Shown here: in pieces, positions 1 to 64,000 of the stretch
Position numbering within the stretch: the first letter of the stretch is position 1
How the letters are laid out: each line of letters starts with the position of its first letter
NCBI RefSeq assembly: GCF_039778605.1
Contig: NZ_CP156060.1
Span: 3,438,001 to 3,502,000, forward strand
Direction: 5' to 3'
From: Flavobacterium sp. WV_118_3
Lineage (GTDB): Bacteria; Bacteroidota; Bacteroidia; Flavobacteriales; Flavobacteriaceae
Length of the DNA: 64,000 bases
The notes under the pieces: generated by a model
Databases searched by the model: none
Told to the model about the DNA's origin: nothing
Seen by the model: only the letters and a program-made list of their open reading frames with translations
Translations under genes and position numbers: made by a program

Positions 1-1410
1 GGTTAAGGCATCTCCATCCGGATCGGTTCCGCTTCCGGTTAAGATAAATGCAGTTGATTTTGGAATAACATAATCCCTACCGGCATCGGCTGTTGGTGGA
101 TTATTGGTGATGGCGGTAATCTGGGCACAACTGGAACTTACTCCGGATTTTACATTGGCCAGAATATCACGAATATTTACATAGGTGAAATAATCGTCAC
201 TATTGTTCTGTACATTGGCAGGGCAAATTCCGGCATATCCCATAATGGATGAGCCAGAGCCGGGCTCTACTTCGGTTTGTCCGCTTCCGGAACGACAGTT
301 CGAGCTACTTTGCGTGTGGTAACCACCAAATTGATGTCCCATTTCATGTGCTACATAATCAATGTCGAAGGCGTCACCGGTAGGATTGGACATTCCGGTC
401 ATTCCGGTACCTTTGTGGAAGCCTCCATTTGGATTGCTGTTGGTACTACATACGCATCCGATACATCCGGCATTTCCACCACCGGAAGTATTAAAGTTGT
501 GTCCGATATCGTAGTTTGCAAAGCCAATTGCAGCATCAATGGTAATACCGGTACGAACGTTGTATTCGCCACTCCACGGATCGGCTGTGGTACTTCCAAA
601 ATAAATCAACAGGTCGTTATTCGCAACAAATACCATAGTAATCGAAAGGTCTCTTTCGTAAACACCGTTCACACGGGTCATGGTAACAGCCATTTGCGCC
701 TGAATGTTGGCTCGTTTCTGAGCATCGGTTCCGGTTCCGGCAAAAATATTACCATATTCGGCAGTACACGATTGTGCCAGTCGATAGGTTCGTAACTTTT
801 TGTCGTCGGTATTCAAAGCGGTTTCTGAGCTTCCAATGCGACCTTCTGCTAATGACGGTAATTTGATACCATCATCTGTCAGACAGGAAAAGTCTGAAAA
901 AGCCCGGTGTAAAGACGCTTTGTTGTAAACAATATAATTTTGACGGTCTTCTGTATACGGATCGATAAAAACCGTGCTTTCTTCACTCGATAGCGTCATG
1001 CTGTGTAAGCCCAGTTGGGTAACGGAAAAACGAGCTACTGATGTCGGGTTTTCCACACCTTGTGCGGCATACGATTTGATCATTGGGTATTTGGCTGCTA
1101 AGGCTGGTTCCATTATCGGCGTTTCCATCACCCGGAAGTGTTCCAGTTGCCCTTGTGCATTGGGAAGTTCGATAATTAAATTGGATTTACCTTCAAACTG
1201 ACCGCGTACGGGTGCATTCGACAGACTGTTTTTTAAAGTGTTCAAATCTAGTGTGAACAGATTGTAATTCCTTGGAAAGGAACTTCGGGTTACTTTCTTT
1301 TGCGTCGTGATGCTGCTTTCGTCAATCGGCTTCCAAAGTCTTTGCGTTTGGGCAAAACCTGTGGAGAATGAAAAAAGTAACAAAAACGCCAGTTGTAATT
1401 GTTTTTTCAT
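1..1410 (-). CDS. Secreted reprolysin-like zinc metalloprotease, C-terminal part beyond the window
   Basis: Reading from the ATG at 1408-1410 leftwards gives 470 open codons that run off the left edge, so the protein is incomplete. The first ~20 residues are a Sec signal peptide (Lys-Lys start, Leu/Phe core, ending FSTGFAQ). The zinc site HEMGHQFGGYHT is at residues 355-366 and fits HExxHxxGxxH of metzincins (M12B/reprolysin-like), with His355, His359, His365 as ligands and Glu356 as catalytic base. A Met-turn (SIMGYAG) follows near residue 391. A Ser/Gly/Cys-rich insert precedes the zinc site. The last visible residues resemble a PKD/cadherin-like Ca-binding module (GTDPDGDAL). Such flavobacterial proteases usually end in a type IX secretion sorting domain, but that end is not visible here. 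It is divergent from bioF. Confidence 0.88.
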   Translation of the reverse strand, partial: MKKQLQLAFLLLFSFSTGFAQTQRLWKPIDESSITTQKKVTRSSFPRNYNLFTLDLNTLKNSLSNAPVRGQFEGKSNLIIELPNAQGQLEHFRVMETPIMEPALAAKYPMIKSYAAQGVENPTSVARFSVTQLGLHSMTLSSEESTVFIDPYTEDRQNYIVYNKASLHRAFSDFSCLTDDGIKLPSLAEGRIGSSETALNTDDKKLRTYRLAQSCTAEYGNIFAGTGTDAQKRANIQAQMAVTMTRVNGVYERDLSITMVFVANNDLLIYFGSTTADPWSGEYNVRTGITIDAAIGFANYDIGHNFNTSGGGNAGCIGCVCSTNSNPNGGFHKGTGMTGMSNPTGDAFDIDYVAHEMGHQFGGYHTQSSSNCRSGSGQTEVEPGSGSSIMGYAGICPANVQNNSDDYFTYVNIRDILANVKSGVSSSCAQITAITNNPPTADAGRDYVIPKSTAFILTGSGTDPDGDALT

Positions 1411-1527
1411 TTTTGTTTGGGTTAAGTGTTAAATAGTTGCTAAAAATAATAAAATTTATTGTTCTTTTTGTTTTTAATTTTAAAGTATTAGCGCTTTTTG
1501 CGTTGGGATTCACCGGATTAGGATATG

Positions 1528-1556
1528 TTGGGAACGAAAAAAGATACTTACTTTTG
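1528..1556 (+). promoter_or_regulatory. Bacteroidota-type promoter of bioF
   Basis: TTG at 1528-1530, an 18-base spacer and TACTTTTG at 1549-1556 fit the flavobacterial -33 TTG / -7 TAnnTTTG pattern. The expected transcription start falls at about 1561-1563, essentially on the bioF ATG at 1562, so the message may be leaderless. Confidence 0.5.
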
Positions 1557-1561
1557 CCAGT

Positions 1562-2704
1562 ATGAAACGCTTTCCAGTATCACTATCTGCTAAATTGCAA
1601 TCCCGAACAGCGGTCAATGCGTTACGGCAATTGCCAGAACAAAAAAAGGGTGTCGATTTTTCGTCGAACGATTATTTGGGTTTTGCCCGATCCGAATTGC
1701 TTTTTCAAAAAGCAGCGGCTATGTTGTCGCAGCAGCATAATACACATAATGGCGCTACCGGTTCGCGATTACTATCAGGAAATCATACCTTTTATGCAGA
1801 AACCGAAATCAAAATTGCGGCTTTTCACCAAGCGGAAAGTGCTTTGATTTTTAATTCGGGTTACGATGCGAATCTGGGTTTTTTTAGTAGTGTGCCGCAA
1901 CGGAACGATGTGGTACTGTTTGATGAATTAAGCCACGCTTCCATCCGCGACGGAATTCGCCTTTCGAATGCACGGTCGTATAAATTCCTGCATAACGATT
2001 TGGAGGATCTCGAACGACAGATCAAGCGTTTTCAAAACGATCAGGGGGCTATTTATATCGTTACGGAAACGGTTTTTTCTATGGATGGCGATTCGCCCGA
2101 TCTGGAACAAATGGCAGCACTTTCCGAACGTTATGGTTGTTTTTTTGTAGTCGATGAAGCACATGCTTTAGGGGTATTCGGAGAAAAAGGAGAAGGCTTG
2201 ATCGATGCGTTGGCACTCCGCGAAGCTGTTTTTGCCCGAATCATGACTTATGGCAAAGGATTGGGGTGTCATGGAGCTGCGGTGTTAGGCGATACAAGAC
2301 TGAAGGAGTATCTGGTCAATTTTGCCCGGAGTTTTATTTATACGACAGGATTGCCGCCACATGCGATTGCCACCATCCTGGCGGGATACTCGATTTTGGA
2401 AACGGAAGCTGAAGCACGGATTCGGTTAAAAGAAAATATTGTTCATTTTAATCGGGAAAAGAATCTGTTGGGGTTAAAACCATTGTTTATCCGAAGTAAA
2501 TCGGCGATACAATCGGCTGTAATTCCAGGAAATGAAAAGGTAAGAAATATCGCCCGTCAACTGGAAGAATTCGGTTTTGATGTCCGACCAATAATGGCAC
2601 CAACAGTTCCGGAAGGACAGGAGCGATTGCGATTTTGTCTGCATAGTTATAATACAACAGAAGAAATATCGGAAGTGTTGCATCTTTTAAATCGGTTGAT
2701 GTAA
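1562..2704 (+). CDS. bioF: 8-amino-7-oxononanoate synthase (BioF)
   Basis: A 380-residue fold-type I PLP enzyme of the alpha-oxoamine synthase family. It condenses pimeloyl-ACP (or -CoA) with L-alanine to 8-amino-7-oxononanoate, the first committed step of biotin ring assembly, in the cytosol. Visible marks are SSNDYLG at 34-40, GATGSRLLSG at 64-73, the PLP aspartate in VVDEAHALG (Asp198, His201) and the Schiff-base lysine Lys232 in TYGKGLGCHG. Length is normal for BioF. Related KBL or serine palmitoyltransferase-like activities cannot be excluded by motifs alone, but bioD two genes downstream settles the role. It is followed after one base by a DUF2007 gene and forms an operon with it and bioD. 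Confidence 0.93.
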   Translation: MKRFPVSLSAKLQSRTAVNALRQLPEQKKGVDFSSNDYLGFARSELLFQKAAAMLSQQHNTHNGATGSRLLSGNHTFYAETEIKIAAFHQAESALIFNSGYDANLGFFSSVPQRNDVVLFDELSHASIRDGIRLSNARSYKFLHNDLEDLERQIKRFQNDQGAIYIVTETVFSMDGDSPDLEQMAALSERYGCFFVVDEAHALGVFGEKGEGLIDALALREAVFARIMTYGKGLGCHGAAVLGDTRLKEYLVNFARSFIYTTGLPPHAIATILAGYSILETEAEARIRLKENIVHFNREKNLLGLKPLFIRSKSAIQSAVIPGNEKVRNIARQLEEFGFDVRPIMAPTVPEGQERLRFCLHSYNTTEEISEVLHLLNRLM

Positions 2705-2705
2705 G

Positions 2706-3125
2706 ATGAAGAGTGACTTGAATTTGAAAAAAATAGCTGTTTTTAATTATTCCGCAGAAGCTTTTATTTGTAAAGGAAGATTGGAGGTAGAAGGAATTCC
2801 GGTTTTTATGCGAGATAACTTTACCGTTGATGCTGATCCGTTGTTTAGCCAGGCCATTGGGGGAGTGAAATTATATGTGAAAGAAACAGATTATGAAAGA
2901 GGGCTACAGGTGTTAGAGGAAATTAATAAGTATTCTTTAACGAATGAAGGAGAACCAATTATATGTCCTAGATGTAGATCTAATAAAGTGCAAATGCTTT
3001 CCGTTATCAATGATGTGAAATCCATATTTTCCTTTATTATCGGGCTTTTTCTGATAGTACTTCCCTTTTATGTGAAGTATATCTATGTCTGTGATAATTG
3101 TGAGTTTAAATTTAAAAAAATATGA
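2706..3125 (+). CDS. DUF2007 domain protein with C-terminal zinc ribbon and membrane segment
   Basis: A 139-residue protein. Residues ~8-72 match the DUF2007 pattern (putative signal-transducing domain): a short ferredoxin-like segment with GRLEVEGIPVF and a glycine turn before VKLYVKETDYERG. Two CxxC pairs, Cys87/Cys90 and Cys129/Cys132, form a split zinc ribbon, with one hydrophobic helix at about 107-124 between them, so the protein is probably membrane-attached. It lies one base after bioF, and its stop overlaps the bioD start by four bases (ATGA), so it is translationally coupled inside the biotin operon. No function in biotin synthesis is known to me. Placement may reflect co-expression only. 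Confidence 0.8.
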   Translation: MKSDLNLKKIAVFNYSAEAFICKGRLEVEGIPVFMRDNFTVDADPLFSQAIGGVKLYVKETDYERGLQVLEEINKYSLTNEGEPIICPRCRSNKVQMLSVINDVKSIFSFIIGLFLIVLPFYVKYIYVCDNCEFKFKKI

Positions 3126-3739
3126 AACTATTTGTAACAGGTATCGGTACCGATGTTGGGAAAACCGTAGCCGCAACTATTATAACCGAGGCTTTGGAAG
3201 CCGATTACTGGAAACCGGTTCAGGCGGGCGATCTGGACTATTCCGATAGTCATAAAATCAAAGAAAAGTTGTCGAATACCAAAACGCATATTTTCGATAA
3301 CGCGTATGCCTTAAATACACCGGCGAGTCCGCACGTGGCGGCAAAAATCGACGGTGTGGTGATCGACCTGAAAAAAATTAAAGAACCGAAAACGAAAAAT
3401 CATCTGGTTATCGAAGGTGCCGGTGGTGTATTGGTGCCTTTAAACGATTCAGATTCGATTATCGATTTGATTCAGCCGGATTATAAGGTGATTGTCGTGT
3501 CACGTCATTATCTGGGAAGTATCAATCATACGCTATTGACGATCGAGGTTTTAAAAGCAAGAGGGTTGGCGGTTGCCGGAATTGTTTTTAGCGGAAAAGA
3601 AAACCCGGATTCGGAATCCATCATTTTGAATCGTACCGGAGTTCGTTTTTTAGGGCGAATCGATGAAGAACCGTATTTCGACAAAAACGTGATTAAAGAA
3701 TATGCCGACTTGTTTGCAGAAACATTATTGGGATTATAA
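3122..3739 (+). CDS. bioD: ATP-dependent dethiobiotin synthetase (BioD)
   Basis: A 205-residue protein closing the ureido ring of 7,8-diaminononanoate with CO2 and ATP to give dethiobiotin. The P-loop GIGTDVGKT is at residues 7-15, with the DTB-synthetase Gly-Thr-Asp-x-Gly-Lys-Thr spacing. The Lys in YWKPVQAG (~31-38), the HVAAKIDG segment and EGAGGVLVPL (~100-109) are the family's substrate and Mg sites. Length is slightly short of the E. coli enzyme but complete. Its start overlaps the upstream stop (ATGA). A hairpin terminator follows at 3746. Confidence 0.95.
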   Translation: MKLFVTGIGTDVGKTVAATIITEALEADYWKPVQAGDLDYSDSHKIKEKLSNTKTHIFDNAYALNTPASPHVAAKIDGVVIDLKKIKEPKTKNHLVIEGAGGVLVPLNDSDSIIDLIQPDYKVIVVSRHYLGSINHTLLTIEVLKARGLAVAGIVFSGKENPDSESIILNRTGVRFLGRIDEEPYFDKNVIKEYADLFAETLLGL

Positions 3740-3745
3740 AAAAAC

Positions 3746-3779
3746 AAAACCTGCCGGTTTTATAAATGCGACAGGTTTT
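3746..3779 (+). terminator. Hairpin terminator after bioD
   Basis: Arms AAAACCTG (3746-3753) and CAGGTTTT (3772-3779) form an 8-bp stem. The T-run closing the right arm gives the U-tract. It ends the bioF-bioD transcript. Confidence 0.6.
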
Positions 3780-3783
3780 GATT

Positions 3784-3811
3784 AAAAGGTTGCCTTTTCG
3801 GGTGACCTTTT
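3784..3811 (-). terminator. Hairpin terminator for the convergent lipoprotein gene
   Basis: The stem starts with AAAAGGT at 3784-3790 and ends with ACCTTTT at 3805-3811. About four further pairs (two wobbles) continue inward around a TTTTC loop. A/T runs lie on both sides, so it can work in both directions, and it lies right at the 3' end of the minus-strand gene. Confidence 0.6.
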
Positions 3812-3812
3812 T

Positions 3813-4634
3813 TTATAGGTATATGGTTACTACGGTTCCGCCAGGGAGGGTTAGTGTGGCCATATCATCACAAGTTCCGTTACCGTAGTCCAGTACAAAG
3901 GTTTGCGAATTTTTAGTGATTGTTTTTTTACCTTTTACGATCACCGGACAGCCGATATTTCGGATTAACGGTTCGGTGATTTCCATGTGTAAAACGGTTC
4001 CGTTAGGTAAGGTCGTTAACGCGTTACCTCTGATACTGAAAACATCATCTGTAAAATCCAATGGCGTGGATACACCACCGATTTTTTCGATGTTAAAGCT
4101 TCCTTCGCGATGGATCGTCCCACCACCGGATGGTTGGATAATAGTAATGTTCGTTTCGCGGGTAAAGGTCGGAACGCTGTTTACAACTACTCGGCTTACG
4201 TTAATAGTACCTTCAATTTTATGGCTGTTGATGTAATAGTTGTCGAATGTAATGGCGGCAGTAATTTCGTTGTTTGTCGTGTTTCTATGGGCTACGATGT
4301 AAATAATTCCGCTACGGTTGTTCCCGTTGGCGTCAACGCAACCCGTTCCAAAATCGACTTTAAATTTTTTGTCTCCGTTGGTTAGGGTTTCCTGAGTGAT
4401 CACACGACAACTCGAAGGCGGTAATTGTGTGTCGGCATTTTTAGAAGCATAATAACCGTCGCCGGCTAATACTTCCTCTTTAATTCCTTCTACATCTTCT
4501 TCAAAAGCTTGCGCTTTGGCATCCGCTGCAACGGTGGTGTCCTGAGTGTTGCCGCTGTTGGAACTATCGCTGTCACTATTGCAGGAGATAGCCATTAAAG
4601 CAGTGAACATTAGTAATTTAATAGTTGTTTTCAT
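3813..4634 (-). CDS. Lipoprotein of unknown function
   Basis: A 273-residue protein with a lipoprotein signal peptide: Lys at 3, hydrophobic core and lipobox MAISC with Cys18. The next residues (NSDSDSSNSGN) are a flexible Ser/Asn/Asp linker typical of Bacteroidota lipoproteins. The mature part is beta-rich, with repeated Thr/Asn-rich strands and three well-spaced cysteines (SSCRV, GTGCVD, NIGCP). A KKTITKNSQTF strand and GNGTCDD near the end recur in flavobacterial exported lipoproteins. I do not recognise a catalytic site. It sits convergent between bioD and divergent from bioA with its own terminator, so it is not part of the biotin pathway. Confidence 0.8.
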   Translation of the reverse strand: MKTTIKLLMFTALMAISCNSDSDSSNSGNTQDTTVAADAKAQAFEEDVEGIKEEVLAGDGYYASKNADTQLPPSSCRVITQETLTNGDKKFKVDFGTGCVDANGNNRSGIIYIVAHRNTTNNEITAAITFDNYYINSHKIEGTINVSRVVVNSVPTFTRETNITIIQPSGGGTIHREGSFNIEKIGGVSTPLDFTDDVFSIRGNALTTLPNGTVLHMEITEPLIRNIGCPVIVKGKKTITKNSQTFVLDYGNGTCDDMATLTLPGGTVVTIYL

Positions 4635-4732
4635 AATTTTTTCTGATAAGGTTCTTTTTTTTAGACAAATAAAATGATAAAAGGTTTAATGTTAAACTTT
4701 TTTGTTTCCAAAAAGTTATCCGAAAGGGGTTT

Positions 4733-4740
4733 TATCTTTG
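4733..4740 (+). promoter_or_regulatory. -7 promoter element of bioA
   Basis: TATCTTTG fits TAnnTTTG and lies 36 bases before the bioA start. No well-spaced TTG -33 element is seen; the nearest TTTG at 4701-4704 is too far upstream. Confidence 0.4.
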
Positions 4741-4775
4741 TGTTACGAAATTGATGTATCAAAAAGAAATATAAA

Positions 4776-6056
4776 GTGGAATATAACAGACTGCAAAAAG
4801 CCGATGCCAATCATTTATGGCATCCGTATACGCAACATAAAACGGCGTATCCGCATATTGCTATAACGAAAGGAAAAGGAGCTTTATTATGGGATGAAAA
4901 CGGAAAGGAATACATCGATGCCATTGCATCCTGGTGGGTTAATCCTTATGGTCATTCGAATCCTGTTATTGCCGATGCGATTTACAAACAGTTGACTACA
5001 TTGGAACATGTGCTGTTTGGTGGGTTTACCCATGAGCCGGCGGTAGCTTTGGCAGAAAAGTTGATTCCGATTTTACCGGATAATCAGCAAAAGATTTTCT
5101 TTTCCGATAACGGATCCACTGCGGTCGAAGTGGCTTTAAAAGTGGCATTGCAGTATTATTTTAATAAAGGGGAAAAACGAACCAAAATCATTGCTTTCGA
5201 AAATGCTTTTCACGGCGATACGTTTGCAGCGATGGCGGCCAGTGGAATCTCTTTCTTTACCGAGGCTTTTCAGGGGGCAATGATTCAGGTGACGCGAATT
5301 CCGGTACCAACACCCGGTAATGAAGCGGCCAGTTTCGAAGCGTTGCAAACCTTGTTGCAAACCAATGAATATGCCGGATTTATTTTTGAACCTTTGGTGC
5401 AGGGTGCGGCCGGTATGGTGATGTACGAGCCGGAAGAACTTGATAAATTAATTCAAAGTTGTAAGGAATACGGTGTGTTTACCATTGCCGACGAAGTGAT
5501 GACCGGATTTGGAAAAACCGGGAAAAATTTCGCCTGTGACTATCTGACACAACAACCGGACATGATGTGTCTTTCCAAAGCACTAACCGGTGGTACAATT
5601 CCGATGGCGTTGACTACGTTTACACAGGAATTATTCGATGGTTTTTACGACGATGATGTGAATAAAGCGTTATTTCACGGGCATACTTTTACGGCCAATC
5701 CAACCGGATGTGCGGCCGCATTAGCAAGTCTGGAATTGCTTTCTGATACAAAAATTCAGGAAGGAATTGCGAGAATTCATCAGCAACATCTGAATTTTCA
5801 AACGAGAGTGGAAAATCATCCGCGGGTTAAAACAACCCGGGTTTTGGGTGTGATTTTCGCACTGGAATTTAAGAGAGATTCAGCGGATAGTTATTACGGA
5901 GATTTTAGAAATACCCTGTATCGTTTCTTTATCGAAAAAGGAATTATATTACGTCCGGTTGGGAATATTGTATATATATTGCCACCGTATATTATTTCGG
6001 AAGCCGAACTTGAAAAAGTGTACCAGATTGTCGGGGAAGCGCTGGATATGTTTTAA
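4776..6056 (+). CDS. bioA: Adenosylmethionine-8-amino-7-oxononanoate aminotransferase (BioA)
   Basis: A 426-residue class III aminotransferase that uses S-adenosylmethionine as amino donor to make 7,8-diaminononanoate. The start is the GTG at 4776: it gives the family's N-terminus with LWHPYTQHK at 14-22, and no better ATG lies nearby. The substrate-pocket ASWW motif is at 51-54, FFSDNGSTAVE at 108-118, the PLP aspartate in IADEVMTGFG (Asp239) and the Schiff-base Lys268 in CLSKALTGG. Length is normal. It has its own promoter and is followed 25 bases later by a ketoacyl synthase gene, probably one transcript. Confidence 0.95.
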   Translation: MEYNRLQKADANHLWHPYTQHKTAYPHIAITKGKGALLWDENGKEYIDAIASWWVNPYGHSNPVIADAIYKQLTTLEHVLFGGFTHEPAVALAEKLIPILPDNQQKIFFSDNGSTAVEVALKVALQYYFNKGEKRTKIIAFENAFHGDTFAAMAASGISFFTEAFQGAMIQVTRIPVPTPGNEAASFEALQTLLQTNEYAGFIFEPLVQGAAGMVMYEPEELDKLIQSCKEYGVFTIADEVMTGFGKTGKNFACDYLTQQPDMMCLSKALTGGTIPMALTTFTQELFDGFYDDDVNKALFHGHTFTANPTGCAAALASLELLSDTKIQEGIARIHQQHLNFQTRVENHPRVKTTRVLGVIFALEFKRDSADSYYGDFRNTLYRFFIEKGIILRPVGNIVYILPPYIISEAELEKVYQIVGEALDMF

Positions 6057-6081
6057 TTTTGCACCCAAATACTTTTTTACG

Positions 6082-7236
6082 TTGAAAAACAAGATTGCGA
6101 TAACAGGCCTGGGATCCGTTTCTCCTTTGGGTGATCATCCGAATTCAATTTGGGAAGCCTACGGGAATCCGGAAAGTTATATCCGGTTTTTATCGGTGGG
6201 TGATGCCGTATTTCCGGTAGCTGCGCTTGCAGCCGATGTGAAACAAAGCATAGAAAGTCTGCGGTTTTCAGATGTCAAATATAAAAATCTGGACGATTCT
6301 GTTTTATATGCTATTGCCGCTTCACGGAAAGCGGTGGCGCAGGCGGGCTGGAATGATGGTCGTTTTGGAATCAATATTGGTTCGTCCAGAGGGGCAACGC
6401 AATTGTTTGAAAAATACCACCGGGAGTTCTTAGAAACCGGATCAACGGCTACATTGGCATCCCCTACGACTACGTTGGGAAATATCGCTTCATGGGTGGC
6501 GAATGACCTGAATAACGACGGGCCGGATATTTCGCATTCGATTACCTGTTCGACGGCTTTGCATGCGCTTTTAAATGGTGTCGCCTGGCTCCAATCGGGC
6601 ATGGCTGATAAATTCCTTGTTGGAGGAAGTGAAGCGCCGTTAACGCCTTTTACGCTGGCACAGCTAAAAGCGATGAAAATCTATTCAACCTTTGAAGATT
6701 CTTATCCTTGTAAAGCGTTTGATCTCGATAAAAAAAGCAATTCGATGGTGCTTGGTGAAGGTGCGGCTATGGCTTGTTTGGAAACCGGCGAAAATGTAAA
6801 TGCGCTTGCCTGGATTGAGGGAATTGGTTATGCTACGGAAATGCTGCAGCACAATGTTTCGATATCTGCCGATGCGGAATGTTTTCAGAAGTCCATGCGA
6901 ATGGCTTTAAATGGGATCGATCCGACAGAAGTTGATACGATTGTGCTCCATGCGCCGGGAACGATAAAAGGCGATGTGTCGGAGTATAATGCTGTCGAAA
7001 AAGTATTCGGTAATCATATGCCAATGCTAACCACTAATAAATGGAAAATCGGACATACTTTTGGTTCCTCCGGAATGTTAAGCGTGGAGTTGGCGGTATT
7101 GATGTTGCAACATCAGCAATTTATAGGAATCCCATTTCGGGATAATCCGGTTTCGAAACCGGCAACTATTCGAAAAGTATTGATCAATGCTGTTGGGTTT
7201 GGTGGTAATGCTGTGAGTGTGTTGTTGTCGAAATAA
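6082..7236 (+). CDS. Beta-ketoacyl-ACP synthase (KAS I/II family) in the biotin locus
   Basis: The TTG at 6082 gives a 384-residue protein beginning MKNKIAITGLGSVSPLG, the usual FabF-type N-terminus. An in-frame ATG at 5959 exists but lies deep inside bioA, so I reject it. The thiolase-fold triad is present: Cys156 in SITCSTALHA, His290 in HAPGTIKGD and His325 in KIGHTFGSSGM, with Lys320. It is about 25 residues shorter than typical FabF. The site HAPGT replaces the usual HGTGT, so it is a divergent but apparently active condensing enzyme. Being directly behind bioA, it may help build the pimeloyl chain, since no bioC, bioH or bioW is in view. That role is an inference. A housekeeping FabB/F or secondary-metabolite synthase is the alternative. 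Confidence 0.85.
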   Translation: MKNKIAITGLGSVSPLGDHPNSIWEAYGNPESYIRFLSVGDAVFPVAALAADVKQSIESLRFSDVKYKNLDDSVLYAIAASRKAVAQAGWNDGRFGINIGSSRGATQLFEKYHREFLETGSTATLASPTTTLGNIASWVANDLNNDGPDISHSITCSTALHALLNGVAWLQSGMADKFLVGGSEAPLTPFTLAQLKAMKIYSTFEDSYPCKAFDLDKKSNSMVLGEGAAMACLETGENVNALAWIEGIGYATEMLQHNVSISADAECFQKSMRMALNGIDPTEVDTIVLHAPGTIKGDVSEYNAVEKVFGNHMPMLTTNKWKIGHTFGSSGMLSVELAVLMLQHQQFIGIPFRDNPVSKPATIRKVLINAVGFGGNAVSVLLSK

Positions 7237-7237
7237 A

Positions 7238-7720
7238 TTATTCGGCACTTAAATCATTGCATTTTTCGAAAATCAAACGAGATTCATAGCCTTTCCGAAT
7301 CAGGAAATCACAAAACTTTTTTTTCTTTTTAAGCAGATTGGATTCTTTAATGGAATTCCAGTTGGTGTCGGCCAGTGTGTGAAATGTTTCGAAATACTCC
7401 TCGGAAGTGATCTCTTTTAGCGCGCTGTCGATGTTGTATTTGGAGATACCCCGGAATTTAAGTTCGTTAACAATCCGGAGCTTTCCCCATTTTTTGATGC
7501 GGTGTTTTCCCCGGGCAAAACTGCGGGCAAAACGTTCTTCATTTAGAAAGTTGTTTTCGATAAGATGTACTACTATGCTGTCGATTGCTTGCGGAATCAT
7601 ATGCATTTGCTGTAGTTTCTGAACTACTTCCGCATGACAACGCTCCTGATAACTGCAATAATATTCCAGTTTTTTTGTCGCGTCATCAATTGAAAAGTAT
7701 TGGTGTTTTTGTTGCATCAA
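7238..7720 (-). CDS. recX: Regulatory protein RecX
   Basis: A 160-residue all-helical protein of the RecX family, which binds RecA filaments and moderates recombination. It shows the tandem three-helix repeats: AEVVQKL, NNFLNEERFARSFARGK at ~72-88, KWGKLRIVNELKFRGI at ~93-108, and a final GYESRLIFEKC. Length is typical. It converges tail to tail with the ketoacyl synthase gene, with one base between the stops. It is read in the same direction as the cupin gene 16 bases upstream, so the two may share a transcript. Confidence 0.9.
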   Translation of the reverse strand: MMQQKHQYFSIDDATKKLEYYCSYQERCHAEVVQKLQQMHMIPQAIDSIVVHLIENNFLNEERFARSFARGKHRIKKWGKLRIVNELKFRGISKYNIDSALKEITSEEYFETFHTLADTNWNSIKESNLLKKKKKFCDFLIRKGYESRLIFEKCNDLSAE

Positions 7721-7736
7721 TTACTATGCTTTGGAA

Positions 7737-8609
7737 TTATTTATTGATGCCTAATTTTTTGTGTGTCTGAATGATGGCTTGCTCATTTTTATGATCAATC
7801 CATTGTTGTCCTTTTCGGCGTCGCATAAAGTTGTCGAAATGACGCATGATGAATACGTTATACGCCGCTTTTGTCAGATTGGAAATGCTTCTTGGGAATG
7901 CCCGTAAACTCATTGAAAATCCTGGAGTGAGATATTTCATATAGTGCCAGTATCCTTCCGGCATATAAAGCATTTCACCGTGATTCAGGTCGCAGATAAG
8001 TCCTTTTGCCTGTTTTAAAGCCGGCCATTTTTCAAAATCCGGATTGTCGAAATCGATGTCTTCTCTCGAAATCAAAGCATGTGGGATTTTGTATAAATAA
8101 GGCGTCTGGTTTGGTTCGAAAAGAATACACTGTTTTTTTCCGTGGAAATGGAAATGTAAAATATTGGAATAATCAATATCAAAGTGCATAAATACTCTCG
8201 AATTTTCACCTCCAAAAAACAGCATCGGAAGTTGTTTAACCAGTCGTAATCCAATATCCGGCCATCTAAAGTCCTTTTGCAGGGATGGCACTTCCTTCAT
8301 CAGGTTGTATAGGAAAATACGGTAGTTGGTAGGTTTGGATTGTAGCAGATCGATATAATCGGCCATTTTCATCTTGGCATGTGCTTCGTTGAATCCGTCT
8401 TTATGGGATACGGGTCTGTCGTCGTACAGTGGTACTGTTTTGTCGCCGGCAATATCTTTAATATAATTTAGCTTCCATTTTTCGTAGGCGGGCCAGTCGG
8501 TTGTCAGTTGTTCGATGACTAGTGGTTTCTGCTTTTTTACGTAGTTTTTGTAAAAATCTTCTTTTGATATGGTTTTTACGCGTTCAATTTCGGTTAAATG
8601 TAAAGGCAT
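7737..8609 (-). CDS. Cupin-like (cupin_8/JmjC) Fe(II)/2-oxoglutarate oxygenase
   Basis: A 290-residue protein of the cupin-8/FIH-JmjC superfamily. The metal triad is visible as His142 and Asp144 in MHFDIDYSN, plus His222 in PEGYWHYMKYL. A Lys in HGKKQCILF (~157-159) is a candidate 2-oxoglutarate ligand. Family members hydroxylate protein or small-molecule substrates; the substrate here is unknown. A hairpin terminator at 8637-8668 separates it from bioB, so it has its own promoter. recX follows closely downstream. Confidence 0.82.
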   Translation of the reverse strand: MPLHLTEIERVKTISKEDFYKNYVKKQKPLVIEQLTTDWPAYEKWKLNYIKDIAGDKTVPLYDDRPVSHKDGFNEAHAKMKMADYIDLLQSKPTNYRIFLYNLMKEVPSLQKDFRWPDIGLRLVKQLPMLFFGGENSRVFMHFDIDYSNILHFHFHGKKQCILFEPNQTPYLYKIPHALISREDIDFDNPDFEKWPALKQAKGLICDLNHGEMLYMPEGYWHYMKYLTPGFSMSLRAFPRSISNLTKAAYNVFIMRHFDNFMRRRKGQQWIDHKNEQAIIQTHKKLGINK

Positions 8610-8636
8610 AATACAATGTGAGATTACTTAAAAAAA

Positions 8637-8668
8637 AGCTTCTGTTTTGTTTTTAACAAACAGAAGCT
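8637..8668 (-). terminator. Strong hairpin terminator of bioB
   Basis: A perfect 11-bp stem: AGCTTCTGTTT (8637-8647) and AAACAGAAGCT (8658-8668) with a 10-base loop. Read on the minus strand it is followed by a run of Ts (the A-run at 8630-8637). Confidence 0.8.
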
Positions 8669-8719
8669 AAGTTACTAAAGCTTTATCTTTTTGTGAAATT
8701 ATTTTAAACTAAAATCAAC

Positions 8720-9826
8720 TTAGTTTTTAACAATTTCCTGGTTTTTGTTTTTATTGGAAGCTTCCAGATTTCGGTCGATAGTGTGTCCTGGTCGCGTCCA
8801 TTTTGGTTTTTCGCCCAGGCCCTGGAATTTAGAGTCTTCCGCTTCTACTGTTTCCGGTTGCATTAATTTGATAAATGGTTTTTGTGGTGTTAAACCAAGT
8901 TCCTGAAACATTTTCATGTCTTCGTTTACATCCGGGTTTGGTGTCGTTAATAACTTGTCTCCGGCAAAAATCGAATTCGCTCCGGCAAAGAAACACATCG
9001 CCTGACCTTCTCTGGACATTTGAGTTCTTCCGGCAGACAAACGCACTTGAGTTTCCGGCATAACGATACGGGTTGTGGCAACCATACGAATCATTTCCCA
9101 GATTTCAACCGGTTTTTCTTCTTCCATTGGTGTTCCTTCTACGGCTACCAATGCGTTAATTGGTACCGATTCCGGTTGTGGGTTTAAAGTCGATAAGGCT
9201 ACCAGCATTCCGGCTCTGTCTTCGATACTTTCTCCCATTCCGATAATACCACCGCTACAAACGGTTACATTGGTTTTTCGTACGTTTTCGATCGTTTGTA
9301 AACGGTCTTCGTATCCTCTTGTAGAAATCACCTCTTTGTAGTATTCTTCCGAAGTATCAAGGTTGTGGTTGTAGGCATAAAGTCCTGCTTCGGCCAAACG
9401 TTGCGCCTGATTTTCCGTAAGCATTCCTAATGTACAACAAACTTCCATATCCAGTTTGTTGATGGTACGAACCATTTCCAATACCTGATCAAATTCTGGT
9501 CCGTCTTTAACGTTTCGCCACGCCGCTCCCATACAAACACGGGAGGAACCGCTTGACTTTGCCCGTAACGCCTGCGCTTTTACCTGTTGTACCGACATCA
9601 GGTCGTTACCTTCAATATTGGTATGGTAGCGCGCTGCCTGCGGGCAGTATCCACAATCTTCCGGACATCCTCCGGTTTTAATCGACAGTAACGTGGATAC
9701 TTGTACGGTATTCTGGTCGTGATTGGTTCGGTGTATTGTGGCTGCTTCATAAAGCAGGTCCATTAACGGTTTATTGTATATGGCAATGATTTCTTCTTTT
9801 GTCCAATTGTGTCTTGTTGCACTCAT
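8720..9826 (-). CDS. bioB: Biotin synthase (BioB)
   Basis: A 368-residue radical SAM enzyme that inserts sulfur into dethiobiotin, the last step of the pathway. The [4Fe-4S]/SAM motif CxxxCxxC is GGCPEDCGYCPQ with Cys54, Cys58 and Cys61. Further family marks are RVCMGAAWRN (~96-105), EVCCTLGM (~128-135), YNHNLDTSEEYY (~152-163) and the [2Fe-2S] Arg/Cys region VRLSAGRTQM (~262-271). The C-terminal ~25 residues are charged and extended (ASNKNKNQE), common in Bacteroidota BioB. It is monocistronic, with a terminator downstream. Confidence 0.97.
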   Translation of the reverse strand: MSATRHNWTKEEIIAIYNKPLMDLLYEAATIHRTNHDQNTVQVSTLLSIKTGGCPEDCGYCPQAARYHTNIEGNDLMSVQQVKAQALRAKSSGSSRVCMGAAWRNVKDGPEFDQVLEMVRTINKLDMEVCCTLGMLTENQAQRLAEAGLYAYNHNLDTSEEYYKEVISTRGYEDRLQTIENVRKTNVTVCSGGIIGMGESIEDRAGMLVALSTLNPQPESVPINALVAVEGTPMEEEKPVEIWEMIRMVATTRIVMPETQVRLSAGRTQMSREGQAMCFFAGANSIFAGDKLLTTPNPDVNEDMKMFQELGLTPQKPFIKLMQPETVEAEDSKFQGLGEKPKWTRPGHTIDRNLEASNKNKNQEIVKN

Positions 9827-10394
9827 CCTTAAGCATTTTTTGATGTTTCAAAAATAGGGAATTTGAATTTAAGTAGAAAAATTTTGTTTGACTTCGGTTT
9901 TTGATGCAATTGGTGCATTTTTTTATTTTTTATGGTTTTTTTTGAGAACCTTAACTTTTGTAGGATTGACAAGGGTTTTAAGATAATTTTTGTAATTTTT
10001 TTTACGAGAAAACGTAAAATAGTCCTATAATTTTTACAGCATTCGCTTTTTTCTTTGAAATAAAATTTTACATTTGTGTGAAATTTAACAATTGAACTTA
10101 CGTAATACTACGTGGTTGCTGGGTTAATTTTTGGTAATTAATGTCTTAGTAGAGAAGATGTAAAGGTGCATTTTTATCGAGTTTAATAGATAAGAAGTAG
10201 AATTTTATTTAAAAAATACAAGTTTCATCCATGATGATGCTGTCAGATTAAGATTAAAAAAGAAAAAGAACAACATTTTAATTGCATGCGCCGAATTTTA
10301 CCAAAAAAAGCTATTCTAAAAGCACAAATTGTTTCGTTAAAATATGAAATGGTAAGAGCTGAGAATAAAACACCAGTTGATCTAAACAAAAAAT
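9827..10394. other. Long A/T-rich divergent intergenic region before the Rhs operon
   Basis: 568 bases with no convincing gene. It holds the bioB promoter. A TACATTTG at 10069-10076 (TAnnTTTG type) is the best candidate promoter of the Rhs operon and would leave a ~315-base 5' leader. A 40-codon reading frame at 10286-10408 (start MRRILPKKAIL, basic) ends 14 bases inside the following lipoprotein gene. It could be a leader peptide or chance; I see no ribosome-binding site or family for it. Confidence 0.4.
9849..9856 (-). promoter_or_regulatory. -7 promoter element of bioB
   Basis: On the minus strand TATTTTTG fits TAnnTTTG and lies 23 bases upstream of the bioB ATG. No clear TTG -33 partner is seen in the A/T-rich upstream sequence. 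Confidence 0.4.
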
Positions 10395-11000
10395 ATGCGA
10401 GTGTATAGAAAACTACTTTTTATATTTTTTGTTTTTTCATTATGCTCCTGTAAAAAAGAAAAGACAGCGACGGGTAGGGATGACTCAGAAATCCGTTCCC
10501 GTTATTTTCAGTTAGAGAAAATCGGCTGGAAGTCGCGCGAATATTCCCAAAAAGTAGACGATATCGATTTTACGGCTACCGAAGTGCCCATTCAATATTA
10601 CATTTTAAAAGATCAGGGAACGACCGATCTGTTTAAAGTGGATTCCCTATATGAAGCCAACAAACAGGAACGGGTTATTGAATTTACGTTCCGTCAGGAT
10701 GAGGAAAAAGATCTTTTGTCTGATCAATTTACCGGATTGCCTTATGCCGATGCGGTTAAGTACATGGCGTTTGCCATCGATAAAGATTTTGTTGTGGTTA
10801 CTTCCAAAAACGATACAATACCGTGTAATGGCGTTTCCTACGAACGCAATTATAAAATAGCACCTTTCCAGAAAATAGTATTGTTCTTTTCCGGAATTGA
10901 TCCGAATGAAAAAATCCAACTGATTTATAAAGACCAGTTATTCCGCAAAGGAACATTGAAGTTTAAGTTTAAAGACACATTTACAGAAATATTATTATGA
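10395..11000 (+). CDS. Lipoprotein heading the Rhs operon
   Basis: A 201-residue protein with a lipoprotein signal: basic start MRVYRKLL, hydrophobic core and lipobox ending FSLCSC (Cys19), followed by Lys-rich KKEK. The mature part is predicted mixed alpha/beta with no motif I recognise. Its stop overlaps the start of the 1863-residue protein by four bases (ATGA), which ties it to the Rhs operon. Small lipoproteins before this class of giant proteins may anchor or chaperone them at the outer membrane; that is inference. Confidence 0.8.
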   Translation: MRVYRKLLFIFFVFSLCSCKKEKTATGRDDSEIRSRYFQLEKIGWKSREYSQKVDDIDFTATEVPIQYYILKDQGTTDLFKVDSLYEANKQERVIEFTFRQDEEKDLLSDQFTGLPYADAVKYMAFAIDKDFVVVTSKNDTIPCNGVSYERNYKIAPFQKIVLFFSGIDPNEKIQLIYKDQLFRKGTLKFKFKDTFTEILL

Positions 11001-14000
11001 TCCAAAAAATCAGAACGAGTAAGGTTACAAAAGTCGTTGCTATTTATTTAGCAATGATGTTGTTTTTAGAAATGGTTCAGCCAATGGCAGTATATGCTTT
11101 AACCTCTGGACCTTCGCAACCGGAGTTTGAGTCGTTTACTCCTATCGGAACATCGGATATGGTCGATCTGGCCAGCGGTGATTTTAACTACAATATCCCG
11201 ATTATGGATGTTGGCGGTTATCCGTTAAACCTGGCATACAATTCCGGAGTTACCATGGATCAGGAAGCCTCATGGGTTGGTTTAGGCTGGGATTTGAACG
11301 TGGGACAGATTAATCGACAAATGCGCGGTTTGCCAGATGATTTCAAAGGGGATGAAATGCTCTATGAAAATAGCATGAAAGACAATGTGACCATCGGGTC
11401 GAATGCAAACCTTTTCTTAGCCGGATTTGGTATTGGCGAAATGGCCATTCCAAGTATCGGACTTGGGGTGAAGTACAACAACTACGATGGATTCGGATTT
11501 TCGGTCAACGGTGGTTTGAGTTATCAGATCAGTGATAACCTTTCTGTAGGAATGAATATGGAATCTTCGTCTTCCGAAGGTGTTTCCGTATCGCCAAGTG
11601 TGTCGTTCGATAAAAAGAAAACGGATAAAGATAAAAAGGATTATACGTTAACCGGAAGTGTCGGGGTAAGTTTAAACAGCCGAAAAGGACTGGAGTCGGC
11701 AATGATGTCGTATAAGTCAACAAAAAATAATACCAATCTTAAAAATATAAGAGATAAGCGTGATGTATTGTCAGGCTCTTTGTCGTTTGGAGATGTGTCT
11801 TTTACACCAACAAAACGCGTTGGAATGGTGTCGTCCAACTTTATGTTTGGGATGAATGTGGAAGCGGAGTTTTGGGGAGTGGAACCGGGAATGAAATTTT
11901 CCGGATACCGAACCAGTCAGGGAATTAAAAGCTCCGAAAAATATAAAACAGAAAGAGGCTATGGTTTTGAAAATAGCTATAGTGCCGGAAGTACTGATAT
12001 TTTAGATTTTAACAGAGAAAAAGACAGAACATTTAATAAAAATACAACATCACTACCAGTAACGAACAATACGTACGATTTGTATAGTATTCAAGGGCAA
12101 GGCGTATCAGGAATGTTCCGTCCGTATAAATCGCAGGTAGGATTTGTGTATGATAATTATGTACAAGACGATACCAACGGAGGAAGTTTAGGTCTTGAGT
12201 TCGGAGCCGGTGGAGGTGTTCACTTTGGTTTCGACGCAACGATCACAAAAGGAAATAGTGTAACAGGATTGTGGGTGAATAGTAATCCGGCTTTGGCACG
12301 ATTTAGAGAGAAGGTTAGCGGTAATAAAGTGGATTATGAAAAAGTATTTTTCAAAAATATCGGTGGAAACCATGTTGATAAAGAATTGAACTTATTCAAT
12401 ACGCAATTGGGAGCTTATGACCCGATCAAATTGGAAATCGGAGGAACTAAGTTTTCAAGAAATACTATTCTGAATTATTCCAGAAACGGTAGTTATATAC
12501 AGAACGCCAGCTATGTGAAAAGAGATGGACGTTTGAGCAGAAATCAGGTTATCCAAAAACTAACCCGTGCAGAAGCGAAGAAATTTGGATTTCAAACGCA
12601 ATTCAGTCCGTACTCATTAGCGGGAAAACACGATCATCATACCTCTGAGGTACGCATTATAAAAGAAGGTGGCGATCGCTATATCTTCGGACGTGCCGCG
12701 TATAACTCCATAAAAAAAGAAGCAACGTTTGACGTAGGAAGTAATCCGGGTGTAAACTGTTCCAAAGGATTGGTAAATTATAACCCGGGAAGCGATAACT
12801 CGGCCAATAACAGTAAAGACGGTGATCAGTATTTTAACCGTATTACGACGCCGGCTTATGCACACACCTATTTGTTGACCTCTGTTTTATCATCCGATTA
12901 TCAGGATTTAAATAACGATGGTCCTACTGATGACGATTTAGGAACCTATACCAAGTTTACCTATAATAATACACAACCGTATAAATGGCGTATTCCGTTT
13001 AAAGAGAATGTTGCCAACTATGACGAAGGGTTGCGTTCCAGTAAAAAGGATAATAAAGGAAACTATCAGTATGGTGAAAAAGAAATGCTTTATATCAAAA
13101 AAATTGAAACAAAAACACATGTTGCAATTTTTGAGATTTCACCACGTAAAGACGCCTATGGTGTAAAAGGTGAAAACGGAGGAATCGGACTGGATTCCAA
13201 ATCGTATAAACTGGATAAGATTTCATTGTATTCGAAACCGGAATACCTTGCCAATCCAACAGGAGCAACACCTATTAAAGTAGCCCATTTTGAATACGAC
13301 TATAGTTTGTGTCAGGGAGTTGAAAACCACGAAAACGCAAATATGTCAGGAGGCGCTTACGATGGTCAAAAAGGAAAACTAACACTTAAAAAAGTGTATT
13401 TCACCTATAAGAAATCCAATATGGGTAAATACACACCATATACCTTTAATTATGGGTATAATCCTTCTTACGATATGAAGGCCTATGATATATGGGGGAA
13501 TTACAAGCCGGTTGCGGCGAATGTAGGTTGCGGAACAAGCGATGCTTTATCGAATGCCGAATTCGGATATGTGGATCAGAAAGACAGAGCTGCTGCAGAT
13601 CAATATGCTTCTGCCTGGTTATTAAACAACGTTAGTTTGCCATCGGGCGGTAGAATAGAGTTGAATTATGAAGCCGACGATTATGGCCATGTTCAGGATC
13701 GCGATGTGATGGAAATGTTTAAAGTGGTGGGAGCCGGTCAGGCGCCATTAACATCCCTAAGTCAGTTAAACAATACAAAACTATATGAATCATTTAACCC
13801 TTCGCGTTATTTGTACATCAAATTAGACGACTCTAATTTTCAAGACTTCCATGAGCGTTATATCAAGCCAATACAAAATGACCCGATTTATTTTAGGTTT
13901 TTAGTGAATATGGCGCCAAATGATAATGCCAAATACGATTATGTGACGGGTTATCTAAACGTGGTCAAAAATCAAACGTATAACTTTATTCAGGACGGCA

Positions 14001-16588
14001 ACGGTGACAGTTATGCGTCTATTAAAATTGAAATGGTAAACCAGGGAGACGGTGGTAATCCGGAAGTGAACCCGATATCAAAAGCGGGTTGGTATTTCGG
14101 AAGACAAAACCTAAACCGTGTGGTTTATAGTATGAATAATGAAGAGGATACCAACAATCTTGAAGGGGTTGTGATGGAACTTATTGGCTGGCTTCCGACG
14201 TTATTGGATATTTTCAAAAGTCCAAACGGAAAATTAAAAGAAAAAGGAATTGCCAGCAAATTTATCTCCGGAAAATCATGGATTCGTTTAATGCAGCCGA
14301 ACCGTGAAAAAATCGGTGGCGGTAGTCGTGTAAAAGAAGTAAAAATGCATGACGAATGGCAGATCATGACCGATAACCCAAGTGATGAACTATACAAACA
14401 ACATTACGGACAGATATATAGCTATAAAACGGAACAGGGAAAAACATCGGGAGTAGCTAGCTATGAGCCGATTGGTTCTAAAGAAAATCCGTTTGTAGAA
14501 CCGTTTTATGATAAAACCAGCAAAAGTTTATTGTTAGGGCCTGAAACGGAAAACTATATCGAAAAACCTTTTGGAGAATCGTTTTTCCCATCACCGAAAA
14601 TTACCTATAGTCGGGTAGTGGTTAAAAACCTTGAAAGAGGGAAAATATTAGGCCCACGGGATCCGGGTGTGGTAAAACGACACGCTACAGGACATGTGGT
14701 AACTGAATTCTATACGACTTACGATTTCCCAACTGTGGTTAACTATACGCCTATGTCATCAAAATATGATAAATCGGATATTCTGGCGAGTTTGTTAAAA
14801 ATTAATGTTAGGGATCATTTAACACTGTCACAGGGATACTCGATCCATACCAATGATATGGACGGTAAAACCAAAAGCGAACGTATTTATGCCGAAGGAC
14901 AAGTGGCATTTATTTCCGGAGTGGATTATAAATACCGGGAAAATCCAAATGCCCCTAAAAGTCAGGGAAAACTAAATAATGAGGTCACAACCATTGACGG
15001 TGCCGGAAATATCAGTACAAAACTGGTAGGAGTGGATTACGATGTGATCAACGACTTTAGAGAAAGTAAATCGGTAACACAAACGGCCGGTATTCACTTT
15101 AATACTGCCGGTATTCCGTTGTTTATGGTTTTCGTAATCATACCGGTTCCGCTACCGAGTTATTCGAAACACGAAAATCAGATCCGAACCGCTGTAACGA
15201 CAAAAGTGATTCATAGTAGTGGTATCCTGTCGGAAAAAATTGCGTATGATGTCGGCTCTAAAGTATCCACCAAAAATAATGCGTGGGATGCCGATACCGG
15301 ACAAGTATTGCTAACGGAAACAACCAATGAATATAACGATAATTACTACAGCTTTAATTTCCCGGCATACTGGTCGTATAAAGGAATGGGACAGGTAGCG
15401 AAAAATATCGGATTGGAATGTGCGATTTCCAATATAAATAACACCGATAAATATAAAATGGATGGTGGTTATAATGCAGCCAAATATTTAATGGATGGTG
15501 ATGAAGTGTGGGTTGATGGAATCAATCGATCGGAACAAGATCAAACATTTTTCGCCTGGGTAGTTAAAAATAAAGAAATCGGAAATGAATTTATGATGAT
15601 TGATCGTAATGGTTTGCGTATCACCAGAGATAATATCATTAATGGTAGTATGAAGATAATCCGATCCGGATATCGAAATATGCTGGAAGCCTCTATGGCA
15701 GCTGTAACCTCTGTTAAAAATCCGCTTTATAATTATAACTGGAACAATCAGATGGTATCGATGAAGTCGAACATCGGAAACAATCCGTTTTTCTCATCAA
15801 CATTTAATGATTACAGAATCGTAAATGCATCGGCAGTAGAATACAATAATATCTGGGCAGCGCAATGTGAATGTGATTTGCCAAAGATGACCTACGAAAA
15901 CGGAAATCTGGTTTTTGAATATGAAAAAGACAATAATACCAGTGACCCGGATGATATCGCCGCAAACTCGTACAATCCATATGTGTATAATGTTTTAGGA
16001 AACTGGAGAGCCAACAAATCGTATGCGTATTTAACAGGAAGAAATTTTACGGATAACACGAATGATCTGAACCCTACACTACGAAAAATAGGTTTCTTTA
16101 ACAATTTTGAGTCGTTCTATGTTTATAATGCTTTTACCGGGAGATGGGAGAAGAATGCGCAGTATTCCAACTTTGGTAAATGGACTTTTGCATCAGAAAT
16201 AACACAGTTTAGCCCATACGGTCAGGAAGTGGAAAACAAAGATGCGTTAAACCGTTATTCATCGGCCTTCTTTGGCTATAATAACCGTTTCCCAATCGCA
16301 GTGGCATCCAATTCAAAATATAAAGAAATGGCGTTTGACGGTTTTGAAGATTATGATTTCTCTACCTGTCTGACTTCAGCGCACTTTAATTTCCAGGGAC
16401 TTCTAAAACCAAATGAGATAACCGTTTCGTCGAAACAATCGCATACCGGTAGAAAGAGTTTAAAAGTGGAGGCTGGAAAAAGTGCCCTGCTTAAAAAACA
16501 AGTCGTTTCCTGTATTGAGGTGCCAAGTAATACAGTGACGAAAGTGAAACCAGTAGTAAAAGTATTAGCTAAAGACATTAAAAAATAA
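10997..16588 (+). CDS. Giant Rhs-operon protein with SpvB/TcB-like N-terminal segment
   Basis: A 1863-residue exported protein. Residues ~12-35 are a long hydrophobic signal (KVVAIYLAMMLFLEMVQP). Residues ~38-120 carry a conserved segment, GTSDMVDLASGDFNYNIPIM then GVTMDQEASWVGLGWDLN. It recalls the start of SpvB/TcB-like and Rhs shell proteins, where a beta-barrel repeat begins with a Gly-Trp turn. The rest is beta-strand rich with many Tyr/Asn/Gly and no YD-repeat signature. No catalytic motif and no sorting domain is visible at the C-terminus (ends with Val/Lys-rich tail). Start overlaps the lipoprotein stop; the next gene follows after eight bases. I infer it is a structural partner of the 3607-residue Rhs protein, since similar pairs occur together in Bacteroidota. 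Confidence 0.75.
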   Translation: MIQKIRTSKVTKVVAIYLAMMLFLEMVQPMAVYALTSGPSQPEFESFTPIGTSDMVDLASGDFNYNIPIMDVGGYPLNLAYNSGVTMDQEASWVGLGWDLNVGQINRQMRGLPDDFKGDEMLYENSMKDNVTIGSNANLFLAGFGIGEMAIPSIGLGVKYNNYDGFGFSVNGGLSYQISDNLSVGMNMESSSSEGVSVSPSVSFDKKKTDKDKKDYTLTGSVGVSLNSRKGLESAMMSYKSTKNNTNLKNIRDKRDVLSGSLSFGDVSFTPTKRVGMVSSNFMFGMNVEAEFWGVEPGMKFSGYRTSQGIKSSEKYKTERGYGFENSYSAGSTDILDFNREKDRTFNKNTTSLPVTNNTYDLYSIQGQGVSGMFRPYKSQVGFVYDNYVQDDTNGGSLGLEFGAGGGVHFGFDATITKGNSVTGLWVNSNPALARFREKVSGNKVDYEKVFFKNIGGNHVDKELNLFNTQLGAYDPIKLEIGGTKFSRNTILNYSRNGSYIQNASYVKRDGRLSRNQVIQKLTRAEAKKFGFQTQFSPYSLAGKHDHHTSEVRIIKEGGDRYIFGRAAYNSIKKEATFDVGSNPGVNCSKGLVNYNPGSDNSANNSKDGDQYFNRITTPAYAHTYLLTSVLSSDYQDLNNDGPTDDDLGTYTKFTYNNTQPYKWRIPFKENVANYDEGLRSSKKDNKGNYQYGEKEMLYIKKIETKTHVAIFEISPRKDAYGVKGENGGIGLDSKSYKLDKISLYSKPEYLANPTGATPIKVAHFEYDYSLCQGVENHENANMSGGAYDGQKGKLTLKKVYFTYKKSNMGKYTPYTFNYGYNPSYDMKAYDIWGNYKPVAANVGCGTSDALSNAEFGYVDQKDRAAADQYASAWLLNNVSLPSGGRIELNYEADDYGHVQDRDVMEMFKVVGAGQAPLTSLSQLNNTKLYESFNPSRYLYIKLDDSNFQDFHERYIKPIQNDPIYFRFLVNMAPNDNAKYDYVTGYLNVVKNQTYNFIQDGNGDSYASIKIEMVNQGDGGNPEVNPISKAGWYFGRQNLNRVVYSMNNEEDTNNLEGVVMELIGWLPTLLDIFKSPNGKLKEKGIASKFISGKSWIRLMQPNREKIGGGSRVKEVKMHDEWQIMTDNPSDELYKQHYGQIYSYKTEQGKTSGVASYEPIGSKENPFVEPFYDKTSKSLLLGPETENYIEKPFGESFFPSPKITYSRVVVKNLERGKILGPRDPGVVKRHATGHVVTEFYTTYDFPTVVNYTPMSSKYDKSDILASLLKINVRDHLTLSQGYSIHTNDMDGKTKSERIYAEGQVAFISGVDYKYRENPNAPKSQGKLNNEVTTIDGAGNISTKLVGVDYDVINDFRESKSVTQTAGIHFNTAGIPLFMVFVIIPVPLPSYSKHENQIRTAVTTKVIHSSGILSEKIAYDVGSKVSTKNNAWDADTGQVLLTETTNEYNDNYYSFNFPAYWSYKGMGQVAKNIGLECAISNINNTDKYKMDGGYNAAKYLMDGDEVWVDGINRSEQDQTFFAWVVKNKEIGNEFMMIDRNGLRITRDNIINGSMKIIRSGYRNMLEASMAAVTSVKNPLYNYNWNNQMVSMKSNIGNNPFFSSTFNDYRIVNASAVEYNNIWAAQCECDLPKMTYENGNLVFEYEKDNNTSDPDDIAANSYNPYVYNVLGNWRANKSYAYLTGRNFTDNTNDLNPTLRKIGFFNNFESFYVYNAFTGRWEKNAQYSNFGKWTFASEITQFSPYGQEVENKDALNRYSSAFFGYNNRFPIAVASNSKYKEMAFDGFEDYDFSTCLTSAHFNFQGLLKPNEITVSSKQSHTGRKSLKVEAGKSALLKKQVVSCIEVPSNTVTKVKPVVKVLAKDIKK

Positions 16589-16596
16589 TAGTAGAG

Positions 16597-19500
16597 ATGA
16601 TTCGTATAAAATTGAAAAATTTAGTTTTAATAGTGTTTTTACTATTGTCTGGCATGACTGTTTTGGCTCAGGTTTCTCCGGAAGAAAAACAGGCACTGAT
16701 TGATATCTATAACAGTACTAATGGTAAGCAATGGAAAAACAATAAAGGCTGGGATGTTACCAATCCTAAAGCCGTTGTGACTTCCTGGGATGCTGCAAAG
16801 AAAACAGGGTGGTATGGTATTACCGTTAAAGACGGCCATGTTACCGATATTGTTTTAAGCGATAATAATCTTGTTGGAGAATTAAAAGCCGATCCGGACG
16901 CATTTCAGGCGTTGACTCGTTTTTTGATCAATGGGAATAACGTAACCGGCGAACTAGCCGAGGATCTATTGGAACCATTGGGAGAGCTGCCTAAATATAT
17001 GGACGAAGCTCCAAAGGTGGCAAAAGAAACAGCGGTTAAGCGTGTTGCTGATGCAAAGGTGGAAAAAGTAGTGGTTGCAGATAATGCAACGGCTGTAACA
17101 ACCGAAAGAAAACGTTGGGAATCGTGTACCAGAGATAATCCCAATTCACCGATAGTGAAAAATATATTCCTGAAGTTTATAAAATACCTGGTTAACGCCA
17201 AGAATAGTGGTGTGCCGGATTATCAGATTGAAGGAAGTAACCCGCCGGAGTTTAATGCATTAAAACCGTTTATCACCGACCCGAATCCTAAGATTACGCA
17301 CTTTGTTACCGATATTGATCCTTCGAATAATACTCTGAGGGAAATGCGTTTCTCTTTTACCGGGGATCACGGGGAACACGATGTGTGGCTTTCCGGTATT
17401 TTTTCGGATATCGCCAACGTTAACTTTGATATTGATTTAAGTAGCTATACTGATTACGATCATTATATGGATTTGCAAGGGGAGTATTCGGATATTTATC
17501 CGGGGTATAAAATCCATTTAAAGCGATTTGATATCATGCACGTCAATTTCTGCCCGGATAGATTGCCTGTGTGTGGCGATAAAAACCGAATGGTACTGTC
17601 TGGACCTTCCGGACTACCGACAATATGTGCCGGACAATTTGTTATGGCTACCTTTTATCCTGCTATGGCTAGTGCCGATTATAATTTTACGGTTGTAAAT
17701 TCAGCAACGGGTGCTACTGTATATACCGGTACGTTTAGTGGGGCCAACAATGTGTATATCAATGCGCTGGAAGCAGGTTCTTATACATTGTATATGGATG
17801 TTATGAATTATGACAGTGGCTGTACCTTTTCGGAGGAACAAAATTTTACGGTTCAAAATTGTGCTAGCTTCTGTGCTTCCAATAATCCCAATACCGTAAT
17901 TGTAAAATATTTATATCTTAATTTAATAAACCATTTGGTTACCAAAATGGTGACCGACGGTATGATCCCGGATGGATATTTTCCACCGCAATTGAGTGCA
18001 TTAGCACCGTATATCTCCGATCCGAATCCGAAAATTTACAACGCACATTTTGCAAATCACGGCGAGTATTTCCGTTTTTCATTTGCAAATCATGGATCCG
18101 ATTATGATGTTTCGCTACGATTCACGCCAAATACCACTGTAATCGGTATCGATTTGTCCGGATATTCATCACCCAATTTAGTCTCGACGATTCCGGTACT
18201 CTTAAATTCAAATGCGATGGAGCCGAATCATACGGTGAAACATATTGATTTTTGTCCGGCAACACCAGTATATTGTACGACAACAAATCCAAATGCTCCG
18301 GTAATTAAAACCTTGTTTCTTAATTTGATCAATAAATTAAGAACACAACCTATCGGAGGGGTGCCTAATGGATATACCTGTACCGAGTTAACGGCTTTGG
18401 CACCCTATATTTCGGATGCAAATCCTAAAATTTACAACTTTATGAATTCGGGAGGATCGATGTCATTCTCCTTCAATCCACACGGATCACAATTTGATGT
18501 GATAGTACCTCTTTTAAGTAACCTGAGTATTACGAATGTGGAGTTCAATAATTTCGTTGCTCCGGATATGCAGGCGACATTTAAAACGACTTTCAGTAAC
18601 GGTTCCGTAAATAATACGGTTGGAAAGGTTAAGCATATCAATTTATGTCCGGACGAACTGTACTGTGTGTCGCACGTGGCAATCGTAGTGGACGAATCCG
18701 GATCGCTTGATGATACTGAAATCCGAAAAATCAGAAAACAACTAAAAGCATTTGTACAGCAACAAGCCGATACGAATGATAATTTAGGAACCAATATCTA
18801 TATTTCCCTGATCGGTATGTCCGACAGTGATACCTACAACAGAGCCGATGCCATCATGCAGGTTAAAATTACAAACGGTTCGACTTTAAATCAATTTAAT
18901 AACTGGATTAACAGTTTTGGTGCCCGATACGGTCAAACAGGTATCAGTCATGGTTCCGATTACTGGAAAAGTGCTTTGGACAAAGCATTAAGCACCTCGA
19001 TGAAACCTAAAGGGGTTATTATGATCACCGATGGTTGTCAGACGTCCAATGTTACGAATTTGGTTAACACGATGAAATTATTTGATAATTATAGAAATCC
19101 AGCGAATCCAACAACTTCATTAAACCCAAATGCTCCGCATTTATATGTACTGGGAATCGAAAATGGTTTCTATGTGGATTCGGAAACGGTAGTAAGTCAG
19201 CGAATGGCGCAAAACCAGGATCCTAATCTAAATCCAGCTTTGGTAGCTCCTGCTTTGGGAACTAACGATTTCGCCCGAATTGCTCCGGTGGAACATACCG
19301 ATGTAATTCAAACACAAGCCGAATCACGTCTTAGAAAATCATTAAAATTCTTATTGGGTTATCCGGCAGATCAATTCCCGGTAGCGAGTATCGATTATTT
19401 TAAACCGGCCGATTATTATGGTCATGATAACTTTAATATCCTGGGTTCGGACGATCGTTACCTTTCGGAAAAATTGGTAGACAGTCAGATTTCTTGTGGT

Positions 19501-20052
19501 ATCTCCATTACAAAAGATTTTTGTGAGGATTGTTATTCGTTCCAACCGGAACCCGGAAAAGAATATATCTTAAGTGCCTGGGCAAAAGAAGAAACGAACG
19601 AGCAGTTTAAAACATTTGTGAATCCTGCAATTACACTGATTTTCTATCACAATAAACAAGCATTGCCACAACACGAAATATCAAGAATCACAGCAATACC
19701 TTCCGGTGAAATTATCGACGGATGGCAACGCATCTTTACCAAGTTTAAGATTCCGTATTCGACAACAAGTGCTATCAATAATACCATTTCAATTGGAGTT
19801 GAGCTAACGAATAACAGCCCGAGCATTCCGGTTTATTTTGATGATATACGCGTGCATCCTTTAAAAGGTAGTATGAAATCATTTGTATACGATCCGGAAA
19901 CCTTTAAACTGATGTCGGAATTAGACGACAACAACTACGCTACTTTTTATGAGTATGACAATGAAGGCGGACTGGTGCGTATTAAAAAAGAAACGGAAAG
20001 AGGTGTGAAAACGATTCAGGAAACCCGTTCCGGAAGTGTAATTAAAAACTAA
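16597..20052 (+). CDS. Secreted multidomain protein with LRR-like start, triple repeat and VWA domain
   Basis: A 1151-residue protein. A signal peptide (~1-25, ending TVLAQ) is followed by an LRR-like N-terminal segment (residues ~27-135, EEKQALIDIYNSTNGKQWKN then LSDNNLVGEL). Three copies of a ~110-130-residue module start near residues 181, 428 and 563, each with NPN..P.VK..FL..IN.L, a PYISDPNPKI-like segment and a closing CP. A von Willebrand A domain spans ~689-900, with MIDAS DESGS near 697-701 and a later ITDGC. A carbohydrate-binding-like beta domain follows (~970-1100, EYILSAWAKEE). The last 50 residues (YEYDNEGGLVRIKKETERG) are a single YD-like repeat typical of partners of Bacteroidota Rhs proteins. 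It is co-transcribed with its neighbours (gaps of 8 and 9 bases). Confidence 0.8.
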   Translation: MIRIKLKNLVLIVFLLLSGMTVLAQVSPEEKQALIDIYNSTNGKQWKNNKGWDVTNPKAVVTSWDAAKKTGWYGITVKDGHVTDIVLSDNNLVGELKADPDAFQALTRFLINGNNVTGELAEDLLEPLGELPKYMDEAPKVAKETAVKRVADAKVEKVVVADNATAVTTERKRWESCTRDNPNSPIVKNIFLKFIKYLVNAKNSGVPDYQIEGSNPPEFNALKPFITDPNPKITHFVTDIDPSNNTLREMRFSFTGDHGEHDVWLSGIFSDIANVNFDIDLSSYTDYDHYMDLQGEYSDIYPGYKIHLKRFDIMHVNFCPDRLPVCGDKNRMVLSGPSGLPTICAGQFVMATFYPAMASADYNFTVVNSATGATVYTGTFSGANNVYINALEAGSYTLYMDVMNYDSGCTFSEEQNFTVQNCASFCASNNPNTVIVKYLYLNLINHLVTKMVTDGMIPDGYFPPQLSALAPYISDPNPKIYNAHFANHGEYFRFSFANHGSDYDVSLRFTPNTTVIGIDLSGYSSPNLVSTIPVLLNSNAMEPNHTVKHIDFCPATPVYCTTTNPNAPVIKTLFLNLINKLRTQPIGGVPNGYTCTELTALAPYISDANPKIYNFMNSGGSMSFSFNPHGSQFDVIVPLLSNLSITNVEFNNFVAPDMQATFKTTFSNGSVNNTVGKVKHINLCPDELYCVSHVAIVVDESGSLDDTEIRKIRKQLKAFVQQQADTNDNLGTNIYISLIGMSDSDTYNRADAIMQVKITNGSTLNQFNNWINSFGARYGQTGISHGSDYWKSALDKALSTSMKPKGVIMITDGCQTSNVTNLVNTMKLFDNYRNPANPTTSLNPNAPHLYVLGIENGFYVDSETVVSQRMAQNQDPNLNPALVAPALGTNDFARIAPVEHTDVIQTQAESRLRKSLKFLLGYPADQFPVASIDYFKPADYYGHDNFNILGSDDRYLSEKLVDSQISCGISITKDFCEDCYSFQPEPGKEYILSAWAKEETNEQFKTFVNPAITLIFYHNKQALPQHEISRITAIPSGEIIDGWQRIFTKFKIPYSTTSAINNTISIGVELTNNSPSIPVYFDDIRVHPLKGSMKSFVYDPETFKLMSELDDNNYATFYEYDNEGGLVRIKKETERGVKTIQETRSGSVIKN

Positions 20053-20061
20053 AGGATAGTC

Positions 20062-20784
20062 ATGGTAAATAAAATCATCACATCCGTTTCCATCCTTTTT
20101 ATGGGGTGTCTCGTTCAGGCACAAACCGTAGGAGAGGTTTTGAAAAAAATTACAGCCGGATATAGTATCGCACAACCGCTGCAGTATAAAACCGATTATA
20201 AGCTGTTTAAAGATCATAAGTCGACTAAGGTAGAAGAAAATTATAAAGGAGTCTTTTACAAAAATGCGGCGAACGAAGTGTATATTAAAATCAACGATAC
20301 GGAGATTATTAATACGAAGAAAACCAATATAAAAGTCAGCCATCCCGAAAATGCTATTGTGGTTTCAAATCCAGTCGACAATTATTTCGGTGAAGCCGAT
20401 TTTAATAAAGTATTCGAATTGTGTAAACTGATTTCGTTTAAAGATTTTAAGACCCATTGGGAAATTGTTCTGGAACCGAAAACTTATTCCGGATTGACCT
20501 ATTCCAAGATCGTTTTAAATGTATCGAAAACCTATTTTATACAAAAACAGATCTTTTACTATAACACGGGAATTAATTTTTCCAAAGAGTATAAAGGAAC
20601 AGATATTAATTATCCGAGATTGGAAGTGGTTCATAGCGATTATAGCAGAAAAGCAATTCCTCCTTCGGTTTTTAATACGCAAAACTACCTTTCCTTCTCT
20701 GGTAAGAATAGTATTGTTTTAGCTCAACGGTTTAAAAAGTACGAAATAATTGATCAACGAATTATTTCTAATAACATAAAATAA
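20062..20784 (+). CDS. Secreted protein of unknown function in the Rhs operon
   Basis: A 240-residue protein with a cleavable signal peptide (~1-21, ending LVQAQ). The mature part alternates short Lys/Tyr/Phe-rich strands ([35 protein letters not shown]), resembling the LolA/LolB-like outer-membrane lipoprotein-handling fold in strand pattern; I cannot confirm this. It lies 9 bases after the VWA gene and 11 bases before the Rhs gene, so it is very probably part of the same transcript and may help export or fold the toxin. Confidence 0.7.
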
Positions 20785-20795
20785 AAATCAGATAT

Positions 20796-23700
20796 ATGTA
20801 TATCCCTAAGCGTTTATTTATTTTAGTATTTACATTATTTACAGCATTTGTTTTTGGACAACAGGAAACAACTATGGGAGGGTATAGCTCTGGTAGCCAG
20901 TTGCATAGTTTACCCATGCTTCAGGTCGTCGATCCAAAATATGCTTCTTTAAGTCAGCAGAATGTTTTTACATCTGTAGATCCCGCGGTATATGTCCATT
21001 TTGGGTTTCAGGACGATTTAATTAATATGGGGGCAAATTTAGCCATATACTCTTGTGAGGTACGACTAAAAATTATGCCATTTAATAATTCGAATGGTTC
21101 TTTGAATGCCTATACTATTACGCTAAAGATCAAACGTGATAATGTAACCGAAACGGTAAAAATGAATGATTATGTGGTGTATAAATTACCAGGTATTCAT
21201 AAAGCCAATGTTGCAGTAGAGGAAATACGTTATATGGACGAAATGGATCAGGCTATCCCTTTGGTTAGTAATTCTGCGGCTTATTTAAGGCTAACGTTTA
21301 AAACGGATCGCTATTATAATATTAAAAATACAACGGTTAATCCGGTTACGAAAAGACTCATTAAGTACAATGGAATGTCGGAAACGGTGGTTAACAATGT
21401 AAGTGATGGTGCCGAAGAATTAGAAATCAACTGGACACGCTATAATGAAGCACCAGCAACAGAATACGAACTGGAATGGACCTGGGTAGATAACTTTGGA
21501 CCAAATGGTGTGAAATTGTTGCCCAACCAGATTGCCTTAACAGAGCAGGATTTTAAACTGAATAGTACAAGAGTACAAACCAAAGAGTTAAAGTACAGAA
21601 TTCCGTTGGTGTTTTCCAAAGGATATCTGGTATATCGTGTAAGACCGGTTGGACGCTTCCTGGACGATACAAAAAAGAGTTATTACGGAACCTGGTCTTC
21701 AGGGCTTGCCGGTACTTTTCAGAATGTAGGGAACTGGGGTACTTTCCTCGAAATTGATGCCGATCACGAAGTAGGTAAAAAGAACTGGCAATATCAGGCC
21801 TCTTTTGCTGAAGACGGTAAGAAAAAAGAGGTTGTAAGTTATTTCGACGGTACTTTGCGTAACCGTCAAACGGTTACAAAAACCAATACCAATAATAAAA
21901 CCATTGTTGGGGAATCAGTATATGATAACCAGGGACGTGTAGCTGTAGAAGTATTGCCAACGCCTATCGAAGCTTCCGGTATTCGTTATTACCGGGACTT
22001 AAATAAAAATGATGCCGGGAAAGTTTTTACCCATCATGATTTCGATTGGGACCGACTCAATGGATTAATCTGCGAACCTATAGTGCCACCGGGAATGTCA
22101 AAAAACTCGGGTGCCAGTAAATATTATTCGGAACAAAATACAATAGTAGGAAACTACCAGGATTATGTGCCGAATGCCAATAAATATCCTTTTTCTCAGA
22201 TTGAATATACACCAGATAATACCGGAAGAATCCGAAGAAAAGGAAGTGTAGGGCAAGATCTTCAATTGGGTACCGGTCATGAAATGAGTTATTTTTATTT
22301 GCAACCGGATCAGGAAGAATTAAACCGACTTTTCGGATATAAAGTAGGGGATTTCAAACGCTATAAAAAGAATGTAGTTGTCGATCCGAACAAACAGATT
22401 AGTATCAGTTATCTGGATCCTCAGGGAAGAACTGTTGCTACCGCATTGGCCGGAGACAATCAGAAAGAGCCTATGGTGTCATTGGAAGATGAAACCAATA
22501 ACGCATTACACCAGATGACAACGGCTAATGTGTTGTCGAATAACGATGCCTATGCTACCGGACTAAACGGAATCCTGTTGGATGGAGTACGATCAAATAA
22601 ACAGATAGGTGTTGTTAAGGATGAATCGTTAACATTTAATTATGGACTAACGCATACTACGAATAGTTATACCGACTATTGTATGGGCGGAAAACACTAT
22701 CCTTTTGTCTTTGATTGGGTCATCCGACTTAAGGACGATTGTGGGAACGATTTATTACTTAGACGAGGCGACGGATCTGTTAACTATATACAATTAGGAT
22801 CGGTAAATCTAAATTCGTTTACACCCTACGCACCACCGATTGCGTTAAATTATGCCGCTGGGACGGGTGTGCTAAAAATCGGGTCGTATACTTTGAATAA
22901 AGATATCCGGGTGAATCAAGCAGCTTTAGAGCAATATGCGGATGATTATATCACATTACTAAAACAAGAGACCAATGTGTGTTATCCGGATTTAGGAGCC
23001 TTTACGGTCGATATTAGCGAAGAAGACTGTCACGTGACGTGTAGAAGTTGTGAAGAAGCGCTGATCTGTACCTATTTGACACCACAGGAATGTGCAGCAT
23101 ATAGAACAACGTTCCCTGCTGGTACAGACGAAAGTGTATTGGGTGACATCAATGTAAGAGAATATTATGTCTTACTTGCCGAACGAAAATATGTAATCGA
23201 CAATTTGAATACCAATTTCGCAGGAAGTTCATTTGCATATAATGGATCAATATATGTAGATCAGAATGGACTTGTTTCACAGTATACCATCAATATATAT
23301 GTGACTCGTTTCAAAAAGGAACTTAGAGCAATGTTAGATGGTTGTAGAGAATTGTGTATACAACCGGGAGATACCTGTAATATCAATACCAGTATATTGT
23401 TATCGGATGTTAGTCCGCACGGACAATACGGATCAATTTCAGGAATCGATTTCCCAACGGCACAACCGGGTGGAACAACAACACCTGCAACCAGTGTAGA
23501 TGATACCTTGAGTTTGTTTAATGAAGACAACCAATTGTTATATGGAGGTTCTTCAACACAGACGTATGTCGATTTGGATACCGGATTAACCGTTACACAA
23601 AATGTATCGAACTATAACTGGAGAAGACCGGCAACGCCATATATGGACGATAACGGTGACTTTGCAAAGGTTAAAGTAGAAAGAATCAATTACAATACCT

Positions 23701-26700
23701 ATATTCCGGAAATTATGCCTTCGGCTAGTGTCGAAGATGATCCACTGGACCCTACTTCAAATAATAAATATGTACGTCCGCAATATTTAAGAAATGTAAC
23801 GGATTTTGTCAATAACTGGAAAACAAGCTGGGCAGAATCGTTATTACCATACCACCCGGAATACCAGTATCTGAAATATAATAAAGCAATTTGTGCTAAA
23901 ACAAATTCAGCCGGAGATAATTCGGATAGCTTTGATGAGAAACTTAAAGCCTTGGATTATACCAATGTCTTTACAACAAATGGAATGGCACAAAATTTAG
24001 TCAATATTACGGCTAATGACCCTTTCTATGACAGTCAGATTACAACAATGCCTGCGCAGGGTATTACGTATGAGGTAGAAACGGCTGCTGATTTTACCCT
24101 GAGAAGGAATTTGTTGGTGGAAGCGATGAATACCAATTATGAAGGTATTAAATTGGCTAATAATGCCCGATTGAATATGCTTCAGATGGCGTATTATACA
24201 ACTGTTTTCGGTAATGGAATTGCGCCAGCTTCTACCTATCAGAGTTTGGTTACCTCTCCGCTTAACCAGTTGCTTCCAATTCTTAATGCGCTGAATCCAA
24301 GTGAAAAAGAGCGTGTTTGGAAGAGCTTTGTGAATAACTATATCGCGTTTAAACAAAAAACGAGAACGGTATATTCCCATATGTTTGCTTTGAGAAATAG
24401 TGGTTATAACGGTTGTATTGGCGACGTACAGAACGTTGATACTTTTGTAACACTATTTGAAAAATATAATACAACAGGTAATTATAGTAACCTATTACAA
24501 CGAATCAACCAGGCTTTTGCAACTCCGGTTCCAACAACGCCTGCCGGTACAATACTGGCTTGTTCTACAACTACAGTAGCCTACTATAAAAATAAAGAAA
24601 AACGATTTATATCAGCTGATTACGGCTTTAACTCCGGTGTTCCGGGTTCACAGGCTATCGCCGATGCGACTGCCGATGCGGATGCACATACCTATCAGCA
24701 AACCGGAAAATGTCCCTTATTAGTGGATACGGAAAGTTTATTAAAAGGATTGATCAATCCTTCTTTCCAGAGCCAGGGATTATTACTTTACGGCTTTAAT
24801 GCCTATAGCATGCCGATGTTAACTCCGGATTTATTTAATTCGGTATTGTTAGACCCGGCTGCTTATGCGGCAAACCCACAAAATGTTACCATTAATGGAA
24901 ATATTGTTAATGGTGGAGCGAGCTTGAATCTTACTTTTAATACCGCGAGCGGTGTTATTTCACAACCAATCGAACTTAAGATTTTAACACAGACTTTATC
25001 TATAGGTTCCTATATGAATGGCTGTAACGAAACGTTACCGGCTCCTACATGGACGGCTTATAATACAAACTTTAAGATTGTTGATTTCAAGAACATTTAT
25101 TATGTGCCGGGATCATTTAATGCGGCCAATAATACCTATAAATTCCAGATTGTTGCGGTTCTAAAAAGACTTACGGGAACAAGTTGCCCGGCTCTTGAAG
25201 AGATCGTACTTGAAGGAACTGTTAAAGCAGCTATCGGACAATGTAGTTTTGGCGATTCAGCTGGAGAAACAGGTGAAAATTGCGACAAACGAGTGCGTTT
25301 TGAAAAAGCATTGGTACGCGTTATGAATGCTTTAAAAGGAACAAATCCAAATATTCCGGGACAATTGTTTACATCTGGTGTAGCCTTAAATGGTGCTCCC
25401 AATGATAAATATACCTATGGCAGCAGTGTTATGCCGGAGATATTAAGCGACTTAGCATTAAATTCGACCTGGTCGTGTAGTCCGAGTACCAGTTTTACAG
25501 TTAACGGTCCAACTCCGTTTACAATTTATAATCTGGTGAACGAATCCGGAAACCCATCTTTCCTTCCGGGCTCTTTTTATAGAGTAACGGGAATAAAGAT
25601 TGAAAAAAATATGGTGAATGGTGTTGCAAGTGGTGATGACAAAATTGCAATCAGCTATCTGGATCTAAAAGATCAGGTGTTTACCTTAAATGGACGTATC
25701 ACACCATTAAACTATAGTTGTATCTGTACGGAAGAAGTTTCTCCGATGCAAGTTGCTGCAGCTAACTTCTTAAATCTGACGAATCATCTTTGGAGTGTAG
25801 GAGGTAATTCCGGACCATTTTTACCAAGTATTATAGCAGATGGATATAACCCGGTACAAATGCAGGCGGTAGCACCGTATATAATTGGTAACAATCCAAC
25901 GGTGAACCAGTATACAACCAGCTGGTCTAACGGATTATCAACCCAAAGTGGAATTAAGTTTAATTTCTTTGCTGGTTCATCGGCATGTCAATTTGAGCTT
26001 CCGCTTTATACTCATCCAAAGAGAGGGGGGGCTTTTAATACTTATGTCCAGAGTATTACGCATTTTTCCAACTTTAAGATACTTCAGGATTTAGGCAATA
26101 ATACGTATGCTTTTAGTGTTTTTGTTCATCATGGTCCGTTTTCGGATGGTGACCGATTTGGAGCGACTCTTCCGGCCGGAATTCAGGAAGCTTATGGTAC
26201 GATAAGCTGCCTTCAGCAAGCGTTCTGCGAAGAGGAATTCGGAGTGACAAATGCATTGACAGCCGTGTTAAAGGATCTTATACAACAACAAACAGTGGCC
26301 GATGGTTCTACTGCTAACGGATTACCGGCTTTAAATACGTACGTTCAGTTATCTGGAGCGGCTCCGTCAGCCACTATCAATAACTTCTATAAAGTAGAAA
26401 ATAGTGCCAGTTCTCAAATTGGATTTACGTTTGCCAAAGAATCGGAATGTGAAGTAGTGTTTACAGTACCAGGTGTTTCGTTTGCAAATGTTACGAATAT
26501 TTCGGGATTGTCATTTACCAATACACAATCGGGTAATTTTACAGCTACGGTTACAACGAATACCGGAGCACAAATTGTTGCCAACGGTACCAGTAAATGT
26601 ATTACTGCACGAAAATGTAATTCCGTAATTCAGGTGCCTTGTACATCTTGTATACCGTCTACCGTTCCTCCGATGGCTTGTGTGGATAAATGGTTCCAGT

Positions 26701-29700
26701 TCCGCGATATAATGGATATCGTACAAGGGTATCAAATGCCGGATCATTTGGCTCAAGATGCGAAATATTTCTGTGAAGCCAACTTAGGTTATCTGGTTAC
26801 AGATTATATACATTATTTGAATATAACGGGAGCTTACGATGTTAGTATGCCGGCCTTTATATCGATAAGTGAATTCGGAGCAACCAATTTGAATTATGGT
26901 TATAATGGTACCCAAATGGTTATTAATGCCTATGGTACGTATTTGATGTCGCATCCGTTTATTGAGTGGAGTGAATTCGTAAATCAATATGTGACGGAAA
27001 ATAAAATTTGTCCACCAGCACCTATGGTTCCAACCATTAATCTGCAAGTAGATGATATTCCTACCCCTTGTGAGATTTTTGTTCACTCGGTACAACAGAC
27101 TTATTTACAGGAATTAATGGAGCAATATTTTGCTACAAAACGAGAAGAATTTAAACAAAAATATATTCAGGCCGCTATCAACGGATTACAGGAGTCGATG
27201 ACGAAAGTGTCTTATGATAAAGAATACCAATATACATTATACTATTATGATCAGGCAGGAAACTTAGTGCAAACGGTTCCACCGCAAGGGGTATCCCGAT
27301 TAGCACCTGGAGCCGACAGTACTATTAATGCTGTTCGAAACACGACGCCAGAAGAAGAGCAACAAGTTGTAAACGGTATTGTGGTAGATCCTAGTCACAC
27401 GATGAAAACGGTATACCGTTATAACTCCCTGAATCAGTTGGTATGGCAAAAAACACCGGATGGTGGCGAAACGCGATTTGCTTACGATCAGTTGGGACGT
27501 ATTATTGCCTCACAAAATGCAAAACAGGCCGCGATGCCGAAACCAAGATTTAGTTATACACTTTATGATGGTCTTGGACGTGTTGTGGAAGCTGGAGAAT
27601 ACGAGCCTCAGCAAGCTTATATTAACGAGGAAGGAAATGTTATCATAGGAGGTTCTCCTGTAGGCGATCTGGAAACGTATAATTATAGACGTTATGAAGT
27701 AACGCGAACGGTTTATGATACCCCGGTTGAAAATAGTACCGGCTGGTTTGAATCGTATTCCGATAATAATAACCACAAAAGAGTTACAGCTATACTAACG
27801 TATAGCATCCTGGAAGATGGCGTAAACTTTGATGAACAAAAAATTATCGCGAATGAGCTATATGATAATGCGATTTTGTACGATTATGATATCCATGGAA
27901 ACGTAAAAGAACTTATTTATCATACGAATAAAGAGGTCTTAAAAAGTTTAAACCAGGATGTCAAAAAAGTGATCTACGATTACGATTTGATTAGCGGAAA
28001 CGTAAATAGTGTTACGTACCAGCCTAAAAAAGCGGATCAGTTTATTCATCGTTATGAGTATGATGCCGATAACCGAATTACGCAGGTGTATACCAGTAAG
28101 GATAAAATCGTATGGGAAAAAGAAGCGAAATACGACTATTATGAACATGGACCTTTAGCGCGACTTGTAGTTGGAGATAAGCAAGTTCAGGGATTGGATT
28201 ATTTCTATACGCTTCAGGGATGGCTTAAAGGGGTAAACTCGGAAAAATTAGGCGCCGTGAGGAAAAGTTTCTATTCAACCAGTGATATTGGCCAAGATGG
28301 AATTGCTCAGAGTGGTACCGCTAAAGATGCATTTGCATTTGCACTTCATTATTATAATGGCGATTATGCTTCCAGACATCATATTGTAAATAGTGTTGAT
28401 AATTCACTTCTGTATTATACCAATACAGTAAATTTAGGAGGTAATAACGATTTGTATAATGGAAACATAAAAGCGATGGTTACTTCTTTAATGGATTTAT
28501 CGCAAGGAAATTTATTCTCACAGTATAATTATTACAGATATGATCAGTTAAATAGAATTAAGGCAATGAATTCCTTAAGAGTTAGTGATTTCTTTAATGA
28601 AACTTCCTATCAATCGGAGTATTCGTATGACAGAAATGGTAACATACTCACATTAAATCGTACCGCCCCGAGAGATAAAAATAGCGCATACACTGAAATA
28701 ATGGATGAATTGCGATATCATTATCAGGATGGAACGAATAAGCTGATGCATATTGATGATGCCGTTCCTAACGGAGCGTTTACTAATGATCCGTCGAATC
28801 CGAATGATACCACCTTGGATATCGATGATCAGGATAAAAACAACTACCAGTATGATGAGATTGGTCAGTTAACCCGTGATGAAAAAGAAGGCTTGAATAT
28901 TAGCTGGAGAGTGGATGGTAAAGTGAAAACGGTAACCAAAGCAAACGGAACGGTAATTGATTTTGAATACGATGGTTTAGGAAAAAGAATTGCTAAAATC
29001 GTTACCAATGGAAACGATGTGACCACTACGTTCTACCAACGCGATGCTCAAGGAAATACATTGAGTACCTATGAGATGGTTAAAACATGGGGGCAACCGG
29101 CCAAATACTACCTGGTTGAACAGGAGATTTACGGAAATAGCCGTCTTGGAGTTGAAAAAGGTAGAAAAGAGCTTAATGCAGATACCGGAAGAGGAATCGC
29201 TTTACGAATGGATGCGCTTGTAGCTACGGCACAAATTGCAGATAATGTTTCGCAGGCGTTATTAACAAATCCGTCTTCTATCTGGGGATTATCGTTTAGC
29301 GGAAATAACAATGTTACTTGGGGCGATGGCGACAAGAGTATCAATTTCTTTGATCAATCGGGAGGGAAAACGCAGGAATTTGAAATCAGAACGAATTTCA
29401 AAATTGTTGGAGGCTCAGCGATGACTGTCAATCAAAATCATGCGTTAGTAACTTTGGATGGTGCCCGAAGACCGGAATATAAACAATGGGATAATAGTAT
29501 TGCGCGTATTGTGATTAAGAGAAATGCCAATGGCGCCTATGTGCCGGCATTAGAAGTTGAAAAATATACCAAAAGGTTCCACCGTTATAAACCGTTCTTT
29601 GTTTTCCACAGACGTTGGAATTATAGAAACTATAAAACCGTTTGGACATATGAATTAAGAAATGCGATACCGGAAACAGAATGGAATTTCCATGCGAAGG

Positions 29701-31619
29701 TATCGGTGAATGGTGATAATTTTAGCCCACAGTTTACGATTAACGGAAATGTTTATACATCGAGAGATTTTATAGCGAATGTAAATCAAGAGTTAAACGG
29801 ACCGGAATCCGGTGATACAAGAGAATTCCCGGAGCCAGATCCTGTTTGGAATACTTTAGGTAAAACCTCAAAAACATATGGGAATGTAGACGGGAACTAT
29901 TTTGGGAATTCGTTCCAGGGAGCACCTGTTGAAATGTGTGATTTCACCTATACTGTAAATAATGGTCAGGGATCGGATAATACCCCGGTATATGTCTTCC
30001 CGTTTGATGAAGGCTTTGGAAATCCATCGTCAACAAACAACTTGTTAACAATGACGAATAATGGTGTTCCGTATTCACAATCGTATTGTGGACCAACAGC
30101 ATTAGATTCTGATGGTGATGGAATTCCGGATGCAGTGGATAACTGTCCGAATAAATTTAACCCGAATCAGAGTGATGTGGATGGTGATGGTGTTGGAGAT
30201 GTTTGTGACAACTGTATGTACACGTATAATCCAAACCAGGCCGATGCTGATGGTGATGGTAGAGGAGATGTTTGTGACAACTGTATCAACAATCCAAACT
30301 ACAATCAGATTGACACGGATGGTGACGGAAGAGGTGATGCTTGTGACAACTGTAGAACGATTTACAACCCAGGTCAGGAGGATGCTGACGGTGATGGTAT
30401 TGGAGATGTTTGTGAAGGATTGGATCAAGGACAGGGTACATCTGCAGCAATTGGAACGCCGGTTACAGCCTATCGTTTTGTAGGGGATAAAAACTATGAA
30501 TTATCGAACCATTTAGGGAACGTTCTTTCCGTAGTTACCGATCGTAAACTATTAGGACGTTATGGTACGAATTATCTGTTTTTACCAGATGTAATTTCAT
30601 ACAATGATTACTATCCGTTTGGGATGCTAGTGCCTAACCGCCACGAAGCCAGTAATGAGTACCGATACAGCTTTAATGGAAAGGAAAAAGATGACGAAAT
30701 TAAGGGTGAAGGAAATCATTATGATTATGGAATGAGAAATAATGATCCAAGATCAGGAAGATTTTTTAGTGTTGATCCTTTGACTAAATCCTACCCTGCA
30801 CTTACACCATATCAATTTGCATCAAACACCCCTATTATGGCTATTGATTTAGATGGAATGGAAGCAAAAGTGGTGACTTATGGAGTCAAAAACACTTATG
30901 ATGACAATTATGTTAAAGATTGTAGTGATGCTTGTGCTAGTAAATTAGGTCTTGAGCCAAAAGGGGTAAGTACGGGTAAAAATCTTTTAAGAGTTTTAAA
31001 GGATGAATCTTCTGGAAGTAATGAAACTATTTCTGCATGGGTAAATTACGGTCATAGCTGGAATAGAGGATTATTCTTAACAAATGATAATGGATTCTAT
31101 AGAGCTAACAATACTGCTCCTGGAGCAGGAGCAGATAATTTCAAAGGCCTTTTAAGAGAAACTAAAACAGGAAACATTACATTCTCAAAACATACATTGT
31201 TTATTTTTGCTAGTTGCGGGACAGCAGGAAATGGCTGGGGCGGTCATAATGTAGGAGGCGGCAAAGCAGCATATGATAATGCTTCTTTTTCTGCAACCAT
31301 TGGTGACTATGTTAATAAGAATTATAGTCTACCTGCCAGAGACTATACAGGATTTTATAAGATAACAACTATTGGCGCTACGGATTTATCTAATTTATTA
31401 AAAGATGGAACTGTTAAAACAGATGGAAGATTCTTTAAAACAGAGAAAGTGTATAAAATTGAACGGACAGTGCAGGAATCAGGTTGGTGGCCTTTTAAAA
31501 CAAGGAAATATATTGACAAAACAACTATAATTCAAACTAAGACTACAGACTTAGGAAAAAAAATCAACCCAACTGAACTAATGAAAGAACATAATGATCA
31601 GGATACAAAAATTCGCTAA
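20796..31619 (+). CDS. Giant DUF6443/YD-repeat Rhs polymorphic toxin with caspase/CHAT-like tip
   Basis: A 3607-residue exported protein. Signal peptide ~1-22 (ends FVFGQ). A DUF6443 segment lies at about 330-400 ([34 protein letters not shown]). A long Cys-containing beta region follows, including two modules near 1650 and 1815 akin to those in the upstream VWA protein. YD repeats run from ~2137 ([27 protein letters not shown]) to ~2750. Five thrombospondin-3-like Ca-binding repeats lie at ~3104-3208. The Rhs end core is [15 protein letters not shown], then YPFGMLVP (Tyr3273) and [13 protein letters not shown]. The variable tip begins after IDLDG (~3355) and contains YGHSWNRG (His3420) and [10 protein letters not shown] (Cys3474), a possible His-Cys protease dyad. 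The tip DNA is clearly more A/T-rich than the shell. The immunity gene overlaps the 3' end by 26 bases. Confidence 0.9.
30105..30420 (+). repeat. Thrombospondin type 3-like Ca-binding repeats in the Rhs protein
   Basis: Five tandem units of the form D.DGDG..D.CDNC...NP.Q encode residues ~3104-3208. The Asp-rich loops bind calcium in known TSP3 repeats. The segment lies just before the end core, so it would act as a stiff linker between shell and tip. Confidence 0.85.
30607..30643 (+). repeat. Rhs core site A, the active junction
   Basis: Inside the 3607-residue gene, coding [11 protein letters not shown]. Its first 37 bases (starting ATTACTATCCGTTTGGGATG) are an exact inverted copy of 40199-40235 (site E). 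The 21-base core at 30611-30631 is also found inverted at 33626-33646 (site B) and direct at 37196-37216 (site D). Confidence 0.85.
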
Positions 31620-32157
31620 AATTTTGTTAGTAGTTTTACTCTTAATACAGGTCGCTTGTATTAAGAGTAAAACTAATTTGAAAAGATCAAAATGTAATGA
31701 GCTGGTTCGTTTATATGATCCTTATTTACAGGAAATAGCGATGAAACGAAATGTTACCTATCCTATAGGTGACAAATTAGACAGTTTGTTCTCAACTTTA
31801 AATAAAAATGAAATAATTAATGATACCATTTTTAGAAAAGCCTTAATAGTTTTATTGGAAAAAAAATATTCATTTCTTGTTGACCACAATACATCCAAGA
31901 ATCTGTTTTATATTTATAATGTTTCAAATTGGGGAGGAGATGAAAAGTATATTCATTTTGCTGTTAATGTTATTTCTAATATAAAATTTGATGATAATGT
32001 GAGTTTTCAAGATTATTTAAACATTTATAAAGATAACGTTTGCATTGATGATATTGTTAAAGAAATGAGTACATATTCATTAACTAACGAAGAATTAATA
32101 ATTCATAAGCATTGTTTATCAACTCTTCCTACAAATTGCAAAATAGAACCAAACTAA
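31594..32157 (+). CDS. Putative immunity lipoprotein for tip 1 (copy 1)
   Basis: A 187-residue lipoprotein: basic MIRIQKFAK, hydrophobic core and lipobox LIQVAC with Cys22. The mature part is helical, with conserved-looking Asp/Asn and four cysteines. It starts 26 bases inside the end of the Rhs gene and is duplicated together with the tip at 38179-38742, exactly the arrangement of toxin-immunity pairs. Location in the periplasmic face of a membrane would suit a toxin acting in the envelope. No known immunity family recognised. Confidence 0.7.
31632..31674 (+). other. 18-bp perfect hairpin at the head of the immunity gene
   Basis: AGTTTTACTCTTAATACA (31632-31649) and its exact reverse complement (31657-31674) flank a 7-base loop. 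It lies in the signal-peptide codons of imm1, 13 bases after the Rhs stop. It could act as an attenuator, mRNA processing or stability element, or a recombinase site. The same hairpin occurs at 38217-38259 in the duplicate. Confidence 0.8.
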
Positions 32158-32193
32158 AAAAGCTTTTTCGCAATTAAATAAACTTTATATCTA

Positions 32194-32233
32194 AAAAACA
32201 AAACCTAGCTCTTAAAAGCTAGGTTTTGTTTTT
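32194..32233. terminator. Shared bidirectional terminator between imm1 and imm2
   Basis: A perfect 17-bp palindrome (arms 32194-32210 and 32217-32233, inner sequence AACCTAGCT) with a 6-base loop and A/T runs at both ends. It lies between two convergent immunity genes and can serve both. Confidence 0.85.
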
Positions 32234-32262
32234 AGGATGATAAAAACTCCCTTATGATATGA

Positions 32263-32550
32263 TTAATGTAATTGCGACAATATCATAAACATGATTAAGA
32301 AGGGAAGTATAATTCCAAACAAAGCAAATCCAATTTGTTTTGAAAATTCTTTTTTTAGCATTCTTTTTTTTAAAAGCAGAAGAACCAAAGCTATAGCAAT
32401 AAATACACCTATACAAGAAAAAGAAGTAATCAATATTCCTAAATATGGAATCATAAAAGAATTTCCTTTATGGATGAAATTGTGATCAATTATGCCAATC
32501 AACAGAATTAGTAATTCCGACAAGAAATAAAGAAACCCAATGTTTTTCAT
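32263..32550 (-). CDS. Putative membrane immunity protein for tip 2 (copy 1)
   Basis: A 95-residue protein with three hydrophobic helices (about 4-22, 35-60, 72-92) separated by short basic loops (KKRMLKKEFSK). It lies 9 bases downstream of the minus-strand tip 2 frame and is copied with it at 38848-39135. Position and co-duplication are the basis for calling it immunity; no family is recognised. Confidence 0.65.
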   Translation of the reverse strand: MKNIGFLYFLSELLILLIGIIDHNFIHKGNSFMIPYLGILITSFSCIGVFIAIALVLLLLKKRMLKKEFSKQIGFALFGIILPFLIMFMILSQLH

Positions 32551-32559
32551 TTTAACGGA

Positions 32560-33633
32560 TTATTTTTTAATTTTTATTTTATATGTAGTTATCGTAGTAT
32601 ATATTGGCGTTCCTACAGTTGAACTCCCTCCTGAAACTTGTTCTGCTGATGAACTCTCGGTGTATTTTATTCCTTTTTGATTTAAGTATATTTTTAAATT
32701 ATCGATATTGTGTTTTGATGTTGAGCTAAAACTTTTAACCCCGGTCTTTAACCCTATATAAGATTCAAGCAAGAATATGTTCGAATTCTTATTTCCTCCA
32801 TTTTTTTGTACTAAGTCAAAAATTGCTAAATCTGGCTTTGAGTTCGTAATTTGATTATTGTACTTGAATTTTTTATTATTAAATAACTGTATTAAAGTGT
32901 ATTGATACATTTTGTATTCATAAGGTCTATCTGCAATATCGTCAGCATGAAAATTACCATTACCTCCCCAGAAAGCGTGTTCGAGGGTTATACGTCCAAG
33001 AACAGGTAGCCAAATATTCGTTTTCCCCCACATTGTTCTATTCTTATTATCATCTACATAACTGTGTGCCCAAGAATCACCTACTGTATGCAATTGATTC
33101 AAATCCCCACTTAAGACATTTTCTTGAGCTTTCTTCAATACATCACTTTGTTTGCCTCCTGTTAAACCATGCCACGATTTTTGCAATGATTTGTCAGCCC
33201 ATGTTCCGATTCCAAATAGGCGACTAAAACCTTCACCATTATCATGTGAAAGATGTAATGGCATCGTATTATTTGCTCCTGCCACATGATGATCATAATA
33301 CTCCGCATGGATAGCCAAAGACCTTGCTGTAGCCTTATTCAGTCCCATTGCAATCCCCATTGCGTATACAGTCCAAAAGTGCCCATCTTCTTCCCAATTA
33401 CCATCGCTATCTTTATATCTCATAGGGTTGTCAAAACCAAATCTGTATGGAGACCAATCAGGAGCTTTCATTCTCATTTTATCAACCGCAAACCATCTTC
33501 CTGTTCTCGGATCATACATCCTTGCGCCAAAATCGTAACTATCACCTTCACCTTTTATCTCATCATCTTTTTCCTTTCCATTAAACCCATAACGATATGA
33601 TTCTGAAGCTTCGTGACGGTTAGGTACTAGCAT
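32560..33633 (-). CDS. Orphan Rhs tip 2 (zinc-hydrolase-like), copy 1
   Basis: 357 codons from the ATG of the YPFGM core. It encodes only the end of an Rhs protein: [20 protein letters not shown], then DPRTGRWFAVD and a variable tip from ~75. In frame, the codons Y-P-F-G lie just before the ATG, and a TGA closes the frame about 12 codons upstream, so no shell is attached and no promoter is evident. The tip has DGHFWTVYAMG (His85), HAEYYDHH (~109-116) and LHTVGDSWAHS (His182, Asp186, His190). This is an HxxxDxxxH pattern reminiscent of zinc-dependent phospholipase C / DUF6765-like enzymes. Probably silent unless recombined onto the shell; start at the internal ATG is formal. Confidence 0.75.
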   Translation of the reverse strand: MLVPNRHEASESYRYGFNGKEKDDEIKGEGDSYDFGARMYDPRTGRWFAVDKMRMKAPDWSPYRFGFDNPMRYKDSDGNWEEDGHFWTVYAMGIAMGLNKATARSLAIHAEYYDHHVAGANNTMPLHLSHDNGEGFSRLFGIGTWADKSLQKSWHGLTGGKQSDVLKKAQENVLSGDLNQLHTVGDSWAHSYVDDNKNRTMWGKTNIWLPVLGRITLEHAFWGGNGNFHADDIADRPYEYKMYQYTLIQLFNNKKFKYNNQITNSKPDLAIFDLVQKNGGNKNSNIFLLESYIGLKTGVKSFSSTSKHNIDNLKIYLNQKGIKYTESSSAEQVSGGSSTVGTPIYTTITTYKIKIKK

Positions 33634-33646
33634 CCCAAACGGATAG
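33626..33646 (-). repeat. Rhs core site B, inverted relative to site A
   Basis: The minus strand reads CTATCCGTTTGGGATGCT plus AGT, identical to 30611-30631. Upstream of it on the minus strand the sequence no longer resembles an Rhs shell. Confidence 0.85.
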
Positions 33647-33806
33647 AAATAAATTAATTCAAAACTTCAATAATTACAAGAATTTTACAAATAAAATTGT
33701 TCCTAGAAAATGGCTATCTAATGTAAAAAGCAAGCTCCTCCTAATGTTTTCTTGATTTTATGAAACTTGAACACATTATTGTATATGATTATCTCAAATA
33801 CTATAT

Positions 33807-33846
33807 AAACAAGAGGCAGTCTCAATATAGAGCCTACCTCTTGTTT
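33807..33846 (-). terminator. Hairpin terminator after imm3
   Basis: Arms AAACAAGAGG (33807-33816) and CCTCTTGTTT (33837-33846) with a partly paired interior. It lies 5 bases beyond the stop of the minus-strand membrane protein gene. Confidence 0.55.
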
Positions 33847-33850
33847 TATT

Positions 33851-34291
33851 TTACCAATTTTCCATTTGCTTTTTAAAATAAGGTATTTGTGCCAAAAAAA
33901 TCGGGGCTAGAAATATGGATATACAAGTTATTACAAACATCGATCCTTCTGCTGGCAACGGAGTGTTATCCCATAGAAATTCTGACAATAAAGATAGTAT
34001 GACATAAACTCCTAAGTTAAAAAAAGAGAACAATAAAGGTTTATATCTTATTTTAACAATAGAAATATACTTAAAGCACAAGGAGAAAATAATGATTAAA
34101 GGTAAACCATGAAATAGTAACCTCCAAAAACTCCATACTCCTGCTCCATAATATGCTTTACTGACATAAAAGGAATCAAAACCAAATTCAAAAGTGTCAA
34201 TCAAGACAAGCATTAAAAAGCTCAATACTATTTCTATTAAAAACAAAGAAGTATAAAACAAAATAAAACGTGCAATCTTACTTGTCATCAT
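33851..34291 (-). CDS. Putative membrane immunity protein for tip 3
   Basis: A 146-residue protein with four hydrophobic helices (about 8-31, 55-75, 83-103, 118-138) and few charged residues. It overlaps the 3' end of the tip 3 frame by 14 bases, the typical toxin-immunity overlap. A terminator follows. No family recognised; immunity is inferred from position only. Confidence 0.65.
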   Translation of the reverse strand: MMTSKIARFILFYTSLFLIEIVLSFLMLVLIDTFEFGFDSFYVSKAYYGAGVWSFWRLLFHGLPLIIIFSLCFKYISIVKIRYKPLLFSFFNLGVYVILSLLSEFLWDNTPLPAEGSMFVITCISIFLAPIFLAQIPYFKKQMENW

Positions 34292-35225
34292 GTGCCATTT
34301 TTATTAATTCTTTACCTAGTTTTACTCGATCTCTATAACGCTTAAAATCAAACGTTTTTCCACCTTCGAAATGTTCTTTCATTACCTTTTTAACTTCTGA
34401 TGCACCAATAGGACTGCTCATTAATTTATTAACACCTGCAATTATTTTTTTTAAATCACCACGATAATTTTTAATAAACTCTTGAACTTTTGACTGTTCA
34501 TATTCTACCATTTTATAATCCAGATCAATTCCAACTAATCCTTCGAATGATTGTCTTACTCCATTTGCGTCAGTAAAACTTTTGGTAAGTTTTCCGTCAT
34601 CCAATAGGTCCTTTGCATTTCTCATATTACGCTCGAACAAAAATTGATTTCCTTCTTGAAGGAATCGGTCTACTTCATCACTTGAAAAATATCCTCTATC
34701 TGGTATCTCTGTACCTCCCACTGCTCTATATCCAGTAACAATTTCTGCTGCTCCGAACCATTGAGAATTAATTCCTTTTTTATCAGCTTCTTTTTGAACC
34801 CATGCATAATAGGCATTTCTTTGACGAACCGTTCTATAAGCATCGTATCTTAAATGTTCCGTACTATAAAGTGCTGCATCATTAAACGATTTTTTATGGT
34901 AGATCCCACCTGTCTGATACCATTGTGTTGGTCTTAGTTTAAGCAGACGATATGACATCACGAATCCTAAATATGACGGGACAGGTTCTTTACCATCAGC
35001 ATCAATAAAAAACATTGGATTATTTCCCATGGATGAATAAGATGACCATTGTGGATATTTTCCTTCTAAAGGATCCCTAGTAAACCATCTTCCTGTTCTC
35101 GGATCATACATTCTATCACCAAAGTCAAAGCTATTTCCTTCACCTTTTAACTCATCGTCTTTTTCTTTTCCATTAAACCCATAACGATATGATTCTGAGG
35201 ACTCGTGACGGTTTGGCACCAGCAT
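34278..35225 (-). CDS. Orphan Rhs tip 3, unknown effector
   Basis: 315 codons from the ATG of the YPFGM core: [33 protein letters not shown], then IDADGKEPVPSY, where the variable tip begins (~80). The tip is mainly helical and charged, with QRNAYYAWVQKEADKKG, GINSQWFGAAEIVTGYRAVG and a Lys/Arg-rich C-terminus (FKRYRDRVKLGKELIK). I recognise no nuclease, deaminase or protease motif. It has no shell upstream, so it is a stored tip like tip 2. An immunity candidate overlaps its end. Confidence 0.7.
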   Translation of the reverse strand: MLVPNRHESSESYRYGFNGKEKDDELKGEGNSFDFGDRMYDPRTGRWFTRDPLEGKYPQWSSYSSMGNNPMFFIDADGKEPVPSYLGFVMSYRLLKLRPTQWYQTGGIYHKKSFNDAALYSTEHLRYDAYRTVRQRNAYYAWVQKEADKKGINSQWFGAAEIVTGYRAVGGTEIPDRGYFSSDEVDRFLQEGNQFLFERNMRNAKDLLDDGKLTKSFTDANGVRQSFEGLVGIDLDYKMVEYEQSKVQEFIKNYRGDLKKIIAGVNKLMSSPIGASEVKKVMKEHFEGGKTFDFKRYRDRVKLGKELIKMAHDDK

Positions 35226-35238
35226 CCCAAACGGATAG
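35215..35238 (-). repeat. Rhs core site C, inverted relative to site A
   Basis: The minus strand reads CTATCCGTTTGGGATGCT followed by GGTGCC, one mismatch from site A over 24 bases. It heads tip 3. Confidence 0.8.
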
Positions 35239-35365
35239 TACTATAATTGCTGAAATAGGTAGTAATTATAAAGGGTTTGAACTTAATCATATGCTCAAAA
35301 AATGACATCCAGAAGTCAAAAAAGCCTTAAAAATCGCCGTGTTTTTGAATGAAATTACAGATTGA
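35237..35365 (+). pseudogene. Possible C-terminal relic of a lost plus-strand tip
   Basis: Directly abutting site C, the plus strand reads in one frame IIAEIGSNYKGFELNHMLKK, stop (TGA at 35303-35305), HPEVKKALKIAVFLNEITD, stop. The composition and single internal stop look like the decayed tail of a protein. It is short, so chance is possible. Confidence 0.3.
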
Positions 35366-35459
35366 AATTGAACGTTATTATTGGTTAAAATTTAATTTGA
35401 ATATAAGATTTTTTATTGCGGAAATAGTTTTACTTTTGAAAAAAATAACAAGTAAAACC

Positions 35460-35969
35460 GTGTTCGAAAATAAATTCCGTATTTTAATCATAACAAACAT
35501 TGCTTTGTTTTTGTTGATCGCCGTTGGAGCTGCCACTTTCTTTATAGCTAATAATAGCCCTAAAATTGTTTTTGTAGATAATGTTAAGCTTTTTGATGGC
35601 TTTAATATGACTAAAGAACTAAAAAAGAGAGGCGAACAGGAATTTAATTCCCGAAAAAAAGTTTTAGATAGTTTGTATGCTGTCTTACAACAGGAAGGTG
35701 CTTCCGAAATACAAAAAGAAGCCATCACCAGAGAATTGATAGCCAAAAAGCAGGAGTTCGAAGCATTTAATCAGCAATTTGCGACTGAAGAATCCGCTAA
35801 AATATGGTCTAGAATAAATGGTTATACTTCGGATTTTTCAAAAGAAAAAAACTACGACTTTATCTTAGGATCCGAAAACAAACGATCTGTTCTCTTTGCT
35901 AAAGAAACTGTAGACATCACTAACGAATTGATCATCTATATTAATAAAAAATACGAGGGTAATCAATAG
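35460..35969 (+). CDS. Membrane-anchored OmpH/Skp-like protein
   Basis: Residues after the anchor follow the OmpH (Skp chaperone) pattern: PKIVFVDNVKLFDGFNMTKEL, then a ~70-residue charged coiled coil (KKRGEQEFNSRKKVLDSLYA to QEFEAFNQQF) and a closing YDFILGSENKRSVLFAKETVDIT. I chose the GTG at 35460, giving 169 residues with one N-terminal membrane helix (~8-29). A TACTTTTG promoter element lies at 35431-35438, and the longer frame from the ATG at 35349 would begin inside the relic just upstream. OmpH-like proteins hold outer-membrane proteins in the periplasm; here a signal anchor replaces a cleavable signal. It sits among Rhs tips and may be cargo of the region or a chaperone; unknown. Confidence 0.65.
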   Translation: MFENKFRILIITNIALFLLIAVGAATFFIANNSPKIVFVDNVKLFDGFNMTKELKKRGEQEFNSRKKVLDSLYAVLQQEGASEIQKEAITRELIAKKQEFEAFNQQFATEESAKIWSRINGYTSDFSKEKNYDFILGSENKRSVLFAKETVDITNELIIYINKKYEGNQ

Positions 35970-36038
35970 GCTTATTTAGATTACCCTTTTAGGATTTCTT
36001 TATTGTTTACTAAAGCATTCTGGAAACATAGTATAACT

Positions 36039-37085
36039 CTACTGCATACTATTTTCCAATTTCAGATGTACTTTTTCAATTTCCTTGTCAATATATACCT
36101 GAGCATAGTGTACATAGCGATTAAACGAACCACTCGCATGACTATGGCCGCTTATTTTTCGAACCAGATGTTCCGGCATACCCAAAATAAGTAATGTCGT
36201 AATTGCGGTTCGTCGCATCATATGCGAACTCATTTTATCGCAAAAACGATTCGGAGCCTTGTTGTTTTGTTTTAGTAAACGTTTCCCTTGTTTTTCCCGT
36301 GAAACTTCAACAGAAGCCGTAAAATTGGCTAATTCACCTATTTGTTTGAGGCTTTTGTTAAAGTTAAACAGGCTTGTACTTCCAAATACCGGATTTTTGA
36401 CATTTTTAGTCTTGTACTTTTGATAAATTGCCACTGCATAAGCCGGAAGTTTTATATGACTGAAGGTTTTGGTCTTTTTGGATTTTAATTTTAAATACCA
36501 GTCGTTTTCTACTTGTTCAAAATTCTTATTCGTCAGTAGAAAAATATCGGAGTAACGTAATCCTGTTGTACAGCCAAAAACAAAAATATCTTTAATCCGA
36601 CGATTACTCACGGATAAACTATTTTCAAATTCTTTATCATGGATCAGAAATTTTAATTGTTCCGGTGATAAAACCAGGATTTCGATTTCTTCCTTGCGAA
36701 CATAAAACAACCGTTGAAAATCTCCGGTAAAGAAATCTTTGTCGTTTTTCAGATAGTTAAAAAACACCCGGATTACTTTAATGTTGGAGCCAACATAATT
36801 GTCATGACAGCCTTTTTTGTATAAATAATCCGTGAATTTTTGGTAGAATTTTTTCCAATAGTTTTTTTCCGATTGTAATTCTCTTTTATTCAGTTTTGAA
36901 GCATCACAAATCCGTAATTCAAAACTGGTATCACTTGAAAACTGAATCAGGTTTTGTAAAACATAATGATAATTTTGTATAGAATCCGGTTTGATACGTT
37001 CGCCATTCTTTTTCAGACGTTTTCCGGTTTCGGTATCTTTTATGAATTGCTTAAACAGTGAGGGTATAGGGGTAGTCTTTTTCAT
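36039..37085 (-). CDS. Tyrosine recombinase (phage-integrase family) inside the tip array
   Basis: A 348-residue protein of the Bacteroidota tyrosine recombinase group. N-terminal SAM-like/core-binding helices span ~1-135 and the catalytic domain ~140-335. The catalytic set is complete: Arg177 in TTGLRYSD, a beta-hairpin lysine in KSKKTKT (~202-206), His288-x-x-Arg291 in SHMMRRTA, His314 in SGHSHASG and the nucleophile Tyr324 in FNRYVHYA. Such enzymes integrate mobile elements or invert promoters and shufflon segments. It stands alone, between tip 3 and the duplicated cassette, with no other phage or transposon genes, which makes local rearrangement of the tips a plausible job. Residual integrase from an old element is the alternative. 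Confidence 0.9.
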   Translation of the reverse strand: MKKTTPIPSLFKQFIKDTETGKRLKKNGERIKPDSIQNYHYVLQNLIQFSSDTSFELRICDASKLNKRELQSEKNYWKKFYQKFTDYLYKKGCHDNYVGSNIKVIRVFFNYLKNDKDFFTGDFQRLFYVRKEEIEILVLSPEQLKFLIHDKEFENSLSVSNRRIKDIFVFGCTTGLRYSDIFLLTNKNFEQVENDWYLKLKSKKTKTFSHIKLPAYAVAIYQKYKTKNVKNPVFGSTSLFNFNKSLKQIGELANFTASVEVSREKQGKRLLKQNNKAPNRFCDKMSSHMMRRTAITTLLILGMPEHLVRKISGHSHASGSFNRYVHYAQVYIDKEIEKVHLKLENSMQ

Positions 37086-37184
37086 TGTAATATTTCTCCA
37101 AAAATATCAGTTCAGAATGAAAGATGAAAAGCTATGATGTTAAAAATTACAGATTTTTGTAAGTGATAGCATTCAATTTGTTTT

Positions 37185-38204
37185 ATGTTTTATCACTATC
37201 CGTTTGGGATGCTAGTGCCTAACCGCCACGAAGCCAGTAATGAGTACCGATACAGCTTTAATGGAAAGGAAAAAGATGACGAAATTAAGGGTGAAGGAAA
37301 TCATTATGATTATGGAATGAGAAATAATGATCCAAGATCAGGAAGATTTTTTAGTGTTGATCCTTTGACTAAATCCTACCCTGCACTTACACCATATCAA
37401 TTTGCATCAAACACCCCTATTATGGCTATTGATTTAGATGGAATGGAAGCAAAAGTGGTGACTTATGGAGTCAAAAACACTTATGATGACAATTATGTTA
37501 AAGATTGTAGTGATGCTTGTGCTAGTAAATTAGGTCTTGAGCCAAAAGGGGTAAGTACGGGTAAAAATCTTTTAAGAGTTTTAAAGGATGAATCTTCTGG
37601 AAGTAATGAAACTATTTCTGCATGGGTAAATTACGGTCATAGCTGGAATAGAGGATTATTCTTAACAAATGATAATGGATTCTATAGAGCTAACAATACT
37701 GCTCCTGGAGCAGGAGCAGATAATTTCAAAGGCCTTTTAAGAGAAACTAAAACAGGAAACATTACATTCTCAAAACATACATTGTTTATTTTTGCTAGTT
37801 GCGGGACAGCAGGAAATGGCTGGGGCGGTCATAATGTAGGAGGCGGCAAAGCAGCATATGATAATGCTTCTTTTTCTGCAACCATTGGTGACTATGTTAA
37901 TAAGAATTATAGTCTACCTGCCAGAGACTATACAGGATTTTATAAGATAACAACTATTGGCGCTACGGATTTATCTAATTTATTAAAAGATGGAACTGTT
38001 AAAACAGATGGAAGATTCTTTAAAACAGAGAAAGTGTATAAAATTGAACGGACAGTGCAGGAATCAGGTTGGTGGCCTTTTAAAACAAGGAAATATATTG
38101 ACAAAACAACTATAATTCAAACTAAGACTACAGACTTAGGAAAAAAAATCAACCCAACTGAACTAATGAAAGAACATAATGATCAGGATACAAAAATTCG
38201 CTAA
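37185..38204 (+). CDS. Orphan copy of Rhs tip 1 (caspase/CHAT-like)
   Basis: 339 codons; from residue 5 on it is identical to the last 335 residues of the 3607-residue Rhs protein (YPFGM core, [10 protein letters not shown] and the tip). The His and Cys of the putative dyad are His152 (NYGHSWNRG) and Cys206 (FASCGTAG). The first four residues (MFYH) come from unrelated flanking DNA; there is no shell and no signal peptide. It is followed by its immunity gene, overlapping by 26 bases. It is a stored or displaced duplicate, and could be recombined back by exchange with site A. Confidence 0.8.
   Translation: MFYHYPFGMLVPNRHEASNEYRYSFNGKEKDDEIKGEGNHYDYGMRNNDPRSGRFFSVDPLTKSYPALTPYQFASNTPIMAIDLDGMEAKVVTYGVKNTYDDNYVKDCSDACASKLGLEPKGVSTGKNLLRVLKDESSGSNETISAWVNYGHSWNRGLFLTNDNGFYRANNTAPGAGADNFKGLLRETKTGNITFSKHTLFIFASCGTAGNGWGGHNVGGGKAAYDNASFSATIGDYVNKNYSLPARDYTGFYKITTIGATDLSNLLKDGTVKTDGRFFKTEKVYKIERTVQESGWWPFKTRKYIDKTTIIQTKTTDLGKKINPTELMKEHNDQDTKIR
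37196..37216 (+). repeat. Rhs core site D, direct relative to site A
   Basis: Reads CTATCCGTTTGGGATGCT plus AGT as at 30611-30631, and the identity continues rightwards for the whole cassette. To the left identity stops after one further base. Confidence 0.85.
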
Positions 38205-38742
38205 AATTTTGTTAGTAGTTTTACTCTTAATACAGGTCGCTTGTATTAAGAGTAAAACTAATTTGAAAAGATCAAAATGTAATGAGCTGGTTCGTTTATA
38301 TGATCCTTATTTACAGGAAATAGCGATGAAACGAAATGTTACCTATCCTATAGGTGACAAATTAGACAGTTTGTTCTCAACTTTAAATAAAAATGAAATA
38401 ATTAATGATACCATTTTTAGAAAAGCCTTAATAGTTTTATTGGAAAAAAAATATTCATTTCTTGTTGACCACAATACATCCAAGAATCTGTTTTATATTT
38501 ATAATGTTTCAAATTGGGGAGGAGATGAAAAGTATATTCATTTTGCTGTTAATGTTATTTCTAATATAAAATTTGATGATAATGTGAGTTTTCAAGATTA
38601 TTTAAACATTTATAAAGATAACGTTTGCATTGATGATATTGTTAAAGAAATGAGTACATATTCATTAACTAACGAAGAATTAATAATTCATAAGCATTGT
38701 TTATCAACTCTTCCTACAAATTGCAAAATAGAACCAAACTAA
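38179..38742 (+). CDS. Putative immunity lipoprotein for tip 1 (copy 2)
   Basis: Identical in protein sequence to the 31594-32157 product (187 residues, lipobox Cys22). Unlike copy 1 it could protect the cell even when another tip is on the shell, if it is transcribed. The 18-bp hairpin at its head is at 38217-38259. Confidence 0.7.
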   Translation: MIRIQKFAKILLVVLLLIQVACIKSKTNLKRSKCNELVRLYDPYLQEIAMKRNVTYPIGDKLDSLFSTLNKNEIINDTIFRKALIVLLEKKYSFLVDHNTSKNLFYIYNVSNWGGDEKYIHFAVNVISNIKFDDNVSFQDYLNIYKDNVCIDDIVKEMSTYSLTNEELIIHKHCLSTLPTNCKIEPN

Positions 38743-38778
38743 AAAAGCTTTTTCGCAATTAAATAAACTTTATATCTA

Positions 38779-38818
38779 AAAAACAAAACCTAGCTCTTAA
38801 AAGCTAGGTTTTGTTTTT
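38779..38818. terminator. Shared bidirectional terminator (copy 2)
   Basis: Same 17-bp palindrome as at 32194-32233, between the two convergent immunity genes of the duplicate. Confidence 0.85.
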
Positions 38819-38847
38819 AGGATGATAAAAACTCCCTTATGATATGA

Positions 38848-39135
38848 TTAATGTAATTGCGACAATATCATAAACATGATTAAGAAGGGAAGTATAATTC
38901 CAAACAAAGCAAATCCAATTTGTTTTGAAAATTCTTTTTTTAGCATTCTTTTTTTTAAAAGCAGAAGAACCAAAGCTATAGCAATAAATACACCTATACA
39001 AGAAAAAGAAGTAATCAATATTCCTAAATATGGAATCATAAAAGAATTTCCTTTATGGATGAAATTGTGATCAATTATGCCAATCAACAGAATTAGTAAT
39101 TCCGACAAGAAATAAAGAAACCCAATGTTTTTCAT
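38848..39135 (-). CDS. Putative membrane immunity protein for tip 2 (copy 2)
   Basis: Identical to the 95-residue, three-helix product of 32263-32550, again directly downstream of tip 2. Retention of both copies intact argues that the pair is under selection, or that the duplication is recent. Confidence 0.65.
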   Translation of the reverse strand: MKNIGFLYFLSELLILLIGIIDHNFIHKGNSFMIPYLGILITSFSCIGVFIAIALVLLLLKKRMLKKEFSKQIGFALFGIILPFLIMFMILSQLH

Positions 39136-39144
39136 TTTAACGGA

Positions 39145-40218
39145 TTATTTTTTAATTTTTATTTTATATGTAGTTATCGTAGTATATATTGGCGTTCCTA
39201 CAGTTGAACTCCCTCCTGAAACTTGTTCTGCTGATGAACTCTCGGTGTATTTTATTCCTTTTTGATTTAAGTATATTTTTAAATTATCGATATTGTGTTT
39301 TGATGTTGAGCTAAAACTTTTAACCCCGGTCTTTAACCCTATATAAGATTCAAGCAAGAATATGTTCGAATTCTTATTTCCTCCATTTTTTTGTACTAAG
39401 TCAAAAATTGCTAAATCTGGCTTTGAGTTCGTAATTTGATTATTGTACTTGAATTTTTTATTATTAAATAACTGTATTAAAGTGTATTGATACATTTTGT
39501 ATTCATAAGGTCTATCTGCAATATCGTCAGCATGAAAATTACCATTACCTCCCCAGAAAGCGTGTTCGAGGGTTATACGTCCAAGAACAGGTAGCCAAAT
39601 ATTCGTTTTCCCCCACATTGTTCTATTCTTATTATCATCTACATAACTGTGTGCCCAAGAATCACCTACTGTATGCAATTGATTCAAATCCCCACTTAAG
39701 ACATTTTCTTGAGCTTTCTTCAATACATCACTTTGTTTGCCTCCTGTTAAACCATGCCACGATTTTTGCAATGATTTGTCAGCCCATGTTCCGATTCCAA
39801 ATAGGCGACTAAAACCTTCACCATTATCATGTGAAAGATGTAATGGCATCGTATTATTTGCTCCTGCCACATGATGATCATAATACTCCGCATGGATAGC
39901 CAAAGACCTTGCTGTAGCCTTATTCAGTCCCATTGCAATCCCCATTGCGTATACAGTCCAAAAGTGCCCATCTTCTTCCCAATTACCATCGCTATCTTTA
40001 TATCTCATAGGGTTGTCAAAACCAAATCTGTATGGAGACCAATCAGGAGCTTTCATTCTCATTTTATCAACCGCAAACCATCTTCCTGTTCTCGGATCAT
40101 ACATCCTTGCGCCAAAATCGTAACTATCACCTTCACCTTTTATCTCATCATCTTTTTCCTTTCCATTAAACCCATAACGATATGATTCTGAGGACTCATG
40201 GCGGTTAGGCACTAGCAT
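39145..40218 (-). CDS. Orphan Rhs tip 2 (zinc-hydrolase-like), copy 2
   Basis: 357 codons, identical to the 32560-33633 product except residue 9 (Ser instead of Ala). The difference lies in the core, where the DNA matches site A on its left part and site C (GAGTCCTCAGA) on its right part, so the head looks like a recombinant. The HxxxDxxxH motif (His182, Asp186, His190) is intact. No shell upstream. Confidence 0.75.
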   Translation of the reverse strand: MLVPNRHESSESYRYGFNGKEKDDEIKGEGDSYDFGARMYDPRTGRWFAVDKMRMKAPDWSPYRFGFDNPMRYKDSDGNWEEDGHFWTVYAMGIAMGLNKATARSLAIHAEYYDHHVAGANNTMPLHLSHDNGEGFSRLFGIGTWADKSLQKSWHGLTGGKQSDVLKKAQENVLSGDLNQLHTVGDSWAHSYVDDNKNRTMWGKTNIWLPVLGRITLEHAFWGGNGNFHADDIADRPYEYKMYQYTLIQLFNNKKFKYNNQITNSKPDLAIFDLVQKNGGNKNSNIFLLESYIGLKTGVKSFSSTSKHNIDNLKIYLNQKGIKYTESSSAEQVSGGSSTVGTPIYTTITTYKIKIKK

Positions 40219-40235
40219 CCCAAACGGATAGTAAT
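40199..40235 (-). repeat. Rhs core site E, exact 37-base inverted partner of site A
   Basis: The minus strand starts ATTACTATCCGTTTGGGATG and continues to ACCGCCA, identical to 30607-30643. Beyond this the right side follows site C. It is therefore a mosaic and the best visible footprint of exchange between core copies. Confidence 0.8.
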
Positions 40236-40446
40236 TATATTTATGTAACTATCATATTTATAATGATTTGAGTTGTGATTGTAACTCGATAAAAATACGA
40301 ATTCCCGCAAAAAAAGCCTCTTTTTTTAACTAAAAAAGTAGGATTTAACAACTCAAATTAACGTGCTTTTAGAAATAATATCGGCATAAAAAGGTTTTTT
40401 CTCAGGTTAAGGAAAAAATATTATCTTGCGACGATTAAAATAATAA

Positions 40447-41220
40447 TTGAACCCCTTGAAAACAAAGACTTTATTTCGTTTTTTTTACATACCATTAGTA
40501 GTACTATTCCTTTCTTTTACGGATCCGTACCTGATAAAACGGATTTCAGATAGCAACTTTCGTTACGAGTTTTACACAACCGATAAAAGTGTAAACCCAA
40601 AATCCGGAAAAACCTATTATTGGTTTAAAGGGGGTGCGATTCATAACGCGCAGGGTGGCGTTGCCGGTCAGTTGCTACACGACGGTTATACCAAAATGTA
40701 CCACAGTAACCAACTCGCGGAACAAGGGAAATTTGACGAAGGACTAAAAACCGGCTGGTGGAAAACCTGGTATACCAACGGAACTTTGGAAACAACCCAA
40801 TACTGGAACAACGGTTTAAAAACCGGAGCGTTTAACCGCTTTAACGATAAAGGTGAGCTGATCGAAAAAGGTTATTTTAAAAAGGATCAAAGACATGGTA
40901 AATGGATCGATCTGGCTAAAAAAGATACGGTAGTCTATAAAAACGGAGTTGTTTTTGTCGCCAAACCAAAGCTTACAAAAGAAGAAAAAGCCAAACTAAA
41001 AGAAGAGCAAAAAGCGGCAAAAGCTGCTAAAAAAGCACAGGAGAAACTGGATAAAGAGAAAAAGGCGCGCGATAAAGAAAATAAAAAGCAACAAAAGGAA
41101 CGCGAGAAAGAACAGCAAAACCTGAAACAGCAGCAACAGCCGCAGGAAAAGGAAAGTTTCTTTAAGCGACTATTCCGCAAAAAAGAACCCAAAGTAACTA
41201 CCAATGGTAAAGGCGCATAG
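40447..41220 (+). CDS. Exported MORN-repeat protein heading the secretion operon
   Basis: A 257-residue protein from the TTG at 40447 (a second TTG at 40456 is possible; no ATG is in place). A hydrophobic segment at ~10-27 is a signal anchor. Three MORN/YwqK-like repeats follow (GYTKMYHSNQLAEQGKF, GWWKTWYTNGTLETTQYWNN, GAFNRFNDKGELIEKGYF; ~78-150). The last ~90 residues are a Lys/Glu/Gln-rich coiled coil ending FFKRLFRKKEPK. It overlaps the next gene by 17 bases, so it is coupled to the type II secretion-like operon; its role there is unknown. Confidence 0.7.
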   Translation: MNPLKTKTLFRFFYIPLVVLFLSFTDPYLIKRISDSNFRYEFYTTDKSVNPKSGKTYYWFKGGAIHNAQGGVAGQLLHDGYTKMYHSNQLAEQGKFDEGLKTGWWKTWYTNGTLETTQYWNNGLKTGAFNRFNDKGELIEKGYFKKDQRHGKWIDLAKKDTVVYKNGVVFVAKPKLTKEEKAKLKEEQKAAKAAKKAQEKLDKEKKARDKENKKQQKEREKEQQNLKQQQQPQEKESFFKRLFRKKEPKVTTNGKGA

Positions 41221-42418
41221 TCTTTTATATGCAGTTTATATCTGTTTGATTGTGTCCATTATTTGCGGAGCGTTGTTGTATTTCTCCGGGTTGTACAATC
41301 AGCTGAATTTATATTACAATTTGCAGGAGGAATTATACATTCACAATCAGTCGGTGGTGAATTATGCGCTGGGGAATAAATTGGCAGGAGAGGAGCTTCC
41401 GGTTGACGAAGAATCCGGTGTGGAAGGAAGTTATGAAGCAAAACCGTATGGCTTATTGCACGTGTTGCTAGCTAAAACGATGTTGCGAAATGATACGGTA
41501 ACGTCGGCACATATTATAGGAAGTTATTCCAAAGATAAAACCGCCATTCATTTGGCAAATCTGACGAAGTCGCTTCGGTATTCGGGAACGGTTCGGTTAA
41601 ATGGCGATAATCAATTGCCGTCAACATTTATAGAAACATCCTATCTGACCAATAAAGCAAGTAAGCTTACGGTTACCGGACAAAATACGGTATCCGAGAT
41701 TAAACTTCCGGAGATCAATGCCAGTTTTAAAAAGATCTTTGAAGGAATCAAAACGGAAAAGGTGGCCTTGTCTGATTTTGAAAAAGAAAAAGGGATGCCC
41801 TATTTTAATTCGTTTCTAAAGGAAACCAAGGAAATTGAAGTGGGCGTGAATACGCTTTCCGGCCTCAATGTAAAAGGGAATTTTGTGTTGCGGGCCAAAG
41901 ATTCCATCGTGGTGAGTAAAAATGCCATTCTGGAAGATGTGATCCTGATCGCACCGAAGATAACATTTGAGGAGGGATTCAAAGGAACGGTTCAGGCTTT
42001 TGCCACCAAAGGAATCGAATTACAAGAAAAGGTGACGCTAAAATATCCGTCAGTCGTTTGTGTGTATAACGATACCAATGAGGAAAGTAAGCTTAGAATC
42101 AAAAAGGAATGTAAAATTGAAGGCGCCATAGTGTTGTTTGGAAGTTCAATTCTCACCGTCAATAAGAACCTTATGGTGGTGGACGAAAAGAGTAGGATCA
42201 TGGGGGATATCTATTGTACCGGAAAACTGGATTTAAAAAGCGATGTACAAGGTTCGGTTTATACCAATTATTTTTTTCATAAAAACGGATCTTCCGTCAA
42301 TGATAATATGATTGTGGATATCGAGATCGATCCGCAAAAACGACCGGATTTTTTTATGGCGATTCCGCTATTTGAGGCGAAAAAAAATAAATATGGCATT
42401 ATTAAAAAAGTATTGTAA
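41204..42418 (+). CDS. GspK/PilX-like large pseudopilin, beta-solenoid type
   Basis: A 404-residue protein. The N-terminus is a pseudopilin signal: MVKA then HSLLYAVYICLIVSIICG, with a hydrophobic helix to ~28. The residue at +5 after the Ala-His junction is Tyr, not Glu, as in GspK-type minor pseudopilins. The C-terminal half is made of short repeating strands (GNFVLRAKDSIVVSKNAIL, IEGAIVLFGSSILTVNKN) like a bactofilin-type beta solenoid. It overlaps both neighbours (17 and 26 bases) in the secretion operon. Assignment as tip pseudopilin is inferred. Confidence 0.6.
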   Translation: MVKAHSLLYAVYICLIVSIICGALLYFSGLYNQLNLYYNLQEELYIHNQSVVNYALGNKLAGEELPVDEESGVEGSYEAKPYGLLHVLLAKTMLRNDTVTSAHIIGSYSKDKTAIHLANLTKSLRYSGTVRLNGDNQLPSTFIETSYLTNKASKLTVTGQNTVSEIKLPEINASFKKIFEGIKTEKVALSDFEKEKGMPYFNSFLKETKEIEVGVNTLSGLNVKGNFVLRAKDSIVVSKNAILEDVILIAPKITFEEGFKGTVQAFATKGIELQEKVTLKYPSVVCVYNDTNEESKLRIKKECKIEGAIVLFGSSILTVNKNLMVVDEKSRIMGDIYCTGKLDLKSDVQGSVYTNYFFHKNGSSVNDNMIVDIEIDPQKRPDFFMAIPLFEAKKNKYGIIKKVL

Positions 42419-42740
42419 AATCCCGGCAAATTCCATTTTGGAATCCGTAATCGCACTGACGATCATTTCGATTTGTCTCTATATCGCGATTTCGGTTTAT
42501 GCGGCCGTATTTACACCGCGTACATCAGCGAAGTTTTACAATACGCAGAATAAAGTCAATGAAATATTTTACCTGATGCAATTGCAAGGCGATTCGTTGC
42601 AATATGAGGGTGAAGATCCAAACCTGGAAATAGAAGAGGAAACCGTAAATCCCGGAGTGAAAAAAATATCCGTACACTATAAAGATAGTACCAATTTCAA
42701 GTTTGAAAAGAATTTTTACATACAAGGTAACGGCGAATAA
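42393..42740 (+). CDS. Minor pseudopilin (GspI/J-like)
   Basis: Start at the ATG 42393-42395 gives 115 residues and a proper prepilin leader, MALLKKYCKIPA, cut before NSILESVIALTIISICLYI with Glu at +5. An in-frame upstream ATG (42312) would bury the leader, so I reject it. The soluble part is short and acidic with strands (KKISVHYKDSTNFKF). It overlaps the preceding gene by 26 bases and the next by 38. Confidence 0.75.
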   Translation: MALLKKYCKIPANSILESVIALTIISICLYIAISVYAAVFTPRTSAKFYNTQNKVNEIFYLMQLQGDSLQYEGEDPNLEIEEETVNPGVKKISVHYKDSTNFKFEKNFYIQGNGE

Positions 42741-43218
42741 AACGCAGCTAAAAGCCTTTTCAATGATTGAGGCAATTGTGAGCATGGCGATTACGGCCAT
42801 CATCATGAGTCTGATTTTTGTGGTGTTTTCGATTGTAAGCGAAAGATTACTGGATTTTAAAAACCAGAATCAGCCGGTGAACGATCTGAATCGGTTTACC
42901 TATTCGGTCAATAAAGACATTTTTGAAAATGAAAAAATAAAGCTTCAGGAAGAAGTACTCCTGTTTACCGGATATGCCGGCGAACAGGTTTTATATAGTA
43001 TCGGGAACGAGTATCTGTTGCGAACAAAAGGGGATTTTGTCGACACGTTTCGAATTCAGATTAAAGAAATACAACTGGATTCGGTTTACAGTCGTTCCAA
43101 ACAACTGGCTTTCCGGAAACTGAATGTCAAGTTGGATGTGAATGAAAAAGAAATGGGATTGCATTTTTATAAACAGATTTATGCCAGTGAATTAATACAG
43201 GCAATACAGAAACCATGA
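42703..43218 (+). CDS. Minor pseudopilin (GspJ/PulJ-like)
   Basis: From the TTG at 42703, 171 residues: basic leader MKRIFTYKVTANKTQLKA cut before FSMIEAIVSMAITAIIMSL, with Glu at +5. The globular part has the PulJ-like strand pattern (YSIGNEYLLRTKGDFVDTF). The stop overlaps the gspF start by four bases (ATGA). Start choice rests on the leader; the overlap with the previous gene is long but fits this compressed operon. Confidence 0.75.
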   Translation: MKRIFTYKVTANKTQLKAFSMIEAIVSMAITAIIMSLIFVVFSIVSERLLDFKNQNQPVNDLNRFTYSVNKDIFENEKIKLQEEVLLFTGYAGEQVLYSIGNEYLLRTKGDFVDTFRIQIKEIQLDSVYSRSKQLAFRKLNVKLDVNEKEMGLHFYKQIYASELIQAIQKP

Positions 43219-44336
43219 GTTTTGATTTAAGTACCTATAAAAAGGAAGCTCCGGAAAAAAAAGAGTTGAAACGCAATACCGGGCAGTTTCAGTTCTCGAA
43301 AAAACTATCCGATAAAAAGAAGGAGGTTTTTTACCGCGAATTGGGAATGCTGCTAAAATCGGGCGTGGATTTTAAAAAAGCGCTGGAAATATTAAGCAAC
43401 CAGTCGGCGAATAAACTGGAAAAAGAAATCATCCTCCGAATTAAAGAACGGGTGGTCGAAGGAAGAAGTATTTACGAATCGATGCGCGAAACCAATCAGT
43501 TCTCGCCCTACGAATATTACAGTATTCAGATTGGGGAAGAAACCCGAAAGTTGGAAGAAGTGCTAACGGAGTTGCAAAAATATTTTAACCGTAAAATCCA
43601 GATGCAACGACAAATTGTTTCGGTGTTAACCTATCCGACGATTGTCATGTTGGTAACGATATTGGTACTGTATTTTATGTTGAATAAAGTGGTGCCGATG
43701 TTTAGTTCTGTTTTTAAACAATTCGGAAGTGAACTACCCAAAAGTACGCAGGTGATCCTAAAAATATCCAATCATTCGGGAACCATTTTTACGATGGTTG
43801 CTATTGTGATTTTTGGCTTGATTGCGGTTCATTTTCTGTTAAAAGGAAAAAACAGTTATCGGGCTTTTACAACCGGTTTGCTGCTTCGGATTCCGTATTT
43901 CGGAAACCTGGTTCGCAAGATTTATATCTCCCGGTTTTGTCAGGCGATGAATTTATTGATCACATCAAAAACAACTTTGATCAATGCGCTTACGTTGACG
44001 TCTAAGATGATCGGTTTTTATCCGATTGAAGTCGCCATCGAAGCCATTAAAGACGATATTACCCGGGGTGTTTCATTAAGCGATAGCTTAAAAAAGCATA
44101 CTGTTTTTGAAAATAAAATGGTCTCGATGGTCGAAGTGGCCGAACAGGTGAACCAATTGGATACCATGTTCGAAAGGCTTTCGGAACAATACAATGAAGA
44201 AATCAGTCACCAAACGAAAATGATTGGTGTCGTTTTAGAACCAATGATCATCATTGTGATCGGGGTTATTGTTGGTGTTATCATGGTTTCGATGTATGCA
44301 CCGATGTTCGATTTAAGTAAAATAATAAGGAACTAA
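43215..44336 (+). CDS. gspF: Type II secretion / pilus inner-membrane platform protein GspF
   Basis: A 373-residue protein of the GspF/PilC family, the polytopic platform that couples the ATPase to pseudopilus growth. Two repeated cytosolic domains are visible: FYRELGMLLKSGVDFKKALEI (~43-63) and the second FCQAMNLLITSKTTLINAL (~237-255). Three membrane helices lie near 140-165, 190-212 and 340-362. Slightly shorter N-terminus than canonical GspF. A 76-base gap with a promoter element separates it from gspG. Confidence 0.9.
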   Translation: MSFDLSTYKKEAPEKKELKRNTGQFQFSKKLSDKKKEVFYRELGMLLKSGVDFKKALEILSNQSANKLEKEIILRIKERVVEGRSIYESMRETNQFSPYEYYSIQIGEETRKLEEVLTELQKYFNRKIQMQRQIVSVLTYPTIVMLVTILVLYFMLNKVVPMFSSVFKQFGSELPKSTQVILKISNHSGTIFTMVAIVIFGLIAVHFLLKGKNSYRAFTTGLLLRIPYFGNLVRKIYISRFCQAMNLLITSKTTLINALTLTSKMIGFYPIEVAIEAIKDDITRGVSLSDSLKKHTVFENKMVSMVEVAEQVNQLDTMFERLSEQYNEEISHQTKMIGVVLEPMIIIVIGVIVGVIMVSMYAPMFDLSKIIRN

Positions 44337-44357
44337 TACGGATGTCATTAATGTTTG

Positions 44358-44365
44358 TATTTTTG
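44358..44365 (+). promoter_or_regulatory. -7 promoter element of the major pseudopilin gene
   Basis: TATTTTTG fits TAnnTTTG, 48 bases before the gspG ATG, in the only sizeable gap of the operon. A separate promoter would allow more of the major pseudopilin than of the machinery. No clear -33 TTG. Confidence 0.4.
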
Positions 44366-44412
44366 CGCCCGTTAATAATTAACACTTTTTTAATAAATAA
44401 AATAGGATAAAG

Positions 44413-44847
44413 ATGTTTACCACTACTAAAAAATATCTTCAAAAAATAAAGAAAGCCGCTGTTAAGGCCTATTCCTTAACGGAGATTCTGATCGTTTTAT
44501 GTATCATCGGAATTCTGTTGCTGATGGTATTGCCGAATCAGACGTCGGTCATCAGTCAGGCCAAAGCCATCGAAGCGCAGGCGATGCTGAATCAGGTGTA
44601 CGGTTTGCAGAAAAGTTATTTTTACCGCCATTCCAAATATTCCAACAGTTTGGAAGAATTGGGATTTGAACAGGAAAAAACGGTTCAGGAAGGCGGACAA
44701 GCGGTTTATAAAGTGGAAATCATCGAAGCGTCAAACGATTCCTTTATGGCGCGGGCGACTTCGGTGTCCGATTTGGACGGCGATGGGAATTTCAACACCT
44801 GGGAAATCGATAATAAAAAAGTACTGACGGAAGTTACGAAAGAATAA
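44413..44847 (+). CDS. Major pseudopilin GspG-like
   Basis: A 144-residue protein with prepilin leader MFTTTKKYLQKIKKAAVKA cut before YSLTEILIVLCIIGILLLM; Glu at +5 is present. After the helix comes QAKAIEAQAMLNQVYGLQKS, then the GspG-like SNSLEELGF and a C-terminal DLDGDGNFNTWEID, the calcium loop typical of major pseudopilins. It is one base upstream of the prepilin peptidase gene. Confidence 0.85.
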   Translation: MFTTTKKYLQKIKKAAVKAYSLTEILIVLCIIGILLLMVLPNQTSVISQAKAIEAQAMLNQVYGLQKSYFYRHSKYSNSLEELGFEQEKTVQEGGQAVYKVEIIEASNDSFMARATSVSDLDGDGNFNTWEIDNKKVLTEVTKE

Positions 44848-44848
44848 T

Positions 44849-45337
44849 ATGCTACTCGCAGTACTCCTTTTTTGTTTACTACTAATGGTTTTTCAGGACT
44901 GGAAAAGCAGAATGATCCATGTGGCGTTGCCCGTGGTGGTGTTTGTGCTTTCCCTGTTGCAGATAAAGCAGGATTATAACGCAATAGTTTGGTCGATAAC
45001 GGCCTGTAATGTTGCCTTTTTCGGGATAACATTTGTAGGGCTTATCGGATATATGAGCTGGAAAAACAAAGGCTTTCTAAATCCGTTTGAGCATTATTTC
45101 GGATTGGGCGATCTGATGTTCTATCTGGCGATAACACCATTGTTTTTGCTTAAAAACTATGTGATTTACTTTATCGGGTCGATGCTTTTTTCCATACTGT
45201 TGCAGTTGGGGTTAAAAAAGCGTATGAAGCACGAAACCGTACCCTTGGCGGGATTTGCATCGCTTTTATTAGTGGTGCTGATACTGAAGGATCTCTTTTT
45301 AAATGTTTATAAAATTACATTGATCAATAAAATATGA
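44849..45337 (+). CDS. Prepilin peptidase (A24 family), short form without methylase domain
   Basis: A 162-residue, six-helix membrane protein. The two aspartyl-protease aspartates of type IV prepilin peptidases are Asp17 in FQDWKSRMI and Asp88 in FGLGDLMFY (GxGD). The N-terminal cytosolic methylase domain with its cysteines is absent, as in archaeal-type and TadV/CpaA-like enzymes. It would process the four pseudopilins of this operon. Overlaps gspE by four bases. Confidence 0.85.
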   Translation: MLLAVLLFCLLLMVFQDWKSRMIHVALPVVVFVLSLLQIKQDYNAIVWSITACNVAFFGITFVGLIGYMSWKNKGFLNPFEHYFGLGDLMFYLAITPLFLLKNYVIYFIGSMLFSILLQLGLKKRMKHETVPLAGFASLLLVVLILKDLFLNVYKITLINKI

Positions 45338-46734
45338 CGATAGCGATCAATCAGGATATACAGCATATTATTTCCAGTGATATGGCCAACCATTACCGGG
45401 TTTTGCCAAAAGCAGTCACCGAAACGACGATCGAGTTGTATAGCGATAGCTCCGGCGATCGGAACGATTTGAAGGACGAATTGGAGTTGTTGCTTGGAAA
45501 GCAGGTGGTGTTTGAATTGTGTGATGCGGTGGAAATCGAAAAAGCACTCTCCATCCATTACCGGAAAGAACGGGAAACCGGAAGTAAGAAATCGCTGAAT
45601 ATCGAAAAAGGGGATTTCCTGGAAAACCTGCTGGAAGAGGCGAAGTCACTTAAAAGCAGTGATATCCATTTTGAAGTGTACGAAGAATCGGCGCGTATCC
45701 GTTTCCGAATCGACGGTCAGTTGATCGAGCGGTATAAAATCGAAAAGGAGAATTACCTGGAGTTGGTCAATAAGGTTAAGATTCGCTCCAAACTGAATAT
45801 TACCGAAAAACGATTGCCACAAGACGGCCGGATTACCAACGAGACATTCGATATCCGGGTTTCGATTTTGCCAACCTTGTTCGGGGAAAAAATCGTAATG
45901 CGTTTACTCGGTCAGGATGCGTCCAATATCGATCTGAATACGCTCGGATTGGAAAAAGAGGAGCTGAGAAGTTACCTGGAGGCGGTAAAAAAACCAAACG
46001 GAATTATATTGATCAGTGGTCCGACAGGCTCGGGTAAAACCACGACGTTATATGCGACGCTACGCTTGCTGAATGATTCCAAACGGAATATTGTAACCGT
46101 GGAGGATCCAATTGAGTATACGCTTAAAGGGATCAATCAGGTACAATTAAAAGAAGATATCGGACTTACGTTTGCGTCGGCTTTAAAATCGTTCCTGCGA
46201 CAGGATCCGGACGTGATCATGTTGGGGGAGATTCGGGATTCCGAAACGGCTTTAATGGCGATTCGGGCATCTTTAACGGGTCACCTGGTGCTGTCGACCA
46301 TCCACACCAATTCGGCCATCGGAACCATTTCCAGATTGGTGGATATGGGGGTGCCTTCCTATCTGATTGCGGAAACACTCAATCTTTCCGTAGCGCAACG
46401 ATTGGTACGAAAGCTGTGTAACGATTGTAAAAAAGAAACCGTTTGCAATAAAGAGGACTTTCCGTCGCATTTTGATTTCCCGTTTGAAATCGAAACCTAT
46501 TTTAAACCGGTTGGGTGTAATAAATGCTACCATAGCGGTTACAAGGGACGACGTGCCATTTATGAAGTGCTAAACATCAATCATACGGTTTCGGAATCCA
46601 TAAAAAATAATACCATCGCACAAACGATGGAGAATGATAAAAAACACCAGTCGTTGTCCGAAAAAGCCTTTGCTATTCTGGCCGAAGGAGAAACCTCACT
46701 GGAAGAAATATACTCTATTTTAATTAACGCATAA
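45334..46734 (+). CDS. gspE: Type II secretion ATPase GspE
   Basis: A 466-residue secretion ATPase. N-terminal N1E-like domain ~1-80, then SSDIHFEVYEESARIRFRID (~109-128), Walker A GPTGSGKTTT (~229-238), the Asp box TVEDPIEY (~256-263), Walker B PDVIMLGEIRD (~292-302), the His box LVLSTIHTNSA and a four-cysteine zinc site (CNDC at ~364-367, CNKC at ~392-395). Powers pseudopilus assembly from the cytosol, docking on GspF/GspL. Confidence 0.93.
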   Translation: MTIAINQDIQHIISSDMANHYRVLPKAVTETTIELYSDSSGDRNDLKDELELLLGKQVVFELCDAVEIEKALSIHYRKERETGSKKSLNIEKGDFLENLLEEAKSLKSSDIHFEVYEESARIRFRIDGQLIERYKIEKENYLELVNKVKIRSKLNITEKRLPQDGRITNETFDIRVSILPTLFGEKIVMRLLGQDASNIDLNTLGLEKEELRSYLEAVKKPNGIILISGPTGSGKTTTLYATLRLLNDSKRNIVTVEDPIEYTLKGINQVQLKEDIGLTFASALKSFLRQDPDVIMLGEIRDSETALMAIRASLTGHLVLSTIHTNSAIGTISRLVDMGVPSYLIAETLNLSVAQRLVRKLCNDCKKETVCNKEDFPSHFDFPFEIETYFKPVGCNKCYHSGYKGRRAIYEVLNINHTVSESIKNNTIAQTMENDKKHQSLSEKAFAILAEGETSLEEIYSILINA

Positions 46735-46737
46735 ATA

Positions 46738-48654
46738 ATGTTGAAACAAACCGTTTTTTTAATTATAAGTCTTCTGATTACTGGTCTGGCAGCAGCACAG
46801 GATGCGGATCTGCAGCAAAAACTGGATGAATTTGCCAAACAGAAAAAAGGACTGAATGAAGTGATCAAAATTGATGTCTCCGGATTGACATTACACGACT
46901 TTATCCTTTCCATTGCCGAAGAACACCAGTTAAATGTAAGCCCGGATGCCGATTTGACACAATCGGTGGTGAATAACTTTTTTGATGTTACAGTGAAGGA
47001 TGTGTTTGTATTCCTGGCGCAAAAATACGATCTGGAAATTGGTTTTGTGAGCAATATCATCACCTTTAAAAAACGAAAAGAGGTGAAAATTATCGAAAAG
47101 AAACAGCCTAAATTCGTTGATGTCAGTTATAATCCGCAAAACGATTTCTTATCGGTAAAGTTGGAAAACGATTCCCTTCCGGCCGTAGCCAAAGCGATTA
47201 TCGATAAATCCAGTAAGAATTTAATTCTGGCACCGGATATTAAAGGAATGAAGGTGTCTTCGTATATCTTGAACAGACCATTTGATCAGGTTATCGATAT
47301 GATGGCAAAATCCAACGATTTGATTGCGACCAAAGACGAAAACGGGTTCTTTTATCTGGAGAAAAATAACAATACCAATACGAATACCGGAAGCACAAGT
47401 ATGTCGTCCGGTGGTGGTAACCGTAGTAAACAGGCGAAAGCATCGGTAGGCGTTCCGGGTTATTATGAAGTCGATTTGAATAAAGCGGGTTATTTATCGG
47501 TAAAAGCCTATGTGGCCGATGTGTCGGATTTGATTACCGAAGCCGCCGAAAAATTACACATCAACTATTTCTTATACAACAAACCTGAAAATGAGAAAAC
47601 GACTTTGGCAGCCGATAATATTACATTCGACGACTTGCTGGAACACGTTTTTAAAGGGAAAAAATATATTTTTAGAAAACAGGATAATCTGTATCTGATT
47701 GGTGAACACGCTACGGAAGGATTACGGGCAACCGAATTGATCGCTCTGGAAAATCGTTCGATTGAATCGGTGTTGTCGTCTTTGCCAAAAGTGTTTTCCG
47801 AAAAATTGGAAATCAAGGAGTTTGTCGAACTTAACGGATTGGTGGTGTCGGGGTCTAAACTGACCATCGAGGAGCTTCGGGTGTATATGAAGCAAATTGA
47901 TAAAGTGGTGCCTTTGGTACAGATTGAAGTGATCATCGCACAATACAATAAATCCTACGATATCCAGTCGGGAATTAAAGCCGGTATTGATAAGAGTAAT
48001 ATCCCGAAAACAAGTGGCGGTTTATTCCCGTCAGCGGATATGACGTTAAACGGTTCGTCTGTAAATAGTTTGATCAACGCGTTTAACGGTTTCGGATTGT
48101 TTAAACTCGGGAAAGTAACCGAGGCGTTTTACCTGAATCTGAAATTGCTGGAAAATAATTCGATCGTAAAAATCGAATCGACTCCTAAAATCGCAACGAT
48201 TAGCGGTCACGAAGCCAAACTGGCAATCGGGGAAACCAGTTATTATTTCGAACAAAACAACCGATTATTAACGAATAGTATTGGTAACGATATTTTACAA
48301 TCCGGTACCTGGAAGTCAACCGATGCGAATCTGAGCGTGTCGATCAAACCGTACGTGTCGGCAGATGAAACCGTAACGTTGAATATCGCTGTGGAAAAAA
48401 GTTCCTTCCTGGGAAGAGCAGGAGATACCGCACCTCCGGGGAAAGCAACACAGAAGTTTGAATCGTTGGTACGGGTAAAAAACAACGAAATGATTTTATT
48501 GGGCGGATTGGATGAATTGAAAAAGGAAAACTCCGGTTCGGGGGTTCCGTTAATTTCCCGTATTCCGATTATTAAGTGGTTTTTCAGTAGTCGTAAAAAA
48601 GCGAAAAACGACTCGAAATTGCACATTTTTATTAAACCTACCGTTGTTTACTAA
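46738..48654 (+). CDS. gspD: Outer-membrane secretin GspD-like
   Basis: A 638-residue protein with signal peptide ~1-20 (ends GLAAAQ). N-domains with STN/secretin-short-domain features occupy ~30-390 (VVNNFFDVTVKDVFVFLAQK). The secretin barrel starts near 395 (LVQIEVIIAQYNKSYDIQSG) and ends with the signature MILLGGLDELKKENSGSGVP, ISRIPIIKWFF and FIKPTVVY. A Gly/Ser/Asn-rich linker sits at ~215-235. It forms the outer-membrane pore of the system. One-base TAATG overlap with the next gene. Confidence 0.9.
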   Translation: MLKQTVFLIISLLITGLAAAQDADLQQKLDEFAKQKKGLNEVIKIDVSGLTLHDFILSIAEEHQLNVSPDADLTQSVVNNFFDVTVKDVFVFLAQKYDLEIGFVSNIITFKKRKEVKIIEKKQPKFVDVSYNPQNDFLSVKLENDSLPAVAKAIIDKSSKNLILAPDIKGMKVSSYILNRPFDQVIDMMAKSNDLIATKDENGFFYLEKNNNTNTNTGSTSMSSGGGNRSKQAKASVGVPGYYEVDLNKAGYLSVKAYVADVSDLITEAAEKLHINYFLYNKPENEKTTLAADNITFDDLLEHVFKGKKYIFRKQDNLYLIGEHATEGLRATELIALENRSIESVLSSLPKVFSEKLEIKEFVELNGLVVSGSKLTIEELRVYMKQIDKVVPLVQIEVIIAQYNKSYDIQSGIKAGIDKSNIPKTSGGLFPSADMTLNGSSVNSLINAFNGFGLFKLGKVTEAFYLNLKLLENNSIVKIESTPKIATISGHEAKLAIGETSYYFEQNNRLLTNSIGNDILQSGTWKSTDANLSVSIKPYVSADETVTLNIAVEKSSFLGRAGDTAPPGKATQKFESLVRVKNNEMILLGGLDELKKENSGSGVPLISRIPIIKWFFSSRKKAKNDSKLHIFIKPTVVY

Positions 48655-49844
48655 TGCTGACTTTTCTGTCTAAAATAATAAAGATCAACACGGTCAATAT
48701 CGTCGGGGTTTCCAGAGATGAAAATACGGAAACCTATAATCTGCTTACGGTAAAACGCAAGGGGAATAAAATTGATATTGTCGAAACGGCGACCTACAAT
48801 TCGTTCGAAAGTCTAAAGAAAAAGATCGATCTCAAATTGCCGGTCATTATTGCGCTCGAAGGTAAAGGCGTACTAAATAAAAAGATCGATTTTAATAATG
48901 AAGCCGATGTAAACTGGCAAAAGAATGTCGATTATAATTCGATTTACTTTACGGCCTATAAAGCGGGAACGGCCAATTATATGAGTTTTTGCCGGAAAAA
49001 TGCCGTTACGGAAGTATTGCAGAAATTTACCGCCGAAAAATTTCAGGTAATCGATGTGTATGTCGGTGCTTTTCTGGCGGCTTTATTACAACCGGCTATC
49101 GCGGAACCGAAAATTCTGGCAAGCGATCTGATGTTGGAGTTTGACGATACCGGACTTTCGGGTTTTGAAAAACAATTCGCCGAAATTCCGATGAAGCTGA
49201 AATACAAAATCAACGAGGATATAATCAACAGCGATTTTATCCCGCTTTATGGGGTGTTGGTACATTTCTTTTTACAACCAAAAGCCGTTACTAAAACGGA
49301 AAGTGGTATGCTCAACGTAGAGGAGATCATTTATAAAAAAGCATTTACGCTGCTCGGAACGGTGATGTTGGTTGGTTTCTTACTGAGTTTGCTAACGAGC
49401 TATCTGCTGATCCACTATTACGGGAGTAAAAATGCCGAACTCAATCTTCAGAATGTGTATTCCAATCAGTCGTATCAATTGGTGCTGGATATGGAAAAAC
49501 AAAAAGAGAAAAAAGAAAATATCCTTAAAGAATCGGGCTTTGGATCGTCGCGTTTCCTTTCGTTTTATTCCTACGAATTGATCAAAATGACACCGGGCGA
49601 TATCGTACTGAATGAATTAAACGTTGTACCGCTGGCCAAAGAGGTTAAAGCGACCGAAAGGGTATTGCTTGATCCGGGAACGATTGTGCTAAAAGGAGAA
49701 ACCTATAACGAAGCGTCTTTTAATAACTGGATGGGCAATCTGAAGAACAACAAATGGATCCGAAAGTTTGAGATTACGCAGCTAAAAAAGGATAAAAAGA
49801 ATAAAACCCAGTTTGAAGTAAAAATCACGATTAAAGATGTTTGA
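48654..49844 (+). CDS. GspL / PilM-PilN-like assembly protein
   Basis: A 396-residue protein. Residues ~1-220 resemble the actin-like PilM/GspL cytosolic domain (VIIALEGKGVLNKKI, LMLEFDDTGLSGFEK). One membrane helix at ~236-258 is followed by a Lys/Glu coiled coil (DMEKQKEKKENILKESG) and a ferredoxin-like periplasmic domain (GETYNEASFNNWMGNLKNN), as in GspL or a PilM-PilN fusion. It overlaps its successor by eight bases. Sequence identity to known GspL is low, so the call rests on layout and position. Confidence 0.7.
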   Translation: MLTFLSKIIKINTVNIVGVSRDENTETYNLLTVKRKGNKIDIVETATYNSFESLKKKIDLKLPVIIALEGKGVLNKKIDFNNEADVNWQKNVDYNSIYFTAYKAGTANYMSFCRKNAVTEVLQKFTAEKFQVIDVYVGAFLAALLQPAIAEPKILASDLMLEFDDTGLSGFEKQFAEIPMKLKYKINEDIINSDFIPLYGVLVHFFLQPKAVTKTESGMLNVEEIIYKKAFTLLGTVMLVGFLLSLLTSYLLIHYYGSKNAELNLQNVYSNQSYQLVLDMEKQKEKKENILKESGFGSSRFLSFYSYELIKMTPGDIVLNELNVVPLAKEVKATERVLLDPGTIVLKGETYNEASFNNWMGNLKNNKWIRKFEITQLKKDKKNKTQFEVKITIKDV

Positions 49845-50361
49845 GAATTATTCCTATAAACAGAAATGCGGGGCGCTGGTGGTGGTTTTTATCATGCTGT
49901 CGGTTACCGCTTATAAAAGGTCTTTTTCGTCCCTGTTTCAGGTGATAAAAGAATACCGGGAGCTTTCATCGCGCGTGGAGGATATTAATAAGAAAGCCAA
50001 AAATGCCGACGAATTGCGAAAAGAGATTGCCTATCTCGATGCCATGTTGGGCAAAGAAGGCGTAACAAAAGAAATGGTGCAGCAGGGAATGGTCGATTTT
50101 GCTACGCGGTCGCAACCCGGAGTATCAATCCACGAACTGGCGCCAATTCACAGTTTTACGGACGAGAATTATACGGTTTTTACCAACCAATTGGATGTGG
50201 TCGGAAATACGAATCAGTTGCTTAAAATGGCCTATGATTTCGAAAAACAATACGATTATTCACGAATGGTCGGAATCAAATTGTTTACAGCAAAAAAGAA
50301 TAATAAAGAAGAAGTTTTACATTTAAAAATGATATTTCAAAACTATGAGAACAATAAGTAA
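49837..50361 (+). CDS. GspM/PilO-like protein
   Basis: A 174-residue bitopic protein: membrane helix ~9-26, coiled coil ~35-70 (EYRELSSRVEDINKKAKNAD), then a small ferredoxin-like domain (VSIHELAPIHSF, QLLKMAYDFEKQYDYSR). Size, topology and place after the PilM/GspL-like gene match GspM/PilO, the partner in the inner-membrane platform. Overlaps the next gene by 17 bases. Confidence 0.65.
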   Translation: MFENYSYKQKCGALVVVFIMLSVTAYKRSFSSLFQVIKEYRELSSRVEDINKKAKNADELRKEIAYLDAMLGKEGVTKEMVQQGMVDFATRSQPGVSIHELAPIHSFTDENYTVFTNQLDVVGNTNQLLKMAYDFEKQYDYSRMVGIKLFTAKKNNKEEVLHLKMIFQNYENNK

Positions 50362-51304
50362 GATTGCCCTTTTTCTGGTAGCGGTTTTTATGTCTTCCTG
50401 TGAAGATATTTTGGAAAAGGATATTTCCAATAGTACGGTTCAGGCGACTTATCCGTTAAATGCGGCAGTTGTTCAGAGCAATGTGGTGAATTTCCAGTGG
50501 AATAAAATGGACGGGGCTAAAACCTACAGAGTTCAGGTTTATGATGTGCATCAGTCGCTGATCGCCGAAAAAGAAACGGAAGATTTGCATTTGGAACAGG
50601 AATTGCCATCGGGTCAGTACCAATGGCGTGTACGCGGGGAAAATTTTGCGTATCAGTCGCAATATACGTTCCCGATTTCGTTTTCCACACAAATCACCGA
50701 AGATCTAACCAATCAGTTGGTGGTGTTGTCCAGTCCGGATTCGGATATTTATACCAATCTGGCTACGATGACATTAAGCTGGCAAAGTCTGCAGGCGGCG
50801 ACAAATTATAGTGCCGAAGTAGTGAATACCAGTACGGGTCAGTCGGTATATTCCAACACCAACCTAACGGCGACTTCTATTTCGTTGGATAATGTGGCCT
50901 TGACGTCAGATGGTGTTTACCAGTGGAAAGTTCAGGCGATGAACAGCAACAATAGCACACAAACGCAATTCAGTACCCGTAAGTTTAATATTGATCGTGT
51001 AAATCCGAATCAGCCGCAAAATACGACACCGGCCAATAATGCTACATTGAGTATCAACCAGCAAATCACTTTTTCCTGGACGATTTCGCAGGATTCCGGA
51101 ACGGTACAATCGCCAATAAGCTATGTTTTACAGTTTTCAGATAATCAGAGCTTCTCGAATATCACCCAGCAATTTGATGTAACGTCAACCTCTTTCCAAC
51201 AAACATTTACGACGGCAGGAACGTATTACTGGCGTGTAAAAGCTAAGGATAAAGCGGGTAATGAAGGAACGTATAGCGCAGGCTTTAAAATTGTTTTAAA
51301 CTAA
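50345..51304 (+). CDS. Lipoprotein with three fibronectin-III-like domains
   Basis: A 319-residue protein with lipobox MSSC (Cys19). Three ~90-residue beta-sandwich repeats follow, each with an N/QFxW and a YxWRVxAxD strand: VVNFQWNKMDGAKTYRVQVY and QYQWRVRGEN; MTLSWQSLQAATNYSAEV and YQWKVQAMN; ITFSWTISQDSG and YYWRVKAKDKAGNEG. It may act as pilotin, scaffold or substrate-binding surface component of the secretion system. It lies inside the operon (17-base overlap before, six-base gap after). Confidence 0.8.
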   Translation: MRTISKIALFLVAVFMSSCEDILEKDISNSTVQATYPLNAAVVQSNVVNFQWNKMDGAKTYRVQVYDVHQSLIAEKETEDLHLEQELPSGQYQWRVRGENFAYQSQYTFPISFSTQITEDLTNQLVVLSSPDSDIYTNLATMTLSWQSLQAATNYSAEVVNTSTGQSVYSNTNLTATSISLDNVALTSDGVYQWKVQAMNSNNSTQTQFSTRKFNIDRVNPNQPQNTTPANNATLSINQQITFSWTISQDSGTVQSPISYVLQFSDNQSFSNITQQFDVTSTSFQQTFTTAGTYYWRVKAKDKAGNEGTYSAGFKIVLN

Positions 51305-51310
51305 AATACT

Positions 51311-51823
51311 ATGGCAAAAAAGAAAATAAATATTGTATTGATCCTGGCTGTTTTAGGGTTATGGGGAACCGTGGCCTATAAAGCTGTATCTCAATATTTT
51401 TTTTCGGAGGAAGTAAAAACGGCAGCCATTGCATCCGATTATAATTTCAAAGCCAGAAAGATCGAAAGGGATACGTTTACACTGGAAAAAATAAACCGCG
51501 ATCCTTTTTTGAACAAAGCCTTATTACGCGCCGAAAGTAATCCTGCTGTCGTGTCAAGAGCGGCAATTTCCGGAACGAGAAAGGTTGTGCCGGTAAAAAC
51601 GGTTGATGATAAGCCTAAAGTGGTAAAATACTGGCCAATAGTGTCGTATTACGGTTATATCAAAAGTGGTGATAAAAACGAATTGGTCATGCTTAAAATC
51701 GGAAATAAGATTCATCGCCTTCATAAAGGTCAGGAAGTGGAAGGTTTGATGCTGAATAAAGTTTTTAAAGATTCCGTTGAGGTACGTTTTAATAAAGAAA
51801 GTAAAATCGTCCGAAAAGGATAA
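51311..51823 (+). CDS. GspC/PilP-like protein
   Basis: A 170-residue protein with an N-terminal membrane helix (~8-28) and a linker containing RDPF (~59-62). The C-terminal domain reads YYGYIKSGDKNELVMLKIGN, HRLHKGQEVEGLML and KDSVEVRFNKES, the homology-region layout of GspC/PilP that contacts the secretin. It is the last gene of the operon, before a strong terminator. Assigned by fold pattern and context. Confidence 0.6.
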   Translation: MAKKKINIVLILAVLGLWGTVAYKAVSQYFFSEEVKTAAIASDYNFKARKIERDTFTLEKINRDPFLNKALLRAESNPAVVSRAAISGTRKVVPVKTVDDKPKVVKYWPIVSYYGYIKSGDKNELVMLKIGNKIHRLHKGQEVEGLMLNKVFKDSVEVRFNKESKIVRKG

Positions 51824-51830
51824 AATAAAA

Positions 51831-51855
51831 AAATGCCCTGTTTGTCAGGGCATTT
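51831..51855 (+). terminator. Terminator of the secretion operon
   Basis: A perfect 10-bp stem, AAATGCCCTG and CAGGGCATTT, with loop TTTGT, 7 bases after the last stop codon. Confidence 0.85.
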
Positions 51856-52000
51856 TATGTTTCTTTTATGAAAGTATACCCCTTCGTTAAAGCACCTGAG
51901 TGATACGGAATATCCTGCTAAAAATGGTGCAAGCTTAAAGAGATTAGCTTTCTTGTATAAAATGAATTTAATCCGGTAAAACCCTTGTTTGCTTTTGTTC

Positions 52001-53071
52001 TTAACGGTTATAATCTGTAGCAGTAAGATGTATTGGAATTGGATTGTTAAGTACCCATTTTACGCCTAATTCACTCATTACATAGATGTTTTCAGTGTTT
52101 CTGGCTTTTACTTCATTTGTAATAATGGCTAGTTCTTCTATTTCTCCTTTCGAAAGTTGATTTTCCTGCTGGATATAGTTGAAATAACCGTCCACCATTT
52201 TTTTATATTCAATGTCCCAGTTACTGCCTCCATTGTCTAATAGTTCCCGGGCTACTTTTCCGGTGATACGGATGACTTCTCCCTGTACGGTTTGGGCTGC
52301 GCCACGTCCGGGAACCAAAAGCTCCCATAATTCTTCGTGTTGCTTCTGCCAGGTTGTAGCTGTGACGGTAATAGGCGATTTGCTATCATATACGATCCGT
52401 CTTGGAACAGGATCAACCCCGAAGATGTTGTAAAGTTCATCTAAAGCATTGCTTGTTTGTTCCGTTTCTTCATCATAAAAATCCGGTCTGTGTTGTTCAA
52501 ACCTTTTTCCGATTTCAGTAACGAACGTTTTCATTTTTTCTGTTTTCGGAGTACCGGCGTTCAATAATATTTTGGAAATTTCAAGGGTATCTTCTATGTC
52601 GATATTATTACAACTCCTCAAAGCCAGTTCCAACGCTGTATACTCACCTCCTTTTTCGCCATAACCTTCCGAAACCAAAGCCTTAATGTCGGCTCCGTGT
52701 TCAAGCAGTATTTTTATGTTTTCGGTGTTATGGTTTTTTGCAGCACAATGTAACGCTGTTCCCTGACGGGTGTTTGTGTTTACGTTGGCTCCTAATTCTA
52801 ATAAACTCTTGATGTTGCTCGAAAAACGTCTGCCGGAACGCTCCTGAAGTGGCGTGTAGCTATAGTCATTAAGCGCTTCTATATCGGCGCCCTGTTCCAT
52901 CAGCCATTTGGCTAATTCGTGTGGACATTCTGCAAACGACAAGGCTGTTCCTTTGCTGTATCCGCCACGAGCTTCTATCTCGCATTTGTCAAATAATTGA
53001 ATAAGTTCCTGAATGTCTCCTTTTTTTAGAAGTTCCTCAAAGTCTTTCGGTAATGTTTTTCTTTTTGCCAT
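52001..53071 (-). CDS. Ankyrin-repeat protein
   Basis: A 356-residue cytosolic protein. About four ankyrin repeats occupy ~30-170 (ECPHELAKWLMEQGADIEAL, NDYSYTPLQERSG, QGTALHCAAKNHNTENIKIL, LLEHGADIKALV). The second half (~215-340) is an unrecognised alpha/beta domain with DPVPRRIVYDSKSPITVTA and a Glu/Asn-rich helix. Ankyrin proteins of this style are often found beside toxin loci in Bacteroidota and can be immunity or adaptor proteins; nothing here proves it. It stands alone on the minus strand. Confidence 0.75.
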   Translation of the reverse strand: MAKRKTLPKDFEELLKKGDIQELIQLFDKCEIEARGGYSKGTALSFAECPHELAKWLMEQGADIEALNDYSYTPLQERSGRRFSSNIKSLLELGANVNTNTRQGTALHCAAKNHNTENIKILLEHGADIKALVSEGYGEKGGEYTALELALRSCNNIDIEDTLEISKILLNAGTPKTEKMKTFVTEIGKRFEQHRPDFYDEETEQTSNALDELYNIFGVDPVPRRIVYDSKSPITVTATTWQKQHEELWELLVPGRGAAQTVQGEVIRITGKVARELLDNGGSNWDIEYKKMVDGYFNYIQQENQLSKGEIEELAIITNEVKARNTENIYVMSELGVKWVLNNPIPIHLTATDYNR

Positions 53072-53585
53072 ATTGTTTTTAATTGTAGCTAATGGTTCGG
53101 CAGCTTGGTGAAGCAGGGGTAAATTGGACGGAAAGTTCCATTTCGTGGAAACGTTACAATGCAGCCAGCCCGTTGACTAAAATAATAAAAATACCAGCAT
53201 GGACAACATTGGTAAGAAAAAATCTACAGACTTTAAATTTTTCCTATTCTGAAGAAAATGTGAATTTTGAAGTCAGGTTTATAAAACAAAAAAGCGCCAA
53301 ACATCGTTTGGAGCTTTTGTATCAAGGATGGGAGTACTTTTGAACTTTTATTGGCATTTTTGAAGGTTTTGAGTAAGATAATGGATCGTTCGTTTGTCAA
53401 TAAATCAATAAGCCTGCTTTTGCGAGCAGGTTTTGTGCCTTAGTCTAAATTTTAAAGTGTATTTAATAACCCAATTTTATAACGAGCGATTATGGAATTT
53501 TGTTCAATGTATCTAGAGTAAGAAATCTATTGTAAGACTACAAAAAAAATGGATAAGAATATTTGTGGATGTCGCATTTAATGGC
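53072..53585. other. Non-coding stretch with two hairpins
   Basis: No convincing gene. It holds the repeated hairpin at 53290-53318 (see below) and a second terminator-like hairpin at 53410-53433 (AAGCCTGCT / AGCAGGTTT). An 83-codon frame at 53092-53343 runs through the first hairpin and looks spurious. Confidence 0.5.
53290..53318 (+). repeat. Dispersed hairpin repeat, copy 1
   Basis: AAAAGCGCCAAAC / GTTTGGAGCTTTT with loop ATC and one mismatch. About 39 bases, including flanking A's and GTA, match 60551-60590 with one difference. Terminator-like. Confidence 0.7.
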
Positions 53586-54825
53586 TTATTCAAGATGCAG
53601 TTTTTTGAAAAATATTTTATTTCTGAGTGTCGCATCATCCATCATTTTTTTGAAGTTTATTACTTCAACATACATATTGTATCCTCTTAAAAAACCGAAA
53701 TAACCTTCATCATCGGGACTTTTAGTAAGAGAATGTAATTCCTCCGCAAACTCTCTTATTTTAGGAGTTAAATCACATACGACATAAGCATAAACGGGTG
53801 TTGAATCATTGACTTTAATCTTTTCTAAACCTTCTGGCATTTCATATTTACCAGCTCGAATATCCTTTACATATTTTCCAATTTGCATTATCGGATCATC
53901 ATCTGTTTTATATGCCTCTCTTTTAGGATGTTTAAATTCAAAGATAGTAAGAGGGTTGCTATAATTATTGTCACCGCTTCTAAAGGACTGCTTTTTGTCA
54001 AATACCACTAAATCAGGTTCACCCAAAGCATCTTTCTTTGTTGATATTTTCTTGTCGGATGCAACAAACTCCGAGAAAATTAATCGCTCATCCAATAACC
54101 ATAAATTATGTTCTTGATAATCGTAGTTTTCAGAGGTTTTGCCCATAGGAAAAATTAAATTATTGTATATCTTTTTCTAATTCTCCTTTCCCATCTTCTT
54201 TTCTCTTCAGTAGGTGGCGAAATGCTTCTAAAACAATTTTTCTATTGAATACATAATGTGCCAGATCACTTTTTCCAATTTCTGAAATCTTAGAAATGGC
54301 TTCCGCCATTTGTCCATTGTGAGAAACCTCTGGATTATCCAAAAGGTTTTTTAGTTCAGCTCTGGTTTTTTGCTCTTTTCTGAATTTTACTTCCTGTAAA
54401 GCAAGTTCAATGTTTTCATCTTTTAAATTATATGGGATCGTGGATAGATCTAATCCATTTAAATATGATTTGTGCCAAGGAGCTGATTCATTTACGTAAT
54501 TTCGTATTTGTTCGCTTTTTTCTGGACACGAACTTGAACATCTTCTCCAAATGCTTCTTTTGAAATTTCACTTGCTTTTCTTTCAAAGCGGAAGTAACGA
54601 GATTTTAAGGATTGATCATTATCCCTAATTTCAATGCTTTTTACGCTTGGTATTGCATTCTCTATATCTAAAATCTTTTCCCGGTGTAGAATTATTTCTA
54701 TTTTACCATTGTCAATTTGTTTTAAAACAATTGATTGGATTAACAATCGCTTCGATAATTGGCGTGTAAATGTTTGATTTACTTCTTATAGTATCAATAG
54801 TTCCTTGTATGTTTATGCTACTCAT
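53586..54825 (-). pseudogene. Decayed GHKL-ATPase gene with nuclease-like C-terminal domain
   Basis: Pieces of one protein lie in successive frames. From the ATG at 54823-54825: MSSINIQGTIDTIRSKS then YTPIIEAIVN, an Hsp90/MutL-type ATPase N-box region. A shift near 54750 and a large deletion remove most of the ATPase domain. The 54746-54492 frame ends KKANKYEIT, but one extra A in the A-run near 54525 restores KKSEQIRNYVNESAPWHKSY, which continues to 54160 (GELEKDIQ, stop). One missing base there restores KDIYNNLIFPMGKTSENYDY, leading to the C-terminal 186 residues with LGEPDLVVF and IFEFKHPKREAY, a PD-(D/E)xK-like pattern. I count at least two single-base frameshifts plus a deletion, so it is not functional as one protein. 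Confidence 0.75.
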
Positions 54826-55324
54826 TATCGATTGTCAGTTTTTGGTATTTACAAAACGTTTTATATTAGAATACAATCCGAAAAGCTCATTTTTTATCTC
54901 AGCGTTAATCGTGCTTGTCATAAAATATTTGCTTTTTAAAATTTATATAAAACTAAATTTATATCCTAAAAATAGGAAAGCTTCACAAATTAAGAAGTTG
55001 AGAAAAAATAAATAGCTTCATTATGTTTATAAATTCTATAACTATTGTCTGTGTTTTTCCAGTCTTTTTTTAGTTGTTGAAAGTTTTTTATAATGCAACG
55101 TGTTAAGCCAATTTAATCCACTTGTGTGTTGGATTTGTACTAAATTTTTTTTCTCTGTCATGATAGGATATCGATTTTGCCTGTTTGCATTAGCTCTCTT
55201 TTAAATTTAAGAGTGTATTTATTCAATAATTATTCTAAATAAGATCCATCTTTTTGATTTACTATTGTAACTTTAAAGTATCTTAATCAAAAGCAAATAA
55301 AAAGAACAATTAAATATTTACATT
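54826..55324. other. A/T-rich gap
   Basis: No convincing gene or RNA. A plus-strand frame at 54770-55015 (two hydrophobic stretches) overlaps the decayed gene and is doubtful. 55016-55324 shows only A/T-rich sequence, probably holding the promoter of the next gene. Confidence 0.4.
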
Positions 55325-55681
55325 ATGAAAATACATATAAGAGGTATCTATGATCACGGCAATAACGATGAAAGAATAATACTGGATGTGAATACGGACA
55401 CCGATATTGGTGATTTTTTAATCTTGGATTCAACTTTTACAGCCCGAGGAAGAGCATCAAACAAAGTGCGACATCCCTATTGGTTCCCTGATAAAATTGT
55501 CAAAAAAGGAGATACTGTTGTATTATATACAAAACGAGGAGAGAACAAAACCCGATTAAACGAAGATAACACCTATAGTCATTTCTTCTATTGGGAACTA
55601 GAATACAATATATGGAATAACACTGGCGATTGTGCTGTTCTTTTGCATATTGCCGACTGGTCTTCTTATCCCGCAAAGTAA
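55325..55681 (+). CDS. Small conserved-looking protein of unknown function
   Basis: 118 residues, no signal peptide or membrane segment. Strand-rich: ERIILDVNTDTDIGDFLILD, SNKVRHPYWFPDKIVKKGD, TVVLYTKRGENKTRLNED, FYWELEYNIWNNTGDCAVL. The pattern (IGDFLILD ... PDKIVKKGDTVVLYT ... W) resembles the lamin-tail/LTD-like beta sandwich, though I cannot confirm this. It is isolated by A/T-rich gaps on both sides. Confidence 0.6.
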   Translation: MKIHIRGIYDHGNNDERIILDVNTDTDIGDFLILDSTFTARGRASNKVRHPYWFPDKIVKKGDTVVLYTKRGENKTRLNEDNTYSHFFYWELEYNIWNNTGDCAVLLHIADWSSYPAK

Positions 55682-55786
55682 AAAAACAACACATAAAAAG
55701 AAACTTTTTATCGCGGTATTAATTAAAAACAATAGCCCTATTTCAAAATATAAAACATATTTTACTGATTATCAATTATTTTTAAC

Positions 55787-55794
55787 TACATTTG
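55787..55794 (+). promoter_or_regulatory. -7 promoter element and long leader of the RRM gene
   Basis: TACATTTG fits TAnnTTTG, leaving a ~118-base 5' leader before the ATG at 55917. A long, pyrimidine-rich leader is usual for cold-induced genes; the regulation is inferred. Confidence 0.4.
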
Positions 55795-55916
55795 TACCAA
55801 TCAAATATATAACAGGTTTCTGTTGCCTTCTCTGGAATAGTTTAAAGCATTCTTTTTTTCTCTCTCAGTTTTTGCTTTTTTCAGGTGCCATTTTTTAATC
55901 TTAAATTTATTTACGT

Positions 55917-56192
55917 ATGAATATTTTTGTTGGCAACCTTAATTTTAAAACCTCAGAAGCACAATTGTTAAACCTATTTGCGGTGTTTGGAAAAGTAACT
56001 TCAGTTAAAATTATTACTGACAAGTTCTCCGGACACTCTAGGGGATTTGCTTTTGTAGAAATGGCAACATTAGAAGAAGCCGAGAACGCCATAACCAATT
56101 TGAACAATTCCGAGCTGGATTCCCGTATGATGGTCGTTAAAGAAGCGCTTCCTCAGGAAAACAACAATCCTTTTAAGAAAAAATACAATTAG
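55917..56192 (+). CDS. RNA-recognition-motif RNA-binding protein
   Basis: A 91-residue single-RRM protein. RNP2 is IFVGNL (3-8) and RNP1 is RGFAFVEM (~43-50), with the aromatic residues that stack on RNA. The C-terminus is a short basic tail (NNPFKKKYN). Such proteins are abundant in Bacteroidota and cyanobacteria and act as RNA chaperones, often in the cold. It precedes a DEAD-box helicase and two cold-shock-domain genes on the same strand. Confidence 0.92.
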   Translation: MNIFVGNLNFKTSEAQLLNLFAVFGKVTSVKIITDKFSGHSRGFAFVEMATLEEAENAITNLNNSELDSRMMVVKEALPQENNNPFKKKYN

Positions 56193-56353
56193 AATTAATA
56201 ATTCCCTTTCTAAATATTCTTTAAGATTTAAAAAATCCTTCACCATTTAAAATCTTAAAAGAAAAATAACGGCCATTTCAAAAGATATCTTTTTTGATGG
56301 TCTTGTCAATCTATTTTACCCACTAAAAATATCGGTATTCCGACACACATATA

Positions 56354-57490
56354 ATGAACTTTAAAAACTTAAATATAATACCGCCTATTATAGAAGCTAT
56401 AAATCAGGCCGGTTATAAAGAAGCAACTGAAATTCAGCATCAAGCGATTCCTCCAATTTTAAATGGTAAGGACGTAATCGGTTGTGCGCAAACGGGAACC
56501 GGAAAAACGGCCTCATTTGCGATACCTGTTTTGCAATTATTACACCAGAATCCTACTGCTAAAAAAGGTATCCGAACTTTAGTATTGGCTCCCACAAGAG
56601 AATTGGCAATACAAATTGATGAAAATTTCAAAATGTATAGCCAAAAACTCGCATCAAATCATTTGGTAATTTTTGGAGGTGTATCGCAAGAGCACCAAAT
56701 AAAGGCTCTTAAAAAAAACATCGAGATTCTGATTGCCACCCCGGGTAGATTATTAGACCTTATGGCAAGTGGCCATGTCAACCTATCCGCTATCGAAATA
56801 CTGGTATTGGATGAAGCCGATCGCATGTTAGATATGGGATTTGTAAAGGATGTCAAAAAAATAGTGGCAAAGCTTCCCTCAAAAAGACAAACCCTGTTTT
56901 TTTCGGCAACAATGCCTCCTGAAATACGGAAACTGGCACATACTATGGTATACAACCCTATAGAAATCAATGTGACTCCTGTTTCATCTACCGCACAAAC
57001 TGTAAAACAGTCGGTGTATTTTGTAGATAAAAATGAAAAGTTTGACTTACTTATGAATATTCTGGATGATTCTTCGATCGAAAGATCCTTGGTTTTCGCC
57101 CGTACAAAATATGGAGCCGACAAGTTAGCGAAAAGGCTGGCTAAAACAGGAATCTATGCCGCCGCAATACATGGCAATAAGTCCCAAAATGCCCGACAAA
57201 AAGCATTAAATGATTTTAAAAACAATCGTATTCGCGTTTTAATTGCAACCGACATTGCAGCAAGAGGAATTGACATAGATGAATTACCACATGTTGTCAA
57301 TTACGAATTGCCCAATGTACCGGAAACTTACGTTCACCGAATCGGAAGAACAGGACGTGCCGGAATGAAAGGTATTGCTATTTCATTTTGTGATGATGAA
57401 GAGAAAAAAGAATTGAAAAGCATTCAGAAACTAATTGGTCCTAGCATAATGGTCCTACATCCCAAAAAAAGCTACTCCATTCCCGTTTAA
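56354..57490 (+). CDS. DEAD-box RNA helicase (RhlE-like)
   Basis: A 378-residue core-only DEAD-box ATPase. Q motif (GYKEATEIQHQAIP), motif I AQTGTGKT (~44-51), Ia PTRELAIQ, II DEAD (~150-153), III SAT, IV LVFARTK, V ATDIAARGIDI and VI HRIGRTGRAG are all present. The C-terminal extension of RhlE/DeaD proteins is nearly absent. It unwinds RNA structures, probably cold-induced mRNA, given the RRM and cold-shock neighbours. Confidence 0.93.
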   Translation: MNFKNLNIIPPIIEAINQAGYKEATEIQHQAIPPILNGKDVIGCAQTGTGKTASFAIPVLQLLHQNPTAKKGIRTLVLAPTRELAIQIDENFKMYSQKLASNHLVIFGGVSQEHQIKALKKNIEILIATPGRLLDLMASGHVNLSAIEILVLDEADRMLDMGFVKDVKKIVAKLPSKRQTLFFSATMPPEIRKLAHTMVYNPIEINVTPVSSTAQTVKQSVYFVDKNEKFDLLMNILDDSSIERSLVFARTKYGADKLAKRLAKTGIYAAAIHGNKSQNARQKALNDFKNNRIRVLIATDIAARGIDIDELPHVVNYELPNVPETYVHRIGRTGRAGMKGIAISFCDDEEKKELKSIQKLIGPSIMVLHPKKSYSIPV

Positions 57491-57510
57491 TTTAAAAGAA
57501 ATCAGTAAAT

Positions 57511-57942
57511 ATGGCAGATTCGTTTTCAAAAAAAGAGAACAATAAAAAGAAGCAAAAAAAGCAACAAGATAAAACATCCCGCAGGGAAGAACGGAAAACA
57601 AACAACAATAAAGGAAAAAGCCTTGACGATATGATCATTTATATCGATGTCAATGGAAACTTTACCTCATTACCTCCTCATCTTCAGAATAAGGAAGAGG
57701 ACTTTGCAAAAGCAAAACGGGCTAAAAAGGCTCAGGCAGATATGCTCGACTCTGATTTTTCAGGTATAGTGTCTTATATGAGTGAGAAAGGATATGGGTT
57801 TATCACGGAAGATAACACCAGCGAAAACGTGTTTTTTCACTACGGCCAATTAAACGAGCCTGTCAGTAAGGGCGATTTGGTTCACTTTAAAAAGGAGCAA
57901 ACACCAAAAGGATATCAGGCCACAACTATTAAAAAAAAGTAA
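57511..57942 (+). CDS. Cold-shock-domain protein with basic N-terminal tail
   Basis: 143 residues. The first ~35 are very Lys/Asn/Gln rich and unstructured (SFSKKENNKKKQKKQQDK). A middle linker (DDMIIYIDVNGNFTSLPP) recurs in Bacteroidota Csp relatives. The cold-shock OB fold is at ~84-143, with KGYGFITED (RNP1) and VFFHYGQL (RNP2). It binds single-stranded RNA/DNA. It follows the helicase by 20 bases, so likely one transcript. Confidence 0.88.
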   Translation: MADSFSKKENNKKKQKKQQDKTSRREERKTNNNKGKSLDDMIIYIDVNGNFTSLPPHLQNKEEDFAKAKRAKKAQADMLDSDFSGIVSYMSEKGYGFITEDNTSENVFFHYGQLNEPVSKGDLVHFKKEQTPKGYQATTIKKK

Positions 57943-57969
57943 TATAGTAATAAATTAAATAAACAAGAG

Positions 57970-58161
57970 ATGCAAGAAGGCACCGTAAAATTTTTCAATG
58001 AATCCAAAGGTTTTGGATTTATTTTTCAGGAAAGTAATAATTCAGATATTTTCGTCCACAGTACCGGACTATTAGATAATATTAAAGAAAATGACAAAGT
58101 TGTATTTGACATTGAAAAAGGTAGAAAAGGACTAACGGCAATCAACGTCAAAAGAAAATAA
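57970..58161 (+). CDS. CspA-family cold-shock protein
   Basis: 63 residues, one cold-shock domain: GTVKFFNESKGFGFIFQE (RNP1 KGFGFI) and DIFVHSTGL (RNP2). Nucleic-acid chaperone. It lies 27 bases after the longer cold-shock-domain gene and before a strong terminator. Confidence 0.95.
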   Translation: MQEGTVKFFNESKGFGFIFQESNNSDIFVHSTGLLDNIKENDKVVFDIEKGRKGLTAINVKRK

Positions 58162-58178
58162 ATGCCTGTTCTGTTTGT

Positions 58179-58213
58179 AAAAAGGTGTGTATAAGTTTTA
58201 TACACGCCTTTTT
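58179..58213. terminator. Terminator after the cold-shock cluster
   Basis: A 16-bp stem (58179-58194 / 58198-58213) with one G-T pair, loop GTT and T-run. It lies between convergent genes and can end the fabH-like transcript as well. Confidence 0.85.
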
Positions 58214-58218
58214 TTATT

Positions 58219-59277
58219 TCAAAACCGATATACAAATGCATTAATATTCATTCCCGCTCCTACAGAGGCAAAAAGAACGATATCATTTTTTTTTATGGAA
58301 TGCTCAGGCAGCTCGCCTTTCATGATCATTTTCAACAGCGATGGAATAGTAGCTACACTACTGTTTCCAAGCTTATGAATTACCATTGGCATTATATTTT
58401 CGGGCACTTCTGTCTTATAGATTTTATAAAATCGCTTAACGATTGCCTCATCCATTTTTTCGTTTGCCTGATGGATGATTATTTTAGTAAGATCATTAAT
58501 CGAATAACCACTTTCGTCCAGACATTTTTGCATGGCTCCCGGTACATTTAAAAGGGCAAACTCATAAATCTTTTTGCCATCCATTTTTAGATAACGTACA
58601 CTCGGGCAATTGTCGTTGTTGTACGATTTCCCAAAATGTAAATAATCCTTTTCATGTAAGGTAAATGAACCGGATATATGCGATTTTATTCCGGATTCAT
58701 CATCCGATATTTCCAGAATTGCAGCACCGGCTCCATCAGCATAAATCATACTGTCTCTATCGTGAATGTCAACCACACGGGAAAGTGTTTCCGCGCCTAT
58801 AACGAGACATCGTTTGGCTATTCCGGATTTTATAAAGGCATTAGCCTGTATCATGCCTTCAACCCATCCAGGACATCCAAACAAAACATCATAAGCTACA
58901 CAAAAATTGTTTTTGATTTTTAAAAGATGTTTAACCCTAGAGGCAAGACTCGGCACCATATCAGATTGTATTGTACCCGCCTGAACATCTCCAAAATTAT
59001 GCGCAAAAATAATGTAGTCTAAAGTTTCCGGATCAATTCCGGAATCTGTTATAGCGGATTGAGCCGCTAAAAAACCCAAATCAGAAGTAACCTGATTAGA
59101 ATTCGCGTAACGCCTTTCTTCAATACCAGTAATTTCTTTAAGCTTACTAGCTATTGTAGCATTATCTTGTTTTAATACGTATCCTGCTTGGTCTAAAAAG
59201 TGATGTTTATCAAAAAATACATTGGTAATGGTTTGTGAAGGAATATAATTTCCTACACCGATAATTTTACTATTCAT
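58219..59277 (-). CDS. 3-oxoacyl-ACP synthase III family protein (FabH-like)
   Basis: A 352-residue thiolase-fold condensing enzyme. The Cys-His-Asn triad is Cys135 in FGCPGWVEG, His269 in IIHQANEKM and Asn305 in KLGNSSVATIPSL. GAGAAILEIS and NVPGAMQKC are also typical. The N-terminal SKLKEITGIEERRY is the KAS III signature. The start unit may be a non-acetyl acyl group as in the ketosynthase III subfamily used for branched or aryl lipids; the substrate is not evident. Own transcript. Confidence 0.88.
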   Translation of the reverse strand: MNSKIIGVGNYIPSQTITNVFFDKHHFLDQAGYVLKQDNATIASKLKEITGIEERRYANSNQVTSDLGFLAAQSAITDSGIDPETLDYIIFAHNFGDVQAGTIQSDMVPSLASRVKHLLKIKNNFCVAYDVLFGCPGWVEGMIQANAFIKSGIAKRCLVIGAETLSRVVDIHDRDSMIYADGAGAAILEISDDESGIKSHISGSFTLHEKDYLHFGKSYNNDNCPSVRYLKMDGKKIYEFALLNVPGAMQKCLDESGYSINDLTKIIIHQANEKMDEAIVKRFYKIYKTEVPENIMPMVIHKLGNSSVATIPSLLKMIMKGELPEHSIKKNDIVLFASVGAGMNINAFVYRF

Positions 59278-59554
59278 TTAAAATGATCACTTTTTACAAT
59301 AGCTTCATAGGTGAAGAGAATTTAAAAGTGATATTGTAAAGTTAGTGATTTAAAACGAATTAAGTATTTGAATAATGATGAATTAGATTAGTATAGTAAC
59401 TATTTTAATGATGTGTTATATGGAATTGCTGGTATAATAGAGTATTATGATTAAAAATGTGGTTGGAATATAAAAGAGTGAAACATGTTCTAATAATAAA
59501 CAATGCGATATAGTTGCGTGATAAATCATTATATCACTACATTGTAAGAGTAGG

Positions 59555-60178
59555 ATGTTTGATTGTGAAAATAATAGATTACGTTTAAGTTCGAAGGATC
59601 AGTCGGGATACTCCTTAGATGTGCAGGAAGCTGCCATAAATGCCTATTGCGCTAAATACGGACTGGAACTCATCGCGCTTTTCAAAGACAATGGTCAGTG
59701 TAGCTCTTCTTTTAGCCGGTTGGATTTTCAGGTACTCGAAATGTTTATAAAGCAGAATAAAGGATTGGTGTAATATATGATCGTTATGGAGCACGATCGT
59801 TTTAGTAGAGATCTTTCCGAGGCTCTTTTAAAGATAAAGAAATTTGAGAGTCAGTATGGCGTTAAAGTGGTTTCTGTGGACGAACCACTTGATATTGATC
59901 CGACAGATCCAACGGTATTCATTAGCCGTGCATTCCGATATGCCACTGCAAATGCTGAACTTTTAAATATCCGTGCCAGAACCATCCGGGGGGTAAAGAG
60001 AGCACATCTGGAAGGACGGTTTGTAAATAAAGCCCCCTATGGTTATAGCAATAGTAGAGATCTTCTTGTTGTAAATCATCAGGAAGCAGAAATCGTTCAA
60101 CAAATTTTCAAGTACTACTTATCCGGCATATCGCTGAGAGAAATCACAGCTATAATGAATCAGGTTCTTTCCAGGTAA
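59555..60178 (+). pseudogene. Serine recombinase (resolvase/invertase), broken
   Basis: A resolvase-like N-terminal domain in one reading frame with an in-frame TAA at 59774-59776. Before it: RLSSKDQSGYSLDVQEAAI and LELIALFKDNGQCSSSFSR; after it: MIVMEHDRFSRDLSEAL, VSVDEPLDIDPTDP and the recombinase-domain start RGVKRAHLEGRFVNKAPYGY. The usual first strand (YxRVS) is eroded to FDCENNRLRLSS, and the product stops at 60178 instead of continuing through the zinc-ribbon and coiled-coil parts of large serine recombinases. It is therefore both interrupted and truncated, a remnant of a mobile element. Confidence 0.8.
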
Positions 60179-61224
60179 TGGATGAAAAGTATTTAATCTT
60201 TCTTGAGGACTATTTTGCAGAAAAGAAAATATCTAATCCTGAAAATCTTAAAAATATCGTCACTTTCCTAAAGAAAATAACCCTGTTGATCATTAGAGGG
60301 TAAAAATGAATTTTTTGATTTTATTTTTACCTGTAAATCAGTTTGTTGTAATGGTTCATGTCCTGTCAACCAACATGCTGGGAAACCCCCTAAAAGTGGA
60401 TTGAAAAATCTGATTTTTATATTGTAATATATTGATTTTTAATCGTTTGTGTTTTGTTGAATTGGTTCAATAGACTACAAACGCAATTTTGAAAAAAGCG
60501 AGGATTTGAAATTGGATTTATTTTGTAAATAATTGATATTCAAATCATTGTAAAACAAAAAAGCTCCAAACATCGTTTGGAGCTTTTGTACCCACTGTGG
60601 TACAAATCTCGAACCGATTCGAAGCCGATCTTGGACAAATGGAGTCACTTTGGGTCAATATTCAGGATGAAGGAGGAGAGGAGGTGTTCGATGTACTGTC
60701 AAGTTCCGAGGTGATGAAGTAAAAAATCACTAATATTTATTAGAGAAATTGGTTTTTAAAATAGAGTCCGGGATAAACTTATTCCGGATTTTTTTTATTG
60801 AGTTGTTGAAACATATACTTGTAGTGTTTTTACTTAATCAAGTTACTTGTTAATACTTATTTTGGATTGTTTTTATGGAAAACCATATTGTTGTCTTGAT
60901 TTTAATTTTAAAATTTACAGTGCTAAAACCATCATATTTCAAATGAAATTGTTTGGATATAACAGAATACTTTTTATCTGATAGTAAATCAATTTAGACC
61001 ATTTTTAATGGATAAATTAGAATCTAAAATACTAAAGAATAGATTAATCTAGATAGGGGTTAAACGATTGAAAAGAAGTTGTTAGATAGGGAGAATATTG
61101 ATGAAATTTCTAAATAAGATTCTACATAATAAAATTTGTGTCTTGCTATGTATAAGAACTTGTAGATGGATAATTATTTTCTGTTTATTACAATTTACTA
61201 TATTTACTACAAACGCGATTAACA
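60179..61224. other. Gene-remnant region between the recombinase and the helicase
   Basis: Only fragments: a 41-codon frame at 60178-60303 (start MDEKYLIFLEDYFAEKK), then about 60290-60430 with coding-like text ending CNGSCPVNQHAGKPPKSG, and the hairpin repeat at 60559-60587. A frame through 60600-60723 ends with QDEGGEEVFDVLSSSEVMK. From 60724 to 61224 I see only A/T-rich sequence that should hold the helicase promoter. Confidence 0.45.
60559..60587 (+). repeat. Dispersed hairpin repeat, copy 2
   Basis: Perfect 13-bp stem AAAAGCTCCAAAC / GTTTGGAGCTTTT with loop ATC, followed by GTA. Near-identical to 53290-53318. Confidence 0.75.
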
Positions 61225-64000
61225 ATGGATGCCTTTAAAACTCACGAAAAAGTTATAAAAGATTACAAATCATATTTGCAATCTTTTATTAATATTAAAG
61301 ATGAAAGAATCTCTGATTTTGTTAATGATTCTACTTTGATCAACAATATTCTACCTAAACCATTGATACAGTTTAATCCTTCTTTTGAAAAAGGAGAATC
61401 TTTCGATGAATTAATTAAGAAAAATACAATTCATTCAAATCTATCAAAAACTTTAGGTTCGTATAGGCTATACAAACATCAAGTTGAAGCAATTCAAATT
61501 GGTATCCAAGATAAAGGGTTTGTAGTGACCTCTGGTACAGGTTCGGGTAAGTCTTTAACGTTCTTAGCTACTATTTTTAATGATATTTTTAAGAGGGAAG
61601 TAGGAAAAGAAAAAGGAGTGAAAGCTATATTGGTTTATCCTATGAATGCTTTAATCAATTCCCAATATGAAGAAATTAAAAAATATGCTGATACCTATGG
61701 TGATGGTTTTCCTATCACATTTGCCCAATATACTGGACAAGAGTCTGGAAATGTCAGAGATCAAATAAAGAATGAAGAACCTGATATTCTTTTAACTAAT
61801 TATATGATGCTGGAACTAATAATGACTAGACAATCTGAAAAATGGTTAAGAGATTCAATGGCTAAAAACCTCAAATATATAGTTTATGACGAACTCCACA
61901 CCTATAGAGGTAGGCAAGGAGCCGATGTAAGTTTATTGAACCGAAGAATTCAGGCTTTTACGAAAAATGATTTAATTTTTATAGGTACTTCGGCTACTAT
62001 GGCTTCACAAGGTTCTCCTGAAGAAAAAAAGCAAAAAATAGCTGAGGTTGCAACACAGATATTTGGTAAAGAATTTCCGTCGGAGTATATTGTTAATGAA
62101 TATCTTGAGCCTTGTACTATCGCTAAAGAGGTAAACCCTTTCCAATTAACTAATGCAATACGGAATGGTATTGATCCTGAGGGAACAGAAGAAGATTTTA
62201 TTAAGAATGATTTGGCTAATTGGTTGGAGACGAATATCGCGTTAAAGACTAATCACAATGTATTAGAAAGGGGAAAGCCGCTAAGTATCGACCAAATTGC
62301 AGAAAAAATACATAATGAAACGTCTTTGTCGAAAGATGAGATACGAGGCATTCTTTATGATCTTTTAAAATGGGCAGAACGCATTAATGAGAGTAATAGA
62401 TTAAAAGGAACTCGTAAATCCTTCCTTCCTTTTCGCTTTCATCAATTCATTTCTCAGACAGGATCGATTTCAGTAACACTCGAACCAAGAAATACACGAT
62501 ATATAACCTCATCTGATGAGCCTTTCATTAAAATTGAAGGAAAGGAAAGAAAACTTTACCCGTTACTTTTTTCCAGATATTCCGGTTACGAATTTCTTTG
62601 CGTTGAATTAGATATTCATAACAATGAACTTGTACCGGTTATACCAAATAAAGAATTTGTAAATAAAAAGAAAGCTGAAGTTAATCAGAAAAGTCCAGAT
62701 ATAGAGGATTTTAAGTTTGGATATATCGTATTAGATGAGGGAGAAGATTTTTGGAATACAGATTTTCGTGATTTAGTGCCTGCAGAATGGTTTAACAAGC
62801 GAGGAAGTGAACTTCTTCCTTATTATCAAATGCTGATGCCACATGAAATATATTTTAATAGTGACGGACAGTTTTCTTTCGAACCTAAGTTCCCTATAAA
62901 AGGTTATTTCATTCCTGCGAAATTGAGAATTGACCCAACGGCACAAATTATTTATGAAGATAGTAAAACCAGTGATTTTACAAAGCTTTCCAGATTAGGT
63001 TCAGAAGGTAGAAGTACTGCAACTTCCGTAATTTCTTATGCTGTGATTAACAGCCTTGCAGAGCAAGGAGAAAAATTGCAGGATCAAAAACTATTAAGTT
63101 TTACAGATAATAGACAAGATGCTTCTTTGCAATCGGGGCACTTTAATGACTTCTATACAACAGTTCGTTTGAGATCAGCACTCTATAAAGCTTTAAAAGA
63201 AAATAAAAAACCTCTTGAAATACACGAAATAGCAGAGTCCCTATTCCGTAGTCTGGGATTAAAAGAAAAAGATTATGCGTTATATCCATCACGAGATGAG
63301 GATTTTCCTGATGAAAGAAATATTGAAGCACTTAAGGATTATCTGAAGTATAGAATATTTCAAGATTTGAAAAGAGGTTGGCGATATACATTGCCTAACT
63401 TGGAACAAGTAGCGCTTTTAGATATTGATTATAAAAATCTGAACAGACTTTCGGAATTAGACGATCGGTTTAAAAATCTTGGCTTTTTAAAAAATGCTGC
63501 TAAAGAGATCAGGAAAGAATTTTTAAGCAATGTTTTGGATTATTTTAGAACCAACTTTGCCCTTGATCATAAATTTTTTAAAGATATAGCCAATATTGAA
63601 GAGTTGATGAGAGACCGACTACATCCTGAATCTTTATGGTCTCTTGATTATAATGAAAAGTTGGATAAACCTGCTGAAATGGTTATAACCATTCCTTCTC
63701 CAAGGCCAAAAGGAAAATATGTAGTGTCAATGGGACTTAGATCTAATTTAGGTAAGTACATCAATCGTTGTGTGGTTGAAGCTGGTGATCAAAAAATGAA
63801 TAGAGATGCTTACAACGAGTTTATTCAAGAACTACTTACTCAACTTGAAAAGGCAAATCTTATCACAATCGAACAAGATAAGAAAAATACTGATTTACAG
63901 TATTATAAATTAAGATCGGATCAGTTATTATGGATAAAAGGAGATGGGAAAAGATTAAAGTTAGATCATACACGTTTCAATTTTCAAGCAGAACTACCTG
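61225..64000 (+). CDS. Giant DEAD/DEAH-box helicase of the DUF1998/Druantia DruE type, 3' end beyond the window
   Basis: From the ATG at 61225 the frame stays open for 925 codons to the right edge. N-terminal VIKDYKSYLQSFINIKDERI and LGSYRLYKHQVEAIQ (Q-like motif) precede Walker A TSGTGSGKSLTF (~101-112), VYPMNALINSQYEE (Ia), Walker B YDELHTYRGRQGADV (~220-234, DELH) and GTSATMAS (III). The later part contains LLSFTDNRQDASLQSGHFND (~632-651), the start of the second RecA lobe typical of the MrfA/YprA-DUF1998 group. DELHTYRGRQGADV and the large size point to the DruE-like branch (Druantia) or DISARM-related helicases. Neighbouring mobile remnants suggest a defence island whose other genes lie to the right. 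Confidence 0.8.
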   Translation, partial: MDAFKTHEKVIKDYKSYLQSFINIKDERISDFVNDSTLINNILPKPLIQFNPSFEKGESFDELIKKNTIHSNLSKTLGSYRLYKHQVEAIQIGIQDKGFVVTSGTGSGKSLTFLATIFNDIFKREVGKEKGVKAILVYPMNALINSQYEEIKKYADTYGDGFPITFAQYTGQESGNVRDQIKNEEPDILLTNYMMLELIMTRQSEKWLRDSMAKNLKYIVYDELHTYRGRQGADVSLLNRRIQAFTKNDLIFIGTSATMASQGSPEEKKQKIAEVATQIFGKEFPSEYIVNEYLEPCTIAKEVNPFQLTNAIRNGIDPEGTEEDFIKNDLANWLETNIALKTNHNVLERGKPLSIDQIAEKIHNETSLSKDEIRGILYDLLKWAERINESNRLKGTRKSFLPFRFHQFISQTGSISVTLEPRNTRYITSSDEPFIKIEGKERKLYPLLFSRYSGYEFLCVELDIHNNELVPVIPNKEFVNKKKAEVNQKSPDIEDFKFGYIVLDEGEDFWNTDFRDLVPAEWFNKRGSELLPYYQMLMPHEIYFNSDGQFSFEPKFPIKGYFIPAKLRIDPTAQIIYEDSKTSDFTKLSRLGSEGRSTATSVISYAVINSLAEQGEKLQDQKLLSFTDNRQDASLQSGHFNDFYTTVRLRSALYKALKENKKPLEIHEIAESLFRSLGLKEKDYALYPSRDEDFPDERNIEALKDYLKYRIFQDLKRGWRYTLPNLEQVALLDIDYKNLNRLSELDDRFKNLGFLKNAAKEIRKEFLSNVLDYFRTNFALDHKFFKDIANIEELMRDRLHPESLWSLDYNEKLDKPAEMVITIPSPRPKGKYVVSMGLRSNLGKYINRCVVEAGDQKMNRDAYNEFIQELLTQLEKANLITIEQDKKNTDLQYYKLRSDQLLWIKGDGKRLKLDHTRFNFQAELP

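Follow-up and report, generated by a model that had tools for sequence, protein, structure and literature searches.

An Rhs locus in the chromosome of Flavobacterium sp. WV_118_3 very probably works like a shufflon, in which a dedicated tyrosine recombinase would switch Rhs tips, together with their immunity genes, by inversion. We propose that this enzyme acts on short sites within the Rhs core coding sequence, that inversion between the site of the shell and an oppositely oriented cassette site would put a different tip onto the one shell without breaking the reading frame, and that the adjacent immunity gene would travel with its tip. As in a shufflon, a site-specific recombinase gene lies inside or beside the array, and opposed sites in coding sequence connect one constant part with alternative C-termini in the same reading frame. 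Alternative arrangements, in nature or within a culture, are found in relatives, while the source window holds one closed arrangement.

Organization of the Rhs locus in the source window

The window, the whole stretch of 64,000 nucleotides that we analyzed, contains five exact copies of a YPFGM-coding 18-mer, starting at 30611 (+), 33629 (-), 35221 (-), 37196 (+) and 40214 (-). These mark sites A to E (Table 1) in the orientations given by the initial annotation. In 100 shuffles of the window the 18-mer occurred 0.04 times on average and once at most, and five copies were found in none. As that annotation had also held, the sites share a codon phase, each running on in frame into a tip ORF, and only A is attached to a shell: it alone continues a long upstream ORF (20796..31619, 3607 aa), which has the YD repeats and Rhs-associated core ahead of a variable C-terminus that mark an Rhs polymorphic toxin. 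The count of five headed cassettes stands, with the qualification that two of them are exact duplicates, so that there are three distinct tips. A small ORF with a putative cognate immunity role adjoins each tip. The three tips had no Pfam match above cut-off, and the small genes, named by position and size only, had no Pfam or NCBIfam match above cut-off; the tips are presumably toxins and the small genes their immunities.

Table 1. Features of the Rhs locus, in positions of the window
Feature	Position	Strand	Basis or remark
Rhs shell portion of 3607-aa ORF, up to site A	20796..30611	+	TIGR03696 Rhs_assc_core and YD repeats above cut-off; DUF6443
Site A, shell-attached	30606..30628	+	23-bp extent taken from relatives
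Tip 1, expressed position, fused to shell	30612..31619	+	ORF; no Pfam match
Putative immunity gene 1, 187 aa	31594..32157	+	Position; no Pfam match
Putative immunity gene 2, 95 aa	32263..32550	-	Position; no Pfam match
Tip 2 cassette headed by site B	32560..33645	-	Rhs_assc_core head
Site B, internal; left bases unlike GATTAC	33629..33651	-	Exact 18-mer
Putative immunity gene 3, 146 aa	33851..34291	-	Position; no Pfam match
Tip 3 cassette headed by site C	34278..35237	-	Rhs_assc_core head
Site C, one edge of recombinase core segment	35221..35243	-	Exact 18-mer; end point of the homologous contig in the sister genome
Tyrosine recombinase, 348 aa, proposed invertase	36039..37085	-	PF00589
Site D, other edge of recombinase core segment	37191..37213	+	Exact 18-mer
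Tip 1, second copy, without shell	37197..38204	+	ORF, duplicate
Putative immunity gene 1, second copy	38179..38742	+	ORF, duplicate
Putative immunity gene 2, second copy	38848..39135	-	ORF, duplicate
Tip 2, second copy, headed by site E	39145..40230	-	Head differs from B copy at six places
Site E, outermost; ATTAC in common with A	40214..40236	-	Exact 18-mer
Exact duplicate, 2,997 bp (tip 1, immunity genes 1 and 2, tip 2)	30610..33606 = 37195-40191	+	Zero mismatches

The resident tyrosine recombinase of the initial annotation was recovered between sites C and D as a Phage_integrase match (PF00589, 4.7e-11). Residues R177, K204, H288, R291, H314 and Y324, which we assign here to the R-K-H-R-H-Y set, each occur in 99% or more of the 76 relatives compared; domain and residues together identify a tyrosine recombinase, and the enzyme looks intact. 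It matched no Rci-specific model in Pfam or NCBIfam, no solved structure was found to match by sequence, and its PHROGs matches were to generic integrase families only. Among the loci analyzed here, the family is found mainly in Flavobacteriaceae, with some members in Chitinophagales.

Compared with relatives, the locus is better described as a pair of two-headed segments (A..C and D..E) flanking a recombinase core, B being an extra internal site. In such an enlarged switch, A-B, A-C and A-E inversions, alone or after D-E inversion, could deliver tip 1, 2 or 3 to the shell. Alternatively, the locus may be a dead archive, a former switch now fixed on tip 1, since the ATTAC left bases are kept only at A and E and a single closed arrangement is seen. 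We consider this fairly unlikely, because the full-length recombinase retains its conserved residues and shares 99% identity with its counterpart in the sister species, each of the five tip ORFs is open, and the exact site-bounded 3-kb duplication suggests recent activity. We infer that sites A to E are active in the source strain, which would itself switch.

Recombinase, cassette heads and sites across related loci

To place the window among its relatives, we used the best 80 of 90 recombinase-family loci with up to 10 kb on each side, not all from separate genomes (L057 and L061 share one, as do L075 and L088). A protein-level head search finds cassette heads in 75 of these best 80 loci, and in 55 of the 80 the heads face each other, against none of 12 control loci with other tyrosine recombinases. 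Detection varies with the method: the strict YPFGM pattern gives cores in only 61 of the same 80, while sites with YPFG at the head of a frame that spans 200 codons or more, or that is cut by an end, are present in 68. L041, L066, L069, L070 and L107 showed no head in the DNA examined, which extended up to 10 kb on each side. Among 299 family genomes, 10 contain a strict 23-base site pattern; the recombinase is present in all five that have at least two copies and in none of the five with one (p=0.008), a weak test given that the pattern is absent from 7 of the 12 genomes in which the recombinase match is strong. One genome (G195) counts against the proposal: it has an opposed site pair and no family recombinase in the 20 kb examined. 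Of 48 contig ends near the recombinase, 29 lie at most 144 bp from a head start. In many relatives the locus would form a two-state switch in the order shell, tip, immunity, recombinase, immunity, tip, flank. Tips numbered 113 in total (110 from the loci and the three of the window); the 77 that were aligned and scanned include Pfam toxin domains such as Ntox23, Ntox35, LHH, RES and CdiA_C_tRNase, among others.

The consensus of the site is GATTAC followed directly by TATCCNTTYGGNATGCT, encoding DYYPFGML. The two sites of one locus agree across 23 bp, silent positions among them, and the sequence upstream is unrelated. Within-locus identity is 0.96-1.00 from 0 to +16, 0.78 at +17 and 0.36 upstream of -10. 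At the silent positions +5, +8 and +11 identity is 1.00, 1.00 and 0.96 within loci versus 0.51, 0.56 and 0.38 between loci, and at the third positions +17, +20 and +23 it is only 0.78, 0.76 and 0.73 within loci. Together with the linkage to cassette heads, this suggests that the family recombinase performs the inversion at these sites.

Inversion between relatives and mixed junctions within single assemblies

The order variation among relatives on which the initial annotation had staked its reading is seen in inverted locus pairs, in the side of the shell and in mixed draft assemblies. In three of 13 compared locus pairs, sequence comparison reveals that the segment between the sites is inverted with respect to the two flanks, the inversion ending at the sites. 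In the clearest, L036/L099, 4,808 bp are inverted at 99.96% identity with an overlap of about 30 bp at the site, and the exchange is located within +4..+22. Less favourable to the proposal, the L099 recombinase is frame-broken, and L071/L075 are collinear, as are L052/L053 and L037/L106 on their one shared flank.

The side of the shell also varies. With the recombinase between two opposed sites, the shell can be on one side or the other (10:11), whereas for recombinases outside opposed sites it is always on the far side (8/8; both from the best 80 of 90 loci); the Fisher p of 0.012 for this difference is optimistic because the eight outside loci fall mainly in two clades. The 10:11 count includes L089, missing from the 20 labelled rows, and L033, in which the frame behind the right-hand site is short (34 codons); four loci with a left shell and no opposite site (L048, L068, L090 and L103) are uncounted, and including them gives 14:11. 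Among the 20 labelled inside loci, shell side has no phylogenetic signal (7 changes versus 6.88, sd 1.10, in shuffles), on a tree that omits the recombinases of L088, L089, L100, L103 and L108 (short translation from match start).

Finally, two different flanks are joined to one tip within single draft assemblies, in four of 12 examined (G300, G301, G303 and G783), as expected of mixed cultures. Sixteen genomes were queried by site pattern (8 + 8) and junctions were read in 12 (8 + 4). The two flanks run into the same tip over 120, 88 and 121 bp in G300, G301 and G303, whose two tips diverge after 41, 17 and 26 bp, and in none of these does the exact site pattern pick out more than two flanks and two cassettes. 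In G301 the exchange can be placed upstream of +17, within a shared stretch of 24 bp (7 upstream and 17 downstream). In G783, both the shell and a different flank run into tip 3, over 119 bp; this assembly has a repeated 128-bp flank. Four further assemblies (G302, G304, G305 and G306) break at sites and yet fit a single arrangement. Two candidates were set aside: L059 (G786) as a two-state case, its flanks differing by a base and a further copy existing, and G299 as a mixed case, whose junctions exceed one arrangement but also fit a collapsed inverted duplication of contig C15.

The recombinase might chiefly move tip-immunity cassettes by integron-like integration and excision, with inversion as a by-product. 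The heads that face each other in 55 of the best 80 loci are convergent around or beside the recombinase, which is needed for inversion and not for excision, and we rate this reading as improbable. It draws on the L036/L099 copies, which form a two-tip module with no shell within the 21 kb examined, beside genes that by eye resemble mobilisation genes; on the A..B and D..E copies of the window, which resemble site-bounded cassette exchange; and on the sister genome, where different cassettes lie between the same outer flanks.

General homologous recombination by RecA between similar heads, flipping or duplicating segments with the recombinase as a bystander, is a very unlikely source of these inversions. 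Heads are homologous far past the site in the tip alignment, and exact inverted repeats of 147-223 bp occur in L073, L040 and L092, which belong to the 21 inside loci. In the window, the two tip 2 heads adjoining the 2,997-bp duplicate differ at six places reaching +38, with unrelated sequences past the sites; the E head is a mosaic up to that point, and therefore some exchange went beyond the proposed site. However, the exchange tracts are short (24 bp shared in G301; +4..+22 in L036/L099), and tracts of such length are short for general recombination. RecA also leaves unexplained both the linkage to heads in 75 of the best 80 loci and the silent-site identity confined to 23 bp. In addition, a second Rhs array of the same genome, located by site pattern at 3817-3828 kb, is recombinase-free and has six heads, all on the + strand, in line with the initial annotation's view that ordinary Rhs loci carry tips in one orientation. 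Slightly less probable still is that mixed junctions and orientations are assembly artefacts or collapsed duplications: the same three repeat loci could mislead short reads, and G299 as well as the repeated 128-bp flank of G783 favour this account, but dropping the three loci leaves 10:8 versus 8:0 (p=0.031), the L036/L099 repeat is only about 30 bp, and G300, G301 and G303 combine tips that diverge after 17-41 bp with 88-121 bp of shared context.

Known systems and significance

Displacement on an evolutionary time scale is the usual account of how Rhs tips are replaced. Our literature search found no description of such an Rhs tip inversion switch. Among the closest known systems is the R64 pilV shufflon (PMC11852207), in which the tyrosine recombinase Rci acts on several asymmetric sfx sites in both orientations in coding sequence and gives alternative C-termini on a constant N-terminal part. 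R64 carries pilus adhesin ends, whereas the cargo of the window is a putative toxin tip with a putative immunity gene, the locus is chromosomal and the site encodes an Rhs core motif; the enzyme is likened to Rci by description. In the same phylum, Bacteroides fragilis Tsr0667 is a tyrosine recombinase that shuffles alternative alleles, but its targets are SusC/SusD outer-membrane transporter genes and promoters rather than toxin tips (PMC11852207). Rhs orphan tips with C-terminal displacement (Jackson 2009, PMC2935791) likewise combine one shell with stored tips and immunity genes, but in the same orientation and with exchange ascribed to other routes. Polyimmunity loci near XerC/D-like recombinases also place recombinase genes close to polymorphic toxin immunity genes; there, immunity gene accumulation is proposed (Zhang 2012, PMC3482391), and the words "inversion", "inverted" and "shufflon" are absent from the portion of the text examined.

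There is perhaps an even chance that the recombinase family as a whole is the tip-switching device of Rhs weapons, giving by in-frame inversion a clonal mixture of toxins behind one shell, with enlarged loci serving through nested inversions and cassette exchange as a multi-slot magazine able to acquire new tip-immunity pairs. If our proposal is correct, it would account for the frequent draft assembly breaks inside Rhs genes of these genomes and would offer a compact recombinase-and-site pair. It would also raise the testable question of how sibling killing is avoided between states, in other words whether cells express their silent immunity genes. Such a programmed, reversible in-frame switch would allow a clone to vary its toxin within generations, and its benefit may be a mixed armoury within one clone.

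Layout of the Rhs locus

The Rhs locus of WV_118_3 runs shell-A[tip1 imm1 / imm2 tip2]B, [imm3 tip3]C, OmpH-like gene, recombinase, D[tip1 imm1 / imm2 tip2]E and flank, where the shell is the constant Rhs part, tips are variable C-terminal parts, imm denotes genes that are putative immunity genes by position, and A to E are YPFGM-coding sites. The five core sites claimed in the initial annotation are confirmed: they are exact copies, far above chance expectation in a shuffle comparison, with a tip ORF in frame at all five and the shell continued by A alone. The D..E block is an exact repeat of A..B (2,997 bp), and the left end of this identity is the site itself. The two copies of tip2 are otherwise identical but carry six differences between +20 and +38 (positions relative to the site), as if their heads, the YPFGM-type cassette starts, had been swapped by crossover or conversion reaching past the proposed site. 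None of the window's own tips has a Pfam match above cut-off.

Features of the Rhs locus and of other loci discussed (window coordinates unless another locus is named)
Feature	Position	Strand	Remark
Genes 5' of shell	10997-20784		three, same direction; 1863, 1151 (VWA domain) and 240 aa
Site A	30611	+	
Differing stretch in tip2 head at B	33607-33625		
Site B	33629	-	
Site C	35221	-	
OmpH/Skp-like gene	35349-35969		PF03938, 3.2e-13
Recombinase	36039-37085	-	tyrosine recombinase, PF00589
Site D	37196	+	
Differing stretch in tip2 head at E	40192-40210		
Site E	40214	-	
Secretion/pilus-like gene set	41204-48654		downstream of E; T2SSF, T2SSE and secretin matches
Second Rhs array	3817-3828 kb of the genome		six heads, single direction
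Opposed Rhs heads	L167 9913-12169		2.2 kb apart
Two-tip module	L036 6628-15278		
Two-tip module	L099 6151-14800		

The genome's second Rhs array (site-pattern search) has 60 bp upstream that are alike among its heads. The recombinase family is present as one copy in this genome, and the array contains no relative of it (0 of the genome's 5 PF00589 matches lie there). This array serves as an internal contrast to the opposed-site locus.

Several neighboring genes deserve mention. The three genes 5' of the shell possibly form one operon with it. The OmpH/Skp-like gene lies within the recombinase core segment, and a homologous segment in F. supellecticarium spans the same interval. The type II secretion/pilus-like genes have a counterpart in another genus, where similar genes, judged by eye, flank an Rhs inversion locus (L168); from this gene context, such a system may be a route of delivery.

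A recombinase family linked to cassette heads

A one-genome-per-species scan returned 90 relatives of the recombinase, and the best 80 of the 90 loci were kept. Cassette heads are found in 75 of the 80, with a plus-strand head left of a minus-strand head in 55, and at none of 12 other tyrosine recombinases in the same scan (eight distant relatives and four others from the window's genome, 11-20 kb around each; p about 2e-11). At the sequence level, opposed sites with sharp left edges are linked to one recombinase family. The family occurs in 12 of 299 genomes of the taxonomic family at 400 bits or more, and in 5 of 101 genus genomes and 6 of 395 phylum genomes at E-values of at most 1e-60, with the window's genome counted in all three cases. 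A separate branch of the tree is made up of five loci, from Chitinophagaceae, Chitinophagales and a Bacteroidetes MAG. R177, K204, H288, R291, H314 and Y324, which we assign as catalytic, are each kept in at least 99% of 76 recombinase sequences. The switched parts are probably toxins, because some tips across the family match Ntox23, Ntox35, LHH nuclease, RES, CdiA tRNase, PT-HINT or metallopeptidase models.

Among metagenomic relatives, 25 of the 120 listed (our own count) lie on contigs of which the longest is 4-5 kb, roughly one invertible segment, as if assembly broke at both sites. At L167, one of two opposed Rhs heads is joined to a long ORF; the surrounding 20 kb contain no family recombinase and the only recombinase match of that genome lies on a different contig, making action in trans possible.

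Both orientations among relatives and within assemblies

Inversion of the intervening segment predicts mixed shell sides where the recombinase lies between two opposed sites, and the far side where it lies outside them. Counting as shell any open frame that extends 150 or more codons upstream from a site, we find it left in 10 and right in 11 inside loci, and on the far side in 8/8 outside loci (p = 0.012, or 0.031 minus three long-repeat loci; both optimistic because the eight are mainly two clades). Shell side shows no phylogenetic signal.

Comparison of order in relatives bears out the main inference of the initial annotation, tip inversion, as do the two shell sides and the double junctions described below: the segment between sites is inverted relative to both flanks in 3 of 13 locus pairs (L033/L034, L042/L044 and L036/L099). 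L071/L075 is collinear, as are L052/L053 and L037/L106 along the only flank that each of these two pairs has in common, and in the remaining pairs the common flank is too short to judge. In the cleanest pair, L036/L099 from two close relatives, 4,808 bp are inverted at 99.96% identity with about 30 bp of overlap at the site, between flanks of 99.9% (1.7 kb) and 95.9% (8 kb); neither copy has a shell within the 21 kb read. The L099 recombinase is frame-broken, so the flip came before the break or happened in trans. Both loci carry a two-tip module with recombinase and without shell beside mobilisation-like genes (by eye), and the module may itself be mobile.

Single assemblies also contain two contexts of one tip. 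In F. cupreum (G300), Seonamhaeicola aphaedonensis (G301) and F. piscinae (G303), site patterns reveal two flanks and two cassettes each; the same cassette is entered from both flanks for 120, 88 and 121 bp, and tips diverge after 41, 17 and 26 bp. In F. humi (G783), the shell leads into tip 3, and so does a different flank, over 119 bp. As assembled, these four sets of junctions cannot belong to one arrangement without duplication. G302, G304, G305 and G306 break at sites, yet one arrangement suffices. Of 48 contig ends close to the recombinase, 29 are no more than 144 bp away from the start of a head.

In the sister genome F. supellecticarium the recombinase is 99% identical, and both the shell (98.1% over 9,911 bp) and the E flank (94.3% over 5,979 bp) are shared, with largely other cassettes in between. 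One and the same cassette terminates its shell contig and its E-flank contig (a single mismatch in 127 bases), and a 4.2-kb contig has the same C-type flank at each end. Inversion at A, C and E would give this pattern; a collapsed inverted duplication also accounts for it, and we set this genome aside as inversion evidence.

The exchange site and the proposed mechanism

Within loci (45 opposed pairs, 41 loci), site identity is 0.36 at -80 to -10, 0.80-0.95 at -6 to -1, 0.96-1.00 at 0 to +16 and 0.78 at +17. Coding constraint with common ancestry is rejected as the cause of this step, since agreement at the silent positions +5, +8 and +11 is 1.00, 1.00 and 0.96 inside a locus but 0.51, 0.56 and 0.38 from one locus to another; just downstream, third positions +17, +20 and +23 reach only 0.73-0.78 within loci. 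On these alignments, a strand-exchange identity requirement, or homogenisation by strand exchange, does explain the step. The two mapped exchanges, upstream of +17 in G301 and at +4 to +22 in L036 versus L099, coincide at +4 to +16. GATTAC is missing at B, C and D, so the left bases of the site are tolerant, an asymmetry reminiscent of R64 sfx sites, which are themselves asymmetric.

Zhang 2012 (PMC3482391) places XerC/D-like recombinases near some polyimmunity loci, and the O. hominis paper attributes 26 orphan tips to displacement. Among the full-text matches listed, from a collection with few subscription journals, we find no account of recombinase-driven Rhs-tip inversion, which by itself does not establish novelty.

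Based on the conserved residues, we propose that the family recombinase would carry out site inversion, which would place a tip, together with its immunity gene, in frame behind the shell. The shufflon principle thereby seems to be turned to polymorphic toxins, in a version that looks both new and conserved.
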